A DNA stretch of 54,515 bases from a virus. The notes below the pieces were generated by a model that was not told the DNA's origin, searched no databases, and saw only the letters and a list, made by a program, of their open reading frames with translations. The translations under genes were made by a program, and so were the position numbers. Positions 1 to 54,515 of this stretch are shown here, piece after piece (positions within the stretch are counted from its first letter, which is position 1; each line of letters opens with the position of its first letter). The stretch lies in IMG/VR virus record IMGVR_UViG_3300003691_000001, positions 64,001 to 118,515 of that record, one strand, 5' to 3'.

Positions 1-3000
1 TACGTGCTCTACCATACTGTCTCCCATTGCTGAGAACAGGTTTTCAAAGTCTTTTTGTATCTCCTCTGTACTTCTACCTTTTGTCTGTATTCTCTGGAAT
101 GGTATTAAGAAAGAATCTAATGAATCAGCTGTTGATACTCCTAAGATATCCACTGCAGTCATTACAGTACTTCCTATAGATCTTACAACATTGGTAAGGT
201 TGTTTCTTATATCTGAACTAAGTCCTGCCAGGTGAGTCTCTACCCATTCATCGTCTGAACCGAACCATCCTCCATCTTCTTCAAACTGAATAATCTGAAA
301 TGTGGCTGCATTGATTCCATCTCTTAACGATTCAAAAGATTGAGTTGCAATTTGTATACCTGCAGATATTACATCGGCATCTATACCTCCTCCAAATAAT
401 CCATCTATTAAGCCTCCTAGAAGATTATCTCCGAAGTCAATAAAAGCTCCTGATATATCATCAAAAATCCCCCCAAAAGTATCTCCGAATATAGACCCTA
501 CCGTATTAGATAAGAAGTCTCCAACGTCATTGGTAGCATCCGTGAGGAAGTCTTTAATCCCTTGTCCTGGGCCGTCACTACCTGTTATATCTAAATCTTC
601 AAAGCTCAGGTCACCTGTTGCAATAGATTTTACAATACCTACTACAAGTCCTGCTATATTATTATTAAGCTTTTGAAGCTCACGATGTATCAAGTGGAGC
701 TGTGCATTCTGTTCATGATCTGCTTCTTCTATAAGCTTAAAAGCTTTGTTTATGGAATCAGAAGCATCATCTGGTGATCCTAGTACACCACCTGTAATAG
801 GTTTTGTTGTATCTAATGCAGCCTGTGTCGCTGATCCTGAACTACTACCACCTCCACCTTTCACTGATATACCTAATGAAGCCATTGTTCCAATCATAGC
901 TGCAATACGTGCAAAGGCTGTATAGGGATCTCCTAGACCCTGGGTAGCTATAGCTGCTACAGCTTGGGCGGCTGCTGCTAGGTTAGATGCAATAGTGAAT
1001 GCTCTAGCTGCTTCACTGCCTTCTTCAAAACCTGAAGACATTGCAGAAGCTACTTGGCTTAATTGTCCAAGCCTGTTAACGGTATTAGCTGAATCTAATT
1101 CACCTTGTTCTATCTTCAAGAGACTTAATCTCTTTGTAGCCTCTTCATTACCTTCGTCTGATAGCTTTTGAGCTTTATTAATAAGGTCTTGATTATGTAT
1201 GGATTTCTCTGAGAATGTCTTCTGCTGAGAGGCAAGGGTTTGCAATTCTTTTATTGCTCCTCCGAACCCTCCTGCCATATTCTCACCTAACTTAGACCAT
1301 GAATCAGACAATGTATCAGTGGACTCTATCGCCTTATCCATCTGCGTTAGGAATTCTTCATCTTCTTTCCTAGCGTCCCTCTGAGCTTTTATCGCTATTG
1401 CCTGTTCATTTAACTTATCCGTAAGCTCTTGATGGAGTATAATCCTCTTACCATCTTCCTCTGATAGTAACTGAGTTATTATCAACCCCTCTGTCTGACC
1501 TTCAAGTAAAGCTTTTTGGGCTTTTATTCTAGCCTGCATTGCTTTTATCGTAGACTTATCTTTTTCTATATTAGCAGCCTTTGCATTAGCTACCTTTCGC
1601 GCATTTAAAGCGTCCACTTCCTTCTTGATAGCTTTTGTTTGAGCATCTGTAAGGGTTGTAGTCTCCTTCAGCTGTTTTACAGCTGCTGCAAACCTATCCT
1701 CAACAGGTGTTAGGGATTTAGTTAATGCTTTGTATTTAGCTATTAGAGAATTAACAGCTGCCTGTTGGTCGTCAAAGTACTTCTTAGCATCCGTTCCTGT
1801 AGTAAGAGTATTCACAGCGTCAGTGTATATGGTTACACGATCCTTAGCAATTTGTAACTGATTACTGAGATTTGTAAACTCGTCACTACCGGCTTCATTT
1901 ATATCACGAAGCCTTTTCATAGCTTCTGTTATAGATGTAACATCCTCTTCTGCACCTTCCAGATGCTTTGAAGCAGCTTGTAGACCTATAGAGAAATCTG
2001 TCATAGAGCTATCTTCAAACTCTGTCATTAACTTGAAAGCTGTATTGAAAATATTCGCTGCATCTGTGACATCTTCTACAGGAGCTTTAATCTTATTCAT
2101 AGCTTCTGCATAGATTTCAGCAGAGTTTGTTATAGTGGCATTAGTTCTGTCTGCACGATTAACAAGTTCATCCACCAAAGCCCATGCAGTCCCTACTGAG
2201 GCTATGAACCCTAAGACGGCAGGTGCAGATGTTCCTAGTATTGTTGCAGTAAATGCTAAAGCGCCTCCAAGCTCTACAAGTGAGCCTGCTAATCCGGTTA
2301 CAGATGGAGCTATTGCCTTTGCTACCATAAGGCTAACTATTACATCTAAGTTATCTGCAGCTAGTTGTAGCAGTGGGTGTAGAGGTTCTAAAGCATCTAC
2401 TAATGTATTGAAAGCTCCCACTATTGATGGCAGTGCTTTCAGTAAACTTATCAAACCATCCCCTATAAGTCTAAAGGCGGCTCCTATGTTACTAGCAAAT
2501 TCAAGAGCTTCTTCTGACCCTATGAACTCCCCAAATGCCTGAACCACATCTTTAAGTGCTTCACCGAATCCACCTTTAGTTATAGCATCTGCAAATTGTG
2601 TGACTCTAGTTTCAGCTCTTGCAAAATTAGCTGAAAGTGTATTAACTGACTTAGATGTGGCAGGAAGTTCGAATCTTAATTGCGCTATGAACTTAGGCAT
2701 GAAATCTTCAGATATCACTTGCCCCAGTTCAAGCATTTTACTTAATTCTGCAGTAGTGGTTCCTGTAGCTCTAGCAGCTATTTGGAACGCACCTGGTAAT
2801 ACCTCTCCTAACTGACCACGAAGTTCTTCTGCTGAAACTTTACCCTTACTAAGGATCTGGTTTACAGCTGTCATAGCTCTATTAACTTCCGAGGTGGTTA
2901 GGCTTAATGCCCTACCTGCTTCTGAAATCCCTATGAAAATATCTCTAGTCTGCTCACCCTCTAGGGATGTATTCTTTGTCGCTGCTGCTAAGCTGGTGTA

Positions 3001-3591
3001 ATCTTTCGCTGAACTTTTTAAGCTCAGACCTAATCTCAAGGACTCATCTGTTATGAACTTAAATTCTTCAGCTATGTTACTGTCTCCGAATACAACTCCC
3101 ATAGATGCTCTTATTGAATCAAGGGATGTAGCTATGTTTATTAGTCCTCTAGCGACAGCTGCTGCACCTATTGCGGCCATTGCTGTACGCATTAATTTCC
3201 AACCCTTAGAGGTTTCTTTAAGCTTCTTAGTCTGCTTCTCTAACCCTGTATTCGTCTTTTCTATAGTTCTTGTAACTTTACGATTAGATCCTGCTGCAGC
3301 ATCTAATGCTTTATCATAGAGTTCTGTTGCTTGTGTAGCCTTTGAAACTTTAGTATGTATACTCTCAAGGCTTACAGCAGTTCTGTCTACAGAACTTGCG
3401 AAGCCTCTTTGCTTCTTTACAGCATTTCCCATAGCCTTTGATGTAAGGCCTATAACTTTGTTTAATTTTCTATTTTGGGTTTCTAGTTTCTCGGCAGCTT
3501 TTACAATATCTTCAAGATTTTTAATATAATCAGCAGAGGCTTTTTTTGCGTCTTTGGTTTCTAATCCAACGCTAACCGATATATCGGACAT
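1..3591 (-). CDS. Tail tape measure protein (partial, C-terminus off the window)
   Basis: Open from an ATG at 3589-3591 to the window edge, 1197 residues visible without a stop. Residues about 135-280 match the tape-measure N-terminal domain, including the recognisable stretch GKVSAEELRGQLGEVLPGAF near 250-270. Ala/Thr/Ser-rich helical and coiled-coil sequence follows. It sets tail length and is ejected with the DNA. It lies directly downstream of the frameshifted G/GT chaperone genes, the standard order in siphoviruses. A terminator-like hairpin (3611-3639) separates them. Open frames on the opposite strand here are shadows. The gene is truncated only by the window. Confidence 0.93.
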   Translation of the reverse strand, partial: MSDISVSVGLETKDAKKASADYIKNLEDIVKAAEKLETQNRKLNKVIGLTSKAMGNAVKKQRGFASSVDRTAVSLESIHTKVSKATQATELYDKALDAAAGSNRKVTRTIEKTNTGLEKQTKKLKETSKGWKLMRTAMAAIGAAAVARGLINIATSLDSIRASMGVVFGDSNIAEEFKFITDESLRLGLSLKSSAKDYTSLAAATKNTSLEGEQTRDIFIGISEAGRALSLTTSEVNRAMTAVNQILSKGKVSAEELRGQLGEVLPGAFQIAARATGTTTAELSKMLELGQVISEDFMPKFIAQLRFELPATSKSVNTLSANFARAETRVTQFADAITKGGFGEALKDVVQAFGEFIGSEEALEFASNIGAAFRLIGDGLISLLKALPSIVGAFNTLVDALEPLHPLLQLAADNLDVIVSLMVAKAIAPSVTGLAGSLVELGGALAFTATILGTSAPAVLGFIASVGTAWALVDELVNRADRTNATITNSAEIYAEAMNKIKAPVEDVTDAANIFNTAFKLMTEFEDSSMTDFSIGLQAASKHLEGAEEDVTSITEAMKRLRDINEAGSDEFTNLSNQLQIAKDRVTIYTDAVNTLTTGTDAKKYFDDQQAAVNSLIAKYKALTKSLTPVEDRFAAAVKQLKETTTLTDAQTKAIKKEVDALNARKVANAKAANIEKDKSTIKAMQARIKAQKALLEGQTEGLIITQLLSEEDGKRIILHQELTDKLNEQAIAIKAQRDARKEDEEFLTQMDKAIESTDTLSDSWSKLGENMAGGFGGAIKELQTLASQQKTFSEKSIHNQDLINKAQKLSDEGNEEATKRLSLLKIEQGELDSANTVNRLGQLSQVASAMSSGFEEGSEAARAFTIASNLAAAAQAVAAIATQGLGDPYTAFARIAAMIGTMASLGISVKGGGGSSSGSATQAALDTTKPITGGVLGSPDDASDSINKAFKLIEEADHEQNAQLHLIHRELQKLNNNIAGLVVGIVKSIATGDLSFEDLDITGSDGPGQGIKDFLTDATNDVGDFLSNTVGSIFGDTFGGIFDDISGAFIDFGDNLLGGLIDGLFGGGIDADVISAGIQIATQSFESLRDGINAATFQIIQFEEDGGWFGSDDEWVETHLAGLSSDIRNNLTNVVRSIGSTVMTAVDILGVSTADSLDSFLIPFQRIQTKGRSTEEIQKDFENLFSAMGDSMVEHV

Positions 3592-3610
3592 ATACTTCTC
3601 CATAGGAGTA

Positions 3611-3639
3611 TATAAAAAGAAAGCCAGCTGGTGGCTGGC
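3611..3639 (-). terminator. Hairpin plus U-tract between GT chaperone and tape measure
   Basis: On the minus strand GCCAGC, a CACCA loop, GCTGGC, then TTTCTTTTT. It resembles an intrinsic terminator placed just before the tape measure start at 3591. It may attenuate rather than stop transcription, since the tape measure gene must still be read. Confidence 0.65.
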
Positions 3640-3671
3640 ATGTCACCTATATCATCTACTAGCTAAGTAGA

Positions 3672-4046
3672 TTACCCTGTAGGTGCTTGGGGAAAAACGC
3701 TCCCCGAAGGACTAGGGGTATTTTGTTGTCCGTTCTTTGCAGTCTTCTGCTGCATCTTTTCAGACTTTAATTTTAAGAACTCCATATCTGCAGCTCTAAC
3801 AACTCTTGTAAAATGCTTTATACCTGTCATAGGTTTAAACACTTCGTAGTAACTTACCATTTCTGTTATCGGTATGGGCTGTGGGAGTCCACCAGACATC
3901 CCTACAGCCACTTCTCTTTGATCTGAAAGCCAGTTGTAGCCTACTAATATATTTGCAACAGTTGCATCTATCTGTGGCCTATTCTCATCAGCTTTCTGTG
4001 TACCAATCATACCTGGTCGGCAGTAGAAATCCTGCCACTGTATTAC
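3672..4046 (-). CDS. Tail assembly chaperone, T extension (made by -1 frameshift as GT fusion)
   Basis: This frame is entered from the upstream gene by a -1 slip at A_AAA_AAG (4046-4052). After the slip the ribosome reads VIQWQDFYCRPG and runs into the 112-residue frame that starts with MIGTQKADE. The fusion would be 260 residues, matching the lambda gpG-T design, where the T part recruits tail tube subunits to the tape measure. The tail is Gln/Pro/Ser rich. Independent initiation at the ATG at 4010 is possible but no good Shine-Dalgarno site is evident. The frame and heptamer are seen directly; the function follows from gene order. Confidence 0.82.
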   Translation of the reverse strand, partial: VIQWQDFYCRPGMIGTQKADENRPQIDATVANILVGYNWLSDQREVAVGMSGGLPQPIPITEMVSYYEVFKPMTGIKHFTRVVRAADMEFLKLKSEKMQQKTAKNGQQNTPSPSGSVFPQAPTG

Positions 4047-4453
4047 TTTTTTACAAGGTCTTCATCATCCTGCACTTGGTCTTCCATGAAGCGCTCTTGA
4101 TCTGTTGCAAATTCTAGAAGCATCTCTGCAAGCACTTGGAACCGCTTATCTGTAAAGATTTCAATTGATTTTGCTTTAGAGAAGATGAGTTCTTCATCAT
4201 CTAGTGCCACTCCTTCCCAATCCAATACACAGGTAGCAGCTAGGCATTCTAGCATGATCTTTACATCCTTTTCTGTGTTGCGCTTTTCTTTCTGTCGCTT
4301 GCTACTTCCGTAGGCCTGATTCTCAAGGCGCTTATAAGTGTCTTTCCAGGCACTATTATTAACGTGTGCAATAAGAAATCTCATATCTGAAACCTCTGTC
4401 CATACACCGTTCTCTTTAGCGTCTAAGTCTTGTGCGAATTCATTAAGTGACAT
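4043..4453 (-). CDS. Tail assembly chaperone G-like protein
   Basis: A 136-residue acidic protein between tail tube and tape measure, the position of lambda gpG. It ends in the codons GTA AAA AAG TAA, so the stop lies directly after a classic slippery heptamer. Most ribosomes should end here and a minority shift to make the GT fusion. No sequence motif identifies it beyond position, size and frameshift site. Confidence 0.82.
   Translation of the reverse strand: MSLNEFAQDLDAKENGVWTEVSDMRFLIAHVNNSAWKDTYKRLENQAYGSSKRQKEKRNTEKDVKIMLECLAATCVLDWEGVALDDEELIFSKAKSIEIFTDKRFQVLAEMLLEFATDQERFMEDQVQDDEDLVKK
4046..4052 (-). promoter_or_regulatory. Programmed -1 ribosomal frameshift site A_AAA_AAG
   Basis: On the minus strand AAAAAAG is in the correct X_XXY_YYZ phase (GTA AAA AAG TAA), the same heptamer as E. 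coli dnaX. The zero-frame stop follows at once and the -1 frame is open for 124 codons beyond it. Confidence 0.88.
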
Positions 4454-4687
4454 TGTATATTCCCCTATACATTATTTGGCTATATGCCATTGTGCTACGT
4501 TGTGTAGCTATGAGTGTATCCCCTTATTCTACCTTTTCCCCTAAGGGAAGAGATACCTGTGAAGGGGAGGACACAAGTACCTCTGTAAGCCCCCTACAGT
4601 CATCTGTAAGGGCCTTTCTACCTATACCCCTACCTACCCTACTGGGTAAGTATTAAAGGGGCTTACACGGGCTTACAGGCCCTTGTA
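4454..4687. other. Non-coding, GC-richer spacer between tail tube and G genes
   Basis: 234 bases without a gene. On the minus strand CTGTAAGCCC and GTGTAAGCCCC near the tail-tube end can pair with GGGGGCTTACAG and GGCCCTTACAG further downstream, so a folded leader or terminator is possible. An AGGGGA stretch precedes the G start. Opposite-strand open frames here look spurious. Confidence 0.5.
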
Positions 4688-5872
4688 TTATACTGCTACG
4701 TCAGTTTCATCTAATGGTAGACGATCTATTTGGAACATAGAGTCTGTAGTTGCATCTCGCAATCCTCTCCAACTTCCGTCCAATACAACATCCGTATCAG
4801 AACCTGATACAGCTAATGTCATACTCTCGTACTTAACGTTAGGGAAGGTGAATACATACGCATTACCTGCAGCATCCTCTGCTCTCATTGATAACGAGAA
4901 GGCTGTACTGTTGATGAACTTGTTGTACTCTGTTAAATCCTCGAAGTATACAGAGATAGACCCTGATACTTCAAACCGACCTACACCAATACCTACAGCA
5001 GCTAGGCTACCGATAGCATTCTGTGCACGGAGGTTGTTGTTAACCTCTACAGACATTGAAAGGATTGAAGCTGTTGAAGCTGATCCATCAATTAATACAT
5101 TGTTCAAGTTAGTTACAGAGTTCAATACTGAACCTGTTGCAGCAGCCACATCTGTCTGCCCTGAAATTATTGAACCACTGATTTCTGCACTTAATCCCAT
5201 AAAGTCAAATGATCCTCCTAGGATAGATCCTACTTCAAAGTTCAAGTTCATACCATTAACATTCATACCTCGGAAGTTCTGGTAAGTAGGTGCTGTGGTA
5301 TCGTTGAATCTCTTCTGGACAGTGAATGACTTTTGGACGATATCATTACGTATCATTTGACCAGTGATTACAACAGATGCTGCATCTACTTCATCGGCAC
5401 CTGGAACAGGTAGTACTGTTACTGAACCTGCAGCTGCAACTGTGACTTTGTAAAATCCGTTATTGGATGCTGTTGTAGCATTTGTAACTTTAAGCCACTG
5501 ATCTACCACTACATTACTGAACCCGTTTCCTGAATCTACGATAGTTCCTGAAGCGTTACTGAATGTGATGGTTGCAGCGTTAATTGCTACTGCAGTACTA
5601 AAGTCTGAAAATAAAGCTGCTTCAATTAGGTCATCATATGCATCGAATGACAATTCAATGTCAACTCCACCTGATGATGTTTGACCTACGTTTACAAGGT
5701 CAGTTGTTTGACGATCATCACGGATCTCTTCAGATACGATGGTATCGATATTGAATCCAATACTCTCACCCGTGTACCGGATAGGAGTTAATGCTGGACT
5801 TGTAGGGGTAGTACCCTGTGTTACTTCTAAAATTCGGTATAGACCTGTTCGGTTAGCACCTGCGAAGCTCAT
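4688..5872 (-). CDS. Major tail tube protein
   Basis: A 394-residue beta-rich protein of the tail tube type. The N-terminus MSFAGANRTGLYRILEVTQG and the following region (ALTPIRYTGESIGFN, then EEIRDDRQ and SSGGVDIELSFDAYD) are typical of siphovirus tube proteins. Gene order (terminator upstream, G/GT downstream) agrees. The protein forms stacked hexameric rings around the tape measure. The extra C-terminal length over a minimal tube protein may be a surface domain. Confidence 0.88.
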   Translation of the reverse strand: MSFAGANRTGLYRILEVTQGTTPTSPALTPIRYTGESIGFNIDTIVSEEIRDDRQTTDLVNVGQTSSGGVDIELSFDAYDDLIEAALFSDFSTAVAINAATITFSNASGTIVDSGNGFSNVVVDQWLKVTNATTASNNGFYKVTVAAAGSVTVLPVPGADEVDAASVVITGQMIRNDIVQKSFTVQKRFNDTTAPTYQNFRGMNVNGMNLNFEVGSILGGSFDFMGLSAEISGSIISGQTDVAAATGSVLNSVTNLNNVLIDGSASTASILSMSVEVNNNLRAQNAIGSLAAVGIGVGRFEVSGSISVYFEDLTEYNKFINSTAFSLSMRAEDAAGNAYVFTFPNVKYESMTLAVSGSDTDVVLDGSWRGLRDATTDSMFQIDRLPLDETDVAV

Positions 5873-5939
5873 GGAAATTCCTCTTATATTTTAATGATTG
5901 ACATGCATGTGTCATTATTATCCCATTAAGGGAGTAATT

Positions 5940-6380
5940 CTATTCATCCCTGAAAAAAGGGATACGTACTGCGTATTGATACCACACAGGATCTGCGCCC
6001 TGTCTGTTTGCAACACCTATGTGTTTAACTGTAGCAGCATATAATGTTATTACACTCCCTGTATCTCCTGTAACCACTACTTGTTTATTCTCAAATATAT
6101 TTACTGCAGCTTCTGCCATATCCAGTAGATCACCTGTCCCTGAATCAAGTTTATCGTAAACATCTATTACTAGTATTCCATTCCTTCTTACAACCGCTCC
6201 AACCGCTATAGCTACATTCGTGTTTGGTAACCAATGCACATCTATTGATGACCATTTCTGGTCTATAGGTGGATCGAATACAGCGTTTGAATATCTAATG
6301 AAATCAGGTGTGGTGGAGGTATGTGTCCACTCTGCTCTGAATTTGGTTTCAAGAGCCTGCCGTACTGTGTTATAACTCAT
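5940..6380 (-). CDS. Tail terminator-like protein (DUF4128 type)
   Basis: 146 residues with the pattern of phage tail terminators: an N-terminal helix (VRQALETKFRAEW) and a strand-rich body ending in VWYQYAVRIPFF. It would cap the tail tube and set tail length termination. Its start overlaps the stop of the upstream neck gene by one base at 6380, indicating translational coupling. Family assignment is from memory of the fold pattern. Confidence 0.78.
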   Translation of the reverse strand: MSYNTVRQALETKFRAEWTHTSTTPDFIRYSNAVFDPPIDQKWSSIDVHWLPNTNVAIAVGAVVRRNGILVIDVYDKLDSGTGDLLDMAEAAVNIFENKQVVVTGDTGSVITLYAATVKHIGVANRQGADPVWYQYAVRIPFFRDE

Positions 6381-6787
6381 TACAGCTCCTTGTTAGCTCT
6401 TGCTATGCCAAGTAAAGCGCCTTCCAGTATAGTGGTTAAACCGTCAATGTCATTTACATAGGGGACACTATTGGACCATACAATTTCGTCACCCACCTTA
6501 AACTTTGGTATCTCCATTGCAATCTTCTTAGCTGCCTCTACTGATATCTGCCTGTCATTCGGGTAGTGTAATTTTGAAACCTCTATGTTGAAGTCTTCGA
6601 AGGTTAAATCATCCTTCCTAACACTATCTACAGCGGGTAAGAAGTTTGCAGCATGCAGTCCTGTATCTACCTTTGCTGAATCTACTAAAGCCTCTGCAAT
6701 GATAAAGGAAGCTTCCTCCATCTTATCCAGTACTTGACCTTTAACCTTCTTCTTAGCAGCTTTCAATTGTTGCCTTAACGTTGCCAT
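6380..6787 (-). CDS. Neck/tail completion protein (HK97 gp10-like)
   Basis: 135 residues with a basic N-terminus and the family-like features KVDTGLHAANF and VWSNSVPYVNDIDGL, which resemble the 'tG.l..s' and 'n..pYa..ie.G' signatures of HK97 gp10-type proteins. It sits between the head-closure gene and the tail terminator and shares one-base junctions with both, so it is part of a tightly coupled neck operon. Confidence 0.75.
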   Translation of the reverse strand: MATLRQQLKAAKKKVKGQVLDKMEEASFIIAEALVDSAKVDTGLHAANFLPAVDSVRKDDLTFEDFNIEVSKLHYPNDRQISVEAAKKIAMEIPKFKVGDEIVWSNSVPYVNDIDGLTTILEGALLGIARANKEL

Positions 6788-7167
6788 TAGGTACCTCTCA
6801 TTTCAATAGTCCAGATACTCCCACCTGGTGGTTGATATACATTTAAGATATGGAACTTCTCAGTTCCAATTTCAATCCTATCATCCTTAGTGGGGTTGAA
6901 ATCTATCCTAGTTGAAGGGAATACAAGCCTTGCTTCATTAACATCGATCTTATTCCCATCTAACTCACGATCTCTATTCTGATACCGTATAGCTTCAAAT
7001 GTGGATGTAACCTCTGTAGGTGTCGATTTACCAGTTGCAGGATCATACGTCCCTTTACTAGTTACTCTAATATATGTTACTAAGGTTTGTAATCCATCTT
7101 CTGTAGACTTACCTACTACATCAAATGCTACTTCCACTGCATTATTTATAATCGTATTTAATCCCAT
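6787..7167 (-). CDS. Head closure (stopper) protein
   Basis: 126 residues. A beta-barrel-like pattern ending in EKFHILNVYQPPGGSIWTIE is typical of head-closure proteins that seal the connector after packaging. It lies between the adaptor and the gp10-like gene, the usual place. The call rests on order and overall pattern rather than catalytic residues. Confidence 0.72.
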   Translation of the reverse strand: MGLNTIINNAVEVAFDVVGKSTEDGLQTLVTYIRVTSKGTYDPATGKSTPTEVTSTFEAIRYQNRDRELDGNKIDVNEARLVFPSTRIDFNPTKDDRIEIGTEKFHILNVYQPPGGSIWTIEMRGT

Positions 7168-7174
7168 ACATCAC

Positions 7175-7966
7175 CTATGCTCTTGTCAGGGTTGTAAAGC
7201 TTCCTACCCCTGACCCTGTGACGTAAAAACCTATCATACGTATGACAGTGAAGTTGTTTCTAGTTAGAGCATCATGACGATCAAACTTAACCGTCACAGG
7301 ACCTGTCGTTACCTGTGAAACGCCTGTGTTATCTTTTTCAGCCCACCTATCTTCTTGTAATAAAGATAGAGCTAATTCTGCTGTAGCATGCTGTAGGAAT
7401 GCTGGTATAACTGTTGATCTAAGTTCTATTCCGTCAGGGTTGAAAACCCCTGTACGAGGCCAACTAAGCACCTGTGCACTACTGACCCTAGAACCTTTCC
7501 AAGCCATAGCATCAAGTTCTCGAGTTGCCATAACTAACGCACCACTTTTATCGTTATCACTGGCATCATCCCACTTAACCGAGTATAGCCTTGTAGTCAT
7601 GTACCTGTCGGCTTCTTGCAAGGTGATATAACTGCTGTAGAGATCTAGGGTTGTTATTACACCTATCTCTTCAATTATAGTCTCTGTGAGTCCAGTATCG
7701 ATAACAGCCAGATAAATATCATAAGTGGTTAAAGGTACTAAGAGTGGTACAACCTCTGAGTATATCCTTCCTGCAACACTCGCTGTTAAACTGGATGCAT
7801 GGATAGGTGTGCTTCCTGCAGCTCCTGTACCTGCTAAAACCTCTGTAGATGTAGGGGCTGTACTTCCACCCGCTAACACAACAAACCTATAGCTTCCTGT
7901 ATCCTGTATTGTAAAGGTAAGAGATATCGTATCTGAACCAGCCCTTACCATGTTAAATTTTGTCAT
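7175..7966 (-). CDS. Head-tail adaptor with extra N-terminal beta domain
   Basis: 263 residues. The C-terminal part from about 115 (SYITLQEADRYMTTRLYS, then MATRELDAMAWKG, VLSWPRTG, VIPAFLQHATAELAL) matches the DnaT-like/gp6 adaptor family that binds the portal. The first 110 residues are Thr/Ser/Ala-rich strands resembling an Ig or fibronectin-like domain (TYDIYLAVIDTGLTETIIEEIG), which is not usual for adaptors. The domain may decorate the neck. Confidence 0.74.
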   Translation of the reverse strand: MTKFNMVRAGSDTISLTFTIQDTGSYRFVVLAGGSTAPTSTEVLAGTGAAGSTPIHASSLTASVAGRIYSEVVPLLVPLTTYDIYLAVIDTGLTETIIEEIGVITTLDLYSSYITLQEADRYMTTRLYSVKWDDASDNDKSGALVMATRELDAMAWKGSRVSSAQVLSWPRTGVFNPDGIELRSTVIPAFLQHATAELALSLLQEDRWAEKDNTGVSQVTTGPVTVKFDRHDALTRNNFTVIRMIGFYVTGSGVGSFTTLTRA

Positions 7967-8044
7967 TAAGTATATTCCCTCTGAAGATTATACAACACTG
8001 ATATTGTCATAGGTGGTTAGATATTTAAAATTAACAGACTGTTA

Positions 8045-8077
8045 TGTAAAAAGAGGGGTACCATGGTACCCCTCTTT
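8045..8077 (-). terminator. Strong intrinsic terminator, 14-bp perfect palindrome
   Basis: The perfect inverted repeat at 8050-8077 (AAAGAGGGGTACCATGG and its continuation) is followed on the minus strand by a T-run. It lies between the 104-residue coiled-coil gene and the adaptor gene. A TATAAT box at 7987-7992 on the minus strand could restart transcription for the neck genes, but its -35 region is poor. Confidence 0.85.
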
Positions 8078-8083
8078 ACATAC

Positions 8084-8398
8084 TTAACTGGATCTTACGT
8101 CTAAAAGATGCTCCAAGATCCTATCAAGCTTGTCTTCCATTTTACTAAGATTTGCAGCTACTGTACTTTCTAGCTTTTCAATAGCATTCTCTGTTGTATC
8201 AATCTTTTGAAGTACAAGATCAAACTTAGATTCATGCTCTATCGATTTAGTCTGAAGAGTATTCACTTTAACCTCTAATCGCTGTGTGATTGAAGCGTGT
8301 GACTTTTTCAGGTTCCAGTACTGCGTGGCTAAAAAACCTAGTGTTGCGACAAGCAAACTGCCCACGCCTATGATTAATGTTACTACTGCTGATTCCAT
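8084..8398 (-). CDS. Small membrane-anchored coiled-coil protein (possible holin-like or spanin-like)
   Basis: 104 residues: one transmembrane segment at about 5-28 (VVTLIIGVGSLLVATLGFLA) followed by a charged coiled coil to the C-terminus. The topology suggests an inner-membrane anchored protein and may point to lysis or injection, but no enzymatic lysis gene is nearby in the window. A strong terminator follows it. Function unproven. Confidence 0.6.
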   Translation of the reverse strand: MESAVVTLIIGVGSLLVATLGFLATQYWNLKKSHASITQRLEVKVNTLQTKSIEHESKFDLVLQKIDTTENAIEKLESTVAANLSKMEDKLDRILEHLLDVRSS

Positions 8399-8509
8399 GT
8401 TGTTCCCGTTAGCTGCTGGGTTATATTACTATGCAGGCTATTAGCCTACTCTTTAGAGACTACCGTGCACATCCTGTAAGTAGCCCGTCCTACACTGATC
8501 AGATAGCTA

Positions 8510-10741
8510 TTAAGTCGTATTATCTGATCTAGATGTTTCTAGCCAAGATGTCCCGTTATATCTCAGGGAGAGCGTGTCATTCACTGACGTCAGAGAGAAG
8601 TCTCCTGCAAGAGCTAAATTCCCTGTACCGTCCTTAGCTACTATAGTCCTAGCCTCTGCAGCTGCTGTAAGTACCAATGCATCTCCTATAGACCCTCCAT
8701 TTATTGTATCCAAGTCATCTGTTGCAGCATCAGCTTCTGTATCAATTGTATGATATCCCTTTGTTGCTGTAACTACACCTGTTGCAATAGTAAGCTCCGT
8801 AGGAGTTCCCAATGAAAAACTTCCTGTCACTTGGAGTTGTGTAGCTGTTATGTCTTTATTAGTAAGAGTCTGCGTTGCATCTTCTAAAACCACAGTTCCA
8901 GAGGCATCTGGAACAGTTAGTACTACATCGGTTCCTGTTGTAATACCACTTAATTCAAACTGAGTTGTTTTAGTTTCATCGGTATTATCTATCAGCTTGA
9001 AGGCGGTATCTATAAAATCTGTACCTACGGCTGCGGTGCCGCCTGCAAATATAGAAGGGATGCTTCCCCTTAAATCTTCATTCTGCAGTAGTGTCCATGT
9101 GCCTGAGGCTTGAGTTTGATGCCTGTAAGTTAACCTTGCAATCAAAAACCCTGTTCCTCTGTACGCATCTGGTATATTGTAATTAGTGGTTTTATCATTA
9201 TCTGCTATAGCTGCATTATCACTATTATAACTACCGCTAGGTAAGTTGATGATCAACTTACAATCTGTAGCGTCTTCAGAAACAATACCCCAAAGGACAA
9301 GGTTGAATCTAGAGGATGCCATTGAGGACCCTGTACTATCTGTTAACAAGGTATTTAGATCTGTAGCCTTTATATAAGGGGTTGTATTATCATTTACCAC
9401 GTACACGCTATCTGAAACTGATGTATCAAAACTTGGGAATGTGTGAGCGTGTAATTGCAGTGCCGTTCCTGAAGAAGTTGCTATATTTACATTATCTGCT
9501 GATCCACCATTAGTGGTAATAGAGGGTGTGAGGACTATCCCTGTTTCCCATGTAGCATGTTGATTTCTTATCCAGGTATTAATGTGTGATACGTGACCCA
9601 TTGAGCCTGTGTCAGATAAATTGTCCGACCACTTATGGCATTTATAACAACCATCTGTTTGTAATGAAGCTGCACTCTGTACAACTATCGTTGCTACTGG
9701 TACTATTTGAACCCCTGTTGGAAAGCCAGATGTATTCGCTGTTAGTACTCCTGTTGATTTAGGAATAAAAACATAATTTAAAGTAGGAGCTGTATCAGTA
9801 CCTGCTGTAAGTGTTACAGTCGCTGCAGGAGTCGAATCAAAGGTTGTGAATAGTGCATCAAAGAATAAAGAAAGATCGCCACCCCCGTTTTTCTCTATAG
9901 ATAATGTGACTACAGTTCCGTTACTGGTAACTGTTACACTTGTATTTTCTAAAACTGCTCCGTTGAATATCTTTATTACATCTGCTGTATTACTGGACTT
10001 ATCTATATGTACTTCTATTATACCTGCTGTAGCATGGACAGTGCTTACTGTTCCTACGGAAATAATAAAGTTAGGGCTCGAGGGTGCAGTTGCTGTAATA
10101 GCTCCATCTGTGGTATCTAAATACAGAACCTGTCCTGCTGAGTAAGACGATGTATTAACATCTCTTACTGATCCAATTCGTGTTACTATTCCTACCGTAG
10201 TATCTTCAACGTCATGAGTGGCTATGCCTACAGTGGGTACAGATGTGGCTGCTGTATTTGAATTGGCCAGGGCTACCGTAGGTACTCCACCACTTTCCCC
10301 ATTTATGTAAACTACTGAACCGTTGGTTATTGTAGCCCCTGTGCTATTCAGAGCCCTGAACCAAACTTCTTGTCCAACTTGAAGAGTAACATCTGGTTCA
10401 TCATTGTAGACAGCTAAGCACTTGTTAATGTTATCATAGAACATTAACCCTTCAGAATGTGCAGGGGCTGCTGCCACTCCTAATTGGACGTCCCCATCCT
10501 TTAATGTAACTCCATCAATGGATATACCATTAGCAGGCGTATTCTCTGCAAGAGTATCTACTGTTGCAGTACCTGTTACCGTTAATCCCCCATTAACTTT
10601 TGCATCTGTTGTACTTACTTGGAGTGCTGTAGCATCCCCTGTACCATCCTCTACATTCTTTAATGATGCAGTTACACCACCTTCCACATGCAGGAGATTA
10701 CCATATGTAGCAGCAGGGGTGCGACTTGTTAAGTCTGTCAT
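8510..10741 (-). CDS. Large fibre/structural protein
   Basis: 743 residues, Thr/Ser/Val/Asp-rich, with fibre-type elements: VLEDATQTLTNKDIT in the C-terminal third and a final DDLDTINGGSIGDALVLTAA...FSLTSVNDTLSLRYNG block common in phage fibre or head-fibre proteins. A Cys-rich stretch YKCHKWSDN near the middle may bind a metal. It lies among head genes, so it could be a head or neck fibre instead of a tail fibre. Probably trimeric. Confidence 0.72.
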   Translation of the reverse strand: MTDLTSRTPAATYGNLLHVEGGVTASLKNVEDGTGDATALQVSTTDAKVNGGLTVTGTATVDTLAENTPANGISIDGVTLKDGDVQLGVAAAPAHSEGLMFYDNINKCLAVYNDEPDVTLQVGQEVWFRALNSTGATITNGSVVYINGESGGVPTVALANSNTAATSVPTVGIATHDVEDTTVGIVTRIGSVRDVNTSSYSAGQVLYLDTTDGAITATAPSSPNFIISVGTVSTVHATAGIIEVHIDKSSNTADVIKIFNGAVLENTSVTVTSNGTVVTLSIEKNGGGDLSLFFDALFTTFDSTPAATVTLTAGTDTAPTLNYVFIPKSTGVLTANTSGFPTGVQIVPVATIVVQSAASLQTDGCYKCHKWSDNLSDTGSMGHVSHINTWIRNQHATWETGIVLTPSITTNGGSADNVNIATSSGTALQLHAHTFPSFDTSVSDSVYVVNDNTTPYIKATDLNTLLTDSTGSSMASSRFNLVLWGIVSEDATDCKLIINLPSGSYNSDNAAIADNDKTTNYNIPDAYRGTGFLIARLTYRHQTQASGTWTLLQNEDLRGSIPSIFAGGTAAVGTDFIDTAFKLIDNTDETKTTQFELSGITTGTDVVLTVPDASGTVVLEDATQTLTNKDITATQLQVTGSFSLGTPTELTIATGVVTATKGYHTIDTEADAATDDLDTINGGSIGDALVLTAAAEARTIVAKDGTGNLALAGDFSLTSVNDTLSLRYNGTSWLETSRSDNTT

Positions 10742-10756
10742 TCTAAATCACCTTTA

Positions 10757-10879
10757 TTATTGAACATTTTCCCATGTACGGGTTTCTAGATCCCAACTAT
10801 TAATATTCGTATTTAACCAACTACGAAGTATTAACCCTCCTATAGCGATTTGTACTAGTCCCACTCCTAATCCTATCAT
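10757..10879 (-). CDS. 40-residue membrane peptide
   Basis: ATG at 10877-10879 preceded by AGGAGGTACC, a near-perfect Shine-Dalgarno site. The product starts MIGLGVGLVQIAIGGLILRS, one hydrophobic helix, followed by a polar tail NSWDLETRTWENVQ. It lies between the spike-base gene and the fibre gene. Function unknown; the strong ribosome site makes it likely to be real. Confidence 0.72.
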   Translation of the reverse strand: MIGLGVGLVQIAIGGLILRSWLNTNINSWDLETRTWENVQ

Positions 10880-10888
10880 GGTACCTCC

Positions 10889-11161
10889 TTAGTATAAGGC
10901 CACTAGATTAGTAGCTGAAGTGTTTGTCGTATACACTCTACTCACCCTTAGAGGTAGTATAGTCCCTGCAACTGCGCCTGAAAAAGTTATATTGCTTCCA
11001 ACCCCTACCATATCTACTGTAATGGTTCCACTACCTCCTACATAGATTGCGCGTGTAGGGGTTGTAAGGTCTGTACCATCGCTGGTTGTAATTGCTTCGC
11101 TATTTAGTGCAGGAGCTTCAAGACTGTTAGATTCAAATTGGTAAGATGTTGGATTCGTCAT
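10889..11161 (-). CDS. Spike base protein-like (RCAP_rcc01079 type)
   Basis: 90 residues. The pattern TPTRAIYVGGSGTITVDMVG, then GAVAGTILPLRVSRV and a C-terminal TNLVALY closely matches the small spike-base family found in gene transfer agents and many phages. It is probably a structural base for a capsid spike or fibre, consistent with a fibre gene two genes downstream. Confidence 0.8.
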   Translation of the reverse strand: MTNPTSYQFESNSLEAPALNSEAITTSDGTDLTTPTRAIYVGGSGTITVDMVGVGSNITFSGAVAGTILPLRVSRVYTTNTSATNLVALY

Positions 11162-11199
11162 GTACGCCTCTCTCGATGCCCAGTGATGGGCTTAAATTA

Positions 11200-11706
11200 T
11201 TACTTAGATCCTGTAGTTTTCTTAACTACAACTTTCTTATCTGTGGTAGTAGTTTTCTTTACAGCCTCTGCCTCTTTCTTAGCTGCTGCTGCTATTTTCT
11301 TTGCAGTCTCTGCTTTAGCTGCTTTACGTTCAGCCTCTTGAGCCTTGTCTTCTGCAATCTTTCTATCTGATAAGATTTTAGCTGCTTTCTGTGCATCAGT
11401 CTTCATCTTAGCTTCACGTTCTCTTCGAAGTTTGGCTTCGTCTTCAATTTCTGCATCTGTCTTCTGCTTTGGAATAGATAGTAATTTATCCCCAAACACT
11501 TCATTGACAATTGCAATGTCGCTAGGATTTGCAATAACATTACAAGATACTAATGAACTAGCAGACATTTCAGATTCTATAATACCGTTAGCATTAATGT
11601 ATTTAATTCTTCCAAGGTGTTCTATACTACCTACAATGCGTTTCTCATCTTTAGTAAGAACTGCACCAGATTGTACAAAACAGATACCATTTGGATATTT
11701 AAACAT
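11200..11706 (-). CDS. Structural-region protein with Lys/Ala-rich coiled tail
   Basis: 168 residues. The N-terminal 75 residues look globular (MFKYPNGICFVQSGAVLTKD); from about 80 the chain is a highly charged Lys/Ala/Glu helix ending in a Lys/Thr-rich tail (KKTTTTDKKVVVKK). The basic tail could bind DNA or the capsid interior. It starts just downstream of a terminator. Function not recognised. Confidence 0.65.
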   Translation of the reverse strand: MFKYPNGICFVQSGAVLTKDEKRIVGSIEHLGRIKYINANGIIESEMSASSLVSCNVIANPSDIAIVNEVFGDKLLSIPKQKTDAEIEDEAKLRREREAKMKTDAQKAAKILSDRKIAEDKAQEAERKAAKAETAKKIAAAAKKEAEAVKKTTTTDKKVVVKKTTGSK

Positions 11707-11719
11707 GTATGTTCACCTT

Positions 11720-11749
11720 TTAAAATAAAGCCCCTAGTTAAAGGGGCTT
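11720..11749 (-). terminator. Intrinsic terminator after the decoration gene
   Basis: On the minus strand AAGCCCCT, a TTAACT loop, AGGGGCTT and then TATTTTA. It belongs to a recurring AAGCCCC-type terminator family also found at 46.2, 47.6, 49.6 and 50.7 kb. Confidence 0.8.
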
Positions 11750-11761
11750 AACATCTCAGAC

Positions 11762-12079
11762 TTAAGCAGAGATTTCGATAATTTCGATAGGGGTAGTTGC
11801 ACCACTTGCAATTGCGTATAACGCTGAAGTGGTCTCAAGTGTAATCAATTGTGCAGAGGCTGGTGCCAAAGCGAAGCCATTGGCTGACGTTGCTGGATTT
11901 GCGCCTGCTATGAAAATAGTTTGAGTTGCGTGAGTGTTCTTCAATGTTACAGAAGCACGAGTATCATTCGCAGCTAGTAGTAATGAAGATGTTGCACCAA
12001 TATCGACTGTAGAGCAAGACAGTGTACTTGCTCCTTGTAAGATATGGATGTCTGGGTATGCACTTACTGGATTAGCCAT
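11762..12079 (-). CDS. Small head decoration-like protein
   Basis: 105 residues, Ala/Thr/Ser-rich and strand-rich (ASVTLKNTHATQTIFIAG, then SAQLITLETTSALYAIASG), directly downstream of the major capsid gene. Size, position and composition fit a capsid decoration or minor head protein; no defining motif is visible. Confidence 0.62.
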   Translation of the reverse strand: MANPVSAYPDIHILQGASTLSCSTVDIGATSSLLLAANDTRASVTLKNTHATQTIFIAGANPATSANGFALAPASAQLITLETTSALYAIASGATTPIEIIEISA

Positions 12080-12106
12080 AATTCTTTATTCTCCTGAATA
12101 TATAAT

Positions 12107-12128
12107 CACAGGGGCGTTAGCCCCTATG
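12107..12128 (-). other. Stem-loop after the major capsid gene
   Basis: CATAGGGGC, TAAC loop, GCCCCTGTG on the minus strand, 9 bp with one wobble and no U-tract. It may be an RNA processing or stabilising hairpin between capsid and decoration genes. Confidence 0.5.
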
Positions 12129-12140
12129 TAGTTATTGATT

Positions 12141-13121
12141 TTATTGAGTCTTAATGACACAACCACCAATGTTCTTAGAATCCGAAGCAACTTGATCCCA
12201 GTTAGTACCGGTAATCAATGCAGCGTTATTCGGGTTAGCCAAACCGTTAGCAATATCCCAAGAGAATCCCTTAAGACCTAGGGTGTATGCGTACTCACCT
12301 TGGTAACGGATAGACAAGTTAGGTAAACCTGTTTGAAGTTGTGAAACGATGTTACGCTCTTCACTTTCTTCAACAGTAATTGCACCTGTCATTAGAGCTA
12401 AACAACTGTACTCGTCAGGAGTAGGGGTAGTGTTGATTAATCCGGCAACGTCAGAAACGATTACAGGACGACCCAAAGATGCAATAGTACCTTGGTGGAT
12501 AGTTACAGAGGCTACATCAACAATCTTGTCTGCAATAGACTGATTCATTAGATCGTAGTACTGCTTAGAGTGCATTACGAATGCTTTAACATTCTTACCT
12601 TGATCTCCAAACTTAGCCATACCTTGAACAAGGTTAGCATGGTTCAATGTACCGGCAGTACCGTCTACAAGGTGAACCTGTTGGAAGGCTGCATTGGCTG
12701 CAGGAAGTGCACTGTTCACGTAGTCACCTACGATTGCACGGCCCCACTGCTCACCCAAGATGAAAGACATCTCTTCAGGATCTCGTGAGATTTTCTTGAA
12801 TGAATCAAGAGTCTGTAGAACAGGCCCAATTCGTCTGTCAAGTTTCACTTTAATGTGGTCATCGTGACCCATGACTGCATCCGTAACAGGAGTCTGCTGT
12901 GCAGCACTGTTAGCTTGCGAATCACGGTGGTTAATCAAAGAAGAAATCTCAGTGAAGAAAGACTCCTGATCATAATTACCACGATGGTTTTTTGTGTTAA
13001 GGATGATGGTTCCACCAGACGCTGCATTAAAAACGTCAGTATCTTGCATCAATACTTCAGTTGCACCGGAGTGGAACTGCTCTTGGTAAATCTTAAAATC
13101 ACCTGCTACACCTGTAGGCAT
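12141..13121 (-). CDS. Major capsid protein (HK97 fold)
   Basis: 326 residues. The pattern of N-arm, then DRRIGPVLQTLDSFKKISRD, GEQWGRAIVGDYVNSAL, KAFVMHSKQYYDLM, LGRPVIVSDVAGL and the C-terminal LSIRYQGEYAYTLGLKGFSW is characteristic of phage coat proteins. It follows a separate scaffold gene, so no long N-terminal delta domain is needed. It forms the icosahedral shell. Confidence 0.92.
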   Translation of the reverse strand: MPTGVAGDFKIYQEQFHSGATEVLMQDTDVFNAASGGTIILNTKNHRGNYDQESFFTEISSLINHRDSQANSAAQQTPVTDAVMGHDDHIKVKLDRRIGPVLQTLDSFKKISRDPEEMSFILGEQWGRAIVGDYVNSALPAANAAFQQVHLVDGTAGTLNHANLVQGMAKFGDQGKNVKAFVMHSKQYYDLMNQSIADKIVDVASVTIHQGTIASLGRPVIVSDVAGLINTTPTPDEYSCLALMTGAITVEESEERNIVSQLQTGLPNLSIRYQGEYAYTLGLKGFSWDIANGLANPNNAALITGTNWDQVASDSKNIGGCVIKTQ

Positions 13122-13241
13122 AATCTGTTTTCCTTTATTTTACTATAGTGTTGGGAGTATTCCCGTTAAGTTTAAGGGGCCTAAACCCCTTGGGTTGCTC
13201 TCCATCACACCTCAGGCAATCTGGAGTATAGCGTGTAGAGC

Positions 13242-13997
13242 TTAAGCCATGAGAGCGAAATACTTCTCTTGTCCATGCTCTTTTACATAGTCTGATTTCT
13301 GTTTGACAGTCATCTTTGATCGTTGAAGGTCTGCAGTTCCCTTAGGGAGTGCATCACCGATGTTACCCTTAGCACCTCCACCTCCTACACCTGAGGAGCC
13401 GAACCAAGTACCGTATCGTTCATCTTCTTTATATTCTTCAACTAGTTGTGGGATAGTCATGAATTCACCACTTGCACCATACATACGCGGGTTACCGTCT
13501 CGCATGATGCGCGCCTTGAAATCATCACCCTCTGGTACGACCTGGATATGCTTTGAAAGTACATCCTGTGCCAAATAAGGTTGAGCCCCTGCTTCTACTA
13601 ATGCAGAAGTAAGCTGTGCATCGATTAAGTTCTTCTTCAGTGCGTGATCCTTACGATCTAATAAGGCTTTCATATCCTTACGCTCTACTTCAAAACCCTG
13701 TAACATTTCATCTCGACGGTACTCCCATCGCTCTTCATGCGACATCTCTTGCTGACGAAGCTTTTCGGCTTCTGCCATCTGTGCATCAAACTTTTCAAAA
13801 TCGTACCGGTTATTAATATCATCTAGGGCTGTCTTAGCGGTACGCTTTTCTTCAATAAGCTCTTGATTTTTATTCAGCAACCCTTCAACACCTTTGTCGT
13901 AGTCAGCTTTGAATTGGTCTTTATATCGCAACTCTGCTGCAGCTTCAACGGCTTTCTGGAACTCTTCTGAATTCTTATCAATCTCTTTATCTGACAT
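13242..13997 (-). CDS. Capsid scaffolding protein
   Basis: 251 residues. Long charged helices at about 10-125 (Lys/Glu-rich, many Gln), then a small conserved region with a Gly-rich linker (SSGVGGGGAKGN) and a C-terminal segment MTVKQKSDYVKEHGQEKYFA. Position immediately upstream of the capsid gene and composition are typical of a scaffold expelled before packaging. Confidence 0.85.
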   Translation of the reverse strand: MSDKEIDKNSEEFQKAVEAAAELRYKDQFKADYDKGVEGLLNKNQELIEEKRTAKTALDDINNRYDFEKFDAQMAEAEKLRQQEMSHEERWEYRRDEMLQGFEVERKDMKALLDRKDHALKKNLIDAQLTSALVEAGAQPYLAQDVLSKHIQVVPEGDDFKARIMRDGNPRMYGASGEFMTIPQLVEEYKEDERYGTWFGSSGVGGGGAKGNIGDALPKGTADLQRSKMTVKQKSDYVKEHGQEKYFALMA

Positions 13998-14064
13998 TTT
14001 TAATTCCTCTGGAATAGTGGTCGTCGGCTTCTGCCAACTAGTGTGTGGACTGGATGTCCTAATG

Positions 14065-15015
14065 TCACTTACGTGACTTTTCTCTTAGCTGTGGAAGAGT
14101 TAACTCCCTTCCTGCAACTGTTGTAAACTTATCAAGCTTAATCTTCCCTGAAAGGAAGAGCGCTGCTTTTCCCTTGCCAAGGATATCCTCAACCTGTTCT
14201 CTAGGTAAGCTCCTAAGGAACTCTGAGTAAGATTGTGGAACCTTTGCACCTTGTACGTAGGGTACAATGATTGATCTGCAATTATGATGGGCAGGAGGAG
14301 TTGGACCTTCTCCTACTCTATACACCTTATTACTCCTTCCCATACATACTGGGGTAGTGCGGTTATCTAATACACTAATCCATCTGTACTTATTAATGCC
14401 TCGCTGTTTCCAAGTCCACAATTTAGCTCTGCTAATGTAACCTTGTATTACAGTACGAGTAATGCTATCCACATGTCTAATGGTGGAAGCAAAGCTGCCG
14501 TCTGCAAAGCGTCTTGTACGTGTACCTCGTACTCGCCTTGCAATCGTTGTAATATTTTCATTATCTGCAACCCCTGTACGTATTTGAGAAGCTGTTTGAC
14601 TCTTAACAGAAGATCGTAGATCCATCATATGCCTTCTATAAGATTTACCTAATATTAAAGAAGCTAATATGACAGGCACAACCTTATCTATCTTCTCTCC
14701 TGCTATAGGTTCCTGAACCCCAGTTATAGGCACGAGGTTATTATCCTCTTTCTCTATAACAAGTTCAGATAAATCCTTGTACTCTCTGAGACTAAGGGTT
14801 TCAATCTTTTTGAAAGCGGCATCCACTAGGTTATTTATCCGCTTAATACGGTTACTAACATCTTTGTTAGAATTACTATCCATCCTCAGGATGACATCGT
14901 AAATATCTTCTCTAAGCTTATTCAATATAGGAAGGACACCTTTTATATGCCCCGCCTTCATGCGTTCATAACCTATTGCATCAAGTATCGCTTGGGGTAC
15001 CAGACTCTGTGGCAT
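14065..15015 (-). CDS. Minor head protein, MuF/SPP1 gp7-like
   Basis: 316 residues. The C-terminal half contains the head morphogenesis signature: YISRAKLWTWKQRGINKYRW, LDNRTTPVCMGRSNK and PPAHHNCRSIIVPY. Such proteins are carried in the head and may be ejected. The gene start overlaps the portal gene by 35 bases in another frame, indicating coupled translation. Confidence 0.88.
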   Translation of the reverse strand: MPQSLVPQAILDAIGYERMKAGHIKGVLPILNKLREDIYDVILRMDSNSNKDVSNRIKRINNLVDAAFKKIETLSLREYKDLSELVIEKEDNNLVPITGVQEPIAGEKIDKVVPVILASLILGKSYRRHMMDLRSSVKSQTASQIRTGVADNENITTIARRVRGTRTRRFADGSFASTIRHVDSITRTVIQGYISRAKLWTWKQRGINKYRWISVLDNRTTPVCMGRSNKVYRVGEGPTPPAHHNCRSIIVPYVQGAKVPQSYSEFLRSLPREQVEDILGKGKAALFLSGKIKLDKFTTVAGRELTLPQLREKSRK

Positions 15016-16486
15016 CTTCTTCTCCTGGTACAGGAGTTATTGCTTCAGGTTCCATACCTGGTGCAGGTCCTTCCTCTTCAATCTCATCCATCACATCTTC
15101 ATTGGTTTTAAGCTCTGAGATGATTTCTCCACCACGTAAGTTGTTCAACAGAACACTATGGGAGATTGCACCTGATTGCCATGCTGTAATCAACGCAAGT
15201 ACATCTTGGTGAGATAAACGTGTTGCATAAAAGTCTTTGTTTAACCGGTACCGAATGTCTCCACTAGACCCTATCCAATCTGCTAACCATGTAAATAGTT
15301 TCTCGAATGCATCTGATATATTATCAGCAACACAGGCAAGCTGGGAGGCTTCTCCTGAGCGTCTTAGATGTACACTCTCTGCAGCTTCACTTCCTTTAGA
15401 AGTAGCATCTTGTATGATCCTAGCCCCTAGGCCTACCATCTCTTGCTCTTTCATGTCCATAGCTGTTTTAATTAATGGGCGATCTGCTTTAGACTCGAGT
15501 AAACCTACTGTGGCTTGGTCTGGAAGTAACCATGTGACACTACTACCTATTGTAAGGTTACCCTTATTCTCTTCTATGAAGTTCTTATCAAGGCCTGTGA
15601 TATATGATGTAGGTTGTCCAATCATAAACACAGATTGTTCAAAGTCTGCTGAGTTACGGTAATGGGCTAGATTAAGTTGCGCCAAGTCGTAAAAAGGGGG
15701 TGTGTTAGGCTTAGGGCTGAATGTCTCACTACCTATGAATATGAAAGGTATGTAATGAAGAGGCTTACCACCTATCTGTGTAGGTTTGTGCTTCTCGAAT
15801 GAGTTGTACACCCTATATTCTTCGCCTTTATCATCAAGCGCTGTACCGGCTTTATATCGCTCCTGTACATACTCTCCTGATTCATCAAGGTACATCTTTA
15901 GGTATACACGATCTTCATCACGTATATCGCCTTGCTGGATACCATCAATTATACCCTCTTCAACGATAACAAAGGATAGTACCGTTTTAGCACCTATACG
16001 AACTGTACCCCAGTTCAGTATGGTCTCTGGAGAAAATGCTGCAAAATGTCCCTGTATATTATTTTCGCGTTCATCTGCAAGGGTCACGATACCCTCGCTA
16101 CTTGGAAAATCTACCATTACTCCGCATCTGCCTTGTGGTATTACATCCCTTGCAACTTGCTTAGCAAACTGTGTTAATGTATTACCTTGACCATCTGCGT
16201 CTTCTCTTATATATTCAATACCACTTGGAACTGTTACCTCCGCTTCCTTTCTGAAAATGGCTCCCTGATATCCTTCAAGTGTCCTGGCAGTAGCGTTATA
16301 AAACACTGCCCTTGTCTGGTAAGCTTTATAACGATCATCTGTATAATCCGAAGGTTTCGGTAAGTACGTCTCACCTCTTAGATCGATGTCTCTCTTCCCT
16401 GCTAGGACATCTCTTATCATTAACCAGCGTGATTGGTACGTTGTGTAATATGGGTGTTCTAGCTCACCGCTTTGTAATGTTGCCAT
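14981..16486 (-). CDS. Portal protein (DUF4055 type)
   Basis: 501 residues. The N-terminus (HPYYTTYQSRWLMIRDVLAG, then RGETYLPKP and AVFYNATARTLEGYQGAIFR) matches DUF4055 portals, and the C-terminal part has the long helical region (DALxLITAWQSGAIS-like) of a portal crown. It forms the dodecameric DNA channel and lies between terminase and MuF genes, as expected. Confidence 0.9.
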   Translation of the reverse strand: MATLQSGELEHPYYTTYQSRWLMIRDVLAGKRDIDLRGETYLPKPSDYTDDRYKAYQTRAVFYNATARTLEGYQGAIFRKEAEVTVPSGIEYIREDADGQGNTLTQFAKQVARDVIPQGRCGVMVDFPSSEGIVTLADERENNIQGHFAAFSPETILNWGTVRIGAKTVLSFVIVEEGIIDGIQQGDIRDEDRVYLKMYLDESGEYVQERYKAGTALDDKGEEYRVYNSFEKHKPTQIGGKPLHYIPFIFIGSETFSPKPNTPPFYDLAQLNLAHYRNSADFEQSVFMIGQPTSYITGLDKNFIEENKGNLTIGSSVTWLLPDQATVGLLESKADRPLIKTAMDMKEQEMVGLGARIIQDATSKGSEAAESVHLRRSGEASQLACVADNISDAFEKLFTWLADWIGSSGDIRYRLNKDFYATRLSHQDVLALITAWQSGAISHSVLLNNLRGGEIISELKTNEDVMDEIEEEGPAPGMEPEAITPVPGEEDATESGTPSDT

Positions 16487-16497
16487 GTGATGTCCTG

Positions 16498-18879
16498 TTA
16501 GTAACTATGATCCAGTGTAAGGACTGTTACCTCACGCTTAATTATTGAAAATTCTTGAGAAACGATGTAACGAATACTATCCACTTGATGGTCAAGTCCT
16601 GAAGTTTTATCAGGTTCACTTGTACCCTGTTTATAGAGGAGTCCATCCAAGCTCTTTATCACCTGTTTACATCTAGGGTGTATTAATAACCTCCTATCTC
16701 CATCTGCATTTAACAACAGAGCATTTACATCGTTTACACTATCTACAACTAACGGGGCTTTTCTAGGAGCTTCCAACCCGAACTTGAAACTCTTGATGAT
16801 AGTGAAATCTGTCTGTCCTACTTCAGCCTTAGTGGATCTGCTTTTACCACTAGGGTCTGGGTAGGTTGTAATACTTCTTCCAGGATACTTATCCTTTATA
16901 GATTGGCATAACAACCTAGTATTTGCATTTGGTATACTGAATTCATCAAATATGTGTAACGAGTCACCCTTCTTAACTGCAAGTGTTGCACTCATAGGGT
17001 TCACGTTGAAATCGATTCCGCAAAGTATTGTAGAACCATCATCAAAGACTTCATCAGTTACACTTTCTGTAGGACTGAAGTTATAAAAGACTCGCCCTTG
17101 GACGGCCTCGAAGCTTGCAAGGAATTCCTGCTTGAACTTAGTCTCAGTCATTACACGCTTTGCAGAGGCTATCTCTGCAAGAGGTACATTACCACCTTCT
17201 GCTGTTGTAAAGACCCAGCTTTTCCAATCTGGTTCTGACAAACCCCTTAGGTACAATTGGTATATAGTATTCTCACCCATACCCTTAGGTGTACCGATAT
17301 ACAGCCCTTCACCCATGGCATTACCAAGGGCAGGACGTATTACAACATCGATTACATCTATATCAATATCCTGTACTTCATCGAATACTGTGAAGTTAAG
17401 ATCATCTCCACGAAGGGAATCACCATCTTCACAACCTTTTAATGAAATGAGGCTTTCAAAATCTTTAATTAAGATGCTTAAATCTTGTTCATTCTTCTCT
17501 GCAATGGCCTCTCTAGGTATTGCATCCTTTAGCATCCTCCACATGATCCTCTTAGCCATTTTATATGTTGGAGCAAGGTACCACACTTCTTGTTTATCTT
17601 TAACCTGTGCAGCTCTTATAAGCTCATTCACAGCTAGTACAGTATTATGTGTTGTTACAAAAGACCTACCTGCTAGGTATAGGTGGGATTCACTATCCAC
17701 GGTTATACAACAGACCTCTTCAACATATGGCAGTAATTCACATCCTGTAATGAAACGTCTTAACGACTGCTTTCCGCGAGGTTTGAAACTTATATTGTAT
17801 CTTGAAGATTTGCGTTGCAACCTGAATACATTCATCGTCGTTGCAAAACTGATCCTGTAATATGTTACACCATTTATAACTTTCGGGTGTATAGGCGCTT
17901 TCATACCTAAGCTACATAGAAGACTAGCTACATCCTTTATCAGTATCTCACTTGCAAAAGTAATCTCACACTTGTTAGTGCCGTCCTTCACAATACTACC
18001 ATCAGTATCCATAATACCTTGCAGTAGCGCTATGCGTTGCTCTATGGTTGCAAAAAGATACTCTTCGGGTATGTACTTGGTAAACTTTCTTTTATCATTA
18101 CGTACAAAACCTGCATCGTATAGACAGTTAATGAAAACACCTTTCTCTGAGCCAACTATAGCGTAAGTGGTTGCCTTTCCTGCATTCTGATGGTTAACAG
18201 GTCTTAGTCTAAAACCTTGTGCCAAGAAACTACTCACAATCTCTGAATCCATCGTAGTTATCTGTGCACTGTAACTATGTCCATCTCCTAACCAACAACC
18301 TAATAAGTAAGGGTCTAGGGGTAAAATCCTTTCTTTGTTACTCACTGCACTTGAAAGGGATATGGAATGGTTGGTCTCGGGCTTTGTGTTACTAATCCCA
18401 CCATACACTAAACTGTCTGCTATTTCCCGCGTGGTCTTAGTGGAACCCTCTCTGTCACGTCTCCTATCTAATTTGGTCTGTGTGAACCACTGATGATCTC
18501 CGCAAGCTTTAAAAGTGACACCATCTGAGAATGTTACTAAATAATAATCATCTGGTATGAAACTGCCCGTGTGAGATGTAACAGTACACTCTTTACCTTT
18601 CTCATCGAACACCTTATCAAAAATGCGCAAGTCACCTATCGTGATAAAACCTTTCGGTGTTGGTATTGGGGTATCTATATGAAGGGCTTTTCCAAATCTT
18701 CTTGCGCATACAGCTGTTCTGAAACGAGAATCATCATAGTATACAGCCTCCTGTGCACGTGTTAATCCTGTTATACTATCCCACTGACCATTAGCCTTTA
18801 AGATATCATTAGGGGTCATGTGGGGATGAGTAATATCTGTAATGATCCGCTTCTTCTTTGGAAGCAATATTCTACTCAT
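16498..18879 (-). CDS. terL: Terminase large subunit interrupted by an intein
   Basis: 793 residues, of which 65-412 are an intein; splicing would leave 445 residues, a normal TerL. The Walker A sequence CARRFGK/T is split exactly at Lys64-Thr413. Walker B is LNFTVFDE (about 494-501). The nuclease domain has GIDFN (Asp623), YPDPSGKSRS (about 673-682) and GLDHQVDSIRY (761-771). It packages DNA into the head. The start overlaps the end of the putative small-subunit gene by 8 bases. Confidence 0.95.
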   Translation of the reverse strand: MSRILLPKKKRIITDITHPHMTPNDILKANGQWDSITGLTRAQEAVYYDDSRFRTAVCARRFGKALHIDTPIPTPKGFITIGDLRIFDKVFDEKGKECTVTSHTGSFIPDDYYLVTFSDGVTFKACGDHQWFTQTKLDRRRDREGSTKTTREIADSLVYGGISNTKPETNHSISLSSAVSNKERILPLDPYLLGCWLGDGHSYSAQITTMDSEIVSSFLAQGFRLRPVNHQNAGKATTYAIVGSEKGVFINCLYDAGFVRNDKRKFTKYIPEEYLFATIEQRIALLQGIMDTDGSIVKDGTNKCEITFASEILIKDVASLLCSLGMKAPIHPKVINGVTYYRISFATTMNVFRLQRKSSRYNISFKPRGKQSLRRFITGCELLPYVEEVCCITVDSESHLYLAGRSFVTTHNTVLAVNELIRAAQVKDKQEVWYLAPTYKMAKRIMWRMLKDAIPREAIAEKNEQDLSILIKDFESLISLKGCEDGDSLRGDDLNFTVFDEVQDIDIDVIDVVIRPALGNAMGEGLYIGTPKGMGENTIYQLYLRGLSEPDWKSWVFTTAEGGNVPLAEIASAKRVMTETKFKQEFLASFEAVQGRVFYNFSPTESVTDEVFDDGSTILCGIDFNVNPMSATLAVKKGDSLHIFDEFSIPNANTRLLCQSIKDKYPGRSITTYPDPSGKSRSTKAEVGQTDFTIIKSFKFGLEAPRKAPLVVDSVNDVNALLLNADGDRRLLIHPRCKQVIKSLDGLLYKQGTSEPDKTSGLDHQVDSIRYIVSQEFSIIKREVTVLTLDHSY
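17644..18687 (-). mobile_element. Class 3-type intein with LAGLIDADG homing endonuclease domain
   Basis: 348 residues from Ala65 to Asn412, next extein residue Thr413. Block A ALHIDTPIPTPKG starts with Ala instead of Cys/Ser. Block B ends in GDHQWF, with Trp131 at B:12. Blocks C and E are LLGCWLGDG (192-200) and LLQGIMDTDGS (285-295), the two LAGLIDADG motifs. Block F is VCCITVDS, with Cys391 at F:4, and block G is FVTTHN, with Thr410 at G:5. The Trp-Cys-Thr triplet plus missing N-terminal nucleophile defines class 3 inteins. Both nuclease motifs keep their acidic residue, so mobility is plausible. Confidence 0.9.
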
Positions 18880-19351
18880 CTTCTTCAGTCCATTCAGTGT
18901 CAGAATTATCTTCTAAGGCTGAAGGTTCCTCTTCAAAAGTACCCTTTTCTATATTAGCCTCTAAAGTGGCCTCTGCAGAACTTCTTCCTGGTATATAAGT
19001 TAATACTTTAGTAGCCTTCTCTTCAGTATCTATGAAGTCTACCGGCTTAAAGGATGGAGATGTTGCATGTAGAAGTGTTGTTGCTGCACTAGCCATTGTA
19101 TGGACAGCGATAGGCTGTGTATGGCCTAACTCTTGAAACCTATTCATGGCTATTAATGCAAGTGTCTTGGCGGGATCAAAACCTAATTCGTTACACGTCT
19201 TAGTCGCATTAACACGATTCTCTCGTTTACTCTTAGGTTTAGGTTTGGTTCTGTATGTACGCATTTGAGCCATCTTGTCACTTATAACTCTGGCTTCATC
19301 TTCCTCAACTTCTTCAATAGTTAAAGGCTCAGCCTCAAATTCATCGGTCAT
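18872..19351 (-). CDS. Putative terminase small subunit
   Basis: 159 residues immediately upstream of and overlapping terL. It has a very acidic N-terminus, a central basic helical segment (PKPKSKRENRVNATKTCNEL, about 38-57), a helical body and an acidic tail (EDNSDTEWTEEDE). Position fits TerS; no clear helix-turn-helix is seen by eye, so the call is mainly positional. Confidence 0.6.
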   Translation of the reverse strand: MTDEFEAEPLTIEEVEEDEARVISDKMAQMRTYRTKPKPKSKRENRVNATKTCNELGFDPAKTLALIAMNRFQELGHTQPIAVHTMASAATTLLHATSPSFKPVDFIDTEEKATKVLTYIPGRSSAEATLEANIEKGTFEEEPSALEDNSDTEWTEEDE

Positions 19352-19390
19352 AATATCCTCTAGATATCGAATGTTGTGGGAAGAGATTAT

Positions 19391-19720
19391 TTAAAGTTGC
19401 GTGACAAGTATGGACATGGATTTATCGTCACTGGGGGTCATGTTTGTAGAGATCCTGTTGGTAACCTTGTACCTATCCCCTATTACCCCGCCCTGTAGTT
19501 GCGCTTGAGTTTGAACACCTGTAAGATCCACATCAACGAGTGTTAGACCGTTAACTTCATCTCCGTTAACAACTAGAACTCCTTCTATTAGCCATACACT
19601 GGTTGATATTGTTTCCCCAGACTGAAGTGTGTAATTAAATCCATACCACACTGTTGAGTCTATATCTTTTGGGCTTACGGTAGGTATCGTCGTACCGTCA
19701 TGAACTACTGTTGTTGCCAT
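19391..19720 (-). CDS. Small structural protein, possible fibre adaptor
   Basis: 109 residues, beta-rich (DSTVWYGFNYTLQSGETIST, then VWLIEGVLVVNGDEV and RYKVTNRI). It resembles small phage proteins that link fibres to the virion and lies directly after the repeat fibre gene. Family recall is weak; no catalytic motif is present. Confidence 0.55.
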   Translation of the reverse strand: MATTVVHDGTTIPTVSPKDIDSTVWYGFNYTLQSGETISTSVWLIEGVLVVNGDEVNGLTLVDVDLTGVQTQAQLQGGVIGDRYKVTNRISTNMTPSDDKSMSILVTQL

Positions 19721-19732
19721 TAGTAATATTCC

Positions 19733-22138
19733 TTAATCTGGAATGACATTTACAATCCTGTTAGGAAGTAGAACGTCTATTATTCTATTCGGTAAAGACA
19801 CTTCAACCCTCCTACCATCTTGTAGTATAACTGCTATCCCATTTGAAACAGTTACATTAAGCTCTGTAAGAACAAGAGCATCAGTTGTTGCACTGATCGA
19901 CGTATTCGCCTGTACTACCGCTGCTAACTCTGTTAGAATCAACGCGTCTGTTGTGGCGTTAATAACAACACCAACAGTAACTGTTGCATTCAATTCAGTT
20001 ATAGTCAAAGCATGTGTAGTAGCTGCCAGACTGGTGTCGAAGCTAGTATTTGCATTTAACTCTGTAAGTACTAGTGCTTCAGTAGTGGCTTCTATACCTG
20101 TACTCGCATTAACAACAGCTGCTTGCTCTGTTAATGCTAATGCATCTACAGTAGATTCTAATATAACACTTGCATTGACTATTGCATTTTGTTCAGCTAA
20201 GATTAAAGAATCAGTAGTTGACTCTATAAACACACTAGCATTTACAGTTGCATTTTGTTCAGTTAAACTTAAAGAATCAGTTGTAGCTGCTATAGCAGTG
20301 TCTGCACCAGTGGTAATTGTTGCATTCTGCTCTGTTAGAACTAGACCGTCTACTGCAGCATCTATACTGATGCTTGCATTAACAACAGCATTTTGTTCTG
20401 TTAATACTAATGAATCCGTGGTTGCAGTAATTGCAGTAGTTGCATTAACAGTAGCTGCTTGCTCTGTTAATGCTAATGCATCTGTAGTTGCATCAATGCT
20501 AATGCTTGCATTAACATTAGCATTTTGCTCTGTAAGTGCCAATGCATCTGTAGTTGCATTTATTTGAACATCTTGACCGGTTATTACTGATGCATTCTGC
20601 TCCGTTAGGACAAGGGAATCAGTTGTAGCATCTATACTGATGCTTGCATTAACAACAGCATTGAACTCTGTTAATACTAATGAATCAGTAGTTGCATCTA
20701 TACCTGTACTCGCATTAACAGTAGCTGCTTGCTCTGTTAATGCCAATGCATCTGTCGTTGCAGTTACACTAGTATCTGTAATTACTGTAGCATTCTGCTC
20801 TGTTAGGACTAGAGCGGCCACAGAGGCTTGTATCTCTGTACCTATACCTATCGTAGCATTTTGCTCTGTAAGTGCTAGCGCATCTGTAGTGGAGGTTATT
20901 CCAGTACTTGCATTAACATTAGCATTCTGCTCTGTTAATGCTAATGCATCTGTAGTTGCATCTACATTGGTACTCGCATTAACAACAGCGGCTTGCTCTG
21001 TTAGTGTTAATGCATCTGTAGTTGCAGCTATTTCAATACTTGCATTAACAACTGCATTCTGTTCTGTTAATACTAATGCACCTGTCGTTGCATCAATGTT
21101 AATACTTGCATTGACCGTGGCATTTAACTCTGTCAGTATTAATGAATCGGTCGTTGAATCAATGTTAGTGCTTGCATTAACAACAGCATTCTGCTCTGTT
21201 AATGCTAATGCATCTGTAGTTGCGTCGATACCCAAATCTGCAATAACAGTAGCATTTAATTCAGTTATAATTAGTGAATCTGTTGTAGCTGGTACATTGA
21301 TATCTAATGTAATTATTGCATTCTGTTCTGTTAGTGCTAATGCATCTGTCGTTGCATCTATGCCTGTACTTGCATTAACAGTGGCATTCTGCTCTGTTAA
21401 TGCCAATGCATCGACTGAACTGGATATCGATATATCTGCAGAGACCGTTGCGTTTTGCTCTGTAAGAGTAAGGGCATCAGTCGATGCAGATATTGTAACT
21501 CCTGCAACTTCCTCTTTAACCTCTACTGCAAAGTTTCTACAGGTGTTGTTCTGAGAAAGGGTTGCTGTAGGTGTCTGGTCTCCTGCTATAAGATAATCTG
21601 CAGTTCCGTGATCACCACCATAGTTATGAGAAAATACATCTAACTGTGTATGGCCTGCCTCTGGTGTTATTGTAGCTCCCAGAGAAGTCCAGAAATGGAT
21701 AGTAGCACTTGTAGGCGCAGATGAAAAATTTAACGACAGGTTACCTGATGTAGTCGCATACTCAGATGCCTGTACTTGCTGTGTGAAGGTGTTTGCTATA
21801 GTACCTGAGGTGTCTACTCCAGTGACCTCTACGAAGAGGGCTCCCATTGCAACACCAGTTGCATGATCTACATCAATTGTACCTAGTGTAGGAGATGCTC
21901 CTGCGTGAGCAGCGTACAGGGAAGTAGCTCTACTAGATGATACAACTGTTGTACCTACCTGCGTCCAAGCAGTCCCTCCATCATGCCCCACAATAGTGTC
22001 TGGTGCTGAACTCGAAACAGTAATCTGTACAAGACACATTAAAAGAGAGTTAGCAGCAGGGATGAACGAGTTAGAGGATATGGTATTCGTGTTGGCGTTT
22101 CTTCCACCAGATCCCCTGGCATCTACTACTACAGCCAT
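19733..22138 (-). CDS. Fibre-like protein with 25 tandem repeats of about 22 residues
   Basis: 801 residues. Residues 1-210 form a beta-rich head domain (ANSLLMCLVQITVSSSAPD, IHFWTSLGATITPEAGHTQL). Residues about 214-766 are 25 tandem copies of the pattern D-a-T-T-D-a-L-a-L-T-E-Q-N-A-t-V-n-A-S. The last 35 residues repeat LPNRI twice. The periodicity suggests a long stalk, perhaps a solenoid. It lies directly downstream of CysC and the sulfotransferase with no gap, so it is a candidate substrate or functional partner. Long opposite-strand frames exist here because the repeats lack stops; they are shadows. Confidence 0.85.
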   Translation of the reverse strand: MAVVVDARGSGGRNANTNTISSNSFIPAANSLLMCLVQITVSSSAPDTIVGHDGGTAWTQVGTTVVSSSRATSLYAAHAGASPTLGTIDVDHATGVAMGALFVEVTGVDTSGTIANTFTQQVQASEYATTSGNLSLNFSSAPTSATIHFWTSLGATITPEAGHTQLDVFSHNYGGDHGTADYLIAGDQTPTATLSQNNTCRNFAVEVKEEVAGVTISASTDALTLTEQNATVSADISISSSVDALALTEQNATVNASTGIDATTDALALTEQNAIITLDINVPATTDSLIITELNATVIADLGIDATTDALALTEQNAVVNASTNIDSTTDSLILTELNATVNASINIDATTGALVLTEQNAVVNASIEIAATTDALTLTEQAAVVNASTNVDATTDALALTEQNANVNASTGITSTTDALALTEQNATIGIGTEIQASVAALVLTEQNATVITDTSVTATTDALALTEQAATVNASTGIDATTDSLVLTEFNAVVNASISIDATTDSLVLTEQNASVITGQDVQINATTDALALTEQNANVNASISIDATTDALALTEQAATVNATTAITATTDSLVLTEQNAVVNASISIDAAVDGLVLTEQNATITTGADTAIAATTDSLSLTEQNATVNASVFIESTTDSLILAEQNAIVNASVILESTVDALALTEQAAVVNASTGIEATTEALVLTELNANTSFDTSLAATTHALTITELNATVTVGVVINATTDALILTELAAVVQANTSISATTDALVLTELNVTVSNGIAVILQDGRRVEVSLPNRIIDVLLPNRIVNVIPD
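19841..21499 (-). repeat. Array of 25 degenerate 66-bp coding repeats
   Basis: Each unit encodes about 22 residues with the core LTEQNA (variants LTELNA, LTEQAA, LTEFNA, LAEQNA, ITELNA). Two units (the 14th and 18th) are two residues longer. DNA copies are diverged, so the array is old or under selection for protein pattern; unequal exchange could change its length. Confidence 0.9.
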
Positions 22139-22711
22139 TTAGAGCCTCCCGTATGCTTCTATATCATCTGCATAGTATATTAGTAGTTCAGACTTTCTAT
22201 AGTCAACTGGATAGAGTTTAGTTACTGCGTGCATGTGCTCCAAGGTACCTGGTAATCTACCTACACTGTGAGTACCCCACCTAGCATTTAACTCTTCAAA
22301 TTTGAACGCCCTGTTAGGTATAAGAACGTCATTATATGTAGCTTGCGTTATCTGGGGTTGCCAATGCTCATCTGAACTCATTACATCTACACTCAACACA
22401 TGGTCAATAAAAGCTTCCCATGCTTCTTGAAGCGGTTTCGTCTCATGCTTCGTGCCTGTGCCTAGTATGGTGGATGGCATTATGGTTTCGTACTTTGTAC
22501 CTTCCACTGTCAATTGCATGAACCATGAAAATGCTGACTGCAACCTTACTAAAGGTTGCCTTAAAAACATTACACGGTTTTCAATAACAGCCGCTTCAGA
22601 AGGAGTAATCTCTACTGCTCCATTTGCAAAGGCAGCGAATTGGATAGACTGGGATGCAACTTTAGGGAACACAGCTATGCATGTATCTTGTTTAAGTTGT
22701 AGGTATGACAC
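22139..22711 (-). CDS. PAPS-dependent sulfotransferase
   Basis: 190 residues with the two PAPS-binding signatures: a 5'-phosphosulfate loop CIAVFPKVASQSIQF (about 12-26) and a 3'-phosphate site VMFLRQPLVRLQSAFSWF (about 47-64, with the R-P-R-S spacing of the family). It would transfer sulfate from PAPS to a hydroxyl on a glycan, lipid or protein. The start is GTG at 22709-22711, with GAGG six bases upstream and 20 bases of overlap with cysC. It is shorter than many family members, so the acceptor side may be minimal. Substrate unknown. Confidence 0.82.
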   Translation of the reverse strand: MSYLQLKQDTCIAVFPKVASQSIQFAAFANGAVEITPSEAAVIENRVMFLRQPLVRLQSAFSWFMQLTVEGTKYETIMPSTILGTGTKHETKPLQEAWEAFIDHVLSVDVMSSDEHWQPQITQATYNDVLIPNRAFKFEELNARWGTHSVGRLPGTLEHMHAVTKLYPVDYRKSELLIYYADDIEAYGRL

Positions 22712-23216
22712 TGATCACCTCTAGGATTGTGTTTGTAATCTCTTCAAGATCTTGCAAATCTGTTCTGAAGTGTAAGTCAGCAGTCACAGGAATATCATAA
22801 GGGGAGTCTATACCTGTAAAATCAGGTATTAACCCTTGCCTAGCTTTCTTATAAAGTCCCTTAGGATCTCTAGCTTCTGCTTCTTTTAAAGGGCAATCTA
22901 CATAGACTTCAATATAGTTAAGACACGCCTGTTCATGTATCCTCCTAACCTGCTCCCTATCTTTAACAAGGGGACTGATGAAGGTGGCCAGTACAATGCA
23001 TCCACTGTCATTAAACAGCTTAGCTATCTCACCTGATCTTCTTATATTCTCTGTCCTATCTAACTCTGTGAACCCTAGGTCTGAATTTATCCCATCTCTA
23101 AGTATGTCACCATCTAAACAGTAATGCTTAATCCCTTTAAGTTCACGGGAGACTGCGTTTGCAATGGTACTTTTACCACTCCCAGATAAACCCGTGAACC
23201 AAAGAGTAATGCCCAT
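22692..23216 (-). CDS. cysC: Adenylylsulfate (APS) kinase
   Basis: 174 residues when started at the ATG 23214-23216, which shares a TAATG junction with the upstream stop. An in-frame upstream extension of 11 residues is less likely. The P-loop GLSGSGKST is at 9-17, DGDILRDGINSDLGF at 35-49, RTENIRR at about 53-59, and FISPLVKDREQVR follows. This is the full APS kinase set. It makes PAPS from APS and ATP, the donor for the sulfotransferase gene overlapping its end. Length equals stand-alone CysC. Confidence 0.94.
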   Translation of the reverse strand: MGITLWFTGLSGSGKSTIANAVSRELKGIKHYCLDGDILRDGINSDLGFTELDRTENIRRSGEIAKLFNDSGCIVLATFISPLVKDREQVRRIHEQACLNYIEVYVDCPLKEAEARDPKGLYKKARQGLIPDFTGIDSPYDIPVTADLHFRTDLQDLEEITNTILEVISVIPTT

Positions 23217-23644
23217 TACGCTAGTGTGAATACGCCTGATGCATTCCAAGAGATAGTTACATCGCCTGATACTAGTGATACCGGACCTGCCATGTCTATG
23301 AATGCTACTGCTTCATCAGTAGCAGAAGTATCGTTATAGATAATTGCCTGAAATGCATTCGTGAAACCTGCACCATTTTGTGTCCAAGCTGCATCTGATG
23401 TGAAGTCAAAGGTTACTGTTCCTGCTGCCTCTGTTAATGTTTTAGTCGGTGTCTCTCCACCTGCTGTGTAGCCTGTTCCAGTTACTTGTGTATAATCCGC
23501 AAGTATGGGTGTAAGATCCCCTGCTGCTGCGGTTACTGCGTTAGTGATAAGCGCTACCTTAAACACGTGTGTATCAAAATCGTGTGCACCGTTAAGCATT
23601 GCTAATTTTGCTTCATCGAATACTACTAAATCGCCTGCGGCCAT
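23216..23644 (-). CDS. Small phage structural protein
   Basis: 142 residues, Ala/Thr/Gly/Asp-rich beta protein (MAAGDLVVFDEAKLAMLNGA, FKVALITNA, GTVTFDFTSDAAW, DVTISWNASGVFTLA). Similar short proteins are frequent among phage head or fibre genes. Its stop overlaps the cysC start (TAATG), so the structural and sulfation genes are co-translated. Confidence 0.68.
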   Translation of the reverse strand: MAAGDLVVFDEAKLAMLNGAHDFDTHVFKVALITNAVTAAAGDLTPILADYTQVTGTGYTAGGETPTKTLTEAAGTVTFDFTSDAAWTQNGAGFTNAFQAIIYNDTSATDEAVAFIDMAGPVSLVSGDVTISWNASGVFTLA

Positions 23645-23669
23645 GTTATATTACCTTTAATATTGAGTT

Positions 23670-23684
23670 GGTTCGTTACGAACC
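23670..23684. repeat. Perfect inverted repeat GGTTCG-TTA-CGAACC
   Basis: A 6-bp perfect stem between the Acb2-like gene and the next structural gene. No U-tract on the minus strand, so it may be an operator or an RNA hairpin rather than a terminator. Confidence 0.45.
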
Positions 23685-23731
23685 ATGAGGGGGATGTGAT
23701 AGAGAGGGTTCTCCATCGGGAGTTTTAAACA

Positions 23732-23956
23732 TTAAAACGTTGTAGGTTGGGCTATAGCCCTTACAGCCTTCATAAAACCAACCTGTAAATCTGTTGTAGC
23801 TGTAGCTGCCCACCTTTGATCTAAGTCTTCATTGGATTGTAACCGTAACATGAGTTCACCTACTTCAGAGGCTTTAAGCTTAACCTCATTCATCAAGTCA
23901 ATCTCTTCTTGTGAAAGGTCTCTGTAGCCTGTTATCTTCTTATGCTGGTTATCCAT
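23732..23956 (-). CDS. acb2: Acb2-like cyclic-nucleotide sponge (anti-CBASS)
   Basis: 74 residues from the ATG at 23954-23956, chosen because the family begins near [19 protein letters not shown] and because the longer frame needs a GTG start. The N-terminal [19 protein letters not shown], central helix and C-terminal [27 protein letters not shown] match the Acb2/Tad1 helical-hairpin family, known to bind CBASS cyclic nucleotides and blunt immunity. It would act in the cytoplasm early in infection. Here it is the first gene of the leftward virion block. Recognition is from memory of the family. Confidence 0.82.
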
Positions 23957-24517
23957 GGATGTATCTCTTAGGTGGGGAGTAGATGCAGGAAAACCCACAC
24001 ATCGTGGGTATACTGCTTTGAATGGGTGGTAACCTCTTCAGGAGAGAGTTGAAGGGTTACCTGTGTAACTAGGTTACACGGTCTCTGAGGTAGCGAACTT
24101 CAGATTCGAGAGAGGGTTGACATAACATTTCCGCTCTAATTGCGTGGTGTAAGAGGTCAACCGCATATGAATAGCTCCCGACACTTGAGAATCGACCCGT
24201 AGGTCAAGATAGGTAGTGGGCAACCTCCTACGGATTTACAAGGCCTAGTAAGATATCCTTGGCGTGACATCATCACGTCTTACATCAACTGTGCCGCTAT
24301 AAAAGGCAGGGAGTTGGTGAACTATGACTGCAAGATTTTAGCTTCTTCGATAGGCTTATGCAGTACTCTTACTATCACATATTATGTACCGTGTGATGCG
24401 GTAACCTCTTCCTACCATTAGTAGGTGAGCGTACATTAAACGCCGTTTGTTAACAGGAACGTTTACATATCAGTGTGTCTTATCGTTTGCACGTGAAAGA
24501 CCTGAAACGTTTAAATT
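23957..24517. other. Non-coding region between tRNA array and Acb2-like gene
   Basis: About 560 bases with no supported gene. It contains inverted segments such as GGTTGAC ... GTCAACC (around 24115-24160) and AACGTTTACA/AAACGTTT near 24450-24512. The lack of coding signal next to a tRNA cluster may reflect decayed tRNA genes, tRNA processing leader or a control region for the virion genes. No clear sigma70 promoter was found. Confidence 0.5.
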
Positions 24518-24594
24518 TGGTGGGACCAGGAGGATTCGAACCACCGACCTGCTGATCTTCAATCAGCCACTCTAACCATCTGAGTTACAGTCCC
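24518..24594 (-). tRNA. tRNA-Phe (GAA)
   Basis: Full cloverleaf with encoded CCA. Anticodon loop TTGAAGA on stem GCTGA/TCAGC; T-loop TTCGAAT. Confidence 0.95.
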
Positions 24595-24600
24595 TTTGTA

Positions 24601-24677
24601 TGGAGCGGGTAAGGAGATTCGAACTCCTGCGAAGAGGGTGGAAGCCACTTACTCTGACCTGACTGAGCTATACCCGC
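24601..24677 (-). tRNA. tRNA-Gly (TCC)
   Basis: Acceptor GCGGGTA/TACCCGC with T73 and CCA. Anticodon loop CTTCCAC; the anticodon stem has one T-T mismatch, so modest decay is possible. Confidence 0.85.
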
Positions 24678-24682
24678 ATAAT

Positions 24683-24751
24683 TGGTGGATGCAGTGAGGT
24701 GGAAGCCTCTGCTGATCAAGCATTCCAACCCTTATAGGGGTTGCTGCATCC
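24683..24751 (-). tRNA. Degenerate tRNA-like element with intact acceptor and CCA
   Basis: The acceptor pairs perfectly (GGATGCA/TGCATCC, then ACCA), but only 69 bases separate the ends and the usual T-loop is absent. Three short arms are seen: AACC/GGTT, TGCT/AGCA and GAGG-CTTCCA-CCTC. The last shares GGCTTCCACC with the neighbouring tRNA-Gly anticodon arm. Probably a decayed tRNA or a tRNA mimic. Confidence 0.5.
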
Positions 24752-24757
24752 TTTGTA

Positions 24758-24832
24758 TGGTGCACCCACAGAGAATTGAACTCTGATTGTCGGCTTGAAA
24801 AGCCGATGTCCTGACCGTTAGACGATAGGTGC
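24758..24832 (-). tRNA. tRNA-Glu (TTC)
   Basis: Cloverleaf with CCA; anticodon stem TCGGC/GCCGA, loop TTTTCAA. Confidence 0.95.
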
Positions 24833-24833
24833 T

Positions 24834-24909
24834 TGGTAGTCCTAGGTTGATTCGAACAACCGACCTCACCTTTATCAGAGGTGGGCTCTACCAACTGAGC
24901 TACAGGACT
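24834..24909 (-). tRNA. tRNA-Ile (GAT)
   Basis: Cloverleaf with CCA; anticodon stem CACCT/AGGTG, loop CTGATAA. Only one base separates it from tRNA-Glu. Confidence 0.94.
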
Positions 24910-24922
24910 TCAATATGACTTA

Positions 24923-24996
24923 TGGAGTACGTGAAGGGAATTGAACCCCCGTAAGAGGATTTGCAATCCCCCGCCTAGCCATTCGGCAACACGTAC
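24923..24996 (-). tRNA. tRNA-Cys (GCA)
   Basis: Cloverleaf with CCA; anticodon loop TTGCAAA on stem GGGGA/TCCTC. Confidence 0.93.
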
Positions 24997-25005
24997 TTAA
25001 TATAA

Positions 25006-25101
25006 TGGAGATGGGTTAGGGATTCGAACCCTAGGAGCTATGTTGCCATAGCTCGACGGTTTTCAAAACCGCTGCAATAAACCAGACTCTGCCAACCCAC
25101 C
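25006..25101 (-). tRNA. tRNA-Ser (TGA)
   Basis: Type II tRNA with a long variable arm (GAGCTATG..CATAGCTC) and CCA; anticodon loop TTTGAAA on stem GCGGT/ACCGT. Confidence 0.95.
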
Positions 25102-25107
25102 ATTGTA

Positions 25108-25200
25108 TGGCGGAAGAGGAAGGATTTGAACCTTCGGGCCATCCTGTAGACGACCGGTACCTTAGCAGGGCACTGCATTAAACCACTCTGCCACTCTTCC
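25108..25200 (-). tRNA. tRNA-Ser (GCT)
   Basis: Type II tRNA with long variable arm, G73 and CCA; anticodon loop CTGCTAA. Confidence 0.94.
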
Positions 25201-25224
25201 AAATACACTTCTTTAGTGTTTGTT

Positions 25225-25302
25225 TGGTAGGGGTGGCTGGATTCGAACCAAGCGACCAATCGGTTAAAAGCCGACTGCTCTAAACCGCTGAGCTACACCC
25301 CC
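25225..25302 (-). tRNA. tRNA-Lys (TTT)
   Basis: Anticodon stem GTCGG/CCGAT with loop CTTTTAA; acceptor closes with a G-T pair at 1-72 and CCA is encoded. First tRNA downstream of the promoter at 25359-25387. Confidence 0.92.
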
Positions 25303-25358
25303 GTTATACTGTTACTCCGTTTATCGGAGGATATCGAATCTTTCATTATCTTATTCCT

Positions 25359-25387
25359 ATTATGTACACCGTACAGCACGATGTCAA
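25359..25387 (-). promoter_or_regulatory. Sigma70 promoter inside the tRNA array
   Basis: TTGACA (25382-25387), 17-bp spacer, CATAAT (25359-25364), reading leftward into tRNA-Lys and the tRNAs to 24518. Confidence 0.85.
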
Positions 25388-25390
25388 CTA

Positions 25391-25564
25391 TTAAATTGTG
25401 TATTGAAACTCTTCATTCACATACTGATGAATGGCCTGTTCCTTTGTAAGGTTGTACCTTTCTTTGCAGCGCTCTTTAAAATCTACAAGTCTTATCTGCT
25501 TCTCTTCTGGAGTTAAATCATCCCAGGCTTCATTAGCTGCTTTTAACAGTTCTGCCGTTGTCAT
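25391..25564 (-). CDS. 57-residue protein encoded inside the tRNA array
   Basis: Start ATG 25562-25564 with AGAGGAG upstream. The longer open frame would run through two tRNA genes and is rejected. Product MTTAELLKAANEAWDDLTPE continues as a charged helical protein ending in NEEFQYTI. Its stop lies just upstream of the -35 box of the next promoter. Function unknown. Confidence 0.8.
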   Translation of the reverse strand: MTTAELLKAANEAWDDLTPEEKQIRLVDFKERCKERYNLTKEQAIHQYVNEEFQYTI

Positions 25565-25578
25565 TTTAACTCCTCTTA

Positions 25579-25653
25579 TGGTGGTCCAGGGTAGAGTTGA
25601 ACTACCGACCCTCCAATTATGAGTTGGGCGCTCTACCATTGAGCTACTGGACC
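25579..25653 (-). tRNA. tRNA-Met or tRNA-Ile2 (CAT)
   Basis: Cloverleaf with CCA; anticodon loop CTCATAA. Elongator Met and lysidine-modified Ile2 cannot be separated by eye. Confidence 0.88.
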
Positions 25654-25659
25654 TTTGTA

Positions 25660-25735
25660 TGGTGTGACGACTTGGAGTCGAACCAAGGCAAGCCAGATTC
25701 ACAGTCTGGGTCTCTACCAACCGAGATCCCGCCAC
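25660..25735 (-). tRNA. tRNA-His (GTG)
   Basis: Cloverleaf with CCA; anticodon stem CCAGA/TCTGG, loop CTGTGAA. Discriminator is A rather than the usual C. Confidence 0.92.
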
Positions 25736-25742
25736 TTTATTA

Positions 25743-25819
25743 TGGAGCACCAGAAGGGATTTGAACCCCTGCTCTACAAATTATGAGCTTGCTGCATTAG
25801 ACCGCTATGCTACTCGTGC
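25743..25819 (-). tRNA. tRNA with CAT anticodon (Met or Ile2)
   Basis: Second CAT tRNA, loop CTCATAA, CCA encoded; the acceptor has one G-G mismatch and the anticodon stem contains G-T pairs. Confidence 0.82.
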
Positions 25820-25825
25820 TTTATC

Positions 25826-25901
25826 TGGAGCCTACGACAGGAATCGAACCCGTGGCATCTTCCTTACAAGGGAAGCGCTCTACCAGCTGAGCTACATAGG
25901 C
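25826..25901 (-). tRNA. tRNA-Thr (TGT)
   Basis: Cloverleaf with CCA; anticodon stem CTTCC/GGAAG, loop CTTGTAA. Confidence 0.95.
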
Positions 25902-26135
25902 TGAATCGTTGGTAGCTGCTACCTACCGTATACATACTCGCGCTTATTGCAGGCCTGTACAGGCGCTTCGTAGGTCCTATTACATGTTTAGAGACAGGCT
26001 GAACTCAGTACCGGTCTATTACATCGGAAGGACTGCTTGTCATCTAACTTATCGCTAGGACATTCCCTTCATCTCGCCTACACCTTTTGAGTGTTACGTA
26101 CGCAGCATCGCAGATTTTCTGCTGTCGATATAATT
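25902..26135. other. Gap in the tRNA array
   Basis: 234 bases with no supported tRNA or protein gene. Possibly remnants of lost tRNAs; no clear promoter was seen. Confidence 0.5.
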
Positions 26136-26211
26136 TGGCTAGGGAGGTACGACTTGAACGTACAATCGTCACAGTCAAAGTGTGATGCTTCACCAATTAA
26201 GCTACTCCCTA
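26136..26211 (-). tRNA. tRNA-Gln (TTG)
   Basis: Begins with T1 and ends G73-CCA as usual for Gln; acceptor TAGGGAG/CTCCCTA; anticodon stem TCACA/TGTGA, loop CTTTGAC. Confidence 0.93.
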
Positions 26212-26220
26212 TGAATTCTT

Positions 26221-26311
26221 TACCTTGTACAGGACCCGAACCTACAGCACCCCTTCTTGCAAGTGGACCCTCATAGAGGGCTGTGTTTCCGAAATATTGC
26301 ACCAACAAGGT
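26221..26311 (-). tRNA. Degenerate type II (Leu-like) tRNA element
   Basis: Acceptor ACCTTGT/ACAAGGT and T-arm GTAGG-TTCGGGT-CCTGT are intact and the D-arm resembles tRNA-Leu, with a long variable region. The anticodon arm is a CCCTC-TAT-GAGGG hairpin without a normal 7-base loop, and no CCA is encoded. Likely a pseudogene or a tRNA-like RNA. Confidence 0.5.
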
Positions 26312-26318
26312 GATTTAG

Positions 26319-26392
26319 TAGCGGGTCCCAGACTCGAACTGGGGATCTCCGGCTTATGAGGCCGACGAGATGACCAACTTCTCCAACCCGCT
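26319..26392 (-). tRNA. Initiator-like tRNA-Met (CAT)
   Basis: The D-arm and anticodon arm (GGAGAAG..TCATCTCG, then TCGGC-CTCATAA-GCCGG) strongly resemble bacterial tRNA-fMet, but position 1-72 is a normal A-T pair and the three G-C pairs of the initiator stem are altered. The end is ACTA, so CCA must be added or repaired. Confidence 0.85.
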
Positions 26393-26403
26393 ATTGTAGC
26401 TAT

Positions 26404-26431
26404 AGCATACGCCAATCTTTACGCATGTCAA
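26404..26431 (-). promoter_or_regulatory. Sigma70-like promoter for the lower tRNA array
   Basis: TTGACA (26426-26431), 16-bp spacer, TATGCT (26404-26409), reading leftward into the initiator-like tRNA and tRNA-Gln. Confidence 0.72.
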
Positions 26432-26440
26432 TACTTAATA

Positions 26441-26513
26441 TGGACAACCTGGCAGGATTTGAACCTACGTCCAAGGGAAACCCCTATGATTAGCTTTCCA
26501 ACGCATCAGGTTG
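26441..26513 (-). tRNA. Degenerate tRNA-like element with intact acceptor, T-arm and CCA
   Basis: Acceptor CAACCTG/CAGGTTG with T73-CCA and T-arm GTAGG-TTCAAAT-CCTGC are perfect. The anticodon region folds only as AGGG-GTTT-CCCT and U8 is missing. The decoding function is probably lost. Confidence 0.5.
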
Positions 26514-26519
26514 TTTATA

Positions 26520-26598
26520 TGGTCTCCGTAGATGGACTCGAACCACCGACCCCTCCGTCCCAAGCGGAGTGCTCTAAACCAGACTGAGCTACACAGAG
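26520..26598 (-). tRNA. tRNA-Pro (TGG)
   Basis: Cloverleaf with CCA; anticodon stem CTCCG/CGGAG, loop CTTGGGA. Confidence 0.95.
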
Positions 26599-26613
26599 TT
26601 ATTACTAATAAAA

Positions 26614-26691
26614 TGGCTGGCAATTTAGGATTCGAACCTAACTCATTCTCGGTTAACAGCCGAGTGCATTCACCTAGAATGCTAATCGCCA
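26614..26691 (-). tRNA. tRNA-Asn (GTT)
   Basis: Cloverleaf with G73-CCA; anticodon stem CTCGG/CCGAG, loop CTGTTAA. Its 5' end overlaps the last codons of the upstream small gene by 10 bases. Confidence 0.94.
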
Positions 26692-26879
26692 AACTGTACT
26701 CTTATGGAATCCCTAATGTAATGGTAAGGGGTGAGTGTAACCTTTTGCATACCAGGGTTGACTATTCCCTGTGGAGTTGTATCGCCGTGACAGTGGAGGT
26801 TTCGAACCACTTTTCTGCCTATAGCTTCGTGCCAGCTCTTACCTGGCCCCATGTAGTCGTATGCAAATTCTTTATCCAT
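26682..26879 (-). CDS. Small unknown protein ending in tRNA-Asn
   Basis: 65 residues. ATG at 26877-26879 overlaps the upstream stop (ATGGATAA), implying coupled translation. Sequence starts MDKEFAYDYMGPGKSWHEAI; no family recognised. It overlaps tRNA-Asn at its end, unusual but possible if tRNA processing cuts the mRNA. An internal GTGGTTCGAAACC looks like a T-arm but no tRNA can be folded around it. Confidence 0.55.
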   Translation of the reverse strand: MDKEFAYDYMGPGKSWHEAIGRKVVRNLHCHGDTTPQGIVNPGMQKVTLTPYHYIRDSIRVQFGD

Positions 26880-27048
26880 ACCGTTTAATGGTATGTGGAC
26901 CTTCTGCAGCGTGCAACTGGTAATGCTTAGCCTTCAAGTCTTCAATAGCTTCATCTTCAGTCCTGCCAAGCCCTATCTCAGGTGTTCCTGTTAAGTCACA
27001 AAAGTCTGCACAATATATCTCCCCTCTTCGAGAGATAAAGATGTTCAT
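26872..27048 (-). CDS. 58-residue unknown protein
   Basis: ATG at 27046-27048; product starts MNIFISRRGEIYCADFCDLT and continues with a charged helix (RTEDEAIEDLKAKHYQLH). Overlaps the next gene's start. Two Cys residues close together (C13, C17) might bind metal. Function unknown. Confidence 0.65.
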   Translation of the reverse strand: MNIFISRRGEIYCADFCDLTGTPEIGLGRTEDEAIEDLKAKHYQLHAAEGPHTIKRYG

Positions 27049-27103
27049 TTTTTAACCTTTTTCTTCTTCTTTCGCTTCTTATCTGTAGAAGGGTATTGGG
27101 TCA

Positions 27104-27718
27104 TCAGTCTTCTCCTTCTGCGGCTTCAAAGATTATCTCTAAATCTTCTAAGGATATCATACCCTCTTCAGATCCTTTAGCAGCCTTTTTAGCCTTAGCT
27201 TCCGCCTTTTTAAGTTTGGCTTCGTATTTAAGACGATCAGTCTTAGCCTTCTTACGATCGACAGTGAAAGTCTTTATAGGCCCTCCACTGTATACATCTC
27301 CTGAAATGGCCATCTTCACGGCCAATCTTACATCTAGTGGTACTTTCAGTGCCTTCATGGTATTAAGCGAGGTTAGGGCTAAGTCACCTCCGGTACCTAT
27401 TGCATAAGGCTTAGGTAATGGCAGGTAGTGCACATCGGCACCGCTAAAGGCAAATGCTTCTCCAGACTCTTTATCTATACCTATAAGTTGATAGCACGAC
27501 TCTTCAGTGTAGTTTGCAAAGTTAGGCTTATCTTCAGGAACTCGTCCTCCTGTAAGCCAGCTTATCACAGCGTTAGCTTGTGATGCGCAACCTGCAATAC
27601 CTACAAAGCAGTCTCCTAAATCGTAAATCTTCTTCACACCGTAGTGAGGTGTACAACCACCTACCGTCATTTGTGAATCGGATGCAATAGTATCCCCAGC
27701 TATAACTATCGTAGTCAT
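27104..27718 (-). CDS. Proteasome/HslV-like Ntn-hydrolase
   Basis: 204 residues. It begins MTTIVIAGDTIASDSQMTVG, so removal of Met would expose Thr as N-terminal nucleophile, as in HslV and proteasome beta subunits. The Asp in ASDSQ and the Lys pair in YGVKKIYDLG sit where the family has its Asp17 and Lys33; further beta-subunit features are FVGIAGCASQANAVISWL and PYAIGTGGDLALTSL. The C-terminal 60 residues are an added Lys/Ala-rich, then acidic tail. The start overlaps the phoH stop (ATGA). No ATPase partner (HslU, Mpa) is visible. It could process virion or host proteins. Confidence 0.82.
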   Translation of the reverse strand: MTTIVIAGDTIASDSQMTVGGCTPHYGVKKIYDLGDCFVGIAGCASQANAVISWLTGGRVPEDKPNFANYTEESCYQLIGIDKESGEAFAFSGADVHYLPLPKPYAIGTGGDLALTSLNTMKALKVPLDVRLAVKMAISGDVYSGGPIKTFTVDRKKAKTDRLKYEAKLKKAEAKAKKAAKGSEEGMISLEDLEIIFEAAEGED

Positions 27719-28407
27719 ACGTCTTCCTCATAAGCTTTTATGATAGCTTTAACGATTCCGCTACGTACAACATCAGATGATGTGAACTCTATTAGTTCTA
27801 TTCCATCAATGTTCTTTAAGCGTTTAGAGGCATCTATGAGTCCAGAACTACCTCCTCCAAACCGTTGACGTGTGTCACCGTTTAGGATCATTTTACTATA
27901 CTTGCCGATACGTGTAAGTATAATGTAGAATTCCATAGGGCTCAGATGTTCAATCTCATCGGCTATGATGATTGAATTATCGTACGTTGAACCCTGTATC
28001 GTACTAATATCCACAAATTCAATGTTACCATTTCTCTCTTGAGATGCAAGCCACCCTTTAGTATAGTGACTTGATATCATCGACCTTATGTGTTTTACAT
28101 AAGGGCTTAATTTCTCTTCTTCAGTTCCTGGAAGAAATCCTAGTCCTTTACCAAGCTGGTTTGTAGGTATTGTTACAACAACCTTCCTGAAGTCCCCTCG
28201 CTGCATAAGCTCACAGGCCCTTAATGTGGCCATGTAGGACTTTCCTACTCCAGCGCATCCTTTAGCTATGATGACTGTACCGCTGTTTATAGCGTCTAAA
28301 TATTCAGCTCCTACTTGTGTAAGGGCTTGTACCGGTTCAGGTGTTTGACTCACAAACTTGTCCTTAACTACCTTGGCTAGTTTATCTTTCTTTTTCAGTT
28401 GAGACAT
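27715..28407 (-). CDS. phoH: PhoH-like ATPase
   Basis: 230 residues with Walker A GCAGVGKS (50-57), TIPTNQLGKGLGFLPG (79-94), Walker B IIIADE (146-151) and LNGDTRQ (175-181), the standard PhoH set. PhoH-type proteins are RNA-linked ATPases common in marine phages; the role in infection is unclear. It is first in a two-gene operon with the peptidase, behind the promoter at 28468-28496. Confidence 0.93.
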   Translation of the reverse strand: MSQLKKKDKLAKVVKDKFVSQTPEPVQALTQVGAEYLDAINSGTVIIAKGCAGVGKSYMATLRACELMQRGDFRKVVVTIPTNQLGKGLGFLPGTEEEKLSPYVKHIRSMISSHYTKGWLASQERNGNIEFVDISTIQGSTYDNSIIIADEIEHLSPMEFYIILTRIGKYSKMILNGDTRQRFGGGSSGLIDASKRLKNIDGIELIEFTSSDVVRSGIVKAIIKAYEEDV

Positions 28408-28467
28408 TGTTAGCTCCTAAAGGAGAGAATGCGGGGAATAAGATATTTACCCCCACTCCGTATATAT

Positions 28468-28496
28468 ATACTATAGTATGATCCGTGATCTGTCAA
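28468..28496 (-). promoter_or_regulatory. Sigma70 promoter for phoH and the HslV-like gene
   Basis: TTGACA (28491-28496), 17-bp spacer, TAGTAT (28468-28473); an alternative -10 is TATAGT. The leader carries an imperfect GGGGGTAA/TTATTCCCC stem before the AGGAG ribosome site. Confidence 0.8.
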
Positions 28497-28525
28497 CACT
28501 TTATTTACTGACTCCTGTGTAGCCC

Positions 28526-28807
28526 TTACAGTGCGGGGTCTTGTGTAGATATTGAACCTTCTTGCACTATATGCTTAACAATCTCCTCTAATGATGTCAG
28601 CCCCCCTGGAGGCTCATCCATCACAACGTCTGATGCCTCGTTCCTATACCCAATAGGATTAGGGCTATTAAAAGCATACTGTATACCTGTATCCCAGTGC
28701 GGGTCCCTACAGTGCTTACAGAGTTCTTCAAAATCTTCTGTATGTTTGTTCTTAACAGTTAACTCCGTTGGTGTTAATACCTCATTACATCCCATACATC
28801 TGCTCAT
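28526..28807 (-). CDS. Zinc-ribbon protein
   Basis: 93 residues with CMGC near the start and CKHC at about 30-33, a four-cysteine metal site. The remainder is acidic. Its start overlaps the previous stop (ATGA). Function unknown; could bind nucleic acid or protein. Confidence 0.7.
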   Translation of the reverse strand: MSRCMGCNEVLTPTELTVKNKHTEDFEELCKHCRDPHWDTGIQYAFNSPNPIGYRNEASDVVMDEPPGGLTSLEEIVKHIVQEGSISTQDPAL

Positions 28808-29133
28808 TCAAAGGGGTCTCCAATATGTTTAAGTTTATAATTCTCTAACAGCACCATTATCTCTGTAGGTATACTATATCGGTCTACAATACTACACCGA
28901 TCTGTATACTTCAAGGTGTATTCAGATGTAAGCTTCATTTTAGGCCTAACAGGCCATTCACATGCTTGATATCCATCCTCCACAGTAGATATACACCGTA
29001 TAGACTTCTCGTTTAACTTCGTTACAAGAGCGTACTTAAGAGCTGCACACCTTCCAAGGTTATAGGCCTGTATTACAAGGTCCCCCACCTCTATCGCCAT
29101 ACCTCTAAGGTCTCTATGTATAACCTCTATCAT
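28804..29133 (-). CDS. Unknown protein
   Basis: 109 residues, beta-rich N-terminal half (MAIEVGDLVIQAYNLGRCAA, then YALVTKLNEKSIRCIS) that looks like a small SH3-like barrel, then a helical end. Fourth gene of the operon from promoter 29944-29972. Confidence 0.65.
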   Translation of the reverse strand: MIEVIHRDLRGMAIEVGDLVIQAYNLGRCAALKYALVTKLNEKSIRCISTVEDGYQACEWPVRPKMKLTSEYTLKYTDRCSIVDRYSIPTEIMVLLENYKLKHIGDPFE

Positions 29134-29326
29134 ATACCATATCTCTTAAGTATGTAAAATTATTCAACCCTATAAACTCCCACTCTTCAATCTCTGCAGG
29201 GCTCAAAGGTATGTGGGTTCCATTATCCATTATAATAATATCCTTAAGCTCCATTGAGTTTATCTGACTAAGCTCAGATACTACACTACTTATCCAACCC
29301 AAGTCAACAGTCTTTTTAGTAGTCAA
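29114..29326 (-). CDS. Small unknown protein
   Basis: 70 residues (MTTKKTVDLGWISSVVSELS...). Starts within ATGA of the upstream stop and overlaps the next gene by 20 bases. No family recognised. Confidence 0.62.
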   Translation of the reverse strand: MTTKKTVDLGWISSVVSELSQINSMELKDIIIMDNGTHIPLSPAEIEEWEFIGLNNFTYLRDMVYDRGYT

Positions 29327-29511
29327 TTCCTCTCCTCCCAGTAATCTTCAATTGAATCAGTATACACTACAGCTTCATTAATGACAAACGAGTTATCATG
29401 AATAGTTACCATCTCTCCATTACACACTGGACACTTAGGTCCAGGAAGTATCTGCTCTACTGAGAACTCCTCTTCACAAAGATCACACTTTGCCACTCTA
29501 TCATCTATCAT
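29323..29511 (-). CDS. Small zinc-ribbon protein
   Basis: 62 residues with CDLC (9-12) and CPVC (27-30), a typical rubredoxin-like zinc knuckle pair, then an acidic tail. ATGA overlap on both sides shows coupling. Function unknown. Confidence 0.72.
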   Translation of the reverse strand: MIDDRVAKCDLCEEEFSVEQILPGPKCPVCNGEMVTIHDNSFVINEAVVYTDSIEDYWEERN

Positions 29512-29681
29512 TCCTTAATCCCCGCTCTGTCATAGTTCTTACCTATCTCACTAAGGTATTTCTCCTTCCAATAAGTTATTTCAAGATCCCTGTAATCCCA
29601 AGCTTCCTCTGCAGAAGACATAATACCTTCTGGACCAAATATCTCGGACTGGTTCCACCATGTCTTGAAATCACTGATCAT
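29508..29681 (-). CDS. 57-residue unknown protein
   Basis: ATG at 29679-29681 with GGAGGAGGTACC just upstream; ends in ATGA with the zinc-ribbon gene. Product starts MISDFKTWWNQSEIFGPEGI, with aromatic and acidic residues. No family recognised. Confidence 0.75.
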   Translation of the reverse strand: MISDFKTWWNQSEIFGPEGIMSSAEEAWDYRDLEITYWKEKYLSEIGKNYDRAGIKE

Positions 29682-29853
29682 CGGTACCTCCTCCTAGTTC
29701 CATAAGGATTGCACGTATCTCTGTGAATACCTCCTCAGGGAGACTTACCTCTTCCCCTCGGTAACCCATCACCTTTGAAAGAACATCCTTCAGGGTTTGA
29801 TTATCACCCTGTAGGGCCTTAATCTGTGCCAACTGTGCCATATGCTGTTTCAC
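29671..29853 (-). CDS. 60-residue unknown protein
   Basis: First gene after the strong promoter at 29944. AAGGAGGTAAT precedes ATG, a near-consensus ribosome site. N-terminal half helical (AQLAQIKALQGDNQTLKDVL), likely coiled coil; the rest acidic. Function unknown. Confidence 0.72.
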   Translation of the reverse strand: MKQHMAQLAQIKALQGDNQTLKDVLSKVMGYRGEEVSLPEEVFTEIRAILMELGGGTDDQ

Positions 29854-29899
29854 ATTACCTCCTTACCAAATTAATGGTGTATTTAATATAATAATAAGT

Positions 29900-30060
29900 G
29901 TTGACATTTTCCGATTACTATGTTACCCTCTACTAACTAATAGATTATATAGTACTTTAACCTTAGTGTCAATGATTTATTTAATCTTTCTTTTGTAATA
30001 TACATCGCTTCACTCTTACGAGCGAAGCGAGTAAGGGTGTAGGGATGTATATTATTTTCT
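29900..30060 (+). ncRNA. Candidate RNA element, copy A: TTGACA...CTATGTTACCCT plus long stem-loop and T-run
   Basis: Rightward, opposite to all genes. TTGACA at about 29900-29905 is followed by CTATGTTACCCT, and at 29997-30053 a long imperfect stem (AATATACAT..ATGTATATT outside; CTTAC GAGCGAAGCGA GTAAG at the tip) is followed by ATTTTCTTTGTCTTTT. The tip holds GCGAAGC, a very stable mini-hairpin. The same layout recurs at 53.28-53.41 kb on the other strand. Transcription is inferred. Confidence 0.5.
29944..29972 (-). promoter_or_regulatory. Perfect-consensus sigma70 promoter
   Basis: TTGACA (29967-29972), exactly 17 bp, TATAAT (29944-29949), reading leftward to the small-gene operon starting at 29853. 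It lies inside RNA element copy A on the other strand, so the two could interfere. Confidence 0.93.
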
Positions 30061-30127
30061 TTGTCTTTTATGATGGGTATGCTACGTAGTAGGATACACA
30101 GAGTAAAAGATTGTATACTGTACTATG

Positions 30128-30144
30128 TAGTGCCGGAAGGCACT
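30128..30144. repeat. Stem-loop AGTGCC-GGAA-GGCACT
   Basis: Perfect 6-bp stem with a GGAA loop just after the end of the NAMPT gene. No U-tract on the minus strand; possibly an RNA 3'-end hairpin. Confidence 0.5.
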
Positions 30145-30166
30145 GTATATGTATACATGTAATCCT

Positions 30167-31633
30167 TTACAAGCAAAGACTCTCAGGTGTACATTTCCCA
30201 GCTACAGACTGTACCTCACTGAAGCTTAACAGCTTTTCACCATTCAAACCTTCATAGTACAAATCTACTAACATATTTATTCTTCCACCGAGATCTTCTT
30301 CGTTAACACACTCTAGCTGTCCATCCTTACCCTCTACAACAGCTAAACGACCTCTCTTCGATACCTTACCAGGGGTAAGCTTACCAACCCCCTCCCAGGC
30401 ATCTGAGCCCTTACGTTTCACAGCTGATAGCTTAAAAGCGAATCCGAGTGTATCTCGATTACATCCGTTCAACAGTGCACCTCCCGATCCAAAACATGTA
30501 TTGTCTAAAGCCCATCCACTTGCTACGACATTCTTGATTAGAATAGGCAATGTGCCTCCGTCTGTCAATATGGACATCCCATCACCTTGGATAGTGGTAA
30601 TGTGAGGAGGTAACTTCTTAAAACCTCGAGTGTTCACAGTGATCTCATTAGGAATGCACTCTTCAATCCAATTCATTACATCGATCACCTTAGAGGTGGC
30701 ATCACCGGAATCAGGTCGTAGTACAATAGTCTTACCTTGCTTCTTGATGATTTCAATCAAGTCTGCACACCCCTTGAAGAAGACTTCCTTTACAAAGTTC
30801 TCATCATCATAAGAGTCGATAACCATTGCCAATCCCCATCCAGGGATAGTACCTTCTGCAAGTGTACCATCAATGTTACCATTGATAAACTTTTCAAGTA
30901 AGCCTCGTACAAACGGTAACTCCTTATCAGCATCCACCAAGGTCATCACAGAGTGGGCAGTTGCACAGATTGTAGCCCCATACACCTTGGTCGTTTCATA
31001 GTCAATCTGTACCTGTCTAACAGCCTTTGTATTATCCGTACCCATGAAGTGTACAAGGTGTCCTTGACCGAGTATGCCAGCAACCTCAAGTGACTGACAA
31101 GCTCTCATTCCAAAATCATTCAGCATGAAGGGGAGCTTATCATCGTTATCGCACGAAGCCATCATCCCATACATGATAGCATGCTTAGCTGCCCAGCTTT
31201 GAGTTGATACAGAACATGGTGCCCATGCATTCAAGAAATAATCTTCAAAAAGACCAACTAACCATGAATACTTAGGGTCGGTGTTAGTGATTTGCAGCAT
31301 AGGAATCCCTGTACGCATCACTGTACCCTCTTCAATGACTTGGATATGCAATGGTAGGGTACCATCTGGATAGTCCACCAGCAGCTCCCTGAAGCCTTGT
31401 ACGTGTGCAGGCATTCCGTAGGACTTAAAGAAGGTTTCATCCTCTGGTGTCATTTCAAAGTCAACACTCCCCTCTAATTCCTGAATTAGCTTTTGGAATC
31501 CAAAGACTGCAGCTACTGCATCTTTTACTCGAGCTTCCATATAGCATGTTGCATATTCAATATCTTCATAGCCCATTAAATAGTGACTACCGATGTAACC
31601 ATCCCAACTGTATAAATTAATACCTTTACCCAT
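30167..31633 (-). CDS. nadV: Nicotinamide phosphoribosyltransferase (NAMPT/NadV)
   Basis: 488 residues from the ATG at 31631-31633, chosen because AGGAGA precedes it and the longer open frame (29 more residues) would overlap the upstream gene. Family marks: YSWDGYIGSHYLMGYEDIEY near the start, NDFGMRACQSLEVAG, HFMGTDNTKA, ATAHSVMT, VLRPDSGDATSKV, IQGDGM and CFGSGGALLNGCNRDTLGFAFK, the phosphoribosyl-binding core. It converts nicotinamide and PRPP to NMN. The product is the substrate of the NMN adenylyltransferase three genes upstream in the same operon. Confidence 0.95.
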   Translation of the reverse strand: MGKGINLYSWDGYIGSHYLMGYEDIEYATCYMEARVKDAVAAVFGFQKLIQELEGSVDFEMTPEDETFFKSYGMPAHVQGFRELLVDYPDGTLPLHIQVIEEGTVMRTGIPMLQITNTDPKYSWLVGLFEDYFLNAWAPCSVSTQSWAAKHAIMYGMMASCDNDDKLPFMLNDFGMRACQSLEVAGILGQGHLVHFMGTDNTKAVRQVQIDYETTKVYGATICATAHSVMTLVDADKELPFVRGLLEKFINGNIDGTLAEGTIPGWGLAMVIDSYDDENFVKEVFFKGCADLIEIIKKQGKTIVLRPDSGDATSKVIDVMNWIEECIPNEITVNTRGFKKLPPHITTIQGDGMSILTDGGTLPILIKNVVASGWALDNTCFGSGGALLNGCNRDTLGFAFKLSAVKRKGSDAWEGVGKLTPGKVSKRGRLAVVEGKDGQLECVNEEDLGGRINMLVDLYYEGLNGEKLLSFSEVQSVAGKCTPESLCL

Positions 31634-31655
31634 CCCTATTCTCCTATTAAATAAT

Positions 31656-31964
31656 TTATTCTTTCTCCAACTCTGAAAGAGCCAGTTTTGTATTCTGCAC
31701 TTCTTTCTCCTGAGTTGCAAGCTTTTCCTTCATCTTTTTAACAATGCGTAAGTACTCTGCATGCTCTTCAGTAAACCTTTCTACAAAGTACTCTGGAAGA
31801 TTCTCTTCATACACCTCCCCTGTAACCCCAGGAATGGTGTATATAGGATCTTCACTCCTATAGTACACACTTACCTTATATCTGTCAAACAACTCTTGAG
31901 CAGCAGCTACATCCTTTCTCAGGGCATCCTTTGCAGCCCAGTACTCCCCATTGGTCATAATCAT
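31656..31964 (-). CDS. Unknown coiled-coil protein
   Basis: 102 residues, mostly charged helix with a C-terminal coiled coil (EYLRIVKKMKEKLATQEKEV). ATGA overlap with the upstream gene. Lies between two NAD genes but has no known NAD motif. Confidence 0.7.
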   Translation of the reverse strand: MIMTNGEYWAAKDALRKDVAAAQELFDRYKVSVYYRSEDPIYTIPGVTGEVYEENLPEYFVERFTEEHAEYLRIVKKMKEKLATQEKEVQNTKLALSELEKE

Positions 31965-32272
31965 AGTTCCAGACCCATCTTACGCTTTTGTTCAAGGACT
32001 CCTTTCGCAGCTGCAGCTACACGGCTACCAGCCGCTGCTTGGTACTTAGTAGCCTTAGATAACTCCTCTTGTGCAACCCTCATAACCTCTTCTGCTGTTA
32101 GTAGGTTATCCCTTTCTTTCACATCCAATGCATTAAGTAATCCACTTATGTTAAAAGACCCGCTGTAACCTTTTATAGAATACCTGTATGCACTCATACC
32201 TGGATTATGTACGATAGACATCTCTATTCCGTAACTTGCAATAAGCTCCAGTGCCTTCTTTAATTCATCCAT
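31961..32272 (-). CDS. Unknown helical protein
   Basis: 103 residues; starts MDELKKALELIASYGIEMSI, then a long helix with an Ala-rich stretch (YQAAAGSRVAAAAKG). Overlaps the NMNAT stop by 8 bases. No family recognised. Confidence 0.68.
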   Translation of the reverse strand: MDELKKALELIASYGIEMSIVHNPGMSAYRYSIKGYSGSFNISGLLNALDVKERDNLLTAEEVMRVAQEELSKATKYQAAAGSRVAAAAKGVLEQKRKMGLEL

Positions 32273-33272
32273 AAAACCTCTCCGTCATATGTAGTATATC
32301 TCCATGATCTGCAAACCACCCCCGTGCACCTACTGTAGGAGGTTTCACCCATGCAATACTCTGCACTTCGCCTTTCTGAGCTTTCAGTTTACCACTACAT
32401 TTTTCAAAGTCAACACTGAATACGTGTGTAGACCTATTACCTCCACGCTGTGTACCGGTTAAATAAGCTTCTAGCTCTAGATCACCAGGGTCTACAATCA
32501 GTCCTGTTTCCTCTTCAAGCTCTCGAGCTGCACCGGATTCATATGATACATCTGTTACATCTAGGAATCCACCAGGTAAAGCTATCTTCCCGATACCAGG
32601 GGATTCTCCTCGAAGGATTGTAAGGATACGTCCACGCCTTCGTACAATCACATCTGTGCAGTCAAAATGTGGCAAAGGGAAGGGTGCAACTGCACGGGCT
32701 CTGTCCCATCGCTCTTCATACTCCTCTTCATCATCTACTTCAACCAGTACAGAGGATAGATCAAGTGTACTTATGTACACCCCTACATCCTTGGCAACCT
32801 TGCCTGTAGACCAATCTAAGCCCCTGTAGTACATGTTCCGTAGCTGTGTGGAAGATGTACTGTATGTTTCCTCTCCAAGACATTCAGTGCGGAAATACTC
32901 CTCCATGCATAGTCTTTCAGCCTGGTCATTACCACGGATGAAGCAATACAATGGGTATGTATATCCCATGAATTCTACACCCGATTTAATCTCTAAGTTC
33001 ATAATAAGAGCGTTAAGCCATAGATCATCGTCATACCGACTATCTCCTACAGGGTGTATCACGTACTCTGTATCCATAAAAGCATCCAGAGTAAGCTCTA
33101 AGCAGTGCTTACGCTCTTCAAAGCTTAGAGGGTTCTTAGGTGTACGCCCTTTATCTGCACTCCCTACAAGCACTATAAGCTTCTTACAACGTGATGCAGC
33201 CTCGTTCAGAAGGTGCTCATGACCTTCATGCAGGAATTGGAACCTACCTAATACAAAACCTACCTCATCCAT
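32265..33272 (-). CDS. nadM: Bifunctional NMN adenylyltransferase / Nudix hydrolase
   Basis: 335 residues. The N-terminal nucleotidyltransferase domain has GRFQFLHEGH (9-18, with the HxGH site) and YSTSSTQLR (137-145, the ISSTxxR-type site). The C-terminal Nudix domain has GGFLDVTDVSYE..AARELEEETG (234-257), a Nudix box one residue longer than the usual spacing. The first domain makes NAD+ from NMN and ATP; the second may hydrolyse ADP-ribose. The same fusion is known in bacteria and in KVP40-like phages. Its operon partner is NAMPT. Confidence 0.93.
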   Translation of the reverse strand: MDEVGFVLGRFQFLHEGHEHLLNEAASRCKKLIVLVGSADKGRTPKNPLSFEERKHCLELTLDAFMDTEYVIHPVGDSRYDDDLWLNALIMNLEIKSGVEFMGYTYPLYCFIRGNDQAERLCMEEYFRTECLGEETYSTSSTQLRNMYYRGLDWSTGKVAKDVGVYISTLDLSSVLVEVDDEEEYEERWDRARAVAPFPLPHFDCTDVIVRRRGRILTILRGESPGIGKIALPGGFLDVTDVSYESGAARELEEETGLIVDPGDLELEAYLTGTQRGGNRSTHVFSVDFEKCSGKLKAQKGEVQSIAWVKPPTVGARGWFADHGDILHMTERFYG

Positions 33273-33558
33273 ATACAGGCCCTACAGGTTGGTTCATAGC
33301 ATTAATGAAGCTTTCCACCTTATGAAAGGCTAAGCTCCAGTCCACAGGTAACATAGGTTCATCTACACCTTCAGATATGGAGTGAAGAACATTCCTACGG
33401 ATACTTGCCACCTCCTCTGTCATCTTGCCACCTAAATCTTCATAGGCATTCAATAGAAGTAATGCAAATGCAGTCTTGATTGTAGCACGGTAAAGGTTGT
33501 GGACGTAAACGTACTCCGCCTCATCCAATGCTTGCATTGCTGCTAAAACATCAATCAT
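33265..33558 (-). CDS. Unknown protein next to the NAD genes
   Basis: 97 residues; helical (MIDVLAAMQALDEAEYVYVH, FALLLLNAYEDLGG). Overlaps the NMNAT start by 8 bases, so co-translated. No family recognised. Confidence 0.65.
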   Translation of the reverse strand: MIDVLAAMQALDEAEYVYVHNLYRATIKTAFALLLLNAYEDLGGKMTEEVASIRRNVLHSISEGVDEPMLPVDWSLAFHKVESFINAMNQPVGPVYG

Positions 33559-33632
33559 CTTACTCTCCTTATACGCCTCTCATGGCGTGTTAGTATTGTT
33601 TAAGCGCTCTATGCGCCACTTAAGTCATGTTA

Positions 33633-34184
33633 TCAGTAAAGATTTCGGAGGCTATCCCGTACCTTCATTAACGCAAAACCCAATTTATTATCTCCCCTCC
33701 ACTTCTCAGGGTGGCAAACATCTTTATGATCTTTATCAAGCCCAACTCCCCATACTTTATCGTATGGTGCAGCCTCTGTCAAGACTTTATTACCGGTCCC
33801 TAGTAAGAATCTACGTATCCCTCCATTCTGCGTGAACTTTAGCATGTTACCGTAAATTACTATAGCCCTCGCATGCTTATCCCACACATCTTGCCTAAAC
33901 CCTTCTACACCTCTTCCAATCTTCTTAGCCTCTCCAGGGTGTGAAGAACGGAGGATTGCATTGTGCGAGTCGTTATCACAGAATAGAAGGGCCTTACGAG
34001 ACATCATCCAATGCTCAGCTGTGGAGTACGTATCTCCTTGGAAAGTAAACGGGGAATCCTGATACCATTGGCTTAAGCATTCCTGACCAATTAAAGCAGA
34101 TCTACCATTCTTACGGTGACCAAAGAACGGTAAATAGTCTAAATCACAATCTGCCTCTAGCAAGTCCTTAATTTCACTATACAT
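33633..34184 (-). CDS. NADAR-family protein (YbiA/RibX-like, ADP-ribose processing)
   Basis: 183 residues when started at the ATG 34182-34184, which forms a TAATG junction with the upstream stop and has GGGAG nine bases before it. Marks of the NADAR family: FTFQGDTYSTAEHWMMSRKA, HPGEAKKIGRGV, IVIYGNMLKFTQNGGIRRFL and DKVWGVGL ... LGFALMKVRDSL. NADAR proteins remove ADP-ribose from guanine in DNA and phage versions counter DarT-type toxins. Placed in the same operon as NAMPT and NMNAT-Nudix. Confidence 0.85.
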   Translation of the reverse strand: MYSEIKDLLEADCDLDYLPFFGHRKNGRSALIGQECLSQWYQDSPFTFQGDTYSTAEHWMMSRKALLFCDNDSHNAILRSSHPGEAKKIGRGVEGFRQDVWDKHARAIVIYGNMLKFTQNGGIRRFLLGTGNKVLTEAAPYDKVWGVGLDKDHKDVCHPEKWRGDNKLGFALMKVRDSLRNLY

Positions 34185-34717
34185 TAACAATTCTCCCATG
34201 GAAAGGTTTTTATTATCTTTATGTAACATTCCTGTTGATACCCTCCACTACTCATAGTCTTGTGTACCACCCAATGCACCTGTTTATGCACACCAGGTGC
34301 AAGCCTTATAGGAGGTTCCTTTCCCCTGTGTAAGGAGCTATATGGAAGAGGGCATACTAACCTCTCTTCAGTTTTTGTGTACGTATTCCAAGCATACATT
34401 ACTCTGTGCACCTTCCCCTCGACAATCTCTGTTTCATGACCGAAGCGTTCGATGCTGTATTCAGCCCACTGCTCAGGAGTCCATTTAGAAATTTCATCAA
34501 GGGTTTCCTGAGAGTCACTAGACAGCACAGGTGTACCATTTACCATTGTACCACGTATTTCCTTAGAAGGGGGTTTATCAGAAAAATAACTTCCTCCTGC
34601 TGCCAGTGCAGTATAGAAAAGAAACCATTCTGCCCCAGAAGTATAACCGTAAAGGATAATGCTTCCAAGTGTACAACCTAATAGGAATATTGCGGCAATG
34701 AGTAAGGTAAAAGACAT
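34184..34717 (-). CDS. Membrane protein with large soluble domain
   Basis: 177 residues from the ATG at 34715-34717 (GGAG seven bases upstream). The longer start at 34750 overlaps the promoter's -10 box. Two hydrophobic segments (SFTLLIAAIFLLGCTLGSII and EWFLFYTALAAGGSYF), then a soluble part containing IRLAPGVHKQVHWVVHKT. Function unknown. Confidence 0.72.
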   Translation of the reverse strand: MSFTLLIAAIFLLGCTLGSIILYGYTSGAEWFLFYTALAAGGSYFSDKPPSKEIRGTMVNGTPVLSSDSQETLDEISKWTPEQWAEYSIERFGHETEIVEGKVHRVMYAWNTYTKTEERLVCPLPYSSLHRGKEPPIRLAPGVHKQVHWVVHKTMSSGGYQQECYIKIIKTFPWENC

Positions 34718-34748
34718 AAAGTAACTCCGTTTGTTAAAAGATGCAGCC

Positions 34749-34777
34749 ATATTACATGGCCGCTAACAACAGGTCAA
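34749..34777 (-). promoter_or_regulatory. Sigma70-like promoter for the membrane protein/NADAR/NAD operon
   Basis: TTGACC (34772-34777), 17-bp spacer, TAATAT (34749-34754). Places the transcription start just before the chosen start at 34717. Confidence 0.65.
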
Positions 34778-34790
34778 CACTTAATTTGAA

Positions 34791-35165
34791 TTACTTAGGA
34801 GGGTAAATACGCCATGCAGCGCATACAAACTTCCTTGTAGATGTATTATCTGAAGGTACACCATCTAAAATGGCCAATGCATGACCTCTTACACAGACGT
34901 AAAACTTACCTTTAGGATGCTTCTTACAAAATCTGGAGATAGTTATCTTATTAGCTATGGTATAAGGCCCGAGGGTCACCCTATGATGAGACATAGCATT
35001 GAACATGGCACCCTGCATAGAACGCTTCATACCTCTCCTGAACCTCCTTCCATGCTTCTTGCAATAGCTGTGACAGGCTTCGTAAGAAGCTCCTGTCACA
35101 GCTACAAGAGCCCTTACAGTGCAATCCCTGTATTCCAAGGACTCTAGTCCGGTATCAGGCCGCAT
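34791..35165 (-). CDS. Cysteine-protease-like protein
   Basis: 124 residues from the ATG at 35163-35165 (a TTG four codons earlier is possible). EYRDCTVRALVAVTGASYEA contains a candidate catalytic Cys at the start of a helix, and HPKGKFYVCVRGHALAILDG holds a His (GHA) followed by Asp, the spacing of papain-like or C39-type folds. Basic overall. Catalysis is not proven; target unknown. Confidence 0.62.
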   Translation of the reverse strand: MRPDTGLESLEYRDCTVRALVAVTGASYEACHSYCKKHGRRFRRGMKRSMQGAMFNAMSHHRVTLGPYTIANKITISRFCKKHPKGKFYVCVRGHALAILDGVPSDNTSTRKFVCAAWRIYPPK

Positions 35166-36117
35166 AGAACTTATCAATGACCTCTACTATTTGTCTACTT
35201 GATAATGCTTCTTTACGATCTAGGAATTTAAGCATGCGCTGTCTAGCTATAAAAGCAGAGACCTCTGTTCTATAGTTACCTGAAATTCCCTTTTGATATC
35301 CTTCAAAGCACATTTTAAAGCTCCAAGTATCATTCTTACGCTTATAGAGATATTTAAACCCGCCAGTCTTGTTCAACGGGTTGTAAATACCGGTTGGAAA
35401 GTCGATGCCAGATTCTCCTGTAAACCCTTCTAGTTCAGGAGCAACATTCTTCTTTTGTAGTGCCTGGACAGGCTCTACACCTATCTTCTCTGAAAAGCTC
35501 TTAGTGTACCCTTCAATATCAGTCGGTTTAGGCAGTGTACCATCCTTTAATCCCTTTTCAAATTGAACCTGTGATCGTTGTGTCAATAAATGCCGAGGGC
35601 GGATGTCACCACTTTTCTCATAAATAGCCGCTATTACATCGGCTACAGCTTCTCCTCCCCGACAAGTAGCTAATATTTTCTGACCTACGAAAATAGTTGT
35701 ACCTTTATTATCTCCAGTACAGGGGACTGCTCTATACCACTTAACTTTACTAGGTGTAAGAATAAACTCCTTCTGGGTACCACTTGAATTCTTCTTAATG
35801 GTCAAAGATTTTAAAGGGTTAACAGGATTATCCCCAATAATAGAAGACCCTTCTAACAAGCCTTTAACAGTGGTGACTGGAGAATCAATCCACCCTTTAT
35901 CATCAGTCTTGTCTTTGAAGGCACCTTCCAGAGTGGATAGAATAGACTCTGCTCCGGTCTTGCCATTGCCAACCAAGTAACCATGAATAGTTGAATCTAC
36001 ATCTGTAAACTCTCCCACTCTGTTTTCATACCCATCAACGCCTTCATATGGACCAATTAAACAAGATCTCTTTTCACTCTCAAGGACTGCAATATAAACT
36101 TCTTTTTCACTACTCAT
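35155..36117 (-). CDS. Unknown 320-residue protein
   Basis: Soluble protein starting MSSEKEVYIAVLESEKRSCL, with SILSTLEGAFKDKTDDKG and a C-terminal RTEVSAFIARQRMLKFLDRK. I recognise no family. It ends inside the start region of the protease-like gene, so the two are probably co-translated. The length and conserved look suggest an enzyme or DNA-associated protein, unproven. Confidence 0.72.
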   Translation of the reverse strand: MSSEKEVYIAVLESEKRSCLIGPYEGVDGYENRVGEFTDVDSTIHGYLVGNGKTGAESILSTLEGAFKDKTDDKGWIDSPVTTVKGLLEGSSIIGDNPVNPLKSLTIKKNSSGTQKEFILTPSKVKWYRAVPCTGDNKGTTIFVGQKILATCRGGEAVADVIAAIYEKSGDIRPRHLLTQRSQVQFEKGLKDGTLPKPTDIEGYTKSFSEKIGVEPVQALQKKNVAPELEGFTGESGIDFPTGIYNPLNKTGGFKYLYKRKNDTWSFKMCFEGYQKGISGNYRTEVSAFIARQRMLKFLDRKEALSSRQIVEVIDKFYAA

Positions 36118-36118
36118 T

Positions 36119-36355
36119 CTACTCTCCTATGGATCTTTTGATCCAATTATTGTATATCCCCTGACACCATGCATAGGTGTAGAAGGTTGTTAGGGCTAAT
36201 ATTCCCCATTGCTCAGCAGTATATGCTGAATAAAACCAAGCTGGTTGACCTGTAATCCCAAAAAGAGCTGCATACTTCTTCCAACTTTCGTTACTTTGCT
36301 GTGTAAGCCATATAGCCACACCACCTGTGACTAGTAAAAACGCCTGTACGAACAT
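36119..36355 (-). CDS. Small two-helix membrane protein
   Basis: 78 residues, hydrophobic at 2-18 and about 48-66 (WGILALTTFYTYAW). TAATG coupling to the upstream lipoprotein gene. Function unknown. Confidence 0.68.
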   Translation of the reverse strand: MFVQAFLLVTGGVAIWLTQQSNESWKKYAALFGITGQPAWFYSAYTAEQWGILALTTFYTYAWCQGIYNNWIKRSIGE

Positions 36356-36540
36356 TACTTAGCCACCTCTTCACAGATCTCTATACGACCTGAAGGAAAA
36401 GATTGAATAATACCAACCCATTTACTCGTACACCTCCATGCATAGGTTTCATCCTCTACCTGATATTCATATGTTTGCATCACCAGTAGAGAATTACACC
36501 CTGAAAGTAATAAAGCTATCCCCAGTACTATTCTTCTCAT
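36355..36540 (-). CDS. Small lipoprotein
   Basis: 61 residues with signal MRRIVLGIALLLSGC, where LLSGC is a lipobox with Cys15. The mature part has three further cysteines. Coupled by TAATG to the membrane protein, so the pair may act in the envelope; an outer-membrane spanin is one possibility but the mature domain is not Pro-rich. Confidence 0.75.
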   Translation of the reverse strand: MRRIVLGIALLLSGCNSLLVMQTYEYQVEDETYAWRCTSKWVGIIQSFPSGRIEICEEVAK

Positions 36541-36548
36541 TCAACCTC

Positions 36549-36818
36549 CTATGGGTACTCATTCTGATAGCGTAATATCCATTCCTCTACATCCTGTAAC
36601 TGTCTCCTAGATTTATATCCAAGTTTTACAGTGTTTAAGTATGATTCCTTCAAGGATTCAGCGAATAACTGTTCAACCTTGGTAAGATCCCCTCCAACGA
36701 GTACATATACAGATAGTAGTTTGGTAAGATTTTCTTTACCAACCTTATGCTTGTATCGACCATTAATGGTGTAGGTTATTGTTTGTATCAACGACTTATG
36801 GCTCAGTTTATTCCCCAT
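36549..36818 (-). CDS. Unknown basic protein
   Basis: 89 residues, Lys/Tyr/Leu-rich and helical (LLSVYVLVGGDLTKVEQLFA). No family recognised; 11-base overlap with the upstream gene. Confidence 0.65.
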   Translation of the reverse strand: MGNKLSHKSLIQTITYTINGRYKHKVGKENLTKLLSVYVLVGGDLTKVEQLFAESLKESYLNTVKLGYKSRRQLQDVEEWILRYQNEYP

Positions 36819-37086
36819 CTATCCACCTTGCTATTCTGAATGAAATTCTTGCATCTTTACCTGTTTCTTGGCACCACCCTTCACTGATTACTAAGATAGC
36901 TGGTACTAGTATTATAAACAGACATGAGATATACCACGGAGTCAGTGAAAGTATTAGTGTGGTACAGGTCGATGTCAGAAAGATAATTACTGTGACAATA
37001 GAAAGGAGCCTAATAACTGACCAGTCTATACAGTCCATCATACTCCTTATGCCAGATTTCCAGTATAGCTTTAATTTAACCATCAT
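36808..37086 (-). CDS. Two-helix membrane protein
   Basis: 92 residues with hydrophobic segments at about 25-46 and 49-69 and charged ends. TAATG junction with the upstream gene. Confidence 0.65.
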   Translation of the reverse strand: MMVKLKLYWKSGIRSMMDCIDWSVIRLLSIVTVIIFLTSTCTTLILSLTPWYISCLFIILVPAILVISEGWCQETGKDARISFRIARWIDGE

Positions 37087-37355
37087 TAGAAATTGCTCCC
37101 AAAACCAGATGCATACGGAGATGATTCTACCTCTACACTTGAAGACTTACCTGTTGGATGGCACCTGTACCAAGCTCTTATACCCTTTGTACCATCCATG
37201 TAATCTGTCTTCAGCTCCTCCACCTCTTTATCCCCTGCACTCTTGCACGCCTCCATTGTTCCAAACTGTGCACTAACTCCATTTACACCCAGAAGGCCTC
37301 CATTAGCAGGGTACGATATAATCGTAATCATTAAAACAAATGCACTTAGTGTCAT
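37086..37355 (-). CDS. Exported small protein
   Basis: 89 residues starting with a signal-like segment (MTLSAFVLMITIISYPANGG). The mature part has two cysteines (ACKSAG and RCHPTG) that could form a disulfide in the periplasm. ATGA overlap with a 38-residue gene. Confidence 0.62.
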   Translation of the reverse strand: MTLSAFVLMITIISYPANGGLLGVNGVSAQFGTMEACKSAGDKEVEELKTDYMDGTKGIRAWYRCHPTGKSSSVEVESSPYASGFGSNF

Positions 37356-37468
37356 GTCTCCTCCTCATTCTTGTTACGTTCAGGGTTCTTTTTAGACTCT
37401 CTCTTCTTATCAGGGTGTGTAACAGGCTTGTGAGTCCTGTCCATACCCTTCTTAACTGGATTCTTCAT
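37352..37468 (-). CDS. 38-residue very basic peptide
   Basis: ATG 37466-37468 to TGA 37352, ATGA overlap with the exported protein. Composition almost entirely Lys/Arg/Glu/Asn/Pro (MKNPVKKGMDRTHKPVTHPD...). Overlaps the preceding gene by 17 bases. Function unknown; coupling at both ends supports it. Confidence 0.55.
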   Translation of the reverse strand: MKNPVKKGMDRTHKPVTHPDKKRESKKNPERNKNEEET

Positions 37469-37874
37469 TACATAATACCTGTGAAAAGAAATCTTCAAGA
37501 TCCCAACGTATCTTATGTATCTTCTGCCCTTTCACCACTATGCTCGATATTTTATACAGGTCACATGTACTCAGTTCAACTGTTAGCTCACCCTTACACC
37601 TATCCGGTACAAAGTATATAATATCATTCCTTACGACACGTATGTGACAGGGATAATAGATTTCAGATGTAATGTCGAAATGAAGTTCAAGGTCCTTAAC
37701 ATCCTCTGCAACATCTATAGGAAAACCATGCGAGGTACCTTTATCATCAGTGATGCATATAGAATCCACAGTTTGCATTGTAACGGGATATATTTCACCA
37801 ACTGTAATATTAGCCTCTTCACCATCCTCCATGTAGTATGGCTCTTTAAGCTTTAAACTCTTATACGTAATCAT
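37452..37874 (-). CDS. Unknown protein
   Basis: 140 residues, beta-rich and acidic (EPYYMEDGEEANITVGEIYP, then DSICITDDKGTSHGFPIDVA, which resembles small SH3-like domains in other phage ORFs). No family recognised. Confidence 0.66.
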   Translation of the reverse strand: MITYKSLKLKEPYYMEDGEEANITVGEIYPVTMQTVDSICITDDKGTSHGFPIDVAEDVKDLELHFDITSEIYYPCHIRVVRNDIIYFVPDRCKGELTVELSTCDLYKISSIVVKGQKIHKIRWDLEDFFSQVLCNEESS

Positions 37875-37883
37875 ATTTACCTC

Positions 37884-38162
37884 TTATCCCAGTCGAATCT
37901 GGCTATACAGCCAATCCACTTTAATATCGAGTGGACCGTAACCTATACATCTTCCACCACTACCCCACTTAAGGGGTTCTTTGGGATGTGAACTAAGCCA
38001 AGGATAGATGTGCCAATACCCATCTTCATCCATAGCGGCAACGCAGCCTCCCTCTCCCTCTTCTGCCTCGATCCTTACCCATTCTTCTAAGGTATATTTA
38101 CCATTTACAATATCGATATCCAAGGCTATATTAAGCCTTCTAATCTCTGCTTCAATTCCCAT
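37884..38162 (-). CDS. Unknown protein
   Basis: 92 residues, acidic, with aromatic residues in the C-terminal half (MDEDGYWHIYPWLSSHP). No family recognised. Confidence 0.65.
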   Translation of the reverse strand: MGIEAEIRRLNIALDIDIVNGKYTLEEWVRIEAEEGEGGCVAAMDEDGYWHIYPWLSSHPKEPLKWGSGGRCIGYGPLDIKVDWLYSQIRLG

Positions 38163-38466
38163 TATAACTCCTTAACTTCTTGGACAAGTACTTTAAGTCT
38201 TCTTTACTGAAGGTCAGTTCAGTCACACCTTCACAAAATTTAACCACTATCGTATTATTAAGGCCTGCATAGTAACCCGCTATATCTTCATCCGTAAACT
38301 TATAAGGTGGCGGGGGAAGATACACACGGTATTCATGGGATTTAAAATCCCACTCATCTCCAATATGATTCACCCAGAACGAAGTTTGTATAGCACGTTT
38401 CTCAACCTGTGTACCATTGTTATGCGCTGTAAGAACTTCAAGCTGCTTATCCTTCGGTGTTAGCAT
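38152..38466 (-). CDS. Unknown protein
   Basis: 104 residues. The middle has DEWDFKSHEYRVYLPPPPYK, a pattern also seen in phage proteins that follow tDNA-modification or DUF-type genes, but I cannot name the family. Confidence 0.63.
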   Translation of the reverse strand: MLTPKDKQLEVLTAHNNGTQVEKRAIQTSFWVNHIGDEWDFKSHEYRVYLPPPPYKFTDEDIAGYYAGLNNTIVVKFCEGVTELTFSKEDLKYLSKKLRSYNGN

Positions 38467-38632
38467 TCTTCAACTCCTCTTTAAGTTTTAATACTTCCAG
38501 TGCAAGAAAGTACACCAGGTTATCACCTGTGCAATCTCTCCAAGGCTCTCGGTAACGATCAGCCTTTAATATACCATTGTCACCATCTACATACAAGATG
38601 TATTTACCATTATCAAGGTTGATTATATCCAT
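38447..38632 (-). CDS. Small unknown protein
   Basis: 61 residues (MDIINLDNGKYILYVDGDNG..) with a C-terminal Leu/Lys/Glu helix. Overlaps both neighbours. Confidence 0.6.
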   Translation of the reverse strand: MDIINLDNGKYILYVDGDNGILKADRYREPWRDCTGDNLVYFLALEVLKLKEELKNANTEG

Positions 38633-39156
38633 GTTAACCTCTTCAATACACGGTCCTCAAGAACCAGTTCACCTTTTTGTATACTTAATGCAAGATACTT
38701 GCACAACTCTCTGCGAGAATCACCATACTCTCCTTCCCATAGGTCATACGAGTCATATGTATCTTCTGCAAGCCATCCATCTACACCTGGTACAGGGTAA
38801 TCACTCACACCTGAAAAGTGTTCCCAACCAAGAAAGCATGAAGACCGTATAGCTATGTAGTACTCCTCCTCCAAAATACTACAAATGCCTGCACCCTCGT
38901 AAGGTGCACCCTCTGCTAATCCTGTGAAGACTTTTGAAAGGATTTCTAATGAACAGTATGGGAGTGTAGCATTAAAAGATTGATGAGTAAACTCATCGGT
39001 ATGCTCAGAATCCTGTCGATACATCCTAGACTCCCCTGCATCATTGTAGTAAGAATCCACCCACCATTCTATTGTGTACCAGGTACAACCTATTCTACAT
39101 GAACTGTGTCCTCCCAGTCCATCTATACTGCTATATTGTATATTCTCAAACATCAT
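38623..39156 (-). CDS. Cys/Trp-rich unknown protein, paralogue family member 1
   Basis: 177 residues from the ATG at 39154-39156, giving an ATGA junction; the longer TTG start is rejected. The second half contains the family pattern GICSILEEEYYIAIRSSCFLGW, HFSG, YPVPGVDGW, then LWEGEYGDSRRELCKYLALS and GEL. Two genes at 42.4-43.2 kb share this order, so this is a duplicated phage family of unknown function. Confidence 0.7.
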   Translation of the reverse strand: MMFENIQYSSIDGLGGHSSCRIGCTWYTIEWWVDSYYNDAGESRMYRQDSEHTDEFTHQSFNATLPYCSLEILSKVFTGLAEGAPYEGAGICSILEEEYYIAIRSSCFLGWEHFSGVSDYPVPGVDGWLAEDTYDSYDLWEGEYGDSRRELCKYLALSIQKGELVLEDRVLKRLTWI

Positions 39157-39425
39157 CCACCCCCGTATTGGTGCCAATTATCCAGCGCCTGTTGTAATTC
39201 TGTAATCTCTTGCAGCAGTTGTTCACGTGTATGAGATTTGTACCTTCCCGTAAGAGGGTGCATGATTCCATACTCTTCAGGAGTAAACCCCGCAGAACTC
39301 ACATAGTTGTAAAGATTATTAGGATCAGTGTGATGTAGTGAATCTCTACGTGTGGAGACCATACCACCGGAATTGTACCATGTGTCATACACAAGGTTAC
39401 CTTCGATATCTAAACTAACACTCAT
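39153..39425 (-). CDS. Unknown protein
   Basis: 90 residues started at the ATG 39423-39425, where AGGAG lies 8 bases upstream; the longer frame overlaps the upstream stop. C-terminal helix EQLLQEITELQQALDN may be a coiled coil. Confidence 0.65.
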   Translation of the reverse strand: MSVSLDIEGNLVYDTWYNSGGMVSTRRDSLHHTDPNNLYNYVSSAGFTPEEYGIMHPLTGRYKSHTREQLLQEITELQQALDNWHQYGGG

Positions 39426-39426
39426 A

Positions 39427-40017
39427 TCACGTTCTCCTAGATCCTTCATAATCTTCTAACAACTTATCCATAATCTCTTCGAACTGTGTAGCTGACATAT
39501 CAGGCAGGTTACCTCCCTCATAAAGTTCCCTCACGTTCACCATAACCATCTTAAAAATATCCTTCCTTACATCTGAAACAGAGGACTCAGGTACAGGAGG
39601 AGTTATCTTAACATATGGAAGATCTTCATATACCTTGTGATAAGGATGTTCCACCTGAGGGTAACCTCCTGTGGAACAATCACCTATAAGTTGCCCTTCA
39701 CTACCCCAACCCTGGTTTGGATCACTATCGCTTTGCGTTGTAGGTGATAACCCCTTGTACTCGCTTGCAAGTATTGCAGCTATTCCATTACCATCACTAG
39801 TTGAGAACATCAACTCGCATACAATACCCCAATCTGTCTTCCATTCAAAGGAACCACCTTCCCCATCAAACACACGGCCATAGGAATCATAATTACCATG
39901 CATTTCTTCTATGACCTTACCGTCATGCAACAGGAACAGATAAACATCATCTCCATCAAAGGATGTAGACTCTACACCCCTGTTCGCCTCTTTACACATA
40001 AAACTTAAACAACCCAT
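39427..40017 (-). CDS. Unknown acidic protein
   Basis: 196 residues beginning MGCLSFMCKEANRGVEST, with acidic aromatic stretches and a C-terminal helix (FEEIMDKLLEDYEGS). No family recognised. The two cysteines near the start might bind metal. Confidence 0.68.
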   Translation of the reverse strand: MGCLSFMCKEANRGVESTSFDGDDVYLFLLHDGKVIEEMHGNYDSYGRVFDGEGGSFEWKTDWGIVCELMFSTSDGNGIAAILASEYKGLSPTTQSDSDPNQGWGSEGQLIGDCSTGGYPQVEHPYHKVYEDLPYVKITPPVPESSVSDVRKDIFKMVMVNVRELYEGGNLPDMSATQFEEIMDKLLEDYEGSRRT

Positions 40018-40026
40018 ATTAATCTC

Positions 40027-40287
40027 CTAGATTACTTTATTACCATCTTCACCGAAGTAATATTCACCATCTTGGAAGGAGTATGTCATAGCCTTGTCGT
40101 AGTAGCAAGGGTAAGGCTTAAATATCTTACGGTCTGAATACCTCACGGGCATGTCGTAGTACATAATGAATTTGTCACTACGAAACTTCACCGTGATATT
40201 ATTTACCCTATCATGCCACACTTCAAACCTTGCAGGACTGTCTGGCATTTGATCCCAGTTAAGTCGTATGTGCTCTACTATCGTCAT
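40027..40287 (-). CDS. Unknown protein downstream of the radical SAM gene
   Basis: 86 residues from the ATG 40285-40287, seven bases after the radical SAM stop and preceded by GGGTGAAGAAG. The longer open frame lies inside the radical SAM gene and is rejected. The middle is rich in Tyr/Arg/Asp. It could be a substrate or partner of that enzyme; no evidence beyond coupling. Confidence 0.65.
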   Translation of the reverse strand: MTIVEHIRLNWDQMPDSPARFEVWHDRVNNITVKFRSDKFIMYYDMPVRYSDRKIFKPYPCYYDKAMTYSFQDGEYYFGEDGNKVI

Positions 40288-40294
40288 AACTTCT

Positions 40295-41284
40295 TCACCC
40301 TGCACCCCTGCACTTGTCAGCCTTGTTGTTGTAGTCAATACACACATCAAGGCAGTTAGCCTTGCAGATAGGGTTTTCATGCGTATCAACGCTTTCCAAC
40401 CACTTCACCCTATCTTCTCGCATTGTATGACTCACAGGTCCAATGGGCTTCCCTTGCTCTCTGAAGAAGATTACACACGGGTAGTGGTTACGCCCTGCAA
40501 TGACTGAATCATCTAATACCAGTGGACACTTCTTTGTATCGGTGCCCTTCAGGCCTCGTACATGCTTCCCTGCAAGGAAGTTGTTCACACGGTACCGAAG
40601 TATAGGGTGCTTGTCTAAAACCTCCTCAGGGATGTTTTTAAGCTCCTCTAGGGAACCATTCCACTGAGCTGAAGGGATTACACGGATATCCGATACACCT
40701 AAACTACTTGCAAACTTTACAATCTCAATGAACCGGTTAACATTACCAGGCTCCAGTACCACACCTACTGTAACATAAGTCTCTTTCGAGATCCACCGGA
40801 TATTGTCTATAACCTTCTGCCATGCACCTTTAATATCTCCTGCCATCATATCACCTGTTTCAGCATCTGCTGCATCTAATGAGATGGAGAAGTCATTACA
40901 ACCCGCTTCAATCAATCTTTCGTACAGCTTGCGCTTCATGCTACCATTTGTAGAGATGGCTATACGCTTTATACCACTATCCTTTGCATATTGCACAGCT
41001 TCTACTATTCCAGGGTGGAATGTGGGCTCTCCACCAGAGAAGCGTATATTTTCTAAAGGACCCCATTGACACCATGCATCAATGTTCTTTTTAATATCTT
41101 CAATCGGCAACTCCTTCTTAATAGAGTTACCAAAGACATCCTCATGCAATCCCCTGCAATAAGGGCATTTAAAGTTACAGAATTCATTAATAATCATCTC
41201 ACAACGCTTCATCTGTGATGTAGGGGATGTATTATTTGCGCGTTTATCACTGAGGGTGTAGAACCCAATCTCTTCAAGTTTCAT
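40295..41284 (-). CDS. Radical SAM enzyme
   Basis: 329 residues. CNFKCPYC gives C36-x3-C40-x2-C43 for the SAM-binding 4Fe-4S cluster; GGEPTFHP and STNGS follow as the GGE and SAM-site elements. The C-terminal half has several further cysteines (CPLVLDD.., HYPCVIFF, NPICKANCLDVC), which suggests auxiliary Fe-S clusters as in SPASM-type peptide-modifying enzymes. Substrate unknown. It shares an ATGA junction with the membrane protein gene. Confidence 0.9.
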   Translation of the reverse strand: MKLEEIGFYTLSDKRANNTSPTSQMKRCEMIINEFCNFKCPYCRGLHEDVFGNSIKKELPIEDIKKNIDAWCQWGPLENIRFSGGEPTFHPGIVEAVQYAKDSGIKRIAISTNGSMKRKLYERLIEAGCNDFSISLDAADAETGDMMAGDIKGAWQKVIDNIRWISKETYVTVGVVLEPGNVNRFIEIVKFASSLGVSDIRVIPSAQWNGSLEELKNIPEEVLDKHPILRYRVNNFLAGKHVRGLKGTDTKKCPLVLDDSVIAGRNHYPCVIFFREQGKPIGPVSHTMREDRVKWLESVDTHENPICKANCLDVCIDYNNKADKCRGAG

Positions 41285-41832
41285 ACTATTGTAGCTCCTG
41301 TTCTATAGTCACGAATTGTTTCAGTACGAGACATCTTACTCTTTGAAAGGGCTTCCTCCCAACCTGTTTTATCCAGCTCTACACCCTCTTTATGAGCTTC
41401 TTTATCCGTCAAGTGTGATGTCATAGCCTTTTTAAGGTTACGTACCCACCTTAGACACCAGAGTGTTACAAAAATCAACCCAGTTACTATGAAGAAGGTT
41501 AAATTCCCTATGAAAATGGAAAAGAGTATACCTAGTGTCCAAAGCATACCACCAATGAAAATACCTAATATACAACACGCAAAAGGGACCATAACACACG
41601 ATATGAAAAGGTAGAATGGTACATCAGAGAAGAACCAAGGTTCATTATCAATGTATAAGTATGCACTATGGCATAGTGTTAGGATTGAGGATAGTACAGA
41701 TAGGAACAATCCGATATATAGTCCAAAGAGACATCCTGCCACAATAACATACTTCCCACCCTTTGCAAGCTCTGCACAGGCGTTAACCCATAGTTCATTC
41801 TGTAAACCCATAAACATTTCAACGTATTCCAT
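41281..41832 (-). CDS. Polytopic membrane protein
   Basis: 183 residues from the ATG 41830-41832 (AGGAGAAGAAAG upstream; the longer frame lacks a ribosome site and overlaps the promoter). Four hydrophobic stretches, e.g. YVIVAGCLFGLYIGLFLSVL and LFSIFIGNLTFFIVTGLIFV, then a basic charged tail. Cotranslated with the radical SAM gene, so it may transport or anchor its product. Confidence 0.72.
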   Translation of the reverse strand: MEYVEMFMGLQNELWVNACAELAKGGKYVIVAGCLFGLYIGLFLSVLSSILTLCHSAYLYIDNEPWFFSDVPFYLFISCVMVPFACCILGIFIGGMLWTLGILFSIFIGNLTFFIVTGLIFVTLWCLRWVRNLKKAMTSHLTDKEAHKEGVELDKTGWEEALSKSKMSRTETIRDYRTGATIV

Positions 41833-41864
41833 CTTTCTTCTCCTTCTCTGATTAAGTTGTACAC

Positions 41865-41892
41865 ATCTTACCAGGTCTTCACACTGTGTCAA
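41865..41892 (-). promoter_or_regulatory. Sigma70-like promoter before the membrane protein gene
   Basis: TTGACA (41887-41892), 16-bp spacer, TAAGAT (41865-41870); ATGTGTACAAC follows, similar to the AATGTGTGCA motif of the 45 kb array. Confidence 0.7.
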
Positions 41893-42085
41893 GACCTAAT
41901 TCAGTCCAATTAAAGATTTTACCATCTTCATCATATTCAACTAAGAAGCCTAGCCCCACCTGTACAGACTCATTGAAGCTAGTTGGAACGTCATTCACAT
42001 CTTCACGCAATTCCACTATGAACTCCTTTACCAACCCTACACTAGCTTCAAGGGCTGAATGTATCGTGATCTTACGAATGTTCAT
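41879..42085 (-). CDS. Small unknown protein
   Basis: 68 residues, acidic (MNIRKITIHSALEASVGLVK...). TGATG junction with the upstream gene. No family recognised. Confidence 0.62.
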   Translation of the reverse strand: MNIRKITIHSALEASVGLVKEFIVELREDVNDVPTSFNESVQVGLGFLVEYDEDGKIFNWTELGLDTV

Positions 42086-42342
42086 CAGAACCCCTCCTCC
42101 AGGAATAACCTACCTTTAGGGGTTATCTCATAATCACCCCTACATCCACACGTACACCCTGTGATGTACCCATTCTTTATCAACTGCTTCATCTTAGCCC
42201 GTACAAGCCTCTCAGGTGTCTCAGGAGGCATACTACGCGTTACAGAACGTTTATATTCGTTACCGAATGCATTACACCCTACACCGCCATGTAGCTTTAC
42301 AAAGATTACAACACCTTCACTATCTATATCCTTACATTGCAT
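42085..42342 (-). CDS. Possible winged-helix protein
   Basis: 85 residues. The C-terminal segment VRAKMKQLIKNGYITGC, then CGCRGDYEITPKGRLFLE is like the recognition helix and wing of MarR-type winged helices. Four cysteines may bind metal. A small regulator is plausible; low certainty. Confidence 0.5.
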   Translation of the reverse strand: MQCKDIDSEGVVIFVKLHGGVGCNAFGNEYKRSVTRSMPPETPERLVRAKMKQLIKNGYITGCTCGCRGDYEITPKGRLFLEEGF

Positions 42343-42372
42343 ACTCTTACCTCCAACCGTTAAGATGTGTAC

Positions 42373-42401
42373 ATGGTAATGGCTACTTAATAGGGTGTCA
42401 A
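42373..42401 (-). promoter_or_regulatory. Sigma70-like promoter
   Basis: TTGACA (42396-42401), 17-bp spacer, TACCAT (42373-42378). The leader ATGTACACATCTTAACGG TTGGAGG closely resembles the leader of the promoter at 44977. Confidence 0.7.
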
Positions 42402-42788
42402 GGCTTTTTCAACCCGTCTTATATACATTCCTTTACCACCGTGACGCATCCTGAGTTCACCACGGTAAATACTCCCTATGACAAAGTGTGCAAGCCCTCT
42501 TCTTAGCTTCCCAGCTTCACCTTTCCACAGCCCCTGTCTACAGGAGTCCATGTTGAAAGTAGCCATTGGCTGGGAACAGTCATAGGTACGGTCGTTACCG
42601 TTAAGGACTACCCCAGGCACAGGGAACATCCTTTCTCCACTATGATAGAACCATCCAGTAAAGCAACTAGGGTGGACTTTTATCCCCGTGGCATTTTGAA
42701 CAAGGTCGCAGATCCCTAGATCTCCTCCTTGTTGGGAGTATACCTCTTGTTGTAGTATGCAACACACGCTTTCTAAGTCCCTATTCAT
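42387..42788 (-). CDS. Cys/Trp-rich unknown protein, paralogue family member 2
   Basis: 133 residues with the same pattern as the genes at 38623 and 42785: LGICDLVQ, CFTGWFYHSG, PVPGV, then LWKGEAGKLRRGLAHFVIGS and GELRM. ATGA junction with the next upstream gene. Function unknown. Confidence 0.7.
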   Translation of the reverse strand: MNRDLESVCCILQQEVYSQQGGDLGICDLVQNATGIKVHPSCFTGWFYHSGERMFPVPGVVLNGNDRTYDCSQPMATFNMDSCRQGLWKGEAGKLRRGLAHFVIGSIYRGELRMRHGGKGMYIRRVEKALTPY

Positions 42789-43159
42789 AATCTCACCCTC
42801 TTATTACATATCCACTTACACGTACCAGGTCCCTGTGTGAGATGCATCCTACCGAATAATAGTCCTGCACTGAGGTACATACACAAATCTTTACGAAGTT
42901 CACCCTCTGCACCCTCCCAGGGCTCATAGTGCTCCCCTATACGCTCCACAGGGTTAAATGGGTCACCTGTGTAATGCTCCCAACCCCTTAAACAATCGGT
43001 TTTAATGGTTACACCCTCTCTATTGTATAAGTTAGCACATACACCATGATTCTCAGGCTCTATAGCTCCTGTCCCCCAGCCTTGTAGGTATGTTGCAACC
43101 CTCATCCCCTGATCATGCTCCTTCACCGGTGCAAGAATCTTCTCTGGTAATCTACTCAC
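42785..43159 (-). CDS. Cys/Trp-rich unknown protein, paralogue family member 3
   Basis: 124 residues with a GTG start (43157-43159), overlapping the upstream stop. Pattern GVCANLYNREGVTI, CLRGWEHYTG, PVERIGEHYEPWEGAEGELR and LCMYLSAGLLFGRMHL aligns with the other two members. Tandem neighbour of member 2, so they arose by duplication. Confidence 0.7.
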   Translation of the reverse strand: MSRLPEKILAPVKEHDQGMRVATYLQGWGTGAIEPENHGVCANLYNREGVTIKTDCLRGWEHYTGDPFNPVERIGEHYEPWEGAEGELRKDLCMYLSAGLLFGRMHLTQGPGTCKWICNKRVRL

Positions 43160-43388
43160 TACTAGCCCCTATTCCCGTGTACTCCAAGCATCCGTTACAG
43201 GTTATACTTATACCTGCAAAGGTTATAGCCCCGCACGACCAACCGATAGCTGTCAGTAGTTTGATCTCTGGTATTAGGAACCCAAAGAACGCGAAGATAA
43301 GGCATAATAGTGCACATAATGTACAAGTAAGGCCACCAACTCGTAGGGTAGTACGGCTTTTTAACCCCTCCATAAAGTATTTAAACAT
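43152..43388 (-). CDS. Small two-helix membrane protein
   Basis: 78 residues from the ATG 43386-43388 (GGGAG seven bases upstream). Two hydroph. segments with cysteines (LTCTLCALLCLIFAFFGFLI and GWSCGAITFAGISITC). Confidence 0.65.
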   Translation of the reverse strand: MFKYFMEGLKSRTTLRVGGLTCTLCALLCLIFAFFGFLIPEIKLLTAIGWSCGAITFAGISITCNGCLEYTGIGASSE

Positions 43389-43707
43389 CTTCATTCTCCC
43401 TTACCCACTCTACACCGGCTATAAAGGCATATTTAAGCGTTCTATGCATATACTCTGGCATAAGAACATACTGTGTATCTTCAGAGTGAATGTTTATCAC
43501 ACGAGCTGTACTCTTTAAACCCAACTCTGCATACTTCTCTGAAGCTGCATCCGCATCTTCCTTAACTATGTATGTGTAGTGGACCCAATCCCAGTCAGCA
43601 TCTTTACACACAATGCGATCCCCACTATCCTTAACCGACATAAGAACTGTCTTACCATCCTCGTATGCCTGCATAACTTTGATCTTATCTTTTGTAGTTA
43701 TATTCAT
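43381..43707 (-). CDS. Unknown protein
   Basis: 108 residues, beta-rich start (ITTKDKIKVMQAYEDGKTVL) and a conserved-looking ARVINIHSEDTQYVLMPEYM. ATGA junction upstream. Confidence 0.65.
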   Translation of the reverse strand: MNITTKDKIKVMQAYEDGKTVLMSVKDSGDRIVCKDADWDWVHYTYIVKEDADAASEKYAELGLKSTARVINIHSEDTQYVLMPEYMHRTLKYAFIAGVEWVRENEDV

Positions 43708-43913
43708 AATCTCACTCCCCTTACAAACATCCTATCTGTTCTATTATCTTCGTAGAATGAACAACTCACCCCAATGAATGAAAACACAAGTACACCTACA
43801 ACGGGCCATCTAGGTAGAGAGTCATCTACAAAGATGCACCACAGGATGGAACATAAACAAACTAAGGCACCAACTAATGACAATAGTACACTAACCCTCA
43901 TAAGACTATTCAT
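43704..43913 (-). CDS. Small two-helix membrane protein
   Basis: 69 residues from the ATG at 43911-43913, giving an ATGA junction; the longer frame overlaps the upstream gene. Two hydrophobic segments, then a charged tail. Confidence 0.65.
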   Translation of the reverse strand: MNSLMRVSVLLSLVGALVCLCSILWCIFVDDSLPRWPVVGVLVFSFIGVSCSFYEDNRTDRMFVRGVRL

Positions 43914-44242
43914 CTCTTCACCCCCACCGTTACCGATGTAATACCCCATGGCGTAACTTGTATGTACGTATCCAGTTCATCCTGTAAGCCCTTTAACCTC
44001 TCCTCCAGCGCTGTGATCAACTTACCCTGCATCTCATGATAAACAGGCTCCAGTACCTCCTGTAAGAGTATAGTACTAATCTCTGTAGCACTCCGATCCG
44101 TACCTGTAGAGTTAGTACAGATGATACCCACCCTTGCCGAACCAAACTTAGTGGCACTCTTACACTGCTCCAGTAAGTCTGTAACCTGTGCAACCGCGAT
44201 ATCTAAAACCCCTACCTTCTTAAGATCTTCTCTTGTTAGCAT
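43910..44242 (-). CDS. Unknown coiled-coil protein
   Basis: 110 residues; helical at both ends (IAVAQVTDLLEQCKS; ITALEERLKGLQDELDTYIQ). No family recognised. Start lies in the stop of the upstream gene. Confidence 0.66.
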   Translation of the reverse strand: MLTREDLKKVGVLDIAVAQVTDLLEQCKSATKFGSARVGIICTNSTGTDRSATEISTILLQEVLEPVYHEMQGKLITALEERLKGLQDELDTYIQVTPWGITSVTVGVKR

Positions 44243-44502
44243 CCTACTCTCTCCTTTGTATCCTTAGCTTCTACACCATCTAAATCCACTACACCCAATT
44301 CAAGGTTATTACCGTAACAGTACCAATATCCTACATTACCGTTAGCAAGTCCACCAGGGTAATATGTAGGCTCATTCTCATACCAATATACATCGCCTTC
44401 CTTATCCACAGCAATGTAACCCGCTTCAGGGACTATGAACTCTATACCATTGTACTTTACTACAATCGATGCAACCTTATCCGACCTTGTTAATAACTTC
44501 AT
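44236..44502 (-). CDS. Unknown protein, tandem paralogue A
   Basis: 88 residues from the ATG 44500-44502 (ATGA junction). The N-terminal part VVKYNGIEFIVPEAGYIAVD, EGDVYWYENEPTYY aligns with the gene at 44587. C-terminal EAKDTKERV also matches. A small beta-rich domain of unknown function. Confidence 0.66.
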   Translation of the reverse strand: MKLLTRSDKVASIVVKYNGIEFIVPEAGYIAVDKEGDVYWYENEPTYYPGGLANGNVGYWYCYGNNLELGVVDLDGVEAKDTKERVGC

Positions 44503-44621
44503 ATACTCCATTCCCCTATGCTTACATGATCTTTAAATCCTTTCACTACATCAATACGGAGCTGAATCTCTTCACTCAGTTCGGGTTTATCCTCCAAAAG
44601 CTGATAAAGCTTCCTTAACAT
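44499..44621 (-). CDS. 40-residue helical peptide
   Basis: ATG 44619-44621 to TGA 44499, overlapping the next start as ATGA. Acidic/basic helix (MLRKLYQLLEDKPELSEEIQ). GGGAG lies close to the ATG, closer than usual. Overlaps the end of the gene at 44587. Confidence 0.5.
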   Translation of the reverse strand: MLRKLYQLLEDKPELSEEIQLRIDVVKGFKDHVSIGEWSI

Positions 44622-44910
44622 CTCTCCCTTTACCCCTGGAACTACATGAGGCTCCACTTAAAGTAAGAATGTCCTGTACAGGACGTAATGTATCTTTCCA
44701 ATCCACACCTTCCAAGTCTACGGTTAACAATTTATCAATATCGCAACTACAGTGCCACTCCCTAGAACTATAAGTAGGCTCCTCCTTGTACCACCATACA
44801 GTCCCGTCCTCATCCGTGGCAATATAACCATATCCATTCACCAATAGACGGATACCAAAGTAATCCACTGAAACCGGTGTGTCCGGTATGTTCATCTGTA
44901 TAATCTTCAC
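44587..44910 (-). CDS. Unknown protein, tandem paralogue B
   Basis: 107 residues; FGIRLLVNGYGYIATDEDGT, WWYKEEPTY and LTVDLEGVDWKDT align with paralogue A, with an extra C-terminal tail. First gene after the promoter at 44977-45004, so it begins the long leftward operon. Confidence 0.68.
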   Translation of the reverse strand: MKIIQMNIPDTPVSVDYFGIRLLVNGYGYIATDEDGTVWWYKEEPTYSSREWHCSCDIDKLLTVDLEGVDWKDTLRPVQDILTLSGASCSSRGKGRDVKEALSAFGG

Positions 44911-44976
44911 TTCTCATCCCTCATTAATTCTATCATACCTTTCATACATTCTCTCCAATCCGTTTAATGTGTGCAT

Positions 44977-45004
44977 AGAATACACCCTCTAAATCCTATG
45001 TCAA
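44977..45004 (-). promoter_or_regulatory. Sigma70 promoter for the 44.9-30.2 kb operon
   Basis: TTGACA (44999-45004), 16-bp spacer, TATTCT (44977-44982). An AATGTGTGCA site (44966-44975, top strand) lies directly downstream of the -10 box, a good place for a repressor. Confidence 0.78.
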
Positions 45005-45161
45005 GAACTATCCCCTCCAGTAGCAAAAATGGTCTATCCTATACAAACCCCTTACTCTGTGTATACATACTCATCTCATTTATTATTTGAAAAATTTTTA
45101 ACATGCACCTCTGAACCTTTCACAGATATGCACTGAAACACCCTATAAGCGCTCCACAACG

Positions 45162-45276
45162 TGCAATGTGTGCAATGTGTGAAGAACCCAAGGTAGCGCT
45201 TGCAATGTGTACAGGGCTCCTTTATGCAATGTGTGTAATGTGTGCAGAACAATACACCCTTAGTACAATGTGTGCA
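45162..45276 (+). repeat. AATGTGTGCA repeat array with 63-bp super-repeat
   Basis: TGCAATGTGT-type copies start at 45162, 45171, 45201, 45225, 45234 and 45264, all in one orientation; spacings of 9, 30, 24, 9, 30 mean a 63-bp unit duplicated once. More copies occur at about 45484-45530 (AATGTGTGCA, CATGTGTGCA, CATGTGTACA) and one at the promoter 44966-44975. Confidence 0.75.
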
Positions 45277-45422
45277 AGGGGCTTTAGTGTACCGGTGTGC
45301 AAAGGATGTAAATTGGGTTTTTATTTTGAAAATTTTCAAGGGGTGTAAATGGGATAGTTCTCAGAACTATACGAGGTGGGTGCACTGCCCTTATATACAG
45401 TGGCGGGGGGGGTCTAAAAACC

Positions 45423-45446
45423 CCGTGAAACATTCCGTGAAACATT
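45423..45446 (+). repeat. 12-bp perfect tandem repeat carrying parS half-sites
   Basis: Two copies of CCGTGAAACATT in direct tandem; CGTGAAACA is one arm of the parS palindrome found at 46.2, 47.6 and 48.3 kb. Confidence 0.65.
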
Positions 45447-46169
45447 ATAGAACCATGTAGTCATAGTACACGTGTGCACTCTATTCAATGTGTGCATTCT
45501 AGTGCATGTGTGCAGATATGCATGTGTACAAGCGTGCACTGTGAAAGGTGTAGGTATACACGCGATATAGTTAGTAGGCGCTTACAGTGTAGAGGGATGT
45601 GCACAATAAACGTACAGTTTGAAGAGGTCTGAGATAGTGCAGGCGTGCATGGAATGTGTGTAACTATTACTAATAATTAAGTGTTTATAGCGTTACAATG
45701 CAAGCTTATCGCTTATATTTTGCACATATGCAAAAATATGCATGTATACAACAATATAGGCATGCACATATAAAAGTGGTGATATACACCCCACCTCCAG
45801 CCATTTAAGCGTTTTTGCGTGTAGTCGCGTGTAGTATTTAGTGGGGGGTTTTTAGCCGTGCAACTCGGTAGAGTTTTACCCTCTGTAAGGGCGAAGAACA
45901 CCCTTTACGGCTGGATTTAGGATTTACCTATACTAAAGCATAGGTCATGGAGTAAGAGGGCTTAGAGGCTAATCTAGGGCCTCTGAGAGGTGTACATAAT
46001 ATAGTCGGTGTCTGTTGACATCGAATAGGATTTATGGGTGTTTATAGACTACATTGCTCCTATCTCAGAGCAAACAAATTACAGTGTATATATGTACAGT
46101 GCTTAACTGTTTGAGGTTGATCTATATATATAGACCATATAAGGCCGTTATGGTCTCCCTATAAACCAT

Positions 46170-46185
46170 TGTTTCACGTGGAACA
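46170..46185. promoter_or_regulatory. parS-like site (TGTTTCACGTGGAACA)
   Basis: One mismatch from a perfect palindromic parS; lies 24 bases downstream of the terminator of the 66-residue gene. Bacterial ParB consensus is TGTTNCACGTGAAACA. Confidence 0.75.
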
Positions 46186-46205
46186 ATGCACAAATAGCAG
46201 GTATT

Positions 46206-46228
46206 AAAAAGCCCCAATTAAGGGGCTT
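46206..46228 (-). terminator. Intrinsic terminator AAGCCCCTTAATTGGGGCTT + T-run
   Basis: Downstream of the 66-residue gene. The 20-base stem-loop is identical to that at 49638-49657. Confidence 0.85.
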
Positions 46229-46242
46229 GTGTGGGTAGTAGT

Positions 46243-46443
46243 TTATGTTTCATCGGTGAAAAAGTAATAATCGGCACCATAGTCATAATAAACACCTATA
46301 CCATTTATAGTGTCTATATGATCACAATATTTAATATCTTGATTAGATGTTTCAACTTCGCACCATACCAAACCTGATGCATAGTTTATAGCGTTCTCCT
46401 CTGTAGCATCGTCGCCTTGTAATATAGCATCGTATACCTTCAT
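46243..46443 (-). CDS. Small acidic unknown protein
   Basis: 66 residues, Asp/Tyr-rich with a C-terminal YYDYGADYYFFTDE. Last gene before a terminator. No family recognised. Confidence 0.65.
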   Translation of the reverse strand: MKVYDAILQGDDATEENAINYASGLVWCEVETSNQDIKYCDHIDTINGIGVYYDYGADYYFFTDET

Positions 46444-46467
46444 AATGTAATCCCTAAATAGTTAAGT

Positions 46468-46695
46468 TTATACCCAATAGAAAGTAGAACATTTGTACCC
46501 ATTGTGTACTTCGACACGAATAGGCCATTCATCATAGCCATAAATAATTGTAGTGTGATCTGTTTCTTGATCGCAATGCGCTACAAAGCTTTGTTGATTA
46601 TGTCTAGTTGTGCATTCGACAATCACAGACTTCAACTGACAAGCTTCTTGTGCCTTTGCTGCCACTAATAAAACCGCTATTAATCTAGTATACAC
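46468..46695 (-). CDS. Putative exported small protein
   Basis: 75 residues if started at GTG 46693-46695, preceded by AGGTGATATC; this gives a signal peptide MYTRLIAVLLVAAKAQEACQ. Longer frames start at ATG 46746 or TTG 46785 but lack a clear ribosome site. A TATAAT box at 46811-46816 may drive it. Mature part has three cysteines. Confidence 0.55.
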   Translation of the reverse strand: MYTRLIAVLLVAAKAQEACQLKSVIVECTTRHNQQSFVAHCDQETDHTTIIYGYDEWPIRVEVHNGYKCSTFYWV

Positions 46696-46854
46696 GATAT
46701 CACCTATCCTGATTAGCTGTTGAGTTCCCCTCAACCGGTAACCCATCTTAACAAATTGGGCGCATATAACAACCCCTAAATACAAATAGGTGTAAATAAA
46801 TCACTGTTCAATTATACAGTGTACTATTAAGCCTTGAAGTGTGGATAACTTTAG

Positions 46855-47157
46855 TTAATCGGTTACTAATGCGTCAACTGTTAAACTACTGAGATACTCT
46901 TCAAACCTATATACACTCATGCCTAAGTTGTATCCCCTTGCACCTCTTTTACTAACTGATCTAACATATTCACTAGGGTTGTTATGATTGTAATAGTTAT
47001 CTACAAAGGTTTTCCTCTTTTTAGCAGTTGAAAATATAGCCGTTATACCATAATAACTCATATGGCCCGTGTGTGGATTTGGTGCACCTGTTGTAACATC
47101 TTGGCCTATTTGTACGAAATAAAGTTTTTTCTTTTCAGTTGATTCTACTATATTCAT
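46855..47157 (-). CDS. Unknown protein
   Basis: 100 residues; basic and Tyr-rich (FVDNYYNHNNPSEYVRSVSK). No family recognised. Confidence 0.65.
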   Translation of the reverse strand: MNIVESTEKKKLYFVQIGQDVTTGAPNPHTGHMSYYGITAIFSTAKKRKTFVDNYYNHNNPSEYVRSVSKRGARGYNLGMSVYRFEEYLSSLTVDALVTD

Positions 47158-47180
47158 GATTTTTACCTTTTTAAAAAACG

Positions 47181-47513
47181 TTATAGTGATTCTATAAAAT
47201 CCAATACGTCTAACGTATGTTCACAGTCTAGCGATTCACTAGCTAACTGTTCAGCGTAATAATTTAACGCTATAACCATTAGATTCAAATCTCCCCCGTT
47301 AAGATTGTATGCTCCGGCACCTTTCCAAAAGGACGTGTATAGGCTTCCACATTCTTGTATTTCTTCGACTTGCCATTGTGACATTTCATCATTAAAATCT
47401 AACAGGGAGTCACTATAACATTTTAAGGCGCGCCTTAACACCCTTCTGTGAACGTGTGGAAAAGTTAAAACGTGTTGCTTTTTAAGTCTATCCACGATAT
47501 CACAATAATTCAT
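47181..47513 (-). CDS. Unknown protein
   Basis: 110 residues, helical, with an aromatic middle (LYTSFWKGAGAYNLNGGDLN). No family recognised. Confidence 0.65.
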   Translation of the reverse strand: MNYCDIVDRLKKQHVLTFPHVHRRVLRRALKCYSDSLLDFNDEMSQWQVEEIQECGSLYTSFWKGAGAYNLNGGDLNLMVIALNYYAEQLASESLDCEHTLDVLDFIESL

Positions 47514-47547
47514 ATTCTAACCCGTTTATTTTGAATAGTTACTACCC

Positions 47548-47570
47548 AAAAAGCCCTAATAAAAGGGCTT
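47548..47570 (-). terminator. Intrinsic terminator
   Basis: AAGCCCTTTTATTAGGGCTT then TTTGGG on the minus strand, just downstream of the 64-residue gene and four bases before a parS site. Confidence 0.8.
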
Positions 47571-47573
47571 GTA

Positions 47574-47589
47574 TGTTCCACGTGAAACA
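47574..47589. promoter_or_regulatory. parS site (TGTTCCACGTGAAACA)
   Basis: Exact match to TGTTNCACGTGAAACA, in a short intergenic gap between a terminator and the gene at 47615. Confidence 0.85.
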
Positions 47590-47614
47590 ATACATTCAAA
47601 AATCGGGTTAAATG

Positions 47615-47809
47615 CTATTTATAGTTGCAAACATGAATGGGATTCATTGCAGTCATTGCAGCCATTGCACCCAGTCGGAATTTGAAGCTTTTATCTAGCG
47701 ATTGAATTTTGTTCATTTTACTTGTAGCGCTCACACTGTTAGCTAATTGCATATTAGCTATATGCTCAGAGCGGATTTTATTGGATGATGCATTGCGTAT
47801 AGTGTTCAT
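47615..47809 (-). CDS. Small unknown protein
   Basis: 64 residues from the ATG 47807-47809 (AAAGG upstream; longer frame overlaps the previous gene). Ser/Asn-rich with a Met/Ala-rich end (RLGAMAAMTAMNPIHVC). Function unknown. Confidence 0.6.
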   Translation of the reverse strand: MNTIRNASSNKIRSEHIANMQLANSVSATSKMNKIQSLDKSFKFRLGAMAAMTAMNPIHVCNYK

Positions 47810-47820
47810 ATTGTAAGCCT

Positions 47821-48273
47821 TTAGTAGTCTGTTAACCAATCGTTTGGAATTCCGTAACACTCGAAACCCATATCTAAATCAATAGAATCTAGATTACCAC
47901 AGTTTGGTACGCAAGGGCTACACAAATTTACATAAGATTTAATAGGGCTTTCAAATATGAAGAAATTAAGCGCGCCTCCTAAATAACTGGTTTTATACCT
48001 CACCTCCTCATATTCGCCGGATACGCTAGGCTCTTCACAACTATAATGCTCTAATTGATCCAGCAAACTTGTACTATCACTAATATAATCGTATGCATCC
48101 CCTATACCATCCCAACCATTCATCATAGCAAGTTCCTTTGAAAATTCATCATGACTATGATCAAAACCGGATTCATATAATAAATGGTCTACTAACTCAC
48201 TGCGTAGAGAATTAGCGGATATATAGCCAAACCTAATCCCTGTTTTTTCGTTCACATTTGATAGTGTGTTCAT
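47821..48273 (-). CDS. Unknown acidic protein
   Basis: 150 residues from the ATG 48271-48273 with AGGA seven bases upstream. An earlier ATG would lie inside the parS site. Contains YDYISDSTSLLDQLEHYSCE and a Cys/Pro-rich segment VNLCSPCVPNCG. Function unknown. Confidence 0.65.
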   Translation of the reverse strand: MNTLSNVNEKTGIRFGYISANSLRSELVDHLLYESGFDHSHDEFSKELAMMNGWDGIGDAYDYISDSTSLLDQLEHYSCEEPSVSGEYEEVRYKTSYLGGALNFFIFESPIKSYVNLCSPCVPNCGNLDSIDLDMGFECYGIPNDWLTDY

Positions 48274-48298
48274 ACAGTAATCCTGTTTAGTATTTGAT

Positions 48299-48314
48299 TG
48301 TTTCACGTGAAACA
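48299..48314. promoter_or_regulatory. Perfect parS site (TGTTTCACGTGAAACA)
   Basis: Exact palindromic ParB-binding consensus, in the leader of the 150-residue gene. Confidence 0.9.
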
Positions 48315-48322
48315 TTGGTTAA

Positions 48323-48634
48323 TTAGATATCGTTTAATGGTAATTGACTTTTATTAATATTTCCAGCTCTACAGGATTTAACTAGGTCGGTTAATGACCT
48401 AGGCATTGAATAAAACCGCCTTATTGCTGGGGTATTACGCTCTACAATAGCGGCCTTTTCCCATTTAGCAGCTAACACTAGATTTCTAGTGTATTTTGTG
48501 CCATATGGCCCCTTTACCGCTGTAAACCCTCGTTTGGTAGTGTATATGATGACCTTAGGTGGTTCTTTAAAAGCCCAAAATATAACGTCATGACGGTTTT
48601 TAACCTGCTTTAGACGTACAAGTAAAGTGTGCAT
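48323..48634 (-). CDS. Basic unknown protein
   Basis: 103 residues with many Lys/Arg, possibly nucleic-acid binding (PKVIIYTTKRGFTAVKGPYG). Preceded closely by a 42-residue gene. No family recognised. Confidence 0.64.
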   Translation of the reverse strand: MHTLLVRLKQVKNRHDVIFWAFKEPPKVIIYTTKRGFTAVKGPYGTKYTRNLVLAAKWEKAAIVERNTPAIRRFYSMPRSLTDLVKSCRAGNINKSQLPLNDI

Positions 48635-48637
48635 ATA

Positions 48638-48766
48638 CTAACCTTTCATATTGTTAAATTTAATAAATCCAAACAAATAACCTGTTGAAGACAATAACAC
48701 GCCATTTACAGACACGTCAACCACCTTTAATAGTAAGTTATCTATTCGTGTAATTTGTTTAGACAT
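48638..48766 (-). CDS. 42-residue peptide with hydrophobic segment
   Basis: ATG 48764-48766 (or an in-frame ATG 5 codons earlier) to TAG at 48638, 3 bases before the next start. MSKQITRIDNLLLKVVDVSV, then a hydrophobic stretch. The promoter at 48804 lies upstream. Supported mainly by spacing. Confidence 0.5.
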   Translation of the reverse strand: MSKQITRIDNLLLKVVDVSVNGVLLSSTGYLFGFIKFNNMKG

Positions 48767-48803
48767 ACTATCTACTCGCATATGTTGCTATTTGATATCT
48801 TTA

Positions 48804-48831
48804 ACTATAGTTAACTATTCGCAGTGTGCAA
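48804..48831 (-). promoter_or_regulatory. Promoter TTGCAC-16-TATAGT
   Basis: -35 at 48826-48831, -10 at 48804-48809, directly upstream of the 42-residue gene. Resembles the TTGCAA-16 promoters at 51.4 and 51.9 kb. Confidence 0.65.
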
Positions 48832-48971
48832 GAAAATAGTGTAAATAAATTTAATTAAATAAAGGGTATACAATTTAGCACATGTGTGGCAAGGTTTATG
48901 GGCTTGTGACTTGTTCACAATTCAACCAATTTATAGGGGTAACTATGCATAAAATTTAACCAATTAAAACA

Positions 48972-48983
48972 GTACACGTGTAC
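48972..48983. promoter_or_regulatory. Palindrome GTACACGTGTAC
   Basis: Perfect 12-bp palindrome; variants GTACACACATGTAC (49075-49088) and GTACGCGTGTAC (49110-49121) follow within 140 bp. Candidate operator set for one regulator. Confidence 0.55.
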
Positions 48984-49061
48984 CTATTTATTTCAACCTT
49001 TTCACGTTGGGACGATAGAGTATGCCTGGTTGATTTTCAACCAACTGGAATGGTCTTTTGT

Positions 49062-49127
49062 GACTTACTAGTCAGTACACACATGTACTTTTATGACTTG
49101 CTGGTCAGTGTACGCGTGTACTCTTAT
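49062..49127 (+). repeat. 33-bp tandem repeat, two copies differing only by transitions
   Basis: Copies at 49062-49094 and 49095-49127, both starting GACTT and ending in TTAT. They differ at 7 of 33 positions, every difference A/G or C/T. Each carries a GTAC-type palindrome. Confidence 0.8.
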
Positions 49128-49330
49128 ATTTTATGGCTAGAACTGGCTGGTCACCAATAAAAATCATTTTAGTACGATCGTTCCAGGCCTTATGTTAACG
49201 CGCCTTTTCCCAGTCTCCCTATATATACAAAATCTCGTTTTTGCTCTGAGTTCCAAAATTTGGCACAACTCTACTTTTTCAATTCTGAAAATACTCTATA
49301 GTGGTGCTCATGGATAGCCTACAAGGCATT

Positions 49331-49529
49331 AAGGCCGCTAGTGTATAGTATACTAGGCATTTAGTATTAATTAGTTCAATAAGTATAATATATTATGCAT
49401 GCTAAAGCTAGAAAGCCTACTCAATAGGGACGTTGTAAAACGTTTAAGGGTAGGCTCTAAAGGCTCGCACTAGCGGCCTTGTATCCCCTTCAAGGGGGTT
49501 TTGTGCCTATACCCTATAGTTGGTATAGG
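49331..49529 (+). ncRNA. Candidate structured RNA: nested stems plus rightward terminator
   Basis: AAGGCCGCTAGTG (49331-49343) pairs with CACTAGCGGCCTT (49468-49480). Inside are AGCCTAC/GTAGGCT (49414-49420/49450-49456) and ACGTT/AACGT (49430-49443). CCCCT-TCA-AGGGG followed by GTTTT (49485-49502) is a plausible intrinsic terminator for rightward transcription, followed by a second hairpin CCTATACC/GGTATAGG (49506-49529). No promoter was clear. Confidence 0.5.
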
Positions 49530-49636
49530 TCTTTATGTATGCCCCTTCATAGGGCTGTAATTAGTCCATGATATGCGCGCCCCCTTTGAGCGCTATGAGA
49601 ACACAAAACACGGGTACACTCCGAGCTTGTACCTAG

Positions 49637-49657
49637 AAAGCCCCAATTAAGGGGCTT
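49637..49657 (-). terminator. Intrinsic terminator, same 20-base stem as at 46.2 kb
   Basis: AAGCCCCTTAATTGGGGCTT then TCTAGG on the minus strand, after the 189-residue gene. Confidence 0.75.
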
Positions 49658-49683
49658 ATGTAGATCAGTGGAGTTTGTTAGCT

Positions 49684-50253
49684 TTACATGTGTTTAGCTA
49701 GGAATTGTTCGTACTGGCTTTCTATCTGTAGGCCACCCTTCAGCTTATCTTGTTTAGATCTTAGTTCTTGGATAGTTGTTAAATGGGTGCTTATGGACTT
49801 TTCATTGGCTTCATATTGCTGTCTAATGCTTAACCGTGTAACACCTTGTTGTGGGTTGCTTTCAACCCCTTTACCTTTTAAGGGCTTAGATGCCTTTTGC
49901 TGCTTATCGGCTGTAGCCTTTTTCAGCCGTAATATATCGGCTTTAGTAGGTATAATCAGACCACTATGCGGCTTACTAAATCCCTGTAGGATGCTGATAA
50001 TATCAACTATAACATTTCTATGTAGCATGGCATGTGAGTGCAAAGAACCGCTAAGTTTAGAATGTGCATGAACAATCAATACTTCAGCCGCCAAATCCCT
50101 TGATACCTCATAATCTTTAGCTATTCTCTTTAGGCTACCATGTACACCTGCTCCAGGTAAAACGGTATTACTTAGGTAAGCTACTGAAGGAAAGTTACCA
50201 AAACGTGTTTGAAGAGAAACAGGTATAGAGCTGCTAGAAGTTGAATTGTTCAT
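49684..50253 (-). CDS. Unknown protein with possible helix-turn-helix
   Basis: 189 residues. LKRIAKDYEVSRDLAAEVLI (about 41-60) looks like a helix-turn-helix; the C-terminal part is a Lys/Gln-rich coiled coil. Ser-rich start. It could be a DNA-binding protein, and might even bind one of the nearby repeats, but it does not look like ParB. Confidence 0.6.
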   Translation of the reverse strand: MNNSTSSSSIPVSLQTRFGNFPSVAYLSNTVLPGAGVHGSLKRIAKDYEVSRDLAAEVLIVHAHSKLSGSLHSHAMLHRNVIVDIISILQGFSKPHSGLIIPTKADILRLKKATADKQQKASKPLKGKGVESNPQQGVTRLSIRQQYEANEKSISTHLTTIQELRSKQDKLKGGLQIESQYEQFLAKHM

Positions 50254-50275
50254 AAGTATTGCCTTTTTAAGTGGT

Positions 50276-50503
50276 TTAGTTAATCTTTTGAAGGATTCTT
50301 AATGTGGTATTCTTTTTAATGCTTACATTCTTCATTCTGTTGATGACTAATAATTCTTTCCAATTATCCGTTGGCCTGCTAGAAATATAGTGATTATCGA
50401 ATCCCTTGTCAAGCGCTTTCTTTTTCTTAAGCGCTGCAACGATACCAGTATGTCTAGCCAGTGTTATAGTTTTTCCGTTTTCTTTCTTGTTGATATAGAA
50501 CAT
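50276..50503 (-). CDS. Small basic protein
   Basis: 75 residues from the ATG 50501-50503 with GAGG six bases upstream. Very Lys-rich (ALKKKKALDKG). Overlaps the preceding small gene. Function unknown. Confidence 0.65.
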   Translation of the reverse strand: MFYINKKENGKTITLARHTGIVAALKKKKALDKGFDNHYISSRPTDNWKELLVINRMKNVSIKKNTTLRILQKIN

Positions 50504-50564
50504 GTGCACCCTCGAAGGTATCAGAAGTGTAGGAGAATTTAAGATCGATCATTAGCTTTTTCAT
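50454..50564 (-). CDS. 36-residue peptide
   Basis: ATG 50562-50564 with AAAGG upstream; the longer open frame begins at the -10 box of its own promoter and is rejected. Overlaps the next gene by 50 bases. MKKLMIDLKFSYTSDTFEGA; unknown. Confidence 0.5.
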   Translation of the reverse strand: MKKLMIDLKFSYTSDTFEGAHVLYQQERKRKNYNTG

Positions 50565-50649
50565 AGTTAGAACCTTTAAGTGATTTAGGCATAATTGCCT
50601 ACTAGCTTTCTTCATTTTAGAAGAGGCTTTTCGCCTCAACTTGGAACCC

Positions 50650-50677
50650 ATTATAGAGATTTGATTAAGGTTGTAAA
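50650..50677 (-). promoter_or_regulatory. Strong promoter TTTACA-16-TATAAT with 5' hairpin
   Basis: -35 at 50672-50677 and -10 at 50650-50655. The transcript would begin with hairpins GAGGC-GAAAA-GCCTC (50623-50637) and AGGCA/TGCCT (50587-50600), which may protect the 5' end. Confidence 0.82.
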
Positions 50678-50716
50678 GGGTTAATTTCGTTTATTTACAC
50701 ATTCTTTTCAGGTAAT

Positions 50717-50738
50717 AAAAAGCCCCGGTTAAGGGGCT
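50717..50738 (-). terminator. Intrinsic terminator
   Basis: AGCCCCTTAACCGGGGCT then TTTTATTA on the minus strand, downstream of the 71-residue gene and just upstream of the promoter at 50650. Confidence 0.85.
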
Positions 50739-50765
50739 AGTGTATACAGTCGGCACTGTACCAGG

Positions 50766-50981
50766 TTAATAGTATACGCCCTCTACAGTGATTACACGCC
50801 TTTCAAACCCATTACAGCTATCATCCCTTAACCACATTGTTACAACGGTTTGACGGTTTTGCATGACAGTATTAATGGTTTCCTCTTTAAACATTTGCTT
50901 AACAAACTTAGGTTTAGAGGTTAGTTCCCGAATAGGGACACCGTTTTGCACTTGATACCACTTAGTAATTTTATAAACCAT
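50766..50981 (-). CDS. Small unknown protein
   Basis: 71 residues from the ATG 50979-50981 (AAGGG upstream; the TTG start is rejected). MVYKITKWYQVQNGVPIREL, basic. Unknown. Confidence 0.65.
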   Translation of the reverse strand: MVYKITKWYQVQNGVPIRELTSKPKFVKQMFKEETINTVMQNRQTVVTMWLRDDSCNGFERRVITVEGVYY

Positions 50982-50985
50982 GGTT

Positions 50986-51309
50986 TTACCCTTGTTTATG
51001 CTGTTCAATATACTGCCTAGCAGCTTCCTTATGTATACAGTTTTTACCGGCTAAGGTTAAGTAATCACCTAAACTTTTCATCTTTTCACCTACACCGCCT
51101 ATATTCATGTTATCCCACGTTTCTAAAGGGATATCGTTTAGGTGTTCACACTTGCTGCTCAACAGCCTTTCAGCGCCTATAATACCGGCTACCCTTTCAG
51201 GCATACCCTTTAAAACGAATTGCGCATAGTAGGCTCTATGAGCTTCCTTGCCGTGTGTGTTAGATAATGCTATGTAGTCTGTATATGTCATAGGTAATTT
51301 AATTTTCAT
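50986..51309 (-). CDS. Unknown protein
   Basis: 107 residues; helical, starts MKIKLPMTYTDYIALSNTHG. First gene after the promoter at 51367. Confidence 0.66.
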   Translation of the reverse strand: MKIKLPMTYTDYIALSNTHGKEAHRAYYAQFVLKGMPERVAGIIGAERLLSSKCEHLNDIPLETWDNMNIGGVGEKMKSLGDYLTLAGKNCIHKEAARQYIEQHKQG

Positions 51310-51366
51310 GTTATATCATCTCTTATCTAAAGTAGTTAGCGCATAACGCGTTAACCCATAACTGAC

Positions 51367-51394
51367 ACTATACGCGAATTAGATAGTATTGCAA
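51367..51394 (-). promoter_or_regulatory. Promoter TTGCAA-16-TATAGT
   Basis: -35 51389-51394, -10 51367-51372; the -35 overlaps the end of the upstream gene. Confidence 0.68.
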
Positions 51395-51843
51395 GGGAAT
51401 AATTCAGAATAAGGCGTTAAGTCTAATCTAATAGGATTACCATTTAATGTTTGATTGCTAGCTATTTCAATGTAACCCTCTTCAAAATTAGCATTAGAAT
51501 TAAGCCAAGCTTCCATATTGGCCCATTTTTCAACATGATAAGCCGGTTGTACATATTCATTATGTGTGTCAATAAGCTGTTGCTTACTATTTTCTATAGT
51601 TTTTTGAGCCTTTAGGCTTTCAATATCATCTTGATAAGTGTGCATAGCTTCGGCTACCGCCTTGAACATTTTCTCCCTTACTGCTAAACGTTCCATATTG
51701 AACATATAATCAGGATCACCTTGCATCTCTGATACAAGCTCTCTGCGTTCCATTTGGTTTACACGAAAATCAGCCTTCATGCGTGAAAGGTTAAGCTTCG
51801 AGCTTGCAATAACTTCAATTGGTCTATGTGTATTCTGTGACAT
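51379..51843 (-). CDS. Unknown helical protein
   Basis: 154 residues, long charged helices (RMKADFRVNQMERRELVSEM; DIESLKAQKTIENSKQQLID). No family recognised. Confidence 0.68.
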   Translation of the reverse strand: MSQNTHRPIEVIASSKLNLSRMKADFRVNQMERRELVSEMQGDPDYMFNMERLAVREKMFKAVAEAMHTYQDDIESLKAQKTIENSKQQLIDTHNEYVQPAYHVEKWANMEAWLNSNANFEEGYIEIASNQTLNGNPIRLDLTPYSELFPCNTI

Positions 51844-51883
51844 TGTGGCCGCCTTTGATGCGTTGCTTTACTGGAATAACGCT

Positions 51884-51911
51884 ATACTACCACACAATAA
51901 CACCATTGCAA
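51884..51911 (-). promoter_or_regulatory. Promoter TTGCAA-16-TAGTAT
   Basis: -35 51906-51911, -10 51884-51889, same type as at 51.4 and 48.8 kb. Confidence 0.66.
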
Positions 51912-51912
51912 G

Positions 51913-52284
51913 CTAAATATTCACCTCTTCTGCTAATTCGTTTAATCTTATAAAACAATAATTTTCTTCGTCTTCACCTGACATATTAGGTTCCCACACT
52001 CTACCTAGTGAAGATTGTGCAGCATATGTGGGTGAGTCTTGCCCACCGTGCCAGTTCACATAGTGCCAATATGCACCTATTATAACATCATCTAGGGTAT
52101 ATTCACCAAACTCACCTATTGACCATAAATGTTCGGTATCTTCATGCTCTTTGCAATATTTATACACAACGTTTCCTAACAGGGTTAGTGCATCGGTTAT
52201 GCGGTTATAGTCCAACTCTCCGTCGATGCGAAATAAAGCCTTGTTTAAAACTTTAAATATTCGTTCAATATTGCGTGTACTCAT
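51913..52284 (-). CDS. Unknown protein
   Basis: 123 residues from the ATG 52282-52284 (TAGGTATAAAA upstream; a longer TTG start is rejected). Acidic, aromatic middle (DDVIIGAYWHYVNWHGGQDS). Unknown. Confidence 0.66.
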   Translation of the reverse strand: MSTRNIERIFKVLNKALFRIDGELDYNRITDALTLLGNVVYKYCKEHEDTEHLWSIGEFGEYTLDDVIIGAYWHYVNWHGGQDSPTYAAQSSLGRVWEPNMSGEDEENYCFIRLNELAEEVNI

Positions 52285-52292
52285 TTTTATAC

Positions 52293-52601
52293 CTATAGAC
52301 AATAATTTGTTTTTGAACCTGTTGATAAATTTCTTTCAAACCGCTCAAGGCTTGCCATATTTAACCTATTCATGTTAGATAGAACATTAAACTCAAATGA
52401 ATAAGAACCTGAATTTTGGTATACACTCCTTACAACATCCCTTTGTATAGCCAGTTGATTTTCTGTGAAAGGCTTCCCGTTTAATAATTGCGTTGTACGT
52501 TTAAGAGCTGCTAGCTCATTACTTAACCGCTCTACCTGGTCATTGTGTAATCGTGTAGTCTCTTTATTAAGCGCCTGTAATCGTTCAATTTCTTCTATCA
52601 T
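52293..52601 (-). CDS. Unknown helical protein
   Basis: 102 residues, N-terminal coiled coil (IERLQALNKETTRLHNDQVE). Co-transcribed with its neighbours. Confidence 0.66.
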   Translation of the reverse strand: MIEEIERLQALNKETTRLHNDQVERLSNELAALKRTTQLLNGKPFTENQLAIQRDVVRSVYQNSGSYSFEFNVLSNMNRLNMASLERFERNLSTGSKTNYCL

Positions 52602-52604
52602 GGT

Positions 52605-52898
52605 TTAACCCTTCTTAGCATTAGATTTGGCTATGGGTGTGTATAAAACCCCATCGTGTAAGATGGCCTTAGCCTTTCTGTATCTGTGAAACTGGTTTCT
52701 ATACACAGCCCCTCCTAATAGTCTAGAAAGTGTTTCTATGCTTTCTCCTATTTTCCCCTCATGCTTTTCTATGAATTCCCCCATAGTAACCACATTTGAT
52801 ACCTGTACAGGCTCGACGGGTGTAGGTGTGGCTACCTCTGTTGACATTGTTAGAAGCTGTTGTGCTATCTCTAAAAGCTTTGTTTGTTTATTGTTCAT
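52605..52898 (-). CDS. Unknown protein
   Basis: 97 residues: helical start, Pro/Val-rich linker (ATPTPVEPVQVSNVV), basic end (YRNQFHRYRKAKAILHDGVL) that may bind nucleic acid. First gene from the promoter at 52932. Confidence 0.65.
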   Translation of the reverse strand: MNNKQTKLLEIAQQLLTMSTEVATPTPVEPVQVSNVVTMGEFIEKHEGKIGESIETLSRLLGGAVYRNQFHRYRKAKAILHDGVLYTPIAKSNAKKG

Positions 52899-52931
52899 AA
52901 CTTAACCCTGCTTATCTGTGAATGTGAGCAC

Positions 52932-52961
52932 ATTAGAGCATGTATCGGTTTAGTGTGTCAA
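52932..52961 (-). promoter_or_regulatory. Sigma70 promoter TTGACA-18-TCTAAT
   Basis: -35 52956-52961, -10 52932-52937, reading into the 97-residue gene and the genes to 51913. Confidence 0.78.
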
Positions 52962-53148
52962 CACTTAGCTACATAAATAAAAACGCGTAAACGGTTTATC
53001 GTTCTTTAATATCCCTTGCACTAGGACAACGTTTTAATAAAATCTTGATATGAAATATTCTATGTCCCTATTCATTCTAAACCCCCTGTAAGCCCTTGTA
53101 AGAGGTTTTACCTCCTACACTGGCATTGGTATTGGTTGACCCTATAAA

Positions 53149-53224
53149 ACCCTGTAAAGGGGATGTATAGCCTTGTAGACCTATATACAGCGCTATAGGA
53201 AGCGCTACAAGGTTTACAGGGTTG
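53149..53224. repeat. Nested inverted repeat AACCCTGTAAA / TTTACAGGGTT
   Basis: Outer 11-bp perfect arms enclose CCTTGT/ACAAGG and AGCGCT/AGCGCT palindromes. On the minus strand the right arm is followed by TTAT, weakly terminator-like. Confidence 0.7.
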
Positions 53225-53279
53225 TTGAAAGCTCTCAACCCTATCAAAGGTTAGTAAGGTTTATAAACAACACCCTATA

Positions 53280-53406
53280 TTCTTCTTTACTGTATACAAG
53301 CTTTACTCGTTACACTCGTAAACCTTATATACACTAAAGAAGAAAGACTACAATATAAAACCCTATATTAAAATCTTTAGGGTAACATAGAATTCAGTGT
53401 TGTCAA
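53280..53406 (-). ncRNA. Candidate RNA element, copy B (homologous to copy A at 29.9-30.06 kb)
   Basis: On the minus strand TTGACA (53401-53406), then CTATGTTACCCT, an AT-rich segment with CTTTCTTCTTT, and a long stem (TTCTTCTTTA/TAAAGAAGAA outer arms, 53280-53344) whose tip TTACGAGTGTAACGAGTAA matches copy A's TTACGAGCGAAGCGAGTAA at 16 of 19 positions. Opposite orientation in the genome. Transcription not shown. Confidence 0.5.
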
Positions 53407-53510
53407 GCACTAATTTCAAGGTTAATTAACCTTTCATTGATCTACATCATACAAACGGTTTAGGGATTAGGAACTCCCTTTTAAGGGTAGGTAGCGTTTA
53501 GCAACCCGAC

Positions 53511-53972
53511 TCATATGCGCCCCTGTATTGCCGTGTAAGAGGCGCTAGCCTTACCCCTAACCCTAGTATCAATCTGGGGTGAAACCGTCTCAGGCGTTAA
53601 TTGTGAGCCTCCTAAGGCCTCTAATCGATCGTTGACAGTATTTAGTTGATGTTGTGTAAACATTGTAAGGCTTTCAAGCTTTAATTCTAAGCGCTCTATG
53701 CTGTCAAGAGCTATACCGTGTAAATAGGTTCCCTCTTGCAAGTATCCAGCCTTTTCTTGTGCTTTTTCAATCATACTTGTATAGGTCTTTTCAGCATTGT
53801 CAAGTGTTATTTGCAATTGTTCAGCATTTTCCATAAGCTGTTGTTTTTCTTGAGAAACGTCTACAGCGCGAAGCTTAGCCCCACCTTGATCTTTTACAAT
53901 GTCAAGCGCTATTTGTTCAGCTCCACAACCCGACAAAATGGTTATAAGTAATACAAGTGTTAATAACTTCAT
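53511..53972 (-). CDS. Lipoprotein with coiled coil
   Basis: 153 residues from the ATG 53970-53972 (GGAGG eight bases upstream). Signal MKLLTLVLLITILSGC, lipobox LSGC. The body is a long Gln/Glu-rich coiled coil, the C-terminus basic. Likely outer- or inner-membrane anchored; follows a TM peptide and a TM protein in one operon, so an envelope function is likely. A spanin-like role is one option. Confidence 0.8.
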   Translation of the reverse strand: MKLLTLVLLITILSGCGAEQIALDIVKDQGGAKLRAVDVSQEKQQLMENAEQLQITLDNAEKTYTSMIEKAQEKAGYLQEGTYLHGIALDSIERLELKLESLTMFTQHQLNTVNDRLEALGGSQLTPETVSPQIDTRVRGKASASYTAIQGRI

Positions 53973-53973
53973 G

Positions 53974-54075
53974 TTATAAGCCTCCACTGGCTAGTACTGA
54001 ATAACTACAGTAAAATGTAGCTGATATGATTATCATTGTAACAATAAGCTCTAAGGAGCTTTCCATAGTATCCAT
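53974..54075 (-). CDS. 33-residue membrane peptide
   Basis: ATG 54073-54075 with AAGGA upstream, stop directly before the lipoprotein's ribosome site. MDTMESSLELIVTMIIISAT has one transmembrane segment. Typical of small phage membrane toxins or holin helpers, but unproven. Confidence 0.65.
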   Translation of the reverse strand: MDTMESSLELIVTMIIISATFYCSYSVLASGGL

Positions 54076-54082
54076 GATATCC

Positions 54083-54436
54083 TTAAAATTTGCAAACGAT
54101 TTTTTGAATTCCGGCCCAGTATCTATATTTATCAATATTTCCGGCTTGGTTCCAACTAGCCGTTACAATCTGGGCTTGTGCACAAACTTCATATTTAGTA
54201 CCATGAAGTCTAGCACGGTTGAACTGACTTTCGAAGTCTTTTGCGACTTTTATTTTAATGCTCTGTAGATTAATTTCGGTTTGCTTTTGTAAACTTTCTT
54301 GATAGTTACTAGTGTTAAAGGTTGGTAGTGTGAATCCAGGACGGGTGAAAGTTATAACACAATAGATTGTTAATGCAAAGACAATAAAGCCTAAGGCAGG
54401 TTTTAATAAGCTATCGTTATTTGTTGATATGGTCAT
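54083..54436 (-). CDS. Membrane-anchored protein
   Basis: 117 residues; N-terminal TM segment (LGFIVFALTIYCVITF), then a soluble region with FESQFNRARLHGTKYEVC and ASWNQAGNIDKYRYWAG. AAGG upstream of the ATG. Operon partner of the TM peptide and lipoprotein. Function unknown. Confidence 0.66.
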   Translation of the reverse strand: MTISTNNDSLLKPALGFIVFALTIYCVITFTRPGFTLPTFNTSNYQESLQKQTEINLQSIKIKVAKDFESQFNRARLHGTKYEVCAQAQIVTASWNQAGNIDKYRYWAGIQKIVCKF

Positions 54437-54457
54437 GATAGTATCCCTTACTTATCT

Positions 54458-54515
54458 AGATCAGAAGAGCGTCGTGTAGGGAAAGAGTGTAGATCTCGGT
54501 GGTCGCCGTATCATT
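54458..54515. other. Illumina TruSeq universal adapter (assembly artefact)
   Basis: The last 58 bases match the reverse complement of the Illumina universal adapter over its whole length with one mismatch (G to A at 54463). It starts AGATCAGAAGAGCGTCGTG and ends in GCCGTATCATT. These bases are not phage DNA. Confidence 0.97.

Follow-up and report, generated by a model that had tools for sequence, protein, structure and literature searches.

Two promoter-hairpin units with a common tip as candidate small-RNA genes of a tailed phage

Two short units, A and B, lie 23 kb apart on opposite strands of a phage genome, each composed of a promoter-like motif and a long hairpin with a shared tip. We read them as short non-coding transcription units of the phage, i.e., small RNAs of a known kind without a known family, and consider this reading an even call. 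Other explanations, in which the hairpins act in cis on mRNAs, resemble each other by convergence or function as DNA, are weighed below where the evidence bears on them.

The window analyzed here (54,515 bp) comprises bases 64,001-118,515 of an IMG/VR record of 118,515 bp. Its genes include those for the major head protein, portal, terminase, scaffolding protein, PhoH and NAD salvage, as well as 16 tRNA genes; the presence of head, portal, terminase and scaffolding genes identifies the record as a tailed phage. Gene direction is mostly rightward in the first half and leftward in the second. No near relative was detected among 50,697 phage records. Close kin were found neither by a megablast search of phage records with 24 kb of sequence, nor by tblastn with several proteins (the best, the head protein, was 41-52% identical to those of distant phages), nor by protein-guided IMG/VR scans with the neighboring NAMPT and lipoprotein-like genes. 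With its counterpart in Tunturiibacter phage Tunturi_4 the major head protein shares 41% identity, and with those of IMG/VR contigs at most 52%. To our knowledge, small RNAs of large phages have been little catalogued.

Results and Discussion

Two units of the same order

Common to A and B is TTGACA, followed after 10 or 11 bases by CTATGTTACCCT, with the hairpin downstream on the same strand (Table 1). Within the window, TTGACA-N14-20-TAYCCT has two occurrences against 0.22 expected, and the 12 bases of CTATGTTACCCT occur exactly twice across the 118,515-bp record, both times at this distance past TTGACA. The hairpins are imperfect stems of 24-27 bp, capped by TTACGAG-N-GNA-N'-CGAGTAA. This tip consensus is likewise found twice in the window (0.09 expected), and CGAGNGNANCGAG has no occurrence elsewhere in the 118.5 kb record. 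That motif, hairpin and tip occur twice together, each time on one strand and in one order, is not due to chance. Thus, two hairpin copies with a common upstream motif on opposite strands, as proposed in the original prediction, were indeed recovered, with motif and tip confined to these two spots within the record. Both copies also proved to be in non-coding gaps, of 313 and 612 bp, with no ORF of at least 60 aa. No further copies were detected in the record; long conserved copies are absent, so the units are not a dispersed repeat or mobile element.

The computed folding energy was -32.4 kcal/mol for hairpin A (z -7.75) and -31.4 kcal/mol for hairpin B (z -7.87), and in each case 0 of 200 shuffles equaled it. 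No other inverted repeat in the record scores as high as these two hairpins, which take places five and six when 47,378 70-nt windows from both strands are ranked by folding energy.

Table 1. Positions in the window of the features of units A and B and of related sites
Feature	Position	Strand	Description
Copy A, whole	29895-30070	+	
Promoter A	29895-29929	+	TAAGTG-TTGACA, 17 nt, TACCCT, preceded by TGT (extended -10)
RNA A, 5' region (putative)	29936-29995	+	About 60 nt, AU-rich, CTTTCTT at 29986-29992
Hairpin A	29996-30054	+	Imperfect 24-bp stem, CGAG/CGAG tandem G.A, two G-C pairs, GAA triloop
Tip A	30016-30034	+	TTACGAGCGAAGCGAGTAA, matches tip consensus
U-rich run	30055-30069	+	TTTTCTTTGTCTTTT, directly 3' of hairpin A, intrinsic-terminator-like
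Opposing promoter	29944-29972	-	Consensus sigma70, TTGACA-17-TATAAT, 12/12 matches, between promoter A and hairpin A
Copy B, whole	53411-53280	-	
Promoter B	53379-53411	-	AGTGC-TTGACA, 16 nt, TACCCT, TGT extended -10
Promoter-hairpin interval B	53345-53378	-	Putative start near 53372
Hairpin B	53280-53344	-	Imperfect 27-bp stem, CGAG/CGAG tandem G.A, GUA triloop
Tip B	53303-53321	-	TTACGAGTGTAACGAGTAA, matches tip consensus
Stretch after hairpin B	52899-53279	-	Non-coding, about 380 nt, further inverted repeats
Separate promoter-like site	52967-52956	-	TAAGTGTTGACA, ahead of gene starting at 52898
Extended -35 context	28491-28501 (-), 29895-29905 (+), 34773-34783 (-), 52957-52967 (-)		(T)AAGTGTTGAC(A), non-coding gaps

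A putative promoter form shared by both units

The 5' motif of A and B reads as a sigma70 promoter with TTGACA and a TGn extended -10. The element TGTTACCCT is identical in the two copies and fits TGn-TANNNT at a spacing of 16/17 from TTGACA, a combination that by established rules is a predicted extended -10 promoter. As judged by sequence, each copy therefore has its own upstream promoter on the same strand (TTGACA-N16/17-TACCCT with TGn). The -10 hexamer is weak, with TACCCT matching TATAAT at 3 of 6 positions.

The context of the -35 box is also recurrent. The 11-mer TAAGTGTTGAC recurs exactly at 29895, 34773 and 52957, in gaps, and in the 12.5 kb of gaps that were covered AAGTGTTGACA is additionally found at 28491. 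The minus-strand sites (28491, 34773 and 52957) precede genes, and the extended -35 context likely represents a promoter class of the phage that is read by the host. In IMG/VR, TTGACA-N9-13-CTATGTTACCCT was not commoner than a reversed control (22 stretches versus 19); 12 of the 22 loci (two independent families) are in ORF-free DNA versus 0 of 19 for the control. We take this pattern in IMG/VR as a probable promoter form rather than as homology.

Copy A as a probable small-RNA gene

Genes flank A on both sides and all are leftward, so that A faces minus-strand genes only. Because it lies inside a minus-strand gene block, its plus-strand promoter, hairpin and U-rich run serve no other unit. 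Judging from the spacing, transcription would start near 29936. Promoter, 60-nt leader, hairpin and U-run follow one another in this order, and A is likely a small-RNA gene of ~130 nt. The run TTTTCTTTGTCTTTT agrees with the terminator-like U-rich tail that had been noted after this copy, but the base of the stem, whose irregularities are one G.U, one G.G and one U.U, is almost all A-U, which is untypical for a terminator. Neither unit appears to be the terminator of a protein-coding operon: the T-run of A opposes the strand of the neighboring genes, and B has no T-run.

In the proposed mechanism, a sigma70-type RNA polymerase of the host would read each copy by means of the consensus -35 and the TGn extended -10. 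Behind its promoter, each unit would have a short leader and then a long and stable RNA hairpin, with tandem G.A pairs and a GNA triloop as the cap. At A, the hairpin and U-rich run would end transcription, yielding the ~130-nt RNA, in which a weakly structured 5' part of 60 nt (a possible pairing region) would be joined to a protective 3' hairpin. No complementarity of more than 14-16 nt to the rest of the phage was detected; as this length is not convincing, an antisense target within the phage was rejected. A small-peptide frame before hairpin A (ATG ATT TAT TTA ATC TTT CTT TTG TAA) was also discarded, as no ribosome-binding site is evident for it and B lacks an equivalent.

A known RNA of this general kind is 24B_1 of phage Phi24B, whose 80-nt precursor is a long hairpin (PMC10732415). 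Unit A and unit B resemble it as short non-coding phage transcripts with a long hairpin, here predicted from sequence alone; they differ from it in being two copies with a shared tip.

Predicted opposed promoters at A

The perfect consensus promoter on the minus strand at 29972-29944 likely drives an operon read leftward from 29853, in the direction of PhoH and the tRNA genes. The opposed start points expected from these elements nearly coincide (about 29936 and 29937). By these coordinates, each transcript would cross the promoter of the other and the polymerase footprints would overlap, and the two promoters should exclude each other. Binding at promoter A would block the perfect opposing promoter into this operon, and vice versa. 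We infer transcription, termination and promoter exclusion from these elements.

In bacterial bidirectional promoters, footprints on opposite strands overlap and one binding event should prevent the other, although in the promoters tested basal transcription was too low for competition (PMC12825309). The opposed promoters of A are similar in their overlapping footprints. They are not, however, one pseudo-symmetric element, since their -10 boxes are about 20 bp apart and their starts nearly coincident. No counterpart of the opposing promoter was seen in B. An alternative hairpin on the minus strand at 30030-30005 scores as terminator-like, and may therefore have a role for the leftward genes.

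Copy B and a possible role in cis

At B, promoter and hairpin share the direction of the genes, the next of which starts at 52898. The CTTTCTT of this copy (53346-53340) extends into the start of the hairpin, whose stem contains one G.U and two G.G, and no U-run or terminator-like tail follows. The stretch 53372-52899 folds with z -4.5. Close to the record's right end, promoter and hairpin of B would stand at the head of a transcript that runs leftward, and B may serve as a structured leader or be processed into a separate RNA. In the 612-bp gap, past hairpin B, we also observed nested inverted repeats at 53148-53223, with CCTTGTAG...CTACAAGG inside AACCCTGTAAA/TTTACAGGGTT.

The layout of B, with a structured leader of 380 nt ahead of genes in the same direction, speaks for a rival explanation, that the hairpins belong to mRNAs or promoters as cis elements (5' stabilizers, RNase III sites, or antitermination signals like put or nut) and that A and B are two sites for one factor. 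The PL and PR promoters of phage HK022 face apart. The put RNAs of this phage (putL and putR) are ~70 nt long with two stem-loops, and two copies downstream of opposite-strand promoters correspond to the putL/putR layout (PMC9378689). As in HK022, two related structured RNA elements are located downstream of promoters in one phage. Each copy here, however, has one long hairpin rather than two adjacent stem-loops in ~70 nt. Moreover, put is part of the leader of gene-bearing early operons, an arrangement that could apply to B but not to A, which opposes all genes nearby and has a U-rich run at its end, leaving nothing to stabilize or antiterminate. We regard a role in cis as rather unlikely.

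RNA versus DNA function

Along the promoter strand, the non-Watson-Crick positions of the two hairpins are three G.G, two G.U, four G.A and one U.U, and no C.C or A.C occurs. The reverse complements fold worse by 7.4 (A) and 11.6 (B) kcal/mol with RNA parameters. Because the mismatches are of the types tolerated in RNA and the promoter is on the same strand, RNA is favored over DNA; with two copies only, this is an indication and not proof. The original prediction had suggested RNA function and a small RNA family; the preference for RNA stands, and no homologues that would support the family turned up in IMG/VR, GTDB genomes or Rfam. It had offered, alternatively, a recognition element for recombination or replication, which gains no support, since the arms, expected to be conserved at such a site, are not.

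Nevertheless, a hairpin extruded from one DNA strand and serving replication, recombination or packaging was considered. The mini-hairpin d(GCGAAGC) is exceptionally stable as DNA, a property shared by GNA loops (PMC4686876), and this argues for a DNA-level element; GCGAAGC is contained in tip A and a GUA triloop in tip B, but here the cap closes a stem of 24-27 bp with tandem G.A, and the hairpin folds better on one strand. The end of the record is 1.1 kb from B, and the minimum of the cumulative GC skew is close by. Against such an element, the arm sequences are not conserved, the presence of G.U and G.G and absence of A.C and C.C fit RNA and not a cruciform, A lies 23 kb off at an ordinary operon boundary, and GC skew tracks gene direction. 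A DNA-level role is therefore highly improbable. A replication origin called from GC skew was rejected for the last of these reasons.

Relationship of A and B and occurrence of the tip

In the tip, CGAG is opposite CGAG (tandem G.A between C-G and G-C), followed by one variable pair and a GNA triloop. A scan of IMG/VR with the 19-base tip identified 26 loci, or 12 independent families. The inner N.N' pair was complementary in 10 of the 12 independent cases, compared with 21 of 57 in a scrambled control with G.A steps swapped to A.G (109 stretches, 57 independent; Fisher p = 0.004), and several of these tips sit on long stems that are otherwise unrelated. The CGAG-N-GNA-N'-CGAG tip may perhaps be a convergent stable cap. 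Being a recurrent hairpin cap in viral DNA, it is weaker as a mark of a family and, on its own, no ground for homology.

Outside motif and tip, the alignment of A and B between promoter and tip gave p = 0.04 against shuffles, and the 45 bases past the tip gave p = 0.70. The alignable compensatory differences are two tip pairs, C-G against U-A in both. Hence the observation that the arms differ and still pair was borne out, while the case for compensatory change is weak, as only these two pairs align confidently; the arms may pair because each was selected to, and not via compensation in one ancestral stem. A and B share promoter and cap, and are not proven paralogues over their full length. 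Promoter and tip jointly gave two chance-like matches each in IMG/VR and in GTDB genomes, and the tip motif was at control level in 20 distant relatives. Against Rfam, only tRNAs reached the gathering score in the window, and a permissive search of both loci gave no match on the elements.

These comparisons bear on the explanation by convergence, i.e., two like but independent promoters with unrelated hairpins, a generally favored stable cap and no common function. Alignment of the arms and spacers is weak at best, the cap is also carried by unrelated hairpins in other viral contigs, and mini-hairpins with a GNA loop, e.g., GCGAAGC, have exceptional stability as DNA (PMC4686876). This explanation does not readily accommodate the identity of the 12-base CTATGTTACCCT, nearly equally spaced from TTGACA in both copies, and of the seven-base tip arms, an identity confined to these two sites of the record; we consider convergence unlikely.

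A more far-reaching version of the small-RNA reading, which we also think unlikely, is that of a new phage RNA family with two small RNAs per genome, a dedicated promoter form, the CGAG-N-GNA-N'-CGAG tip for recognition and freely evolving arms. One of the RNAs would then belong to a switch of mutually exclusive promoters, the other side of which is the operon that leads leftward to PhoH and the tRNA array. If the two units are indeed small-RNA genes, arms that vary freely while promoter and tip are retained would suggest that the tip is read by a partner, either protein or RNA, and a phage operon would have a simple switch of overlapping promoters at its head.

Other viral contigs (L036, L038, L041, L044, L045 and L050) contain units of CTGCGCCCTTGACATTTTTT and then (T/G)CGAGCGAAGCGAG hairpins. 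In this contig family, a -35-like box is directly ahead of the same hairpin cap, and some members have tandem repeats.

Other features of the window

Three parS-like sites cluster within 2.1 kb, at 46170-46185, 47574-47589 and 48299-48314: a perfect 16-bp palindrome, TGTTTCACGTGAAACA, which is the consensus parS of chromosomes, and two copies with 15/16 matches. With up to 3 mismatches allowed, 0.25 matches were expected. ParB_N, HTH_ParB and AAA_31 (ParA) had no match in the whole 118.5 kb record, and the phage may recruit host ParB at this cluster. An exact repeat of about 21 bases, AAAGCCCCAATTAAGGGGCTT, at 46208-46228 and 49637-49657, is a terminator-like hairpin used twice. Finally, CCGTGAAACATT is present as two tandem copies at 45423-45446; it is similar to a parS half-site, and the long region around it has few ORFs and many GTGCA words.

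Follow-up and report, generated by a model that had tools for sequence, protein, structure and literature searches.

Three exact copies of the canonical bacterial chromosomal parS lie between small genes in the right arm of a tailed phage genome that has no detectable ParB of its own. We propose that these sites are functional mimics of the host centromere that recruit the host ParB, most likely for the positioning or partition of the phage genome, a reading to which we give a probability of roughly 0.58. The window, i.e., the whole stretch of DNA that was analysed (54,515 nucleotides, positions 64,001 to 118,515 of a 118,515-bp record), contains exactly three sites with the consensus TGTTNCACGTGAAACA, spread over at most 2.1 kb. 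Chromosomal ParB reads this 16-mer and then forms a closed CTP clamp that slides into neighbouring DNA; it also stimulates ParA and loads SMC (PMC7022226; PMC12704722).

Three parS sites in a gene-sparse arm

By their sequence, the three sites are canonical parS (Table 1). The initial annotation had placed parS sites at 46170, 47574 and 48299, and each of them matches TGTTNCACGTGAAACA exactly. It had also counted one change in the site at 46170, which proved wrong: as written on the + strand this site reads TGTTTCACGTGGAACA, the reverse complement of TGTTCCACGTGAAACA, and is therefore a full match to TGTTNCACGTGAAACA on the - strand rather than a degenerate one. The annotation was right in judging a chance origin very unlikely. 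Under Markov models of order 0 to 3, between 1.6e-4 and 3.5e-4 exact TGTTNCACGTGAAACA sites would be expected in 118.5 kb (about 0.0003), and the probability of three exact sites under these models is approximately 1e-12, with the clustering within 2.1 kb not counted in. When up to three mismatches to the perfect palindrome were accepted, the window had four matches, against 0.25 expected from shuffled sequences. Beyond the three-site cluster, every 16-mer of the whole 118,515-bp record differed from the perfect palindrome at three positions or more.

Table 1. Features of the right arm, in positions of the window.
Feature	Position	Strand	Description
parS site 1	46170..46185	-	TGTTCCACGTGAAACA read on the - strand; full consensus match
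parS site 2	47574..47589	+	TGTTCCACGTGAAACA; directly adjoins a terminator-like hairpin
parS site 3	48299..48314	.	Perfect palindrome TGTTTCACGTGAAACA; flanked by two - strand genes
Gene-sparse right arm with the three sites	44500..49700	.	About 61% in ORFs of at least 60 aa
Seven small orphan genes, interspersed with and flanking the sites	46243..48634	-	No significant family match
Terminator-like hairpin AAGCCCC-TTAATT-GGGGCTT, then T run	46205..46231	-	Read from the sequence
Terminator-like hairpin AAGCCC-TTTTATTA-GGGCTT, then T run	47553..47572	-	Read from the sequence
Tandem CCGTGAAACATT x2, parS half-sites	45423..45449	+	No full site; function doubtful
phrog_25437 gene	50986..51309	-	Function unknown; homologue in the parS-bearing contig L066

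The likeness between the surroundings of the sites is confined to the 16-mer and one or two bases on each side. Flanks beyond 18 bp are unlike, so the three sites are not one copied segment, and we rejected the duplication of a segment as their source. An extended hairpin was also discarded as the real signal, given that the sites lengthen the palindrome by 0 to 3 pairs only.

The flanking stops and starts confirm that all three sites are intergenic within 2.1 kb, as first described. The site at 46170 lies beyond a gene stop at 46243, the one at 47574 between a stop at 47615 and a start at 47513, and the one at 48299 between a stop at 48323 and a probable start at 48274. A longer ORF reaching 48315 would start inside this last parS and would have no ribosome-binding site; by direct reading, the ATG at 48274, preceded by AGGA, is the better start. 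The surrounding arm is gene-sparse when compared with the earlier 10-kb blocks (roughly 86–99% of their length in ORFs of at least 60 aa vs about 61% in 44.5–49.7 kb), and the last 8.5 kb have a GC content of 37% (vs about 42% elsewhere).

Two of the sites adjoin terminator-like hairpins, which we read by eye and which a consensus terminator scan did not list. The hairpin at 46205..46231 belongs to a 35-nt repeat that is present four times in the arm, the other hairpin is a member of the same repeat family, and the parS at 46170 is located about 20 bp downstream (in the sense of the - strand) of the former. The previously described 12-bp tandem repeat at 45423 is real and places the half-site CGTGAAAC at 45424 and 45436. 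We gave no weight to these matches because they are half-sites, not full sites.

Other elements of the arm deserve mention. The palindrome GTACRCGTGTAC occurs at 45466-45477, 48972-48983 and 49110-49121, all in the same gene-sparse region, and with one mismatch allowed the window had no further copy (6 strand matches vs 0.26 expected); it is a candidate operator or origin element. The stretch 44953-45663 is mostly non-coding and contains many AATGTGTGCA-like repeats, which are possible iterons or a possible regulatory array. The homologue of the phrog_25437 gene in L066 (1455-1796, 47% over 83 aa) is 2.6 kb from the single parS of that contig, and in the focal phage too the gene has a parS at a distance of about 2.6 kb.

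A tailed phage without detectable ParB

The record encodes the markers of a tailed phage: a portal protein (phrog_145), a major head protein (phrog_247), a large terminase, a DNA polymerase, a primase/helicase and a ligase. No close relative was found by DNA comparison among annotated phages, nor among viral contigs queried with the portal protein and a parS-adjacent protein. The genome contigs searched for a link to a host gave no relative either. In the polymerase alignment no sequence exceeded about 44% identity, the value reached by Vibrio phage 277E43-1, and many enterobacterial phages showed 41%. For the C-terminal part of the terminase, identity was 46-49% with Vibrio phages and 38% with Pseudomonas phage hairong. 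The distant polymerase and terminase relatives that we tested, all below 50% identity, had no parS sites, which indicates that the ancestor of the wider group did not have them. One of these terminase relatives, phage hairong (OM223115), has two ParB_N matches near its left end (2297-3421) and no canonical parS. The distant relatives are phages of Vibrio, Pseudomonas and enterobacteria, none of which sporulate, and Gammaproteobacteria are the likeliest guess for the host of the focal phage.

The phage has no ParABS of its own that we could detect. Profile searches of the 118.5-kb record gave no match for ParB_N (PF02195), HTH_ParB (PF17762) or the ParA-type AAA_31 (PF13614), whereas the genomes used as positive controls were matched. 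The initial annotation had suggested that the phage either recruits the host ParB or encodes a ParB outside the window. The carriage of ParB nucleation sites, on which the first option relies, is strongly supported. The second option was not supported, since a check of the rest of the record for parA and parB, which had been proposed, detected neither: the other 64 kb gave no match for ParB_N, HTH_ParB or AAA_31. A ParB encoded outside the window is therefore unlikely, and the host ParB is the probable reader of the sites. Lacking a detectable ParB gene, the phage could use only the ParB of its host.

Other features of the phage were noted as well. A cluster on the - strand (30167-34229) encodes a nicotinamide phosphoribosyltransferase (30167-31720), a fusion of nucleotidyltransferase and NUDIX domains (32265-33272) and a NADAR-domain protein (33633-34229). 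It looks like a pathway of NAD+ salvage of the phage and is possibly involved in counter-defence. The large terminase (16498-18879) and the primase/helicase (6887-9661 of the record) each seem to contain an intein-type insert, with LAGLIDADG / Hom_end and Hint matches, and both inserts match the profile phrog_36964. Finally, an array of 16 tRNA genes, three of which have a Met anticodon, is encoded on the - strand at 24518-26691.

Canonical parS sites in other phages

To search collections of phages we used a query of 30 letters, in which the 18-bp palindrome TTGTTTCACGTGAAACAA stands between runs of N and exact matches of 16 bp are obtained at E of about 8. The perfect parS palindrome was present in 297 of the 50,697 annotated phage records, and its one-base C variant in 164. 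Control palindromes of the same base composition were found in the same records 0 (GACGTC core), 1 (arms changed, core kept) and 5 times (CAGCTG core), and the five records of the latter are a single Erwinia lineage with the match inside a gene. Among the viral contigs of IMG/VR we found at least 120 stretches with the parS pattern, vs 27 for a control over the whole collection. The free base of 149 IMG/VR sites was T in 102, C in 41, G in 4 and A in 2. Judged from these sequences, the preference for T or C at this position (143/149) is the one of real parS. Many isolate records are close kin (P100-like phages of Listeria, phages of Arthrobacter and Microbacterium), and the counts of records thus overstate their independence. 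We also set aside, as likely host contamination, Acinetobacter phage MD-2021a (site over ssuC) and the Listeria contigs LM 4-11-1 and 4-14-1. The contrast between parS and the controls does not depend on kinship or contamination.

The leading names among the phages with parS are those of Listeria, Microbacterium, Arthrobacter, Gordonia, Lactobacillus, Bacillus, Enterococcus, Pseudomonas and Stenotrophomonas, and other records name Vibrio and Ruegeria as hosts. We take the leading hosts, like Vibrio and Ruegeria, to be ParB-bearing genera. Phages of enterobacteria were absent from the ten leading names of either search and from two spread samples of 60 rows. They are numerous in the collection, with 795 (Escherichia), 205 (Salmonella) and 504 (Klebsiella) records having a related polymerase. 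The Enterobacteriaceae lack chromosomal par genes (PMC7022226).

The phages with parS typically lack ParB_N. The domain was absent in all ten records of a first set (P100, Bromius, Bo-Finn, Revolver, Orchid, Greenhouse, CMP1, RpAliso, Spiroplasma phage 4 and a five-site inovirus) and in all eight of a second (phi29, Vibrio phi 3, phiPsa300, Bennie, NoPa, Ldl1, BUCT548 and Atuin). It was also absent in 45 of 50 metagenomic records with parS, which as fragments can miss genes. A 169-kb phage contig without ParB_N (IMGVR_UViG_3300038443_000757, designated G017 or L159) has 10-11 canonical sites, nine of which are in its first 18.2 kb (1-18200) and one at 169,046, near the right end; it codes for a phage helicase, an RNA ligase and tail-spike proteins. 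At the other extreme of size, the 5.8-kb inovirus bajarodino virus 7 (L178) has five sites, of which three fall outside annotated genes; the 4.4-kb microvirus Spiroplasma phage 4 (L177) has one parS just upstream of a sequence resembling a ribosome-binding site.

The sites tend to lie outside genes, as observed in 16 of 25 annotated lineages, when about 10% would be expected at an assumed coding density of 90%. In Vibrio phage phi 3 two sites are in the terminal repeat, which makes four in the genome, and phiPsa300 has one site in its direct terminal repeat. The median site was within 5% of the end of the record in 7 of 21 chosen lineages (binomial P 0.003; KS P 0.013). This bias is no more than suggestive: the ends of many records were set by arbitrary linearisation, and we chose one representative of each lineage by hand.

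The Gordonia phages Orchid and Hello, from two genera, have two intergenic sites in common near the right end, in a stretch where no DNA similarity is detectable beyond the two sites. In Harbinvirus, the exact sites are kept in a stretch of 12-16 kb that diverges by about 5-20%, with two sites one base off in Semele. Such conservation is the signature of selection acting on the 16-mer itself. Around the parS of Orchid and Hello (L173 2501; L274 2601 and 3022) the palindrome is perfect over 30-36 bp. Its outer arms vary from site to site, which would fit the retention of a hairpin or cruciform about the parS.

That the focal phage carries nucleation sites for the host ParB is strongly supported by the exact matches, their number beyond chance, the lack of a detectable phage ParB, and the hundreds of records with parS against nearly empty controls.

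Possible functions and known systems

Recruitment of the host ParB could work as follows. During infection the host ParB, a CTP-dependent DNA clamp, would load at the three right-arm parS, slide into the surrounding DNA and form a partition-type complex on the phage genome. The phage DNA would then be coupled to the ParA/SMC positioning of the host and held at its segregation centre. There the genome would also be condensed, and it could be shared between daughter cells during a slow or postponed lytic programme. Binding of ParB to these sites is very likely, judging from the 16-mer; we infer the spreading of the clamps and the benefit in positioning or partition, and this benefit would consist in a deferred lytic programme or in orderly positioning. 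A role in entrapment in spores as such is unlikely for the focal phage, since its host is probably non-sporulating. ParB on a phage genome need not act strongly, as indicated by parS-tagged lambda, which still replicates and lyses in E. coli making CFP-ParB (PMC13190303).

The sites could instead be decoys: once replicated, hundreds of phage parS would soak up the host ParB, dismantle its partition complexes and stop segregation or the cell cycle. We regard this as unlikely, even if the numbers are favourable to it. Host chromosomes have about 2-22 parS sites (PMC7022226), which three sites multiplied by many copies of the phage genome would outnumber, as would those of the small five-site inovirus, and the parS mimics of SGI1 destabilise its helper plasmid in a dose-dependent manner (PMC10954446). 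Yet some phages with annotated genome ends, Vibrio phage phi 3 and phiPsa300, keep sites in their terminal repeats, which in T5-like phages enter first, before replication, and little would be gained by depleting ParB when parB is non-essential in many bacteria (PMC7022226).

Slightly less probable still is a local control of transcription, in which ParB clamps would silence or insulate the small genes of the right arm, perhaps as a switch that reads the cell-cycle state of the host. The position of the three sites between small genes, two of them next to terminator-like hairpins, is compatible with this, and phi29 and L066 likewise have one site each beside a terminator. According to PMC5521831, overproduction of ParB in P. 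aeruginosa potentiates the repression of promoters adjacent to parS3 and parS4. The loss of Spo0J in B. subtilis, however, left the expression of parS-adjacent genes unchanged (PMC7022226), and a terminator between site and gene speaks against direct control of a promoter.

It is improbable that the palindromes are operators or signals of a phage-encoded protein sharing the target of ParB by coincidence. The record has many unassigned small genes that might encode such a protein, and Noc shows that ParB relatives can change their target (PMC7383237). But the record has no HTH_ParB match, and the same 16-mer with the same T/C freedom is found in unrelated tailed phages, microviruses and inoviruses, which are unlikely to share one gene. 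Least credible is an artefact in which a bacterial origin region was joined to the phage contig: no end repeats were found in the record and its last 8.5 kb have a lower GC content, but the arm consists of small - strand orphan genes that continue the orientation of the phage genes, includes the phage family gene phrog_25437 and has no recognisable chromosomal gene and no parA or parB, and on this gene content we rejected bacterial contamination.

The recruitment of host ParB may extend well beyond the focal phage. We tentatively envisage parS without ParB as a general strategy, evolved repeatedly by tailed phages, microviruses and inoviruses in hosts that encode ParB, and of which the focal phage would be one case. 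In some lineages the sites would be in the DNA that enters first, where host ParB would clamp and SMC load on arrival, so as to capture the genome, anchor it or even assist its entry; at a later stage they would distribute it to the daughter cells. The data suggest that many viruses hitch onto the chromosome segregation machinery of their hosts, which, if true, would make this machinery a common virus target. To our knowledge, phi29 and spores are the single studied case of such targeting.

Several consequences follow. A parS would be a sequence clue to the host range of metagenomic phages, since the host must encode a canonical ParB. It would also raise a question for the field of ParB-CTP clamps, namely the effect of a sliding clamp on a genome that is entering the cell or replicating explosively. 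Model phages with sequenced hosts carry parS, among them phi29, Pseudomonas putida phage NoPa, Ruegeria phage RpAliso and phages of Gordonia and Arthrobacter.

The exploitation of host ParB is already known from phi29, and the kind of phenomenon is therefore known. According to PMC9437464, which cites Meijer et al. 2005, it is Spo0J that traps the chromosome of phi29 inside the spore. Phi29 has four exact TGTTCCACGTGAAACA sites (10445, 15903, 17243 and 18760), and like the focal phage it combines host-type parS with the lack of ParB_N. Its sites are spread over half of the genome, whereas those of the focal phage are a tight intergenic cluster. Its use of them is tied to sporulation and Spo0A, whereas the distant relatives of the focal phage infect non-sporulating Gammaproteobacteria. 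In the literature searched we found no report of such a compact group of intergenic sites in a large phage unrelated to phi29, nor of the occurrence of parS in many lineages, phages with ssDNA among them. Beyond the citation on phi29, the literature that we searched, which did not extend to preprints and most subscription papers, has no report of phage-borne chromosomal parS as a general pattern.

Vibrio phi 3 (T5-like), the Otagovirus phiPsa300, Listeria P100 and the Lactobacillus Harbinvirus resemble the focal phage in having canonical parS and no ParB_N, and no function of these parS is reported in the literature searched. They differ from it in belonging to unrelated lineages and, for phi 3 and phiPsa300, in the location of the sites in terminal repeats. 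P1 and the actinobacteriophages with parABS also have parS on a phage genome, but these are element-specific sites cognate to their own ParB, whereas the focal record has no detected ParA or ParB. With the parS of host chromosomes, where ParABS acts and SMC is loaded, the focal sites have in common the 16-bp consensus and the presence of several sites within a few kb; they differ in being on a phage genome, neither near oriC nor adjacent to parAB. A parallel in arrangement outside phages is that between SGI1 and the ParABS of IncC plasmids (PMC10954446), where a parasite carries the parS of its partner and relies on the ParB which that partner makes. In this case the parasite is an integrative mobilizable element that copies a plasmid parS, and the binding and its effect have been demonstrated by experiment. 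Assuming a ParB-bearing host, the focal phage has the same arrangement, the parS of the partner and no ParB of its own.
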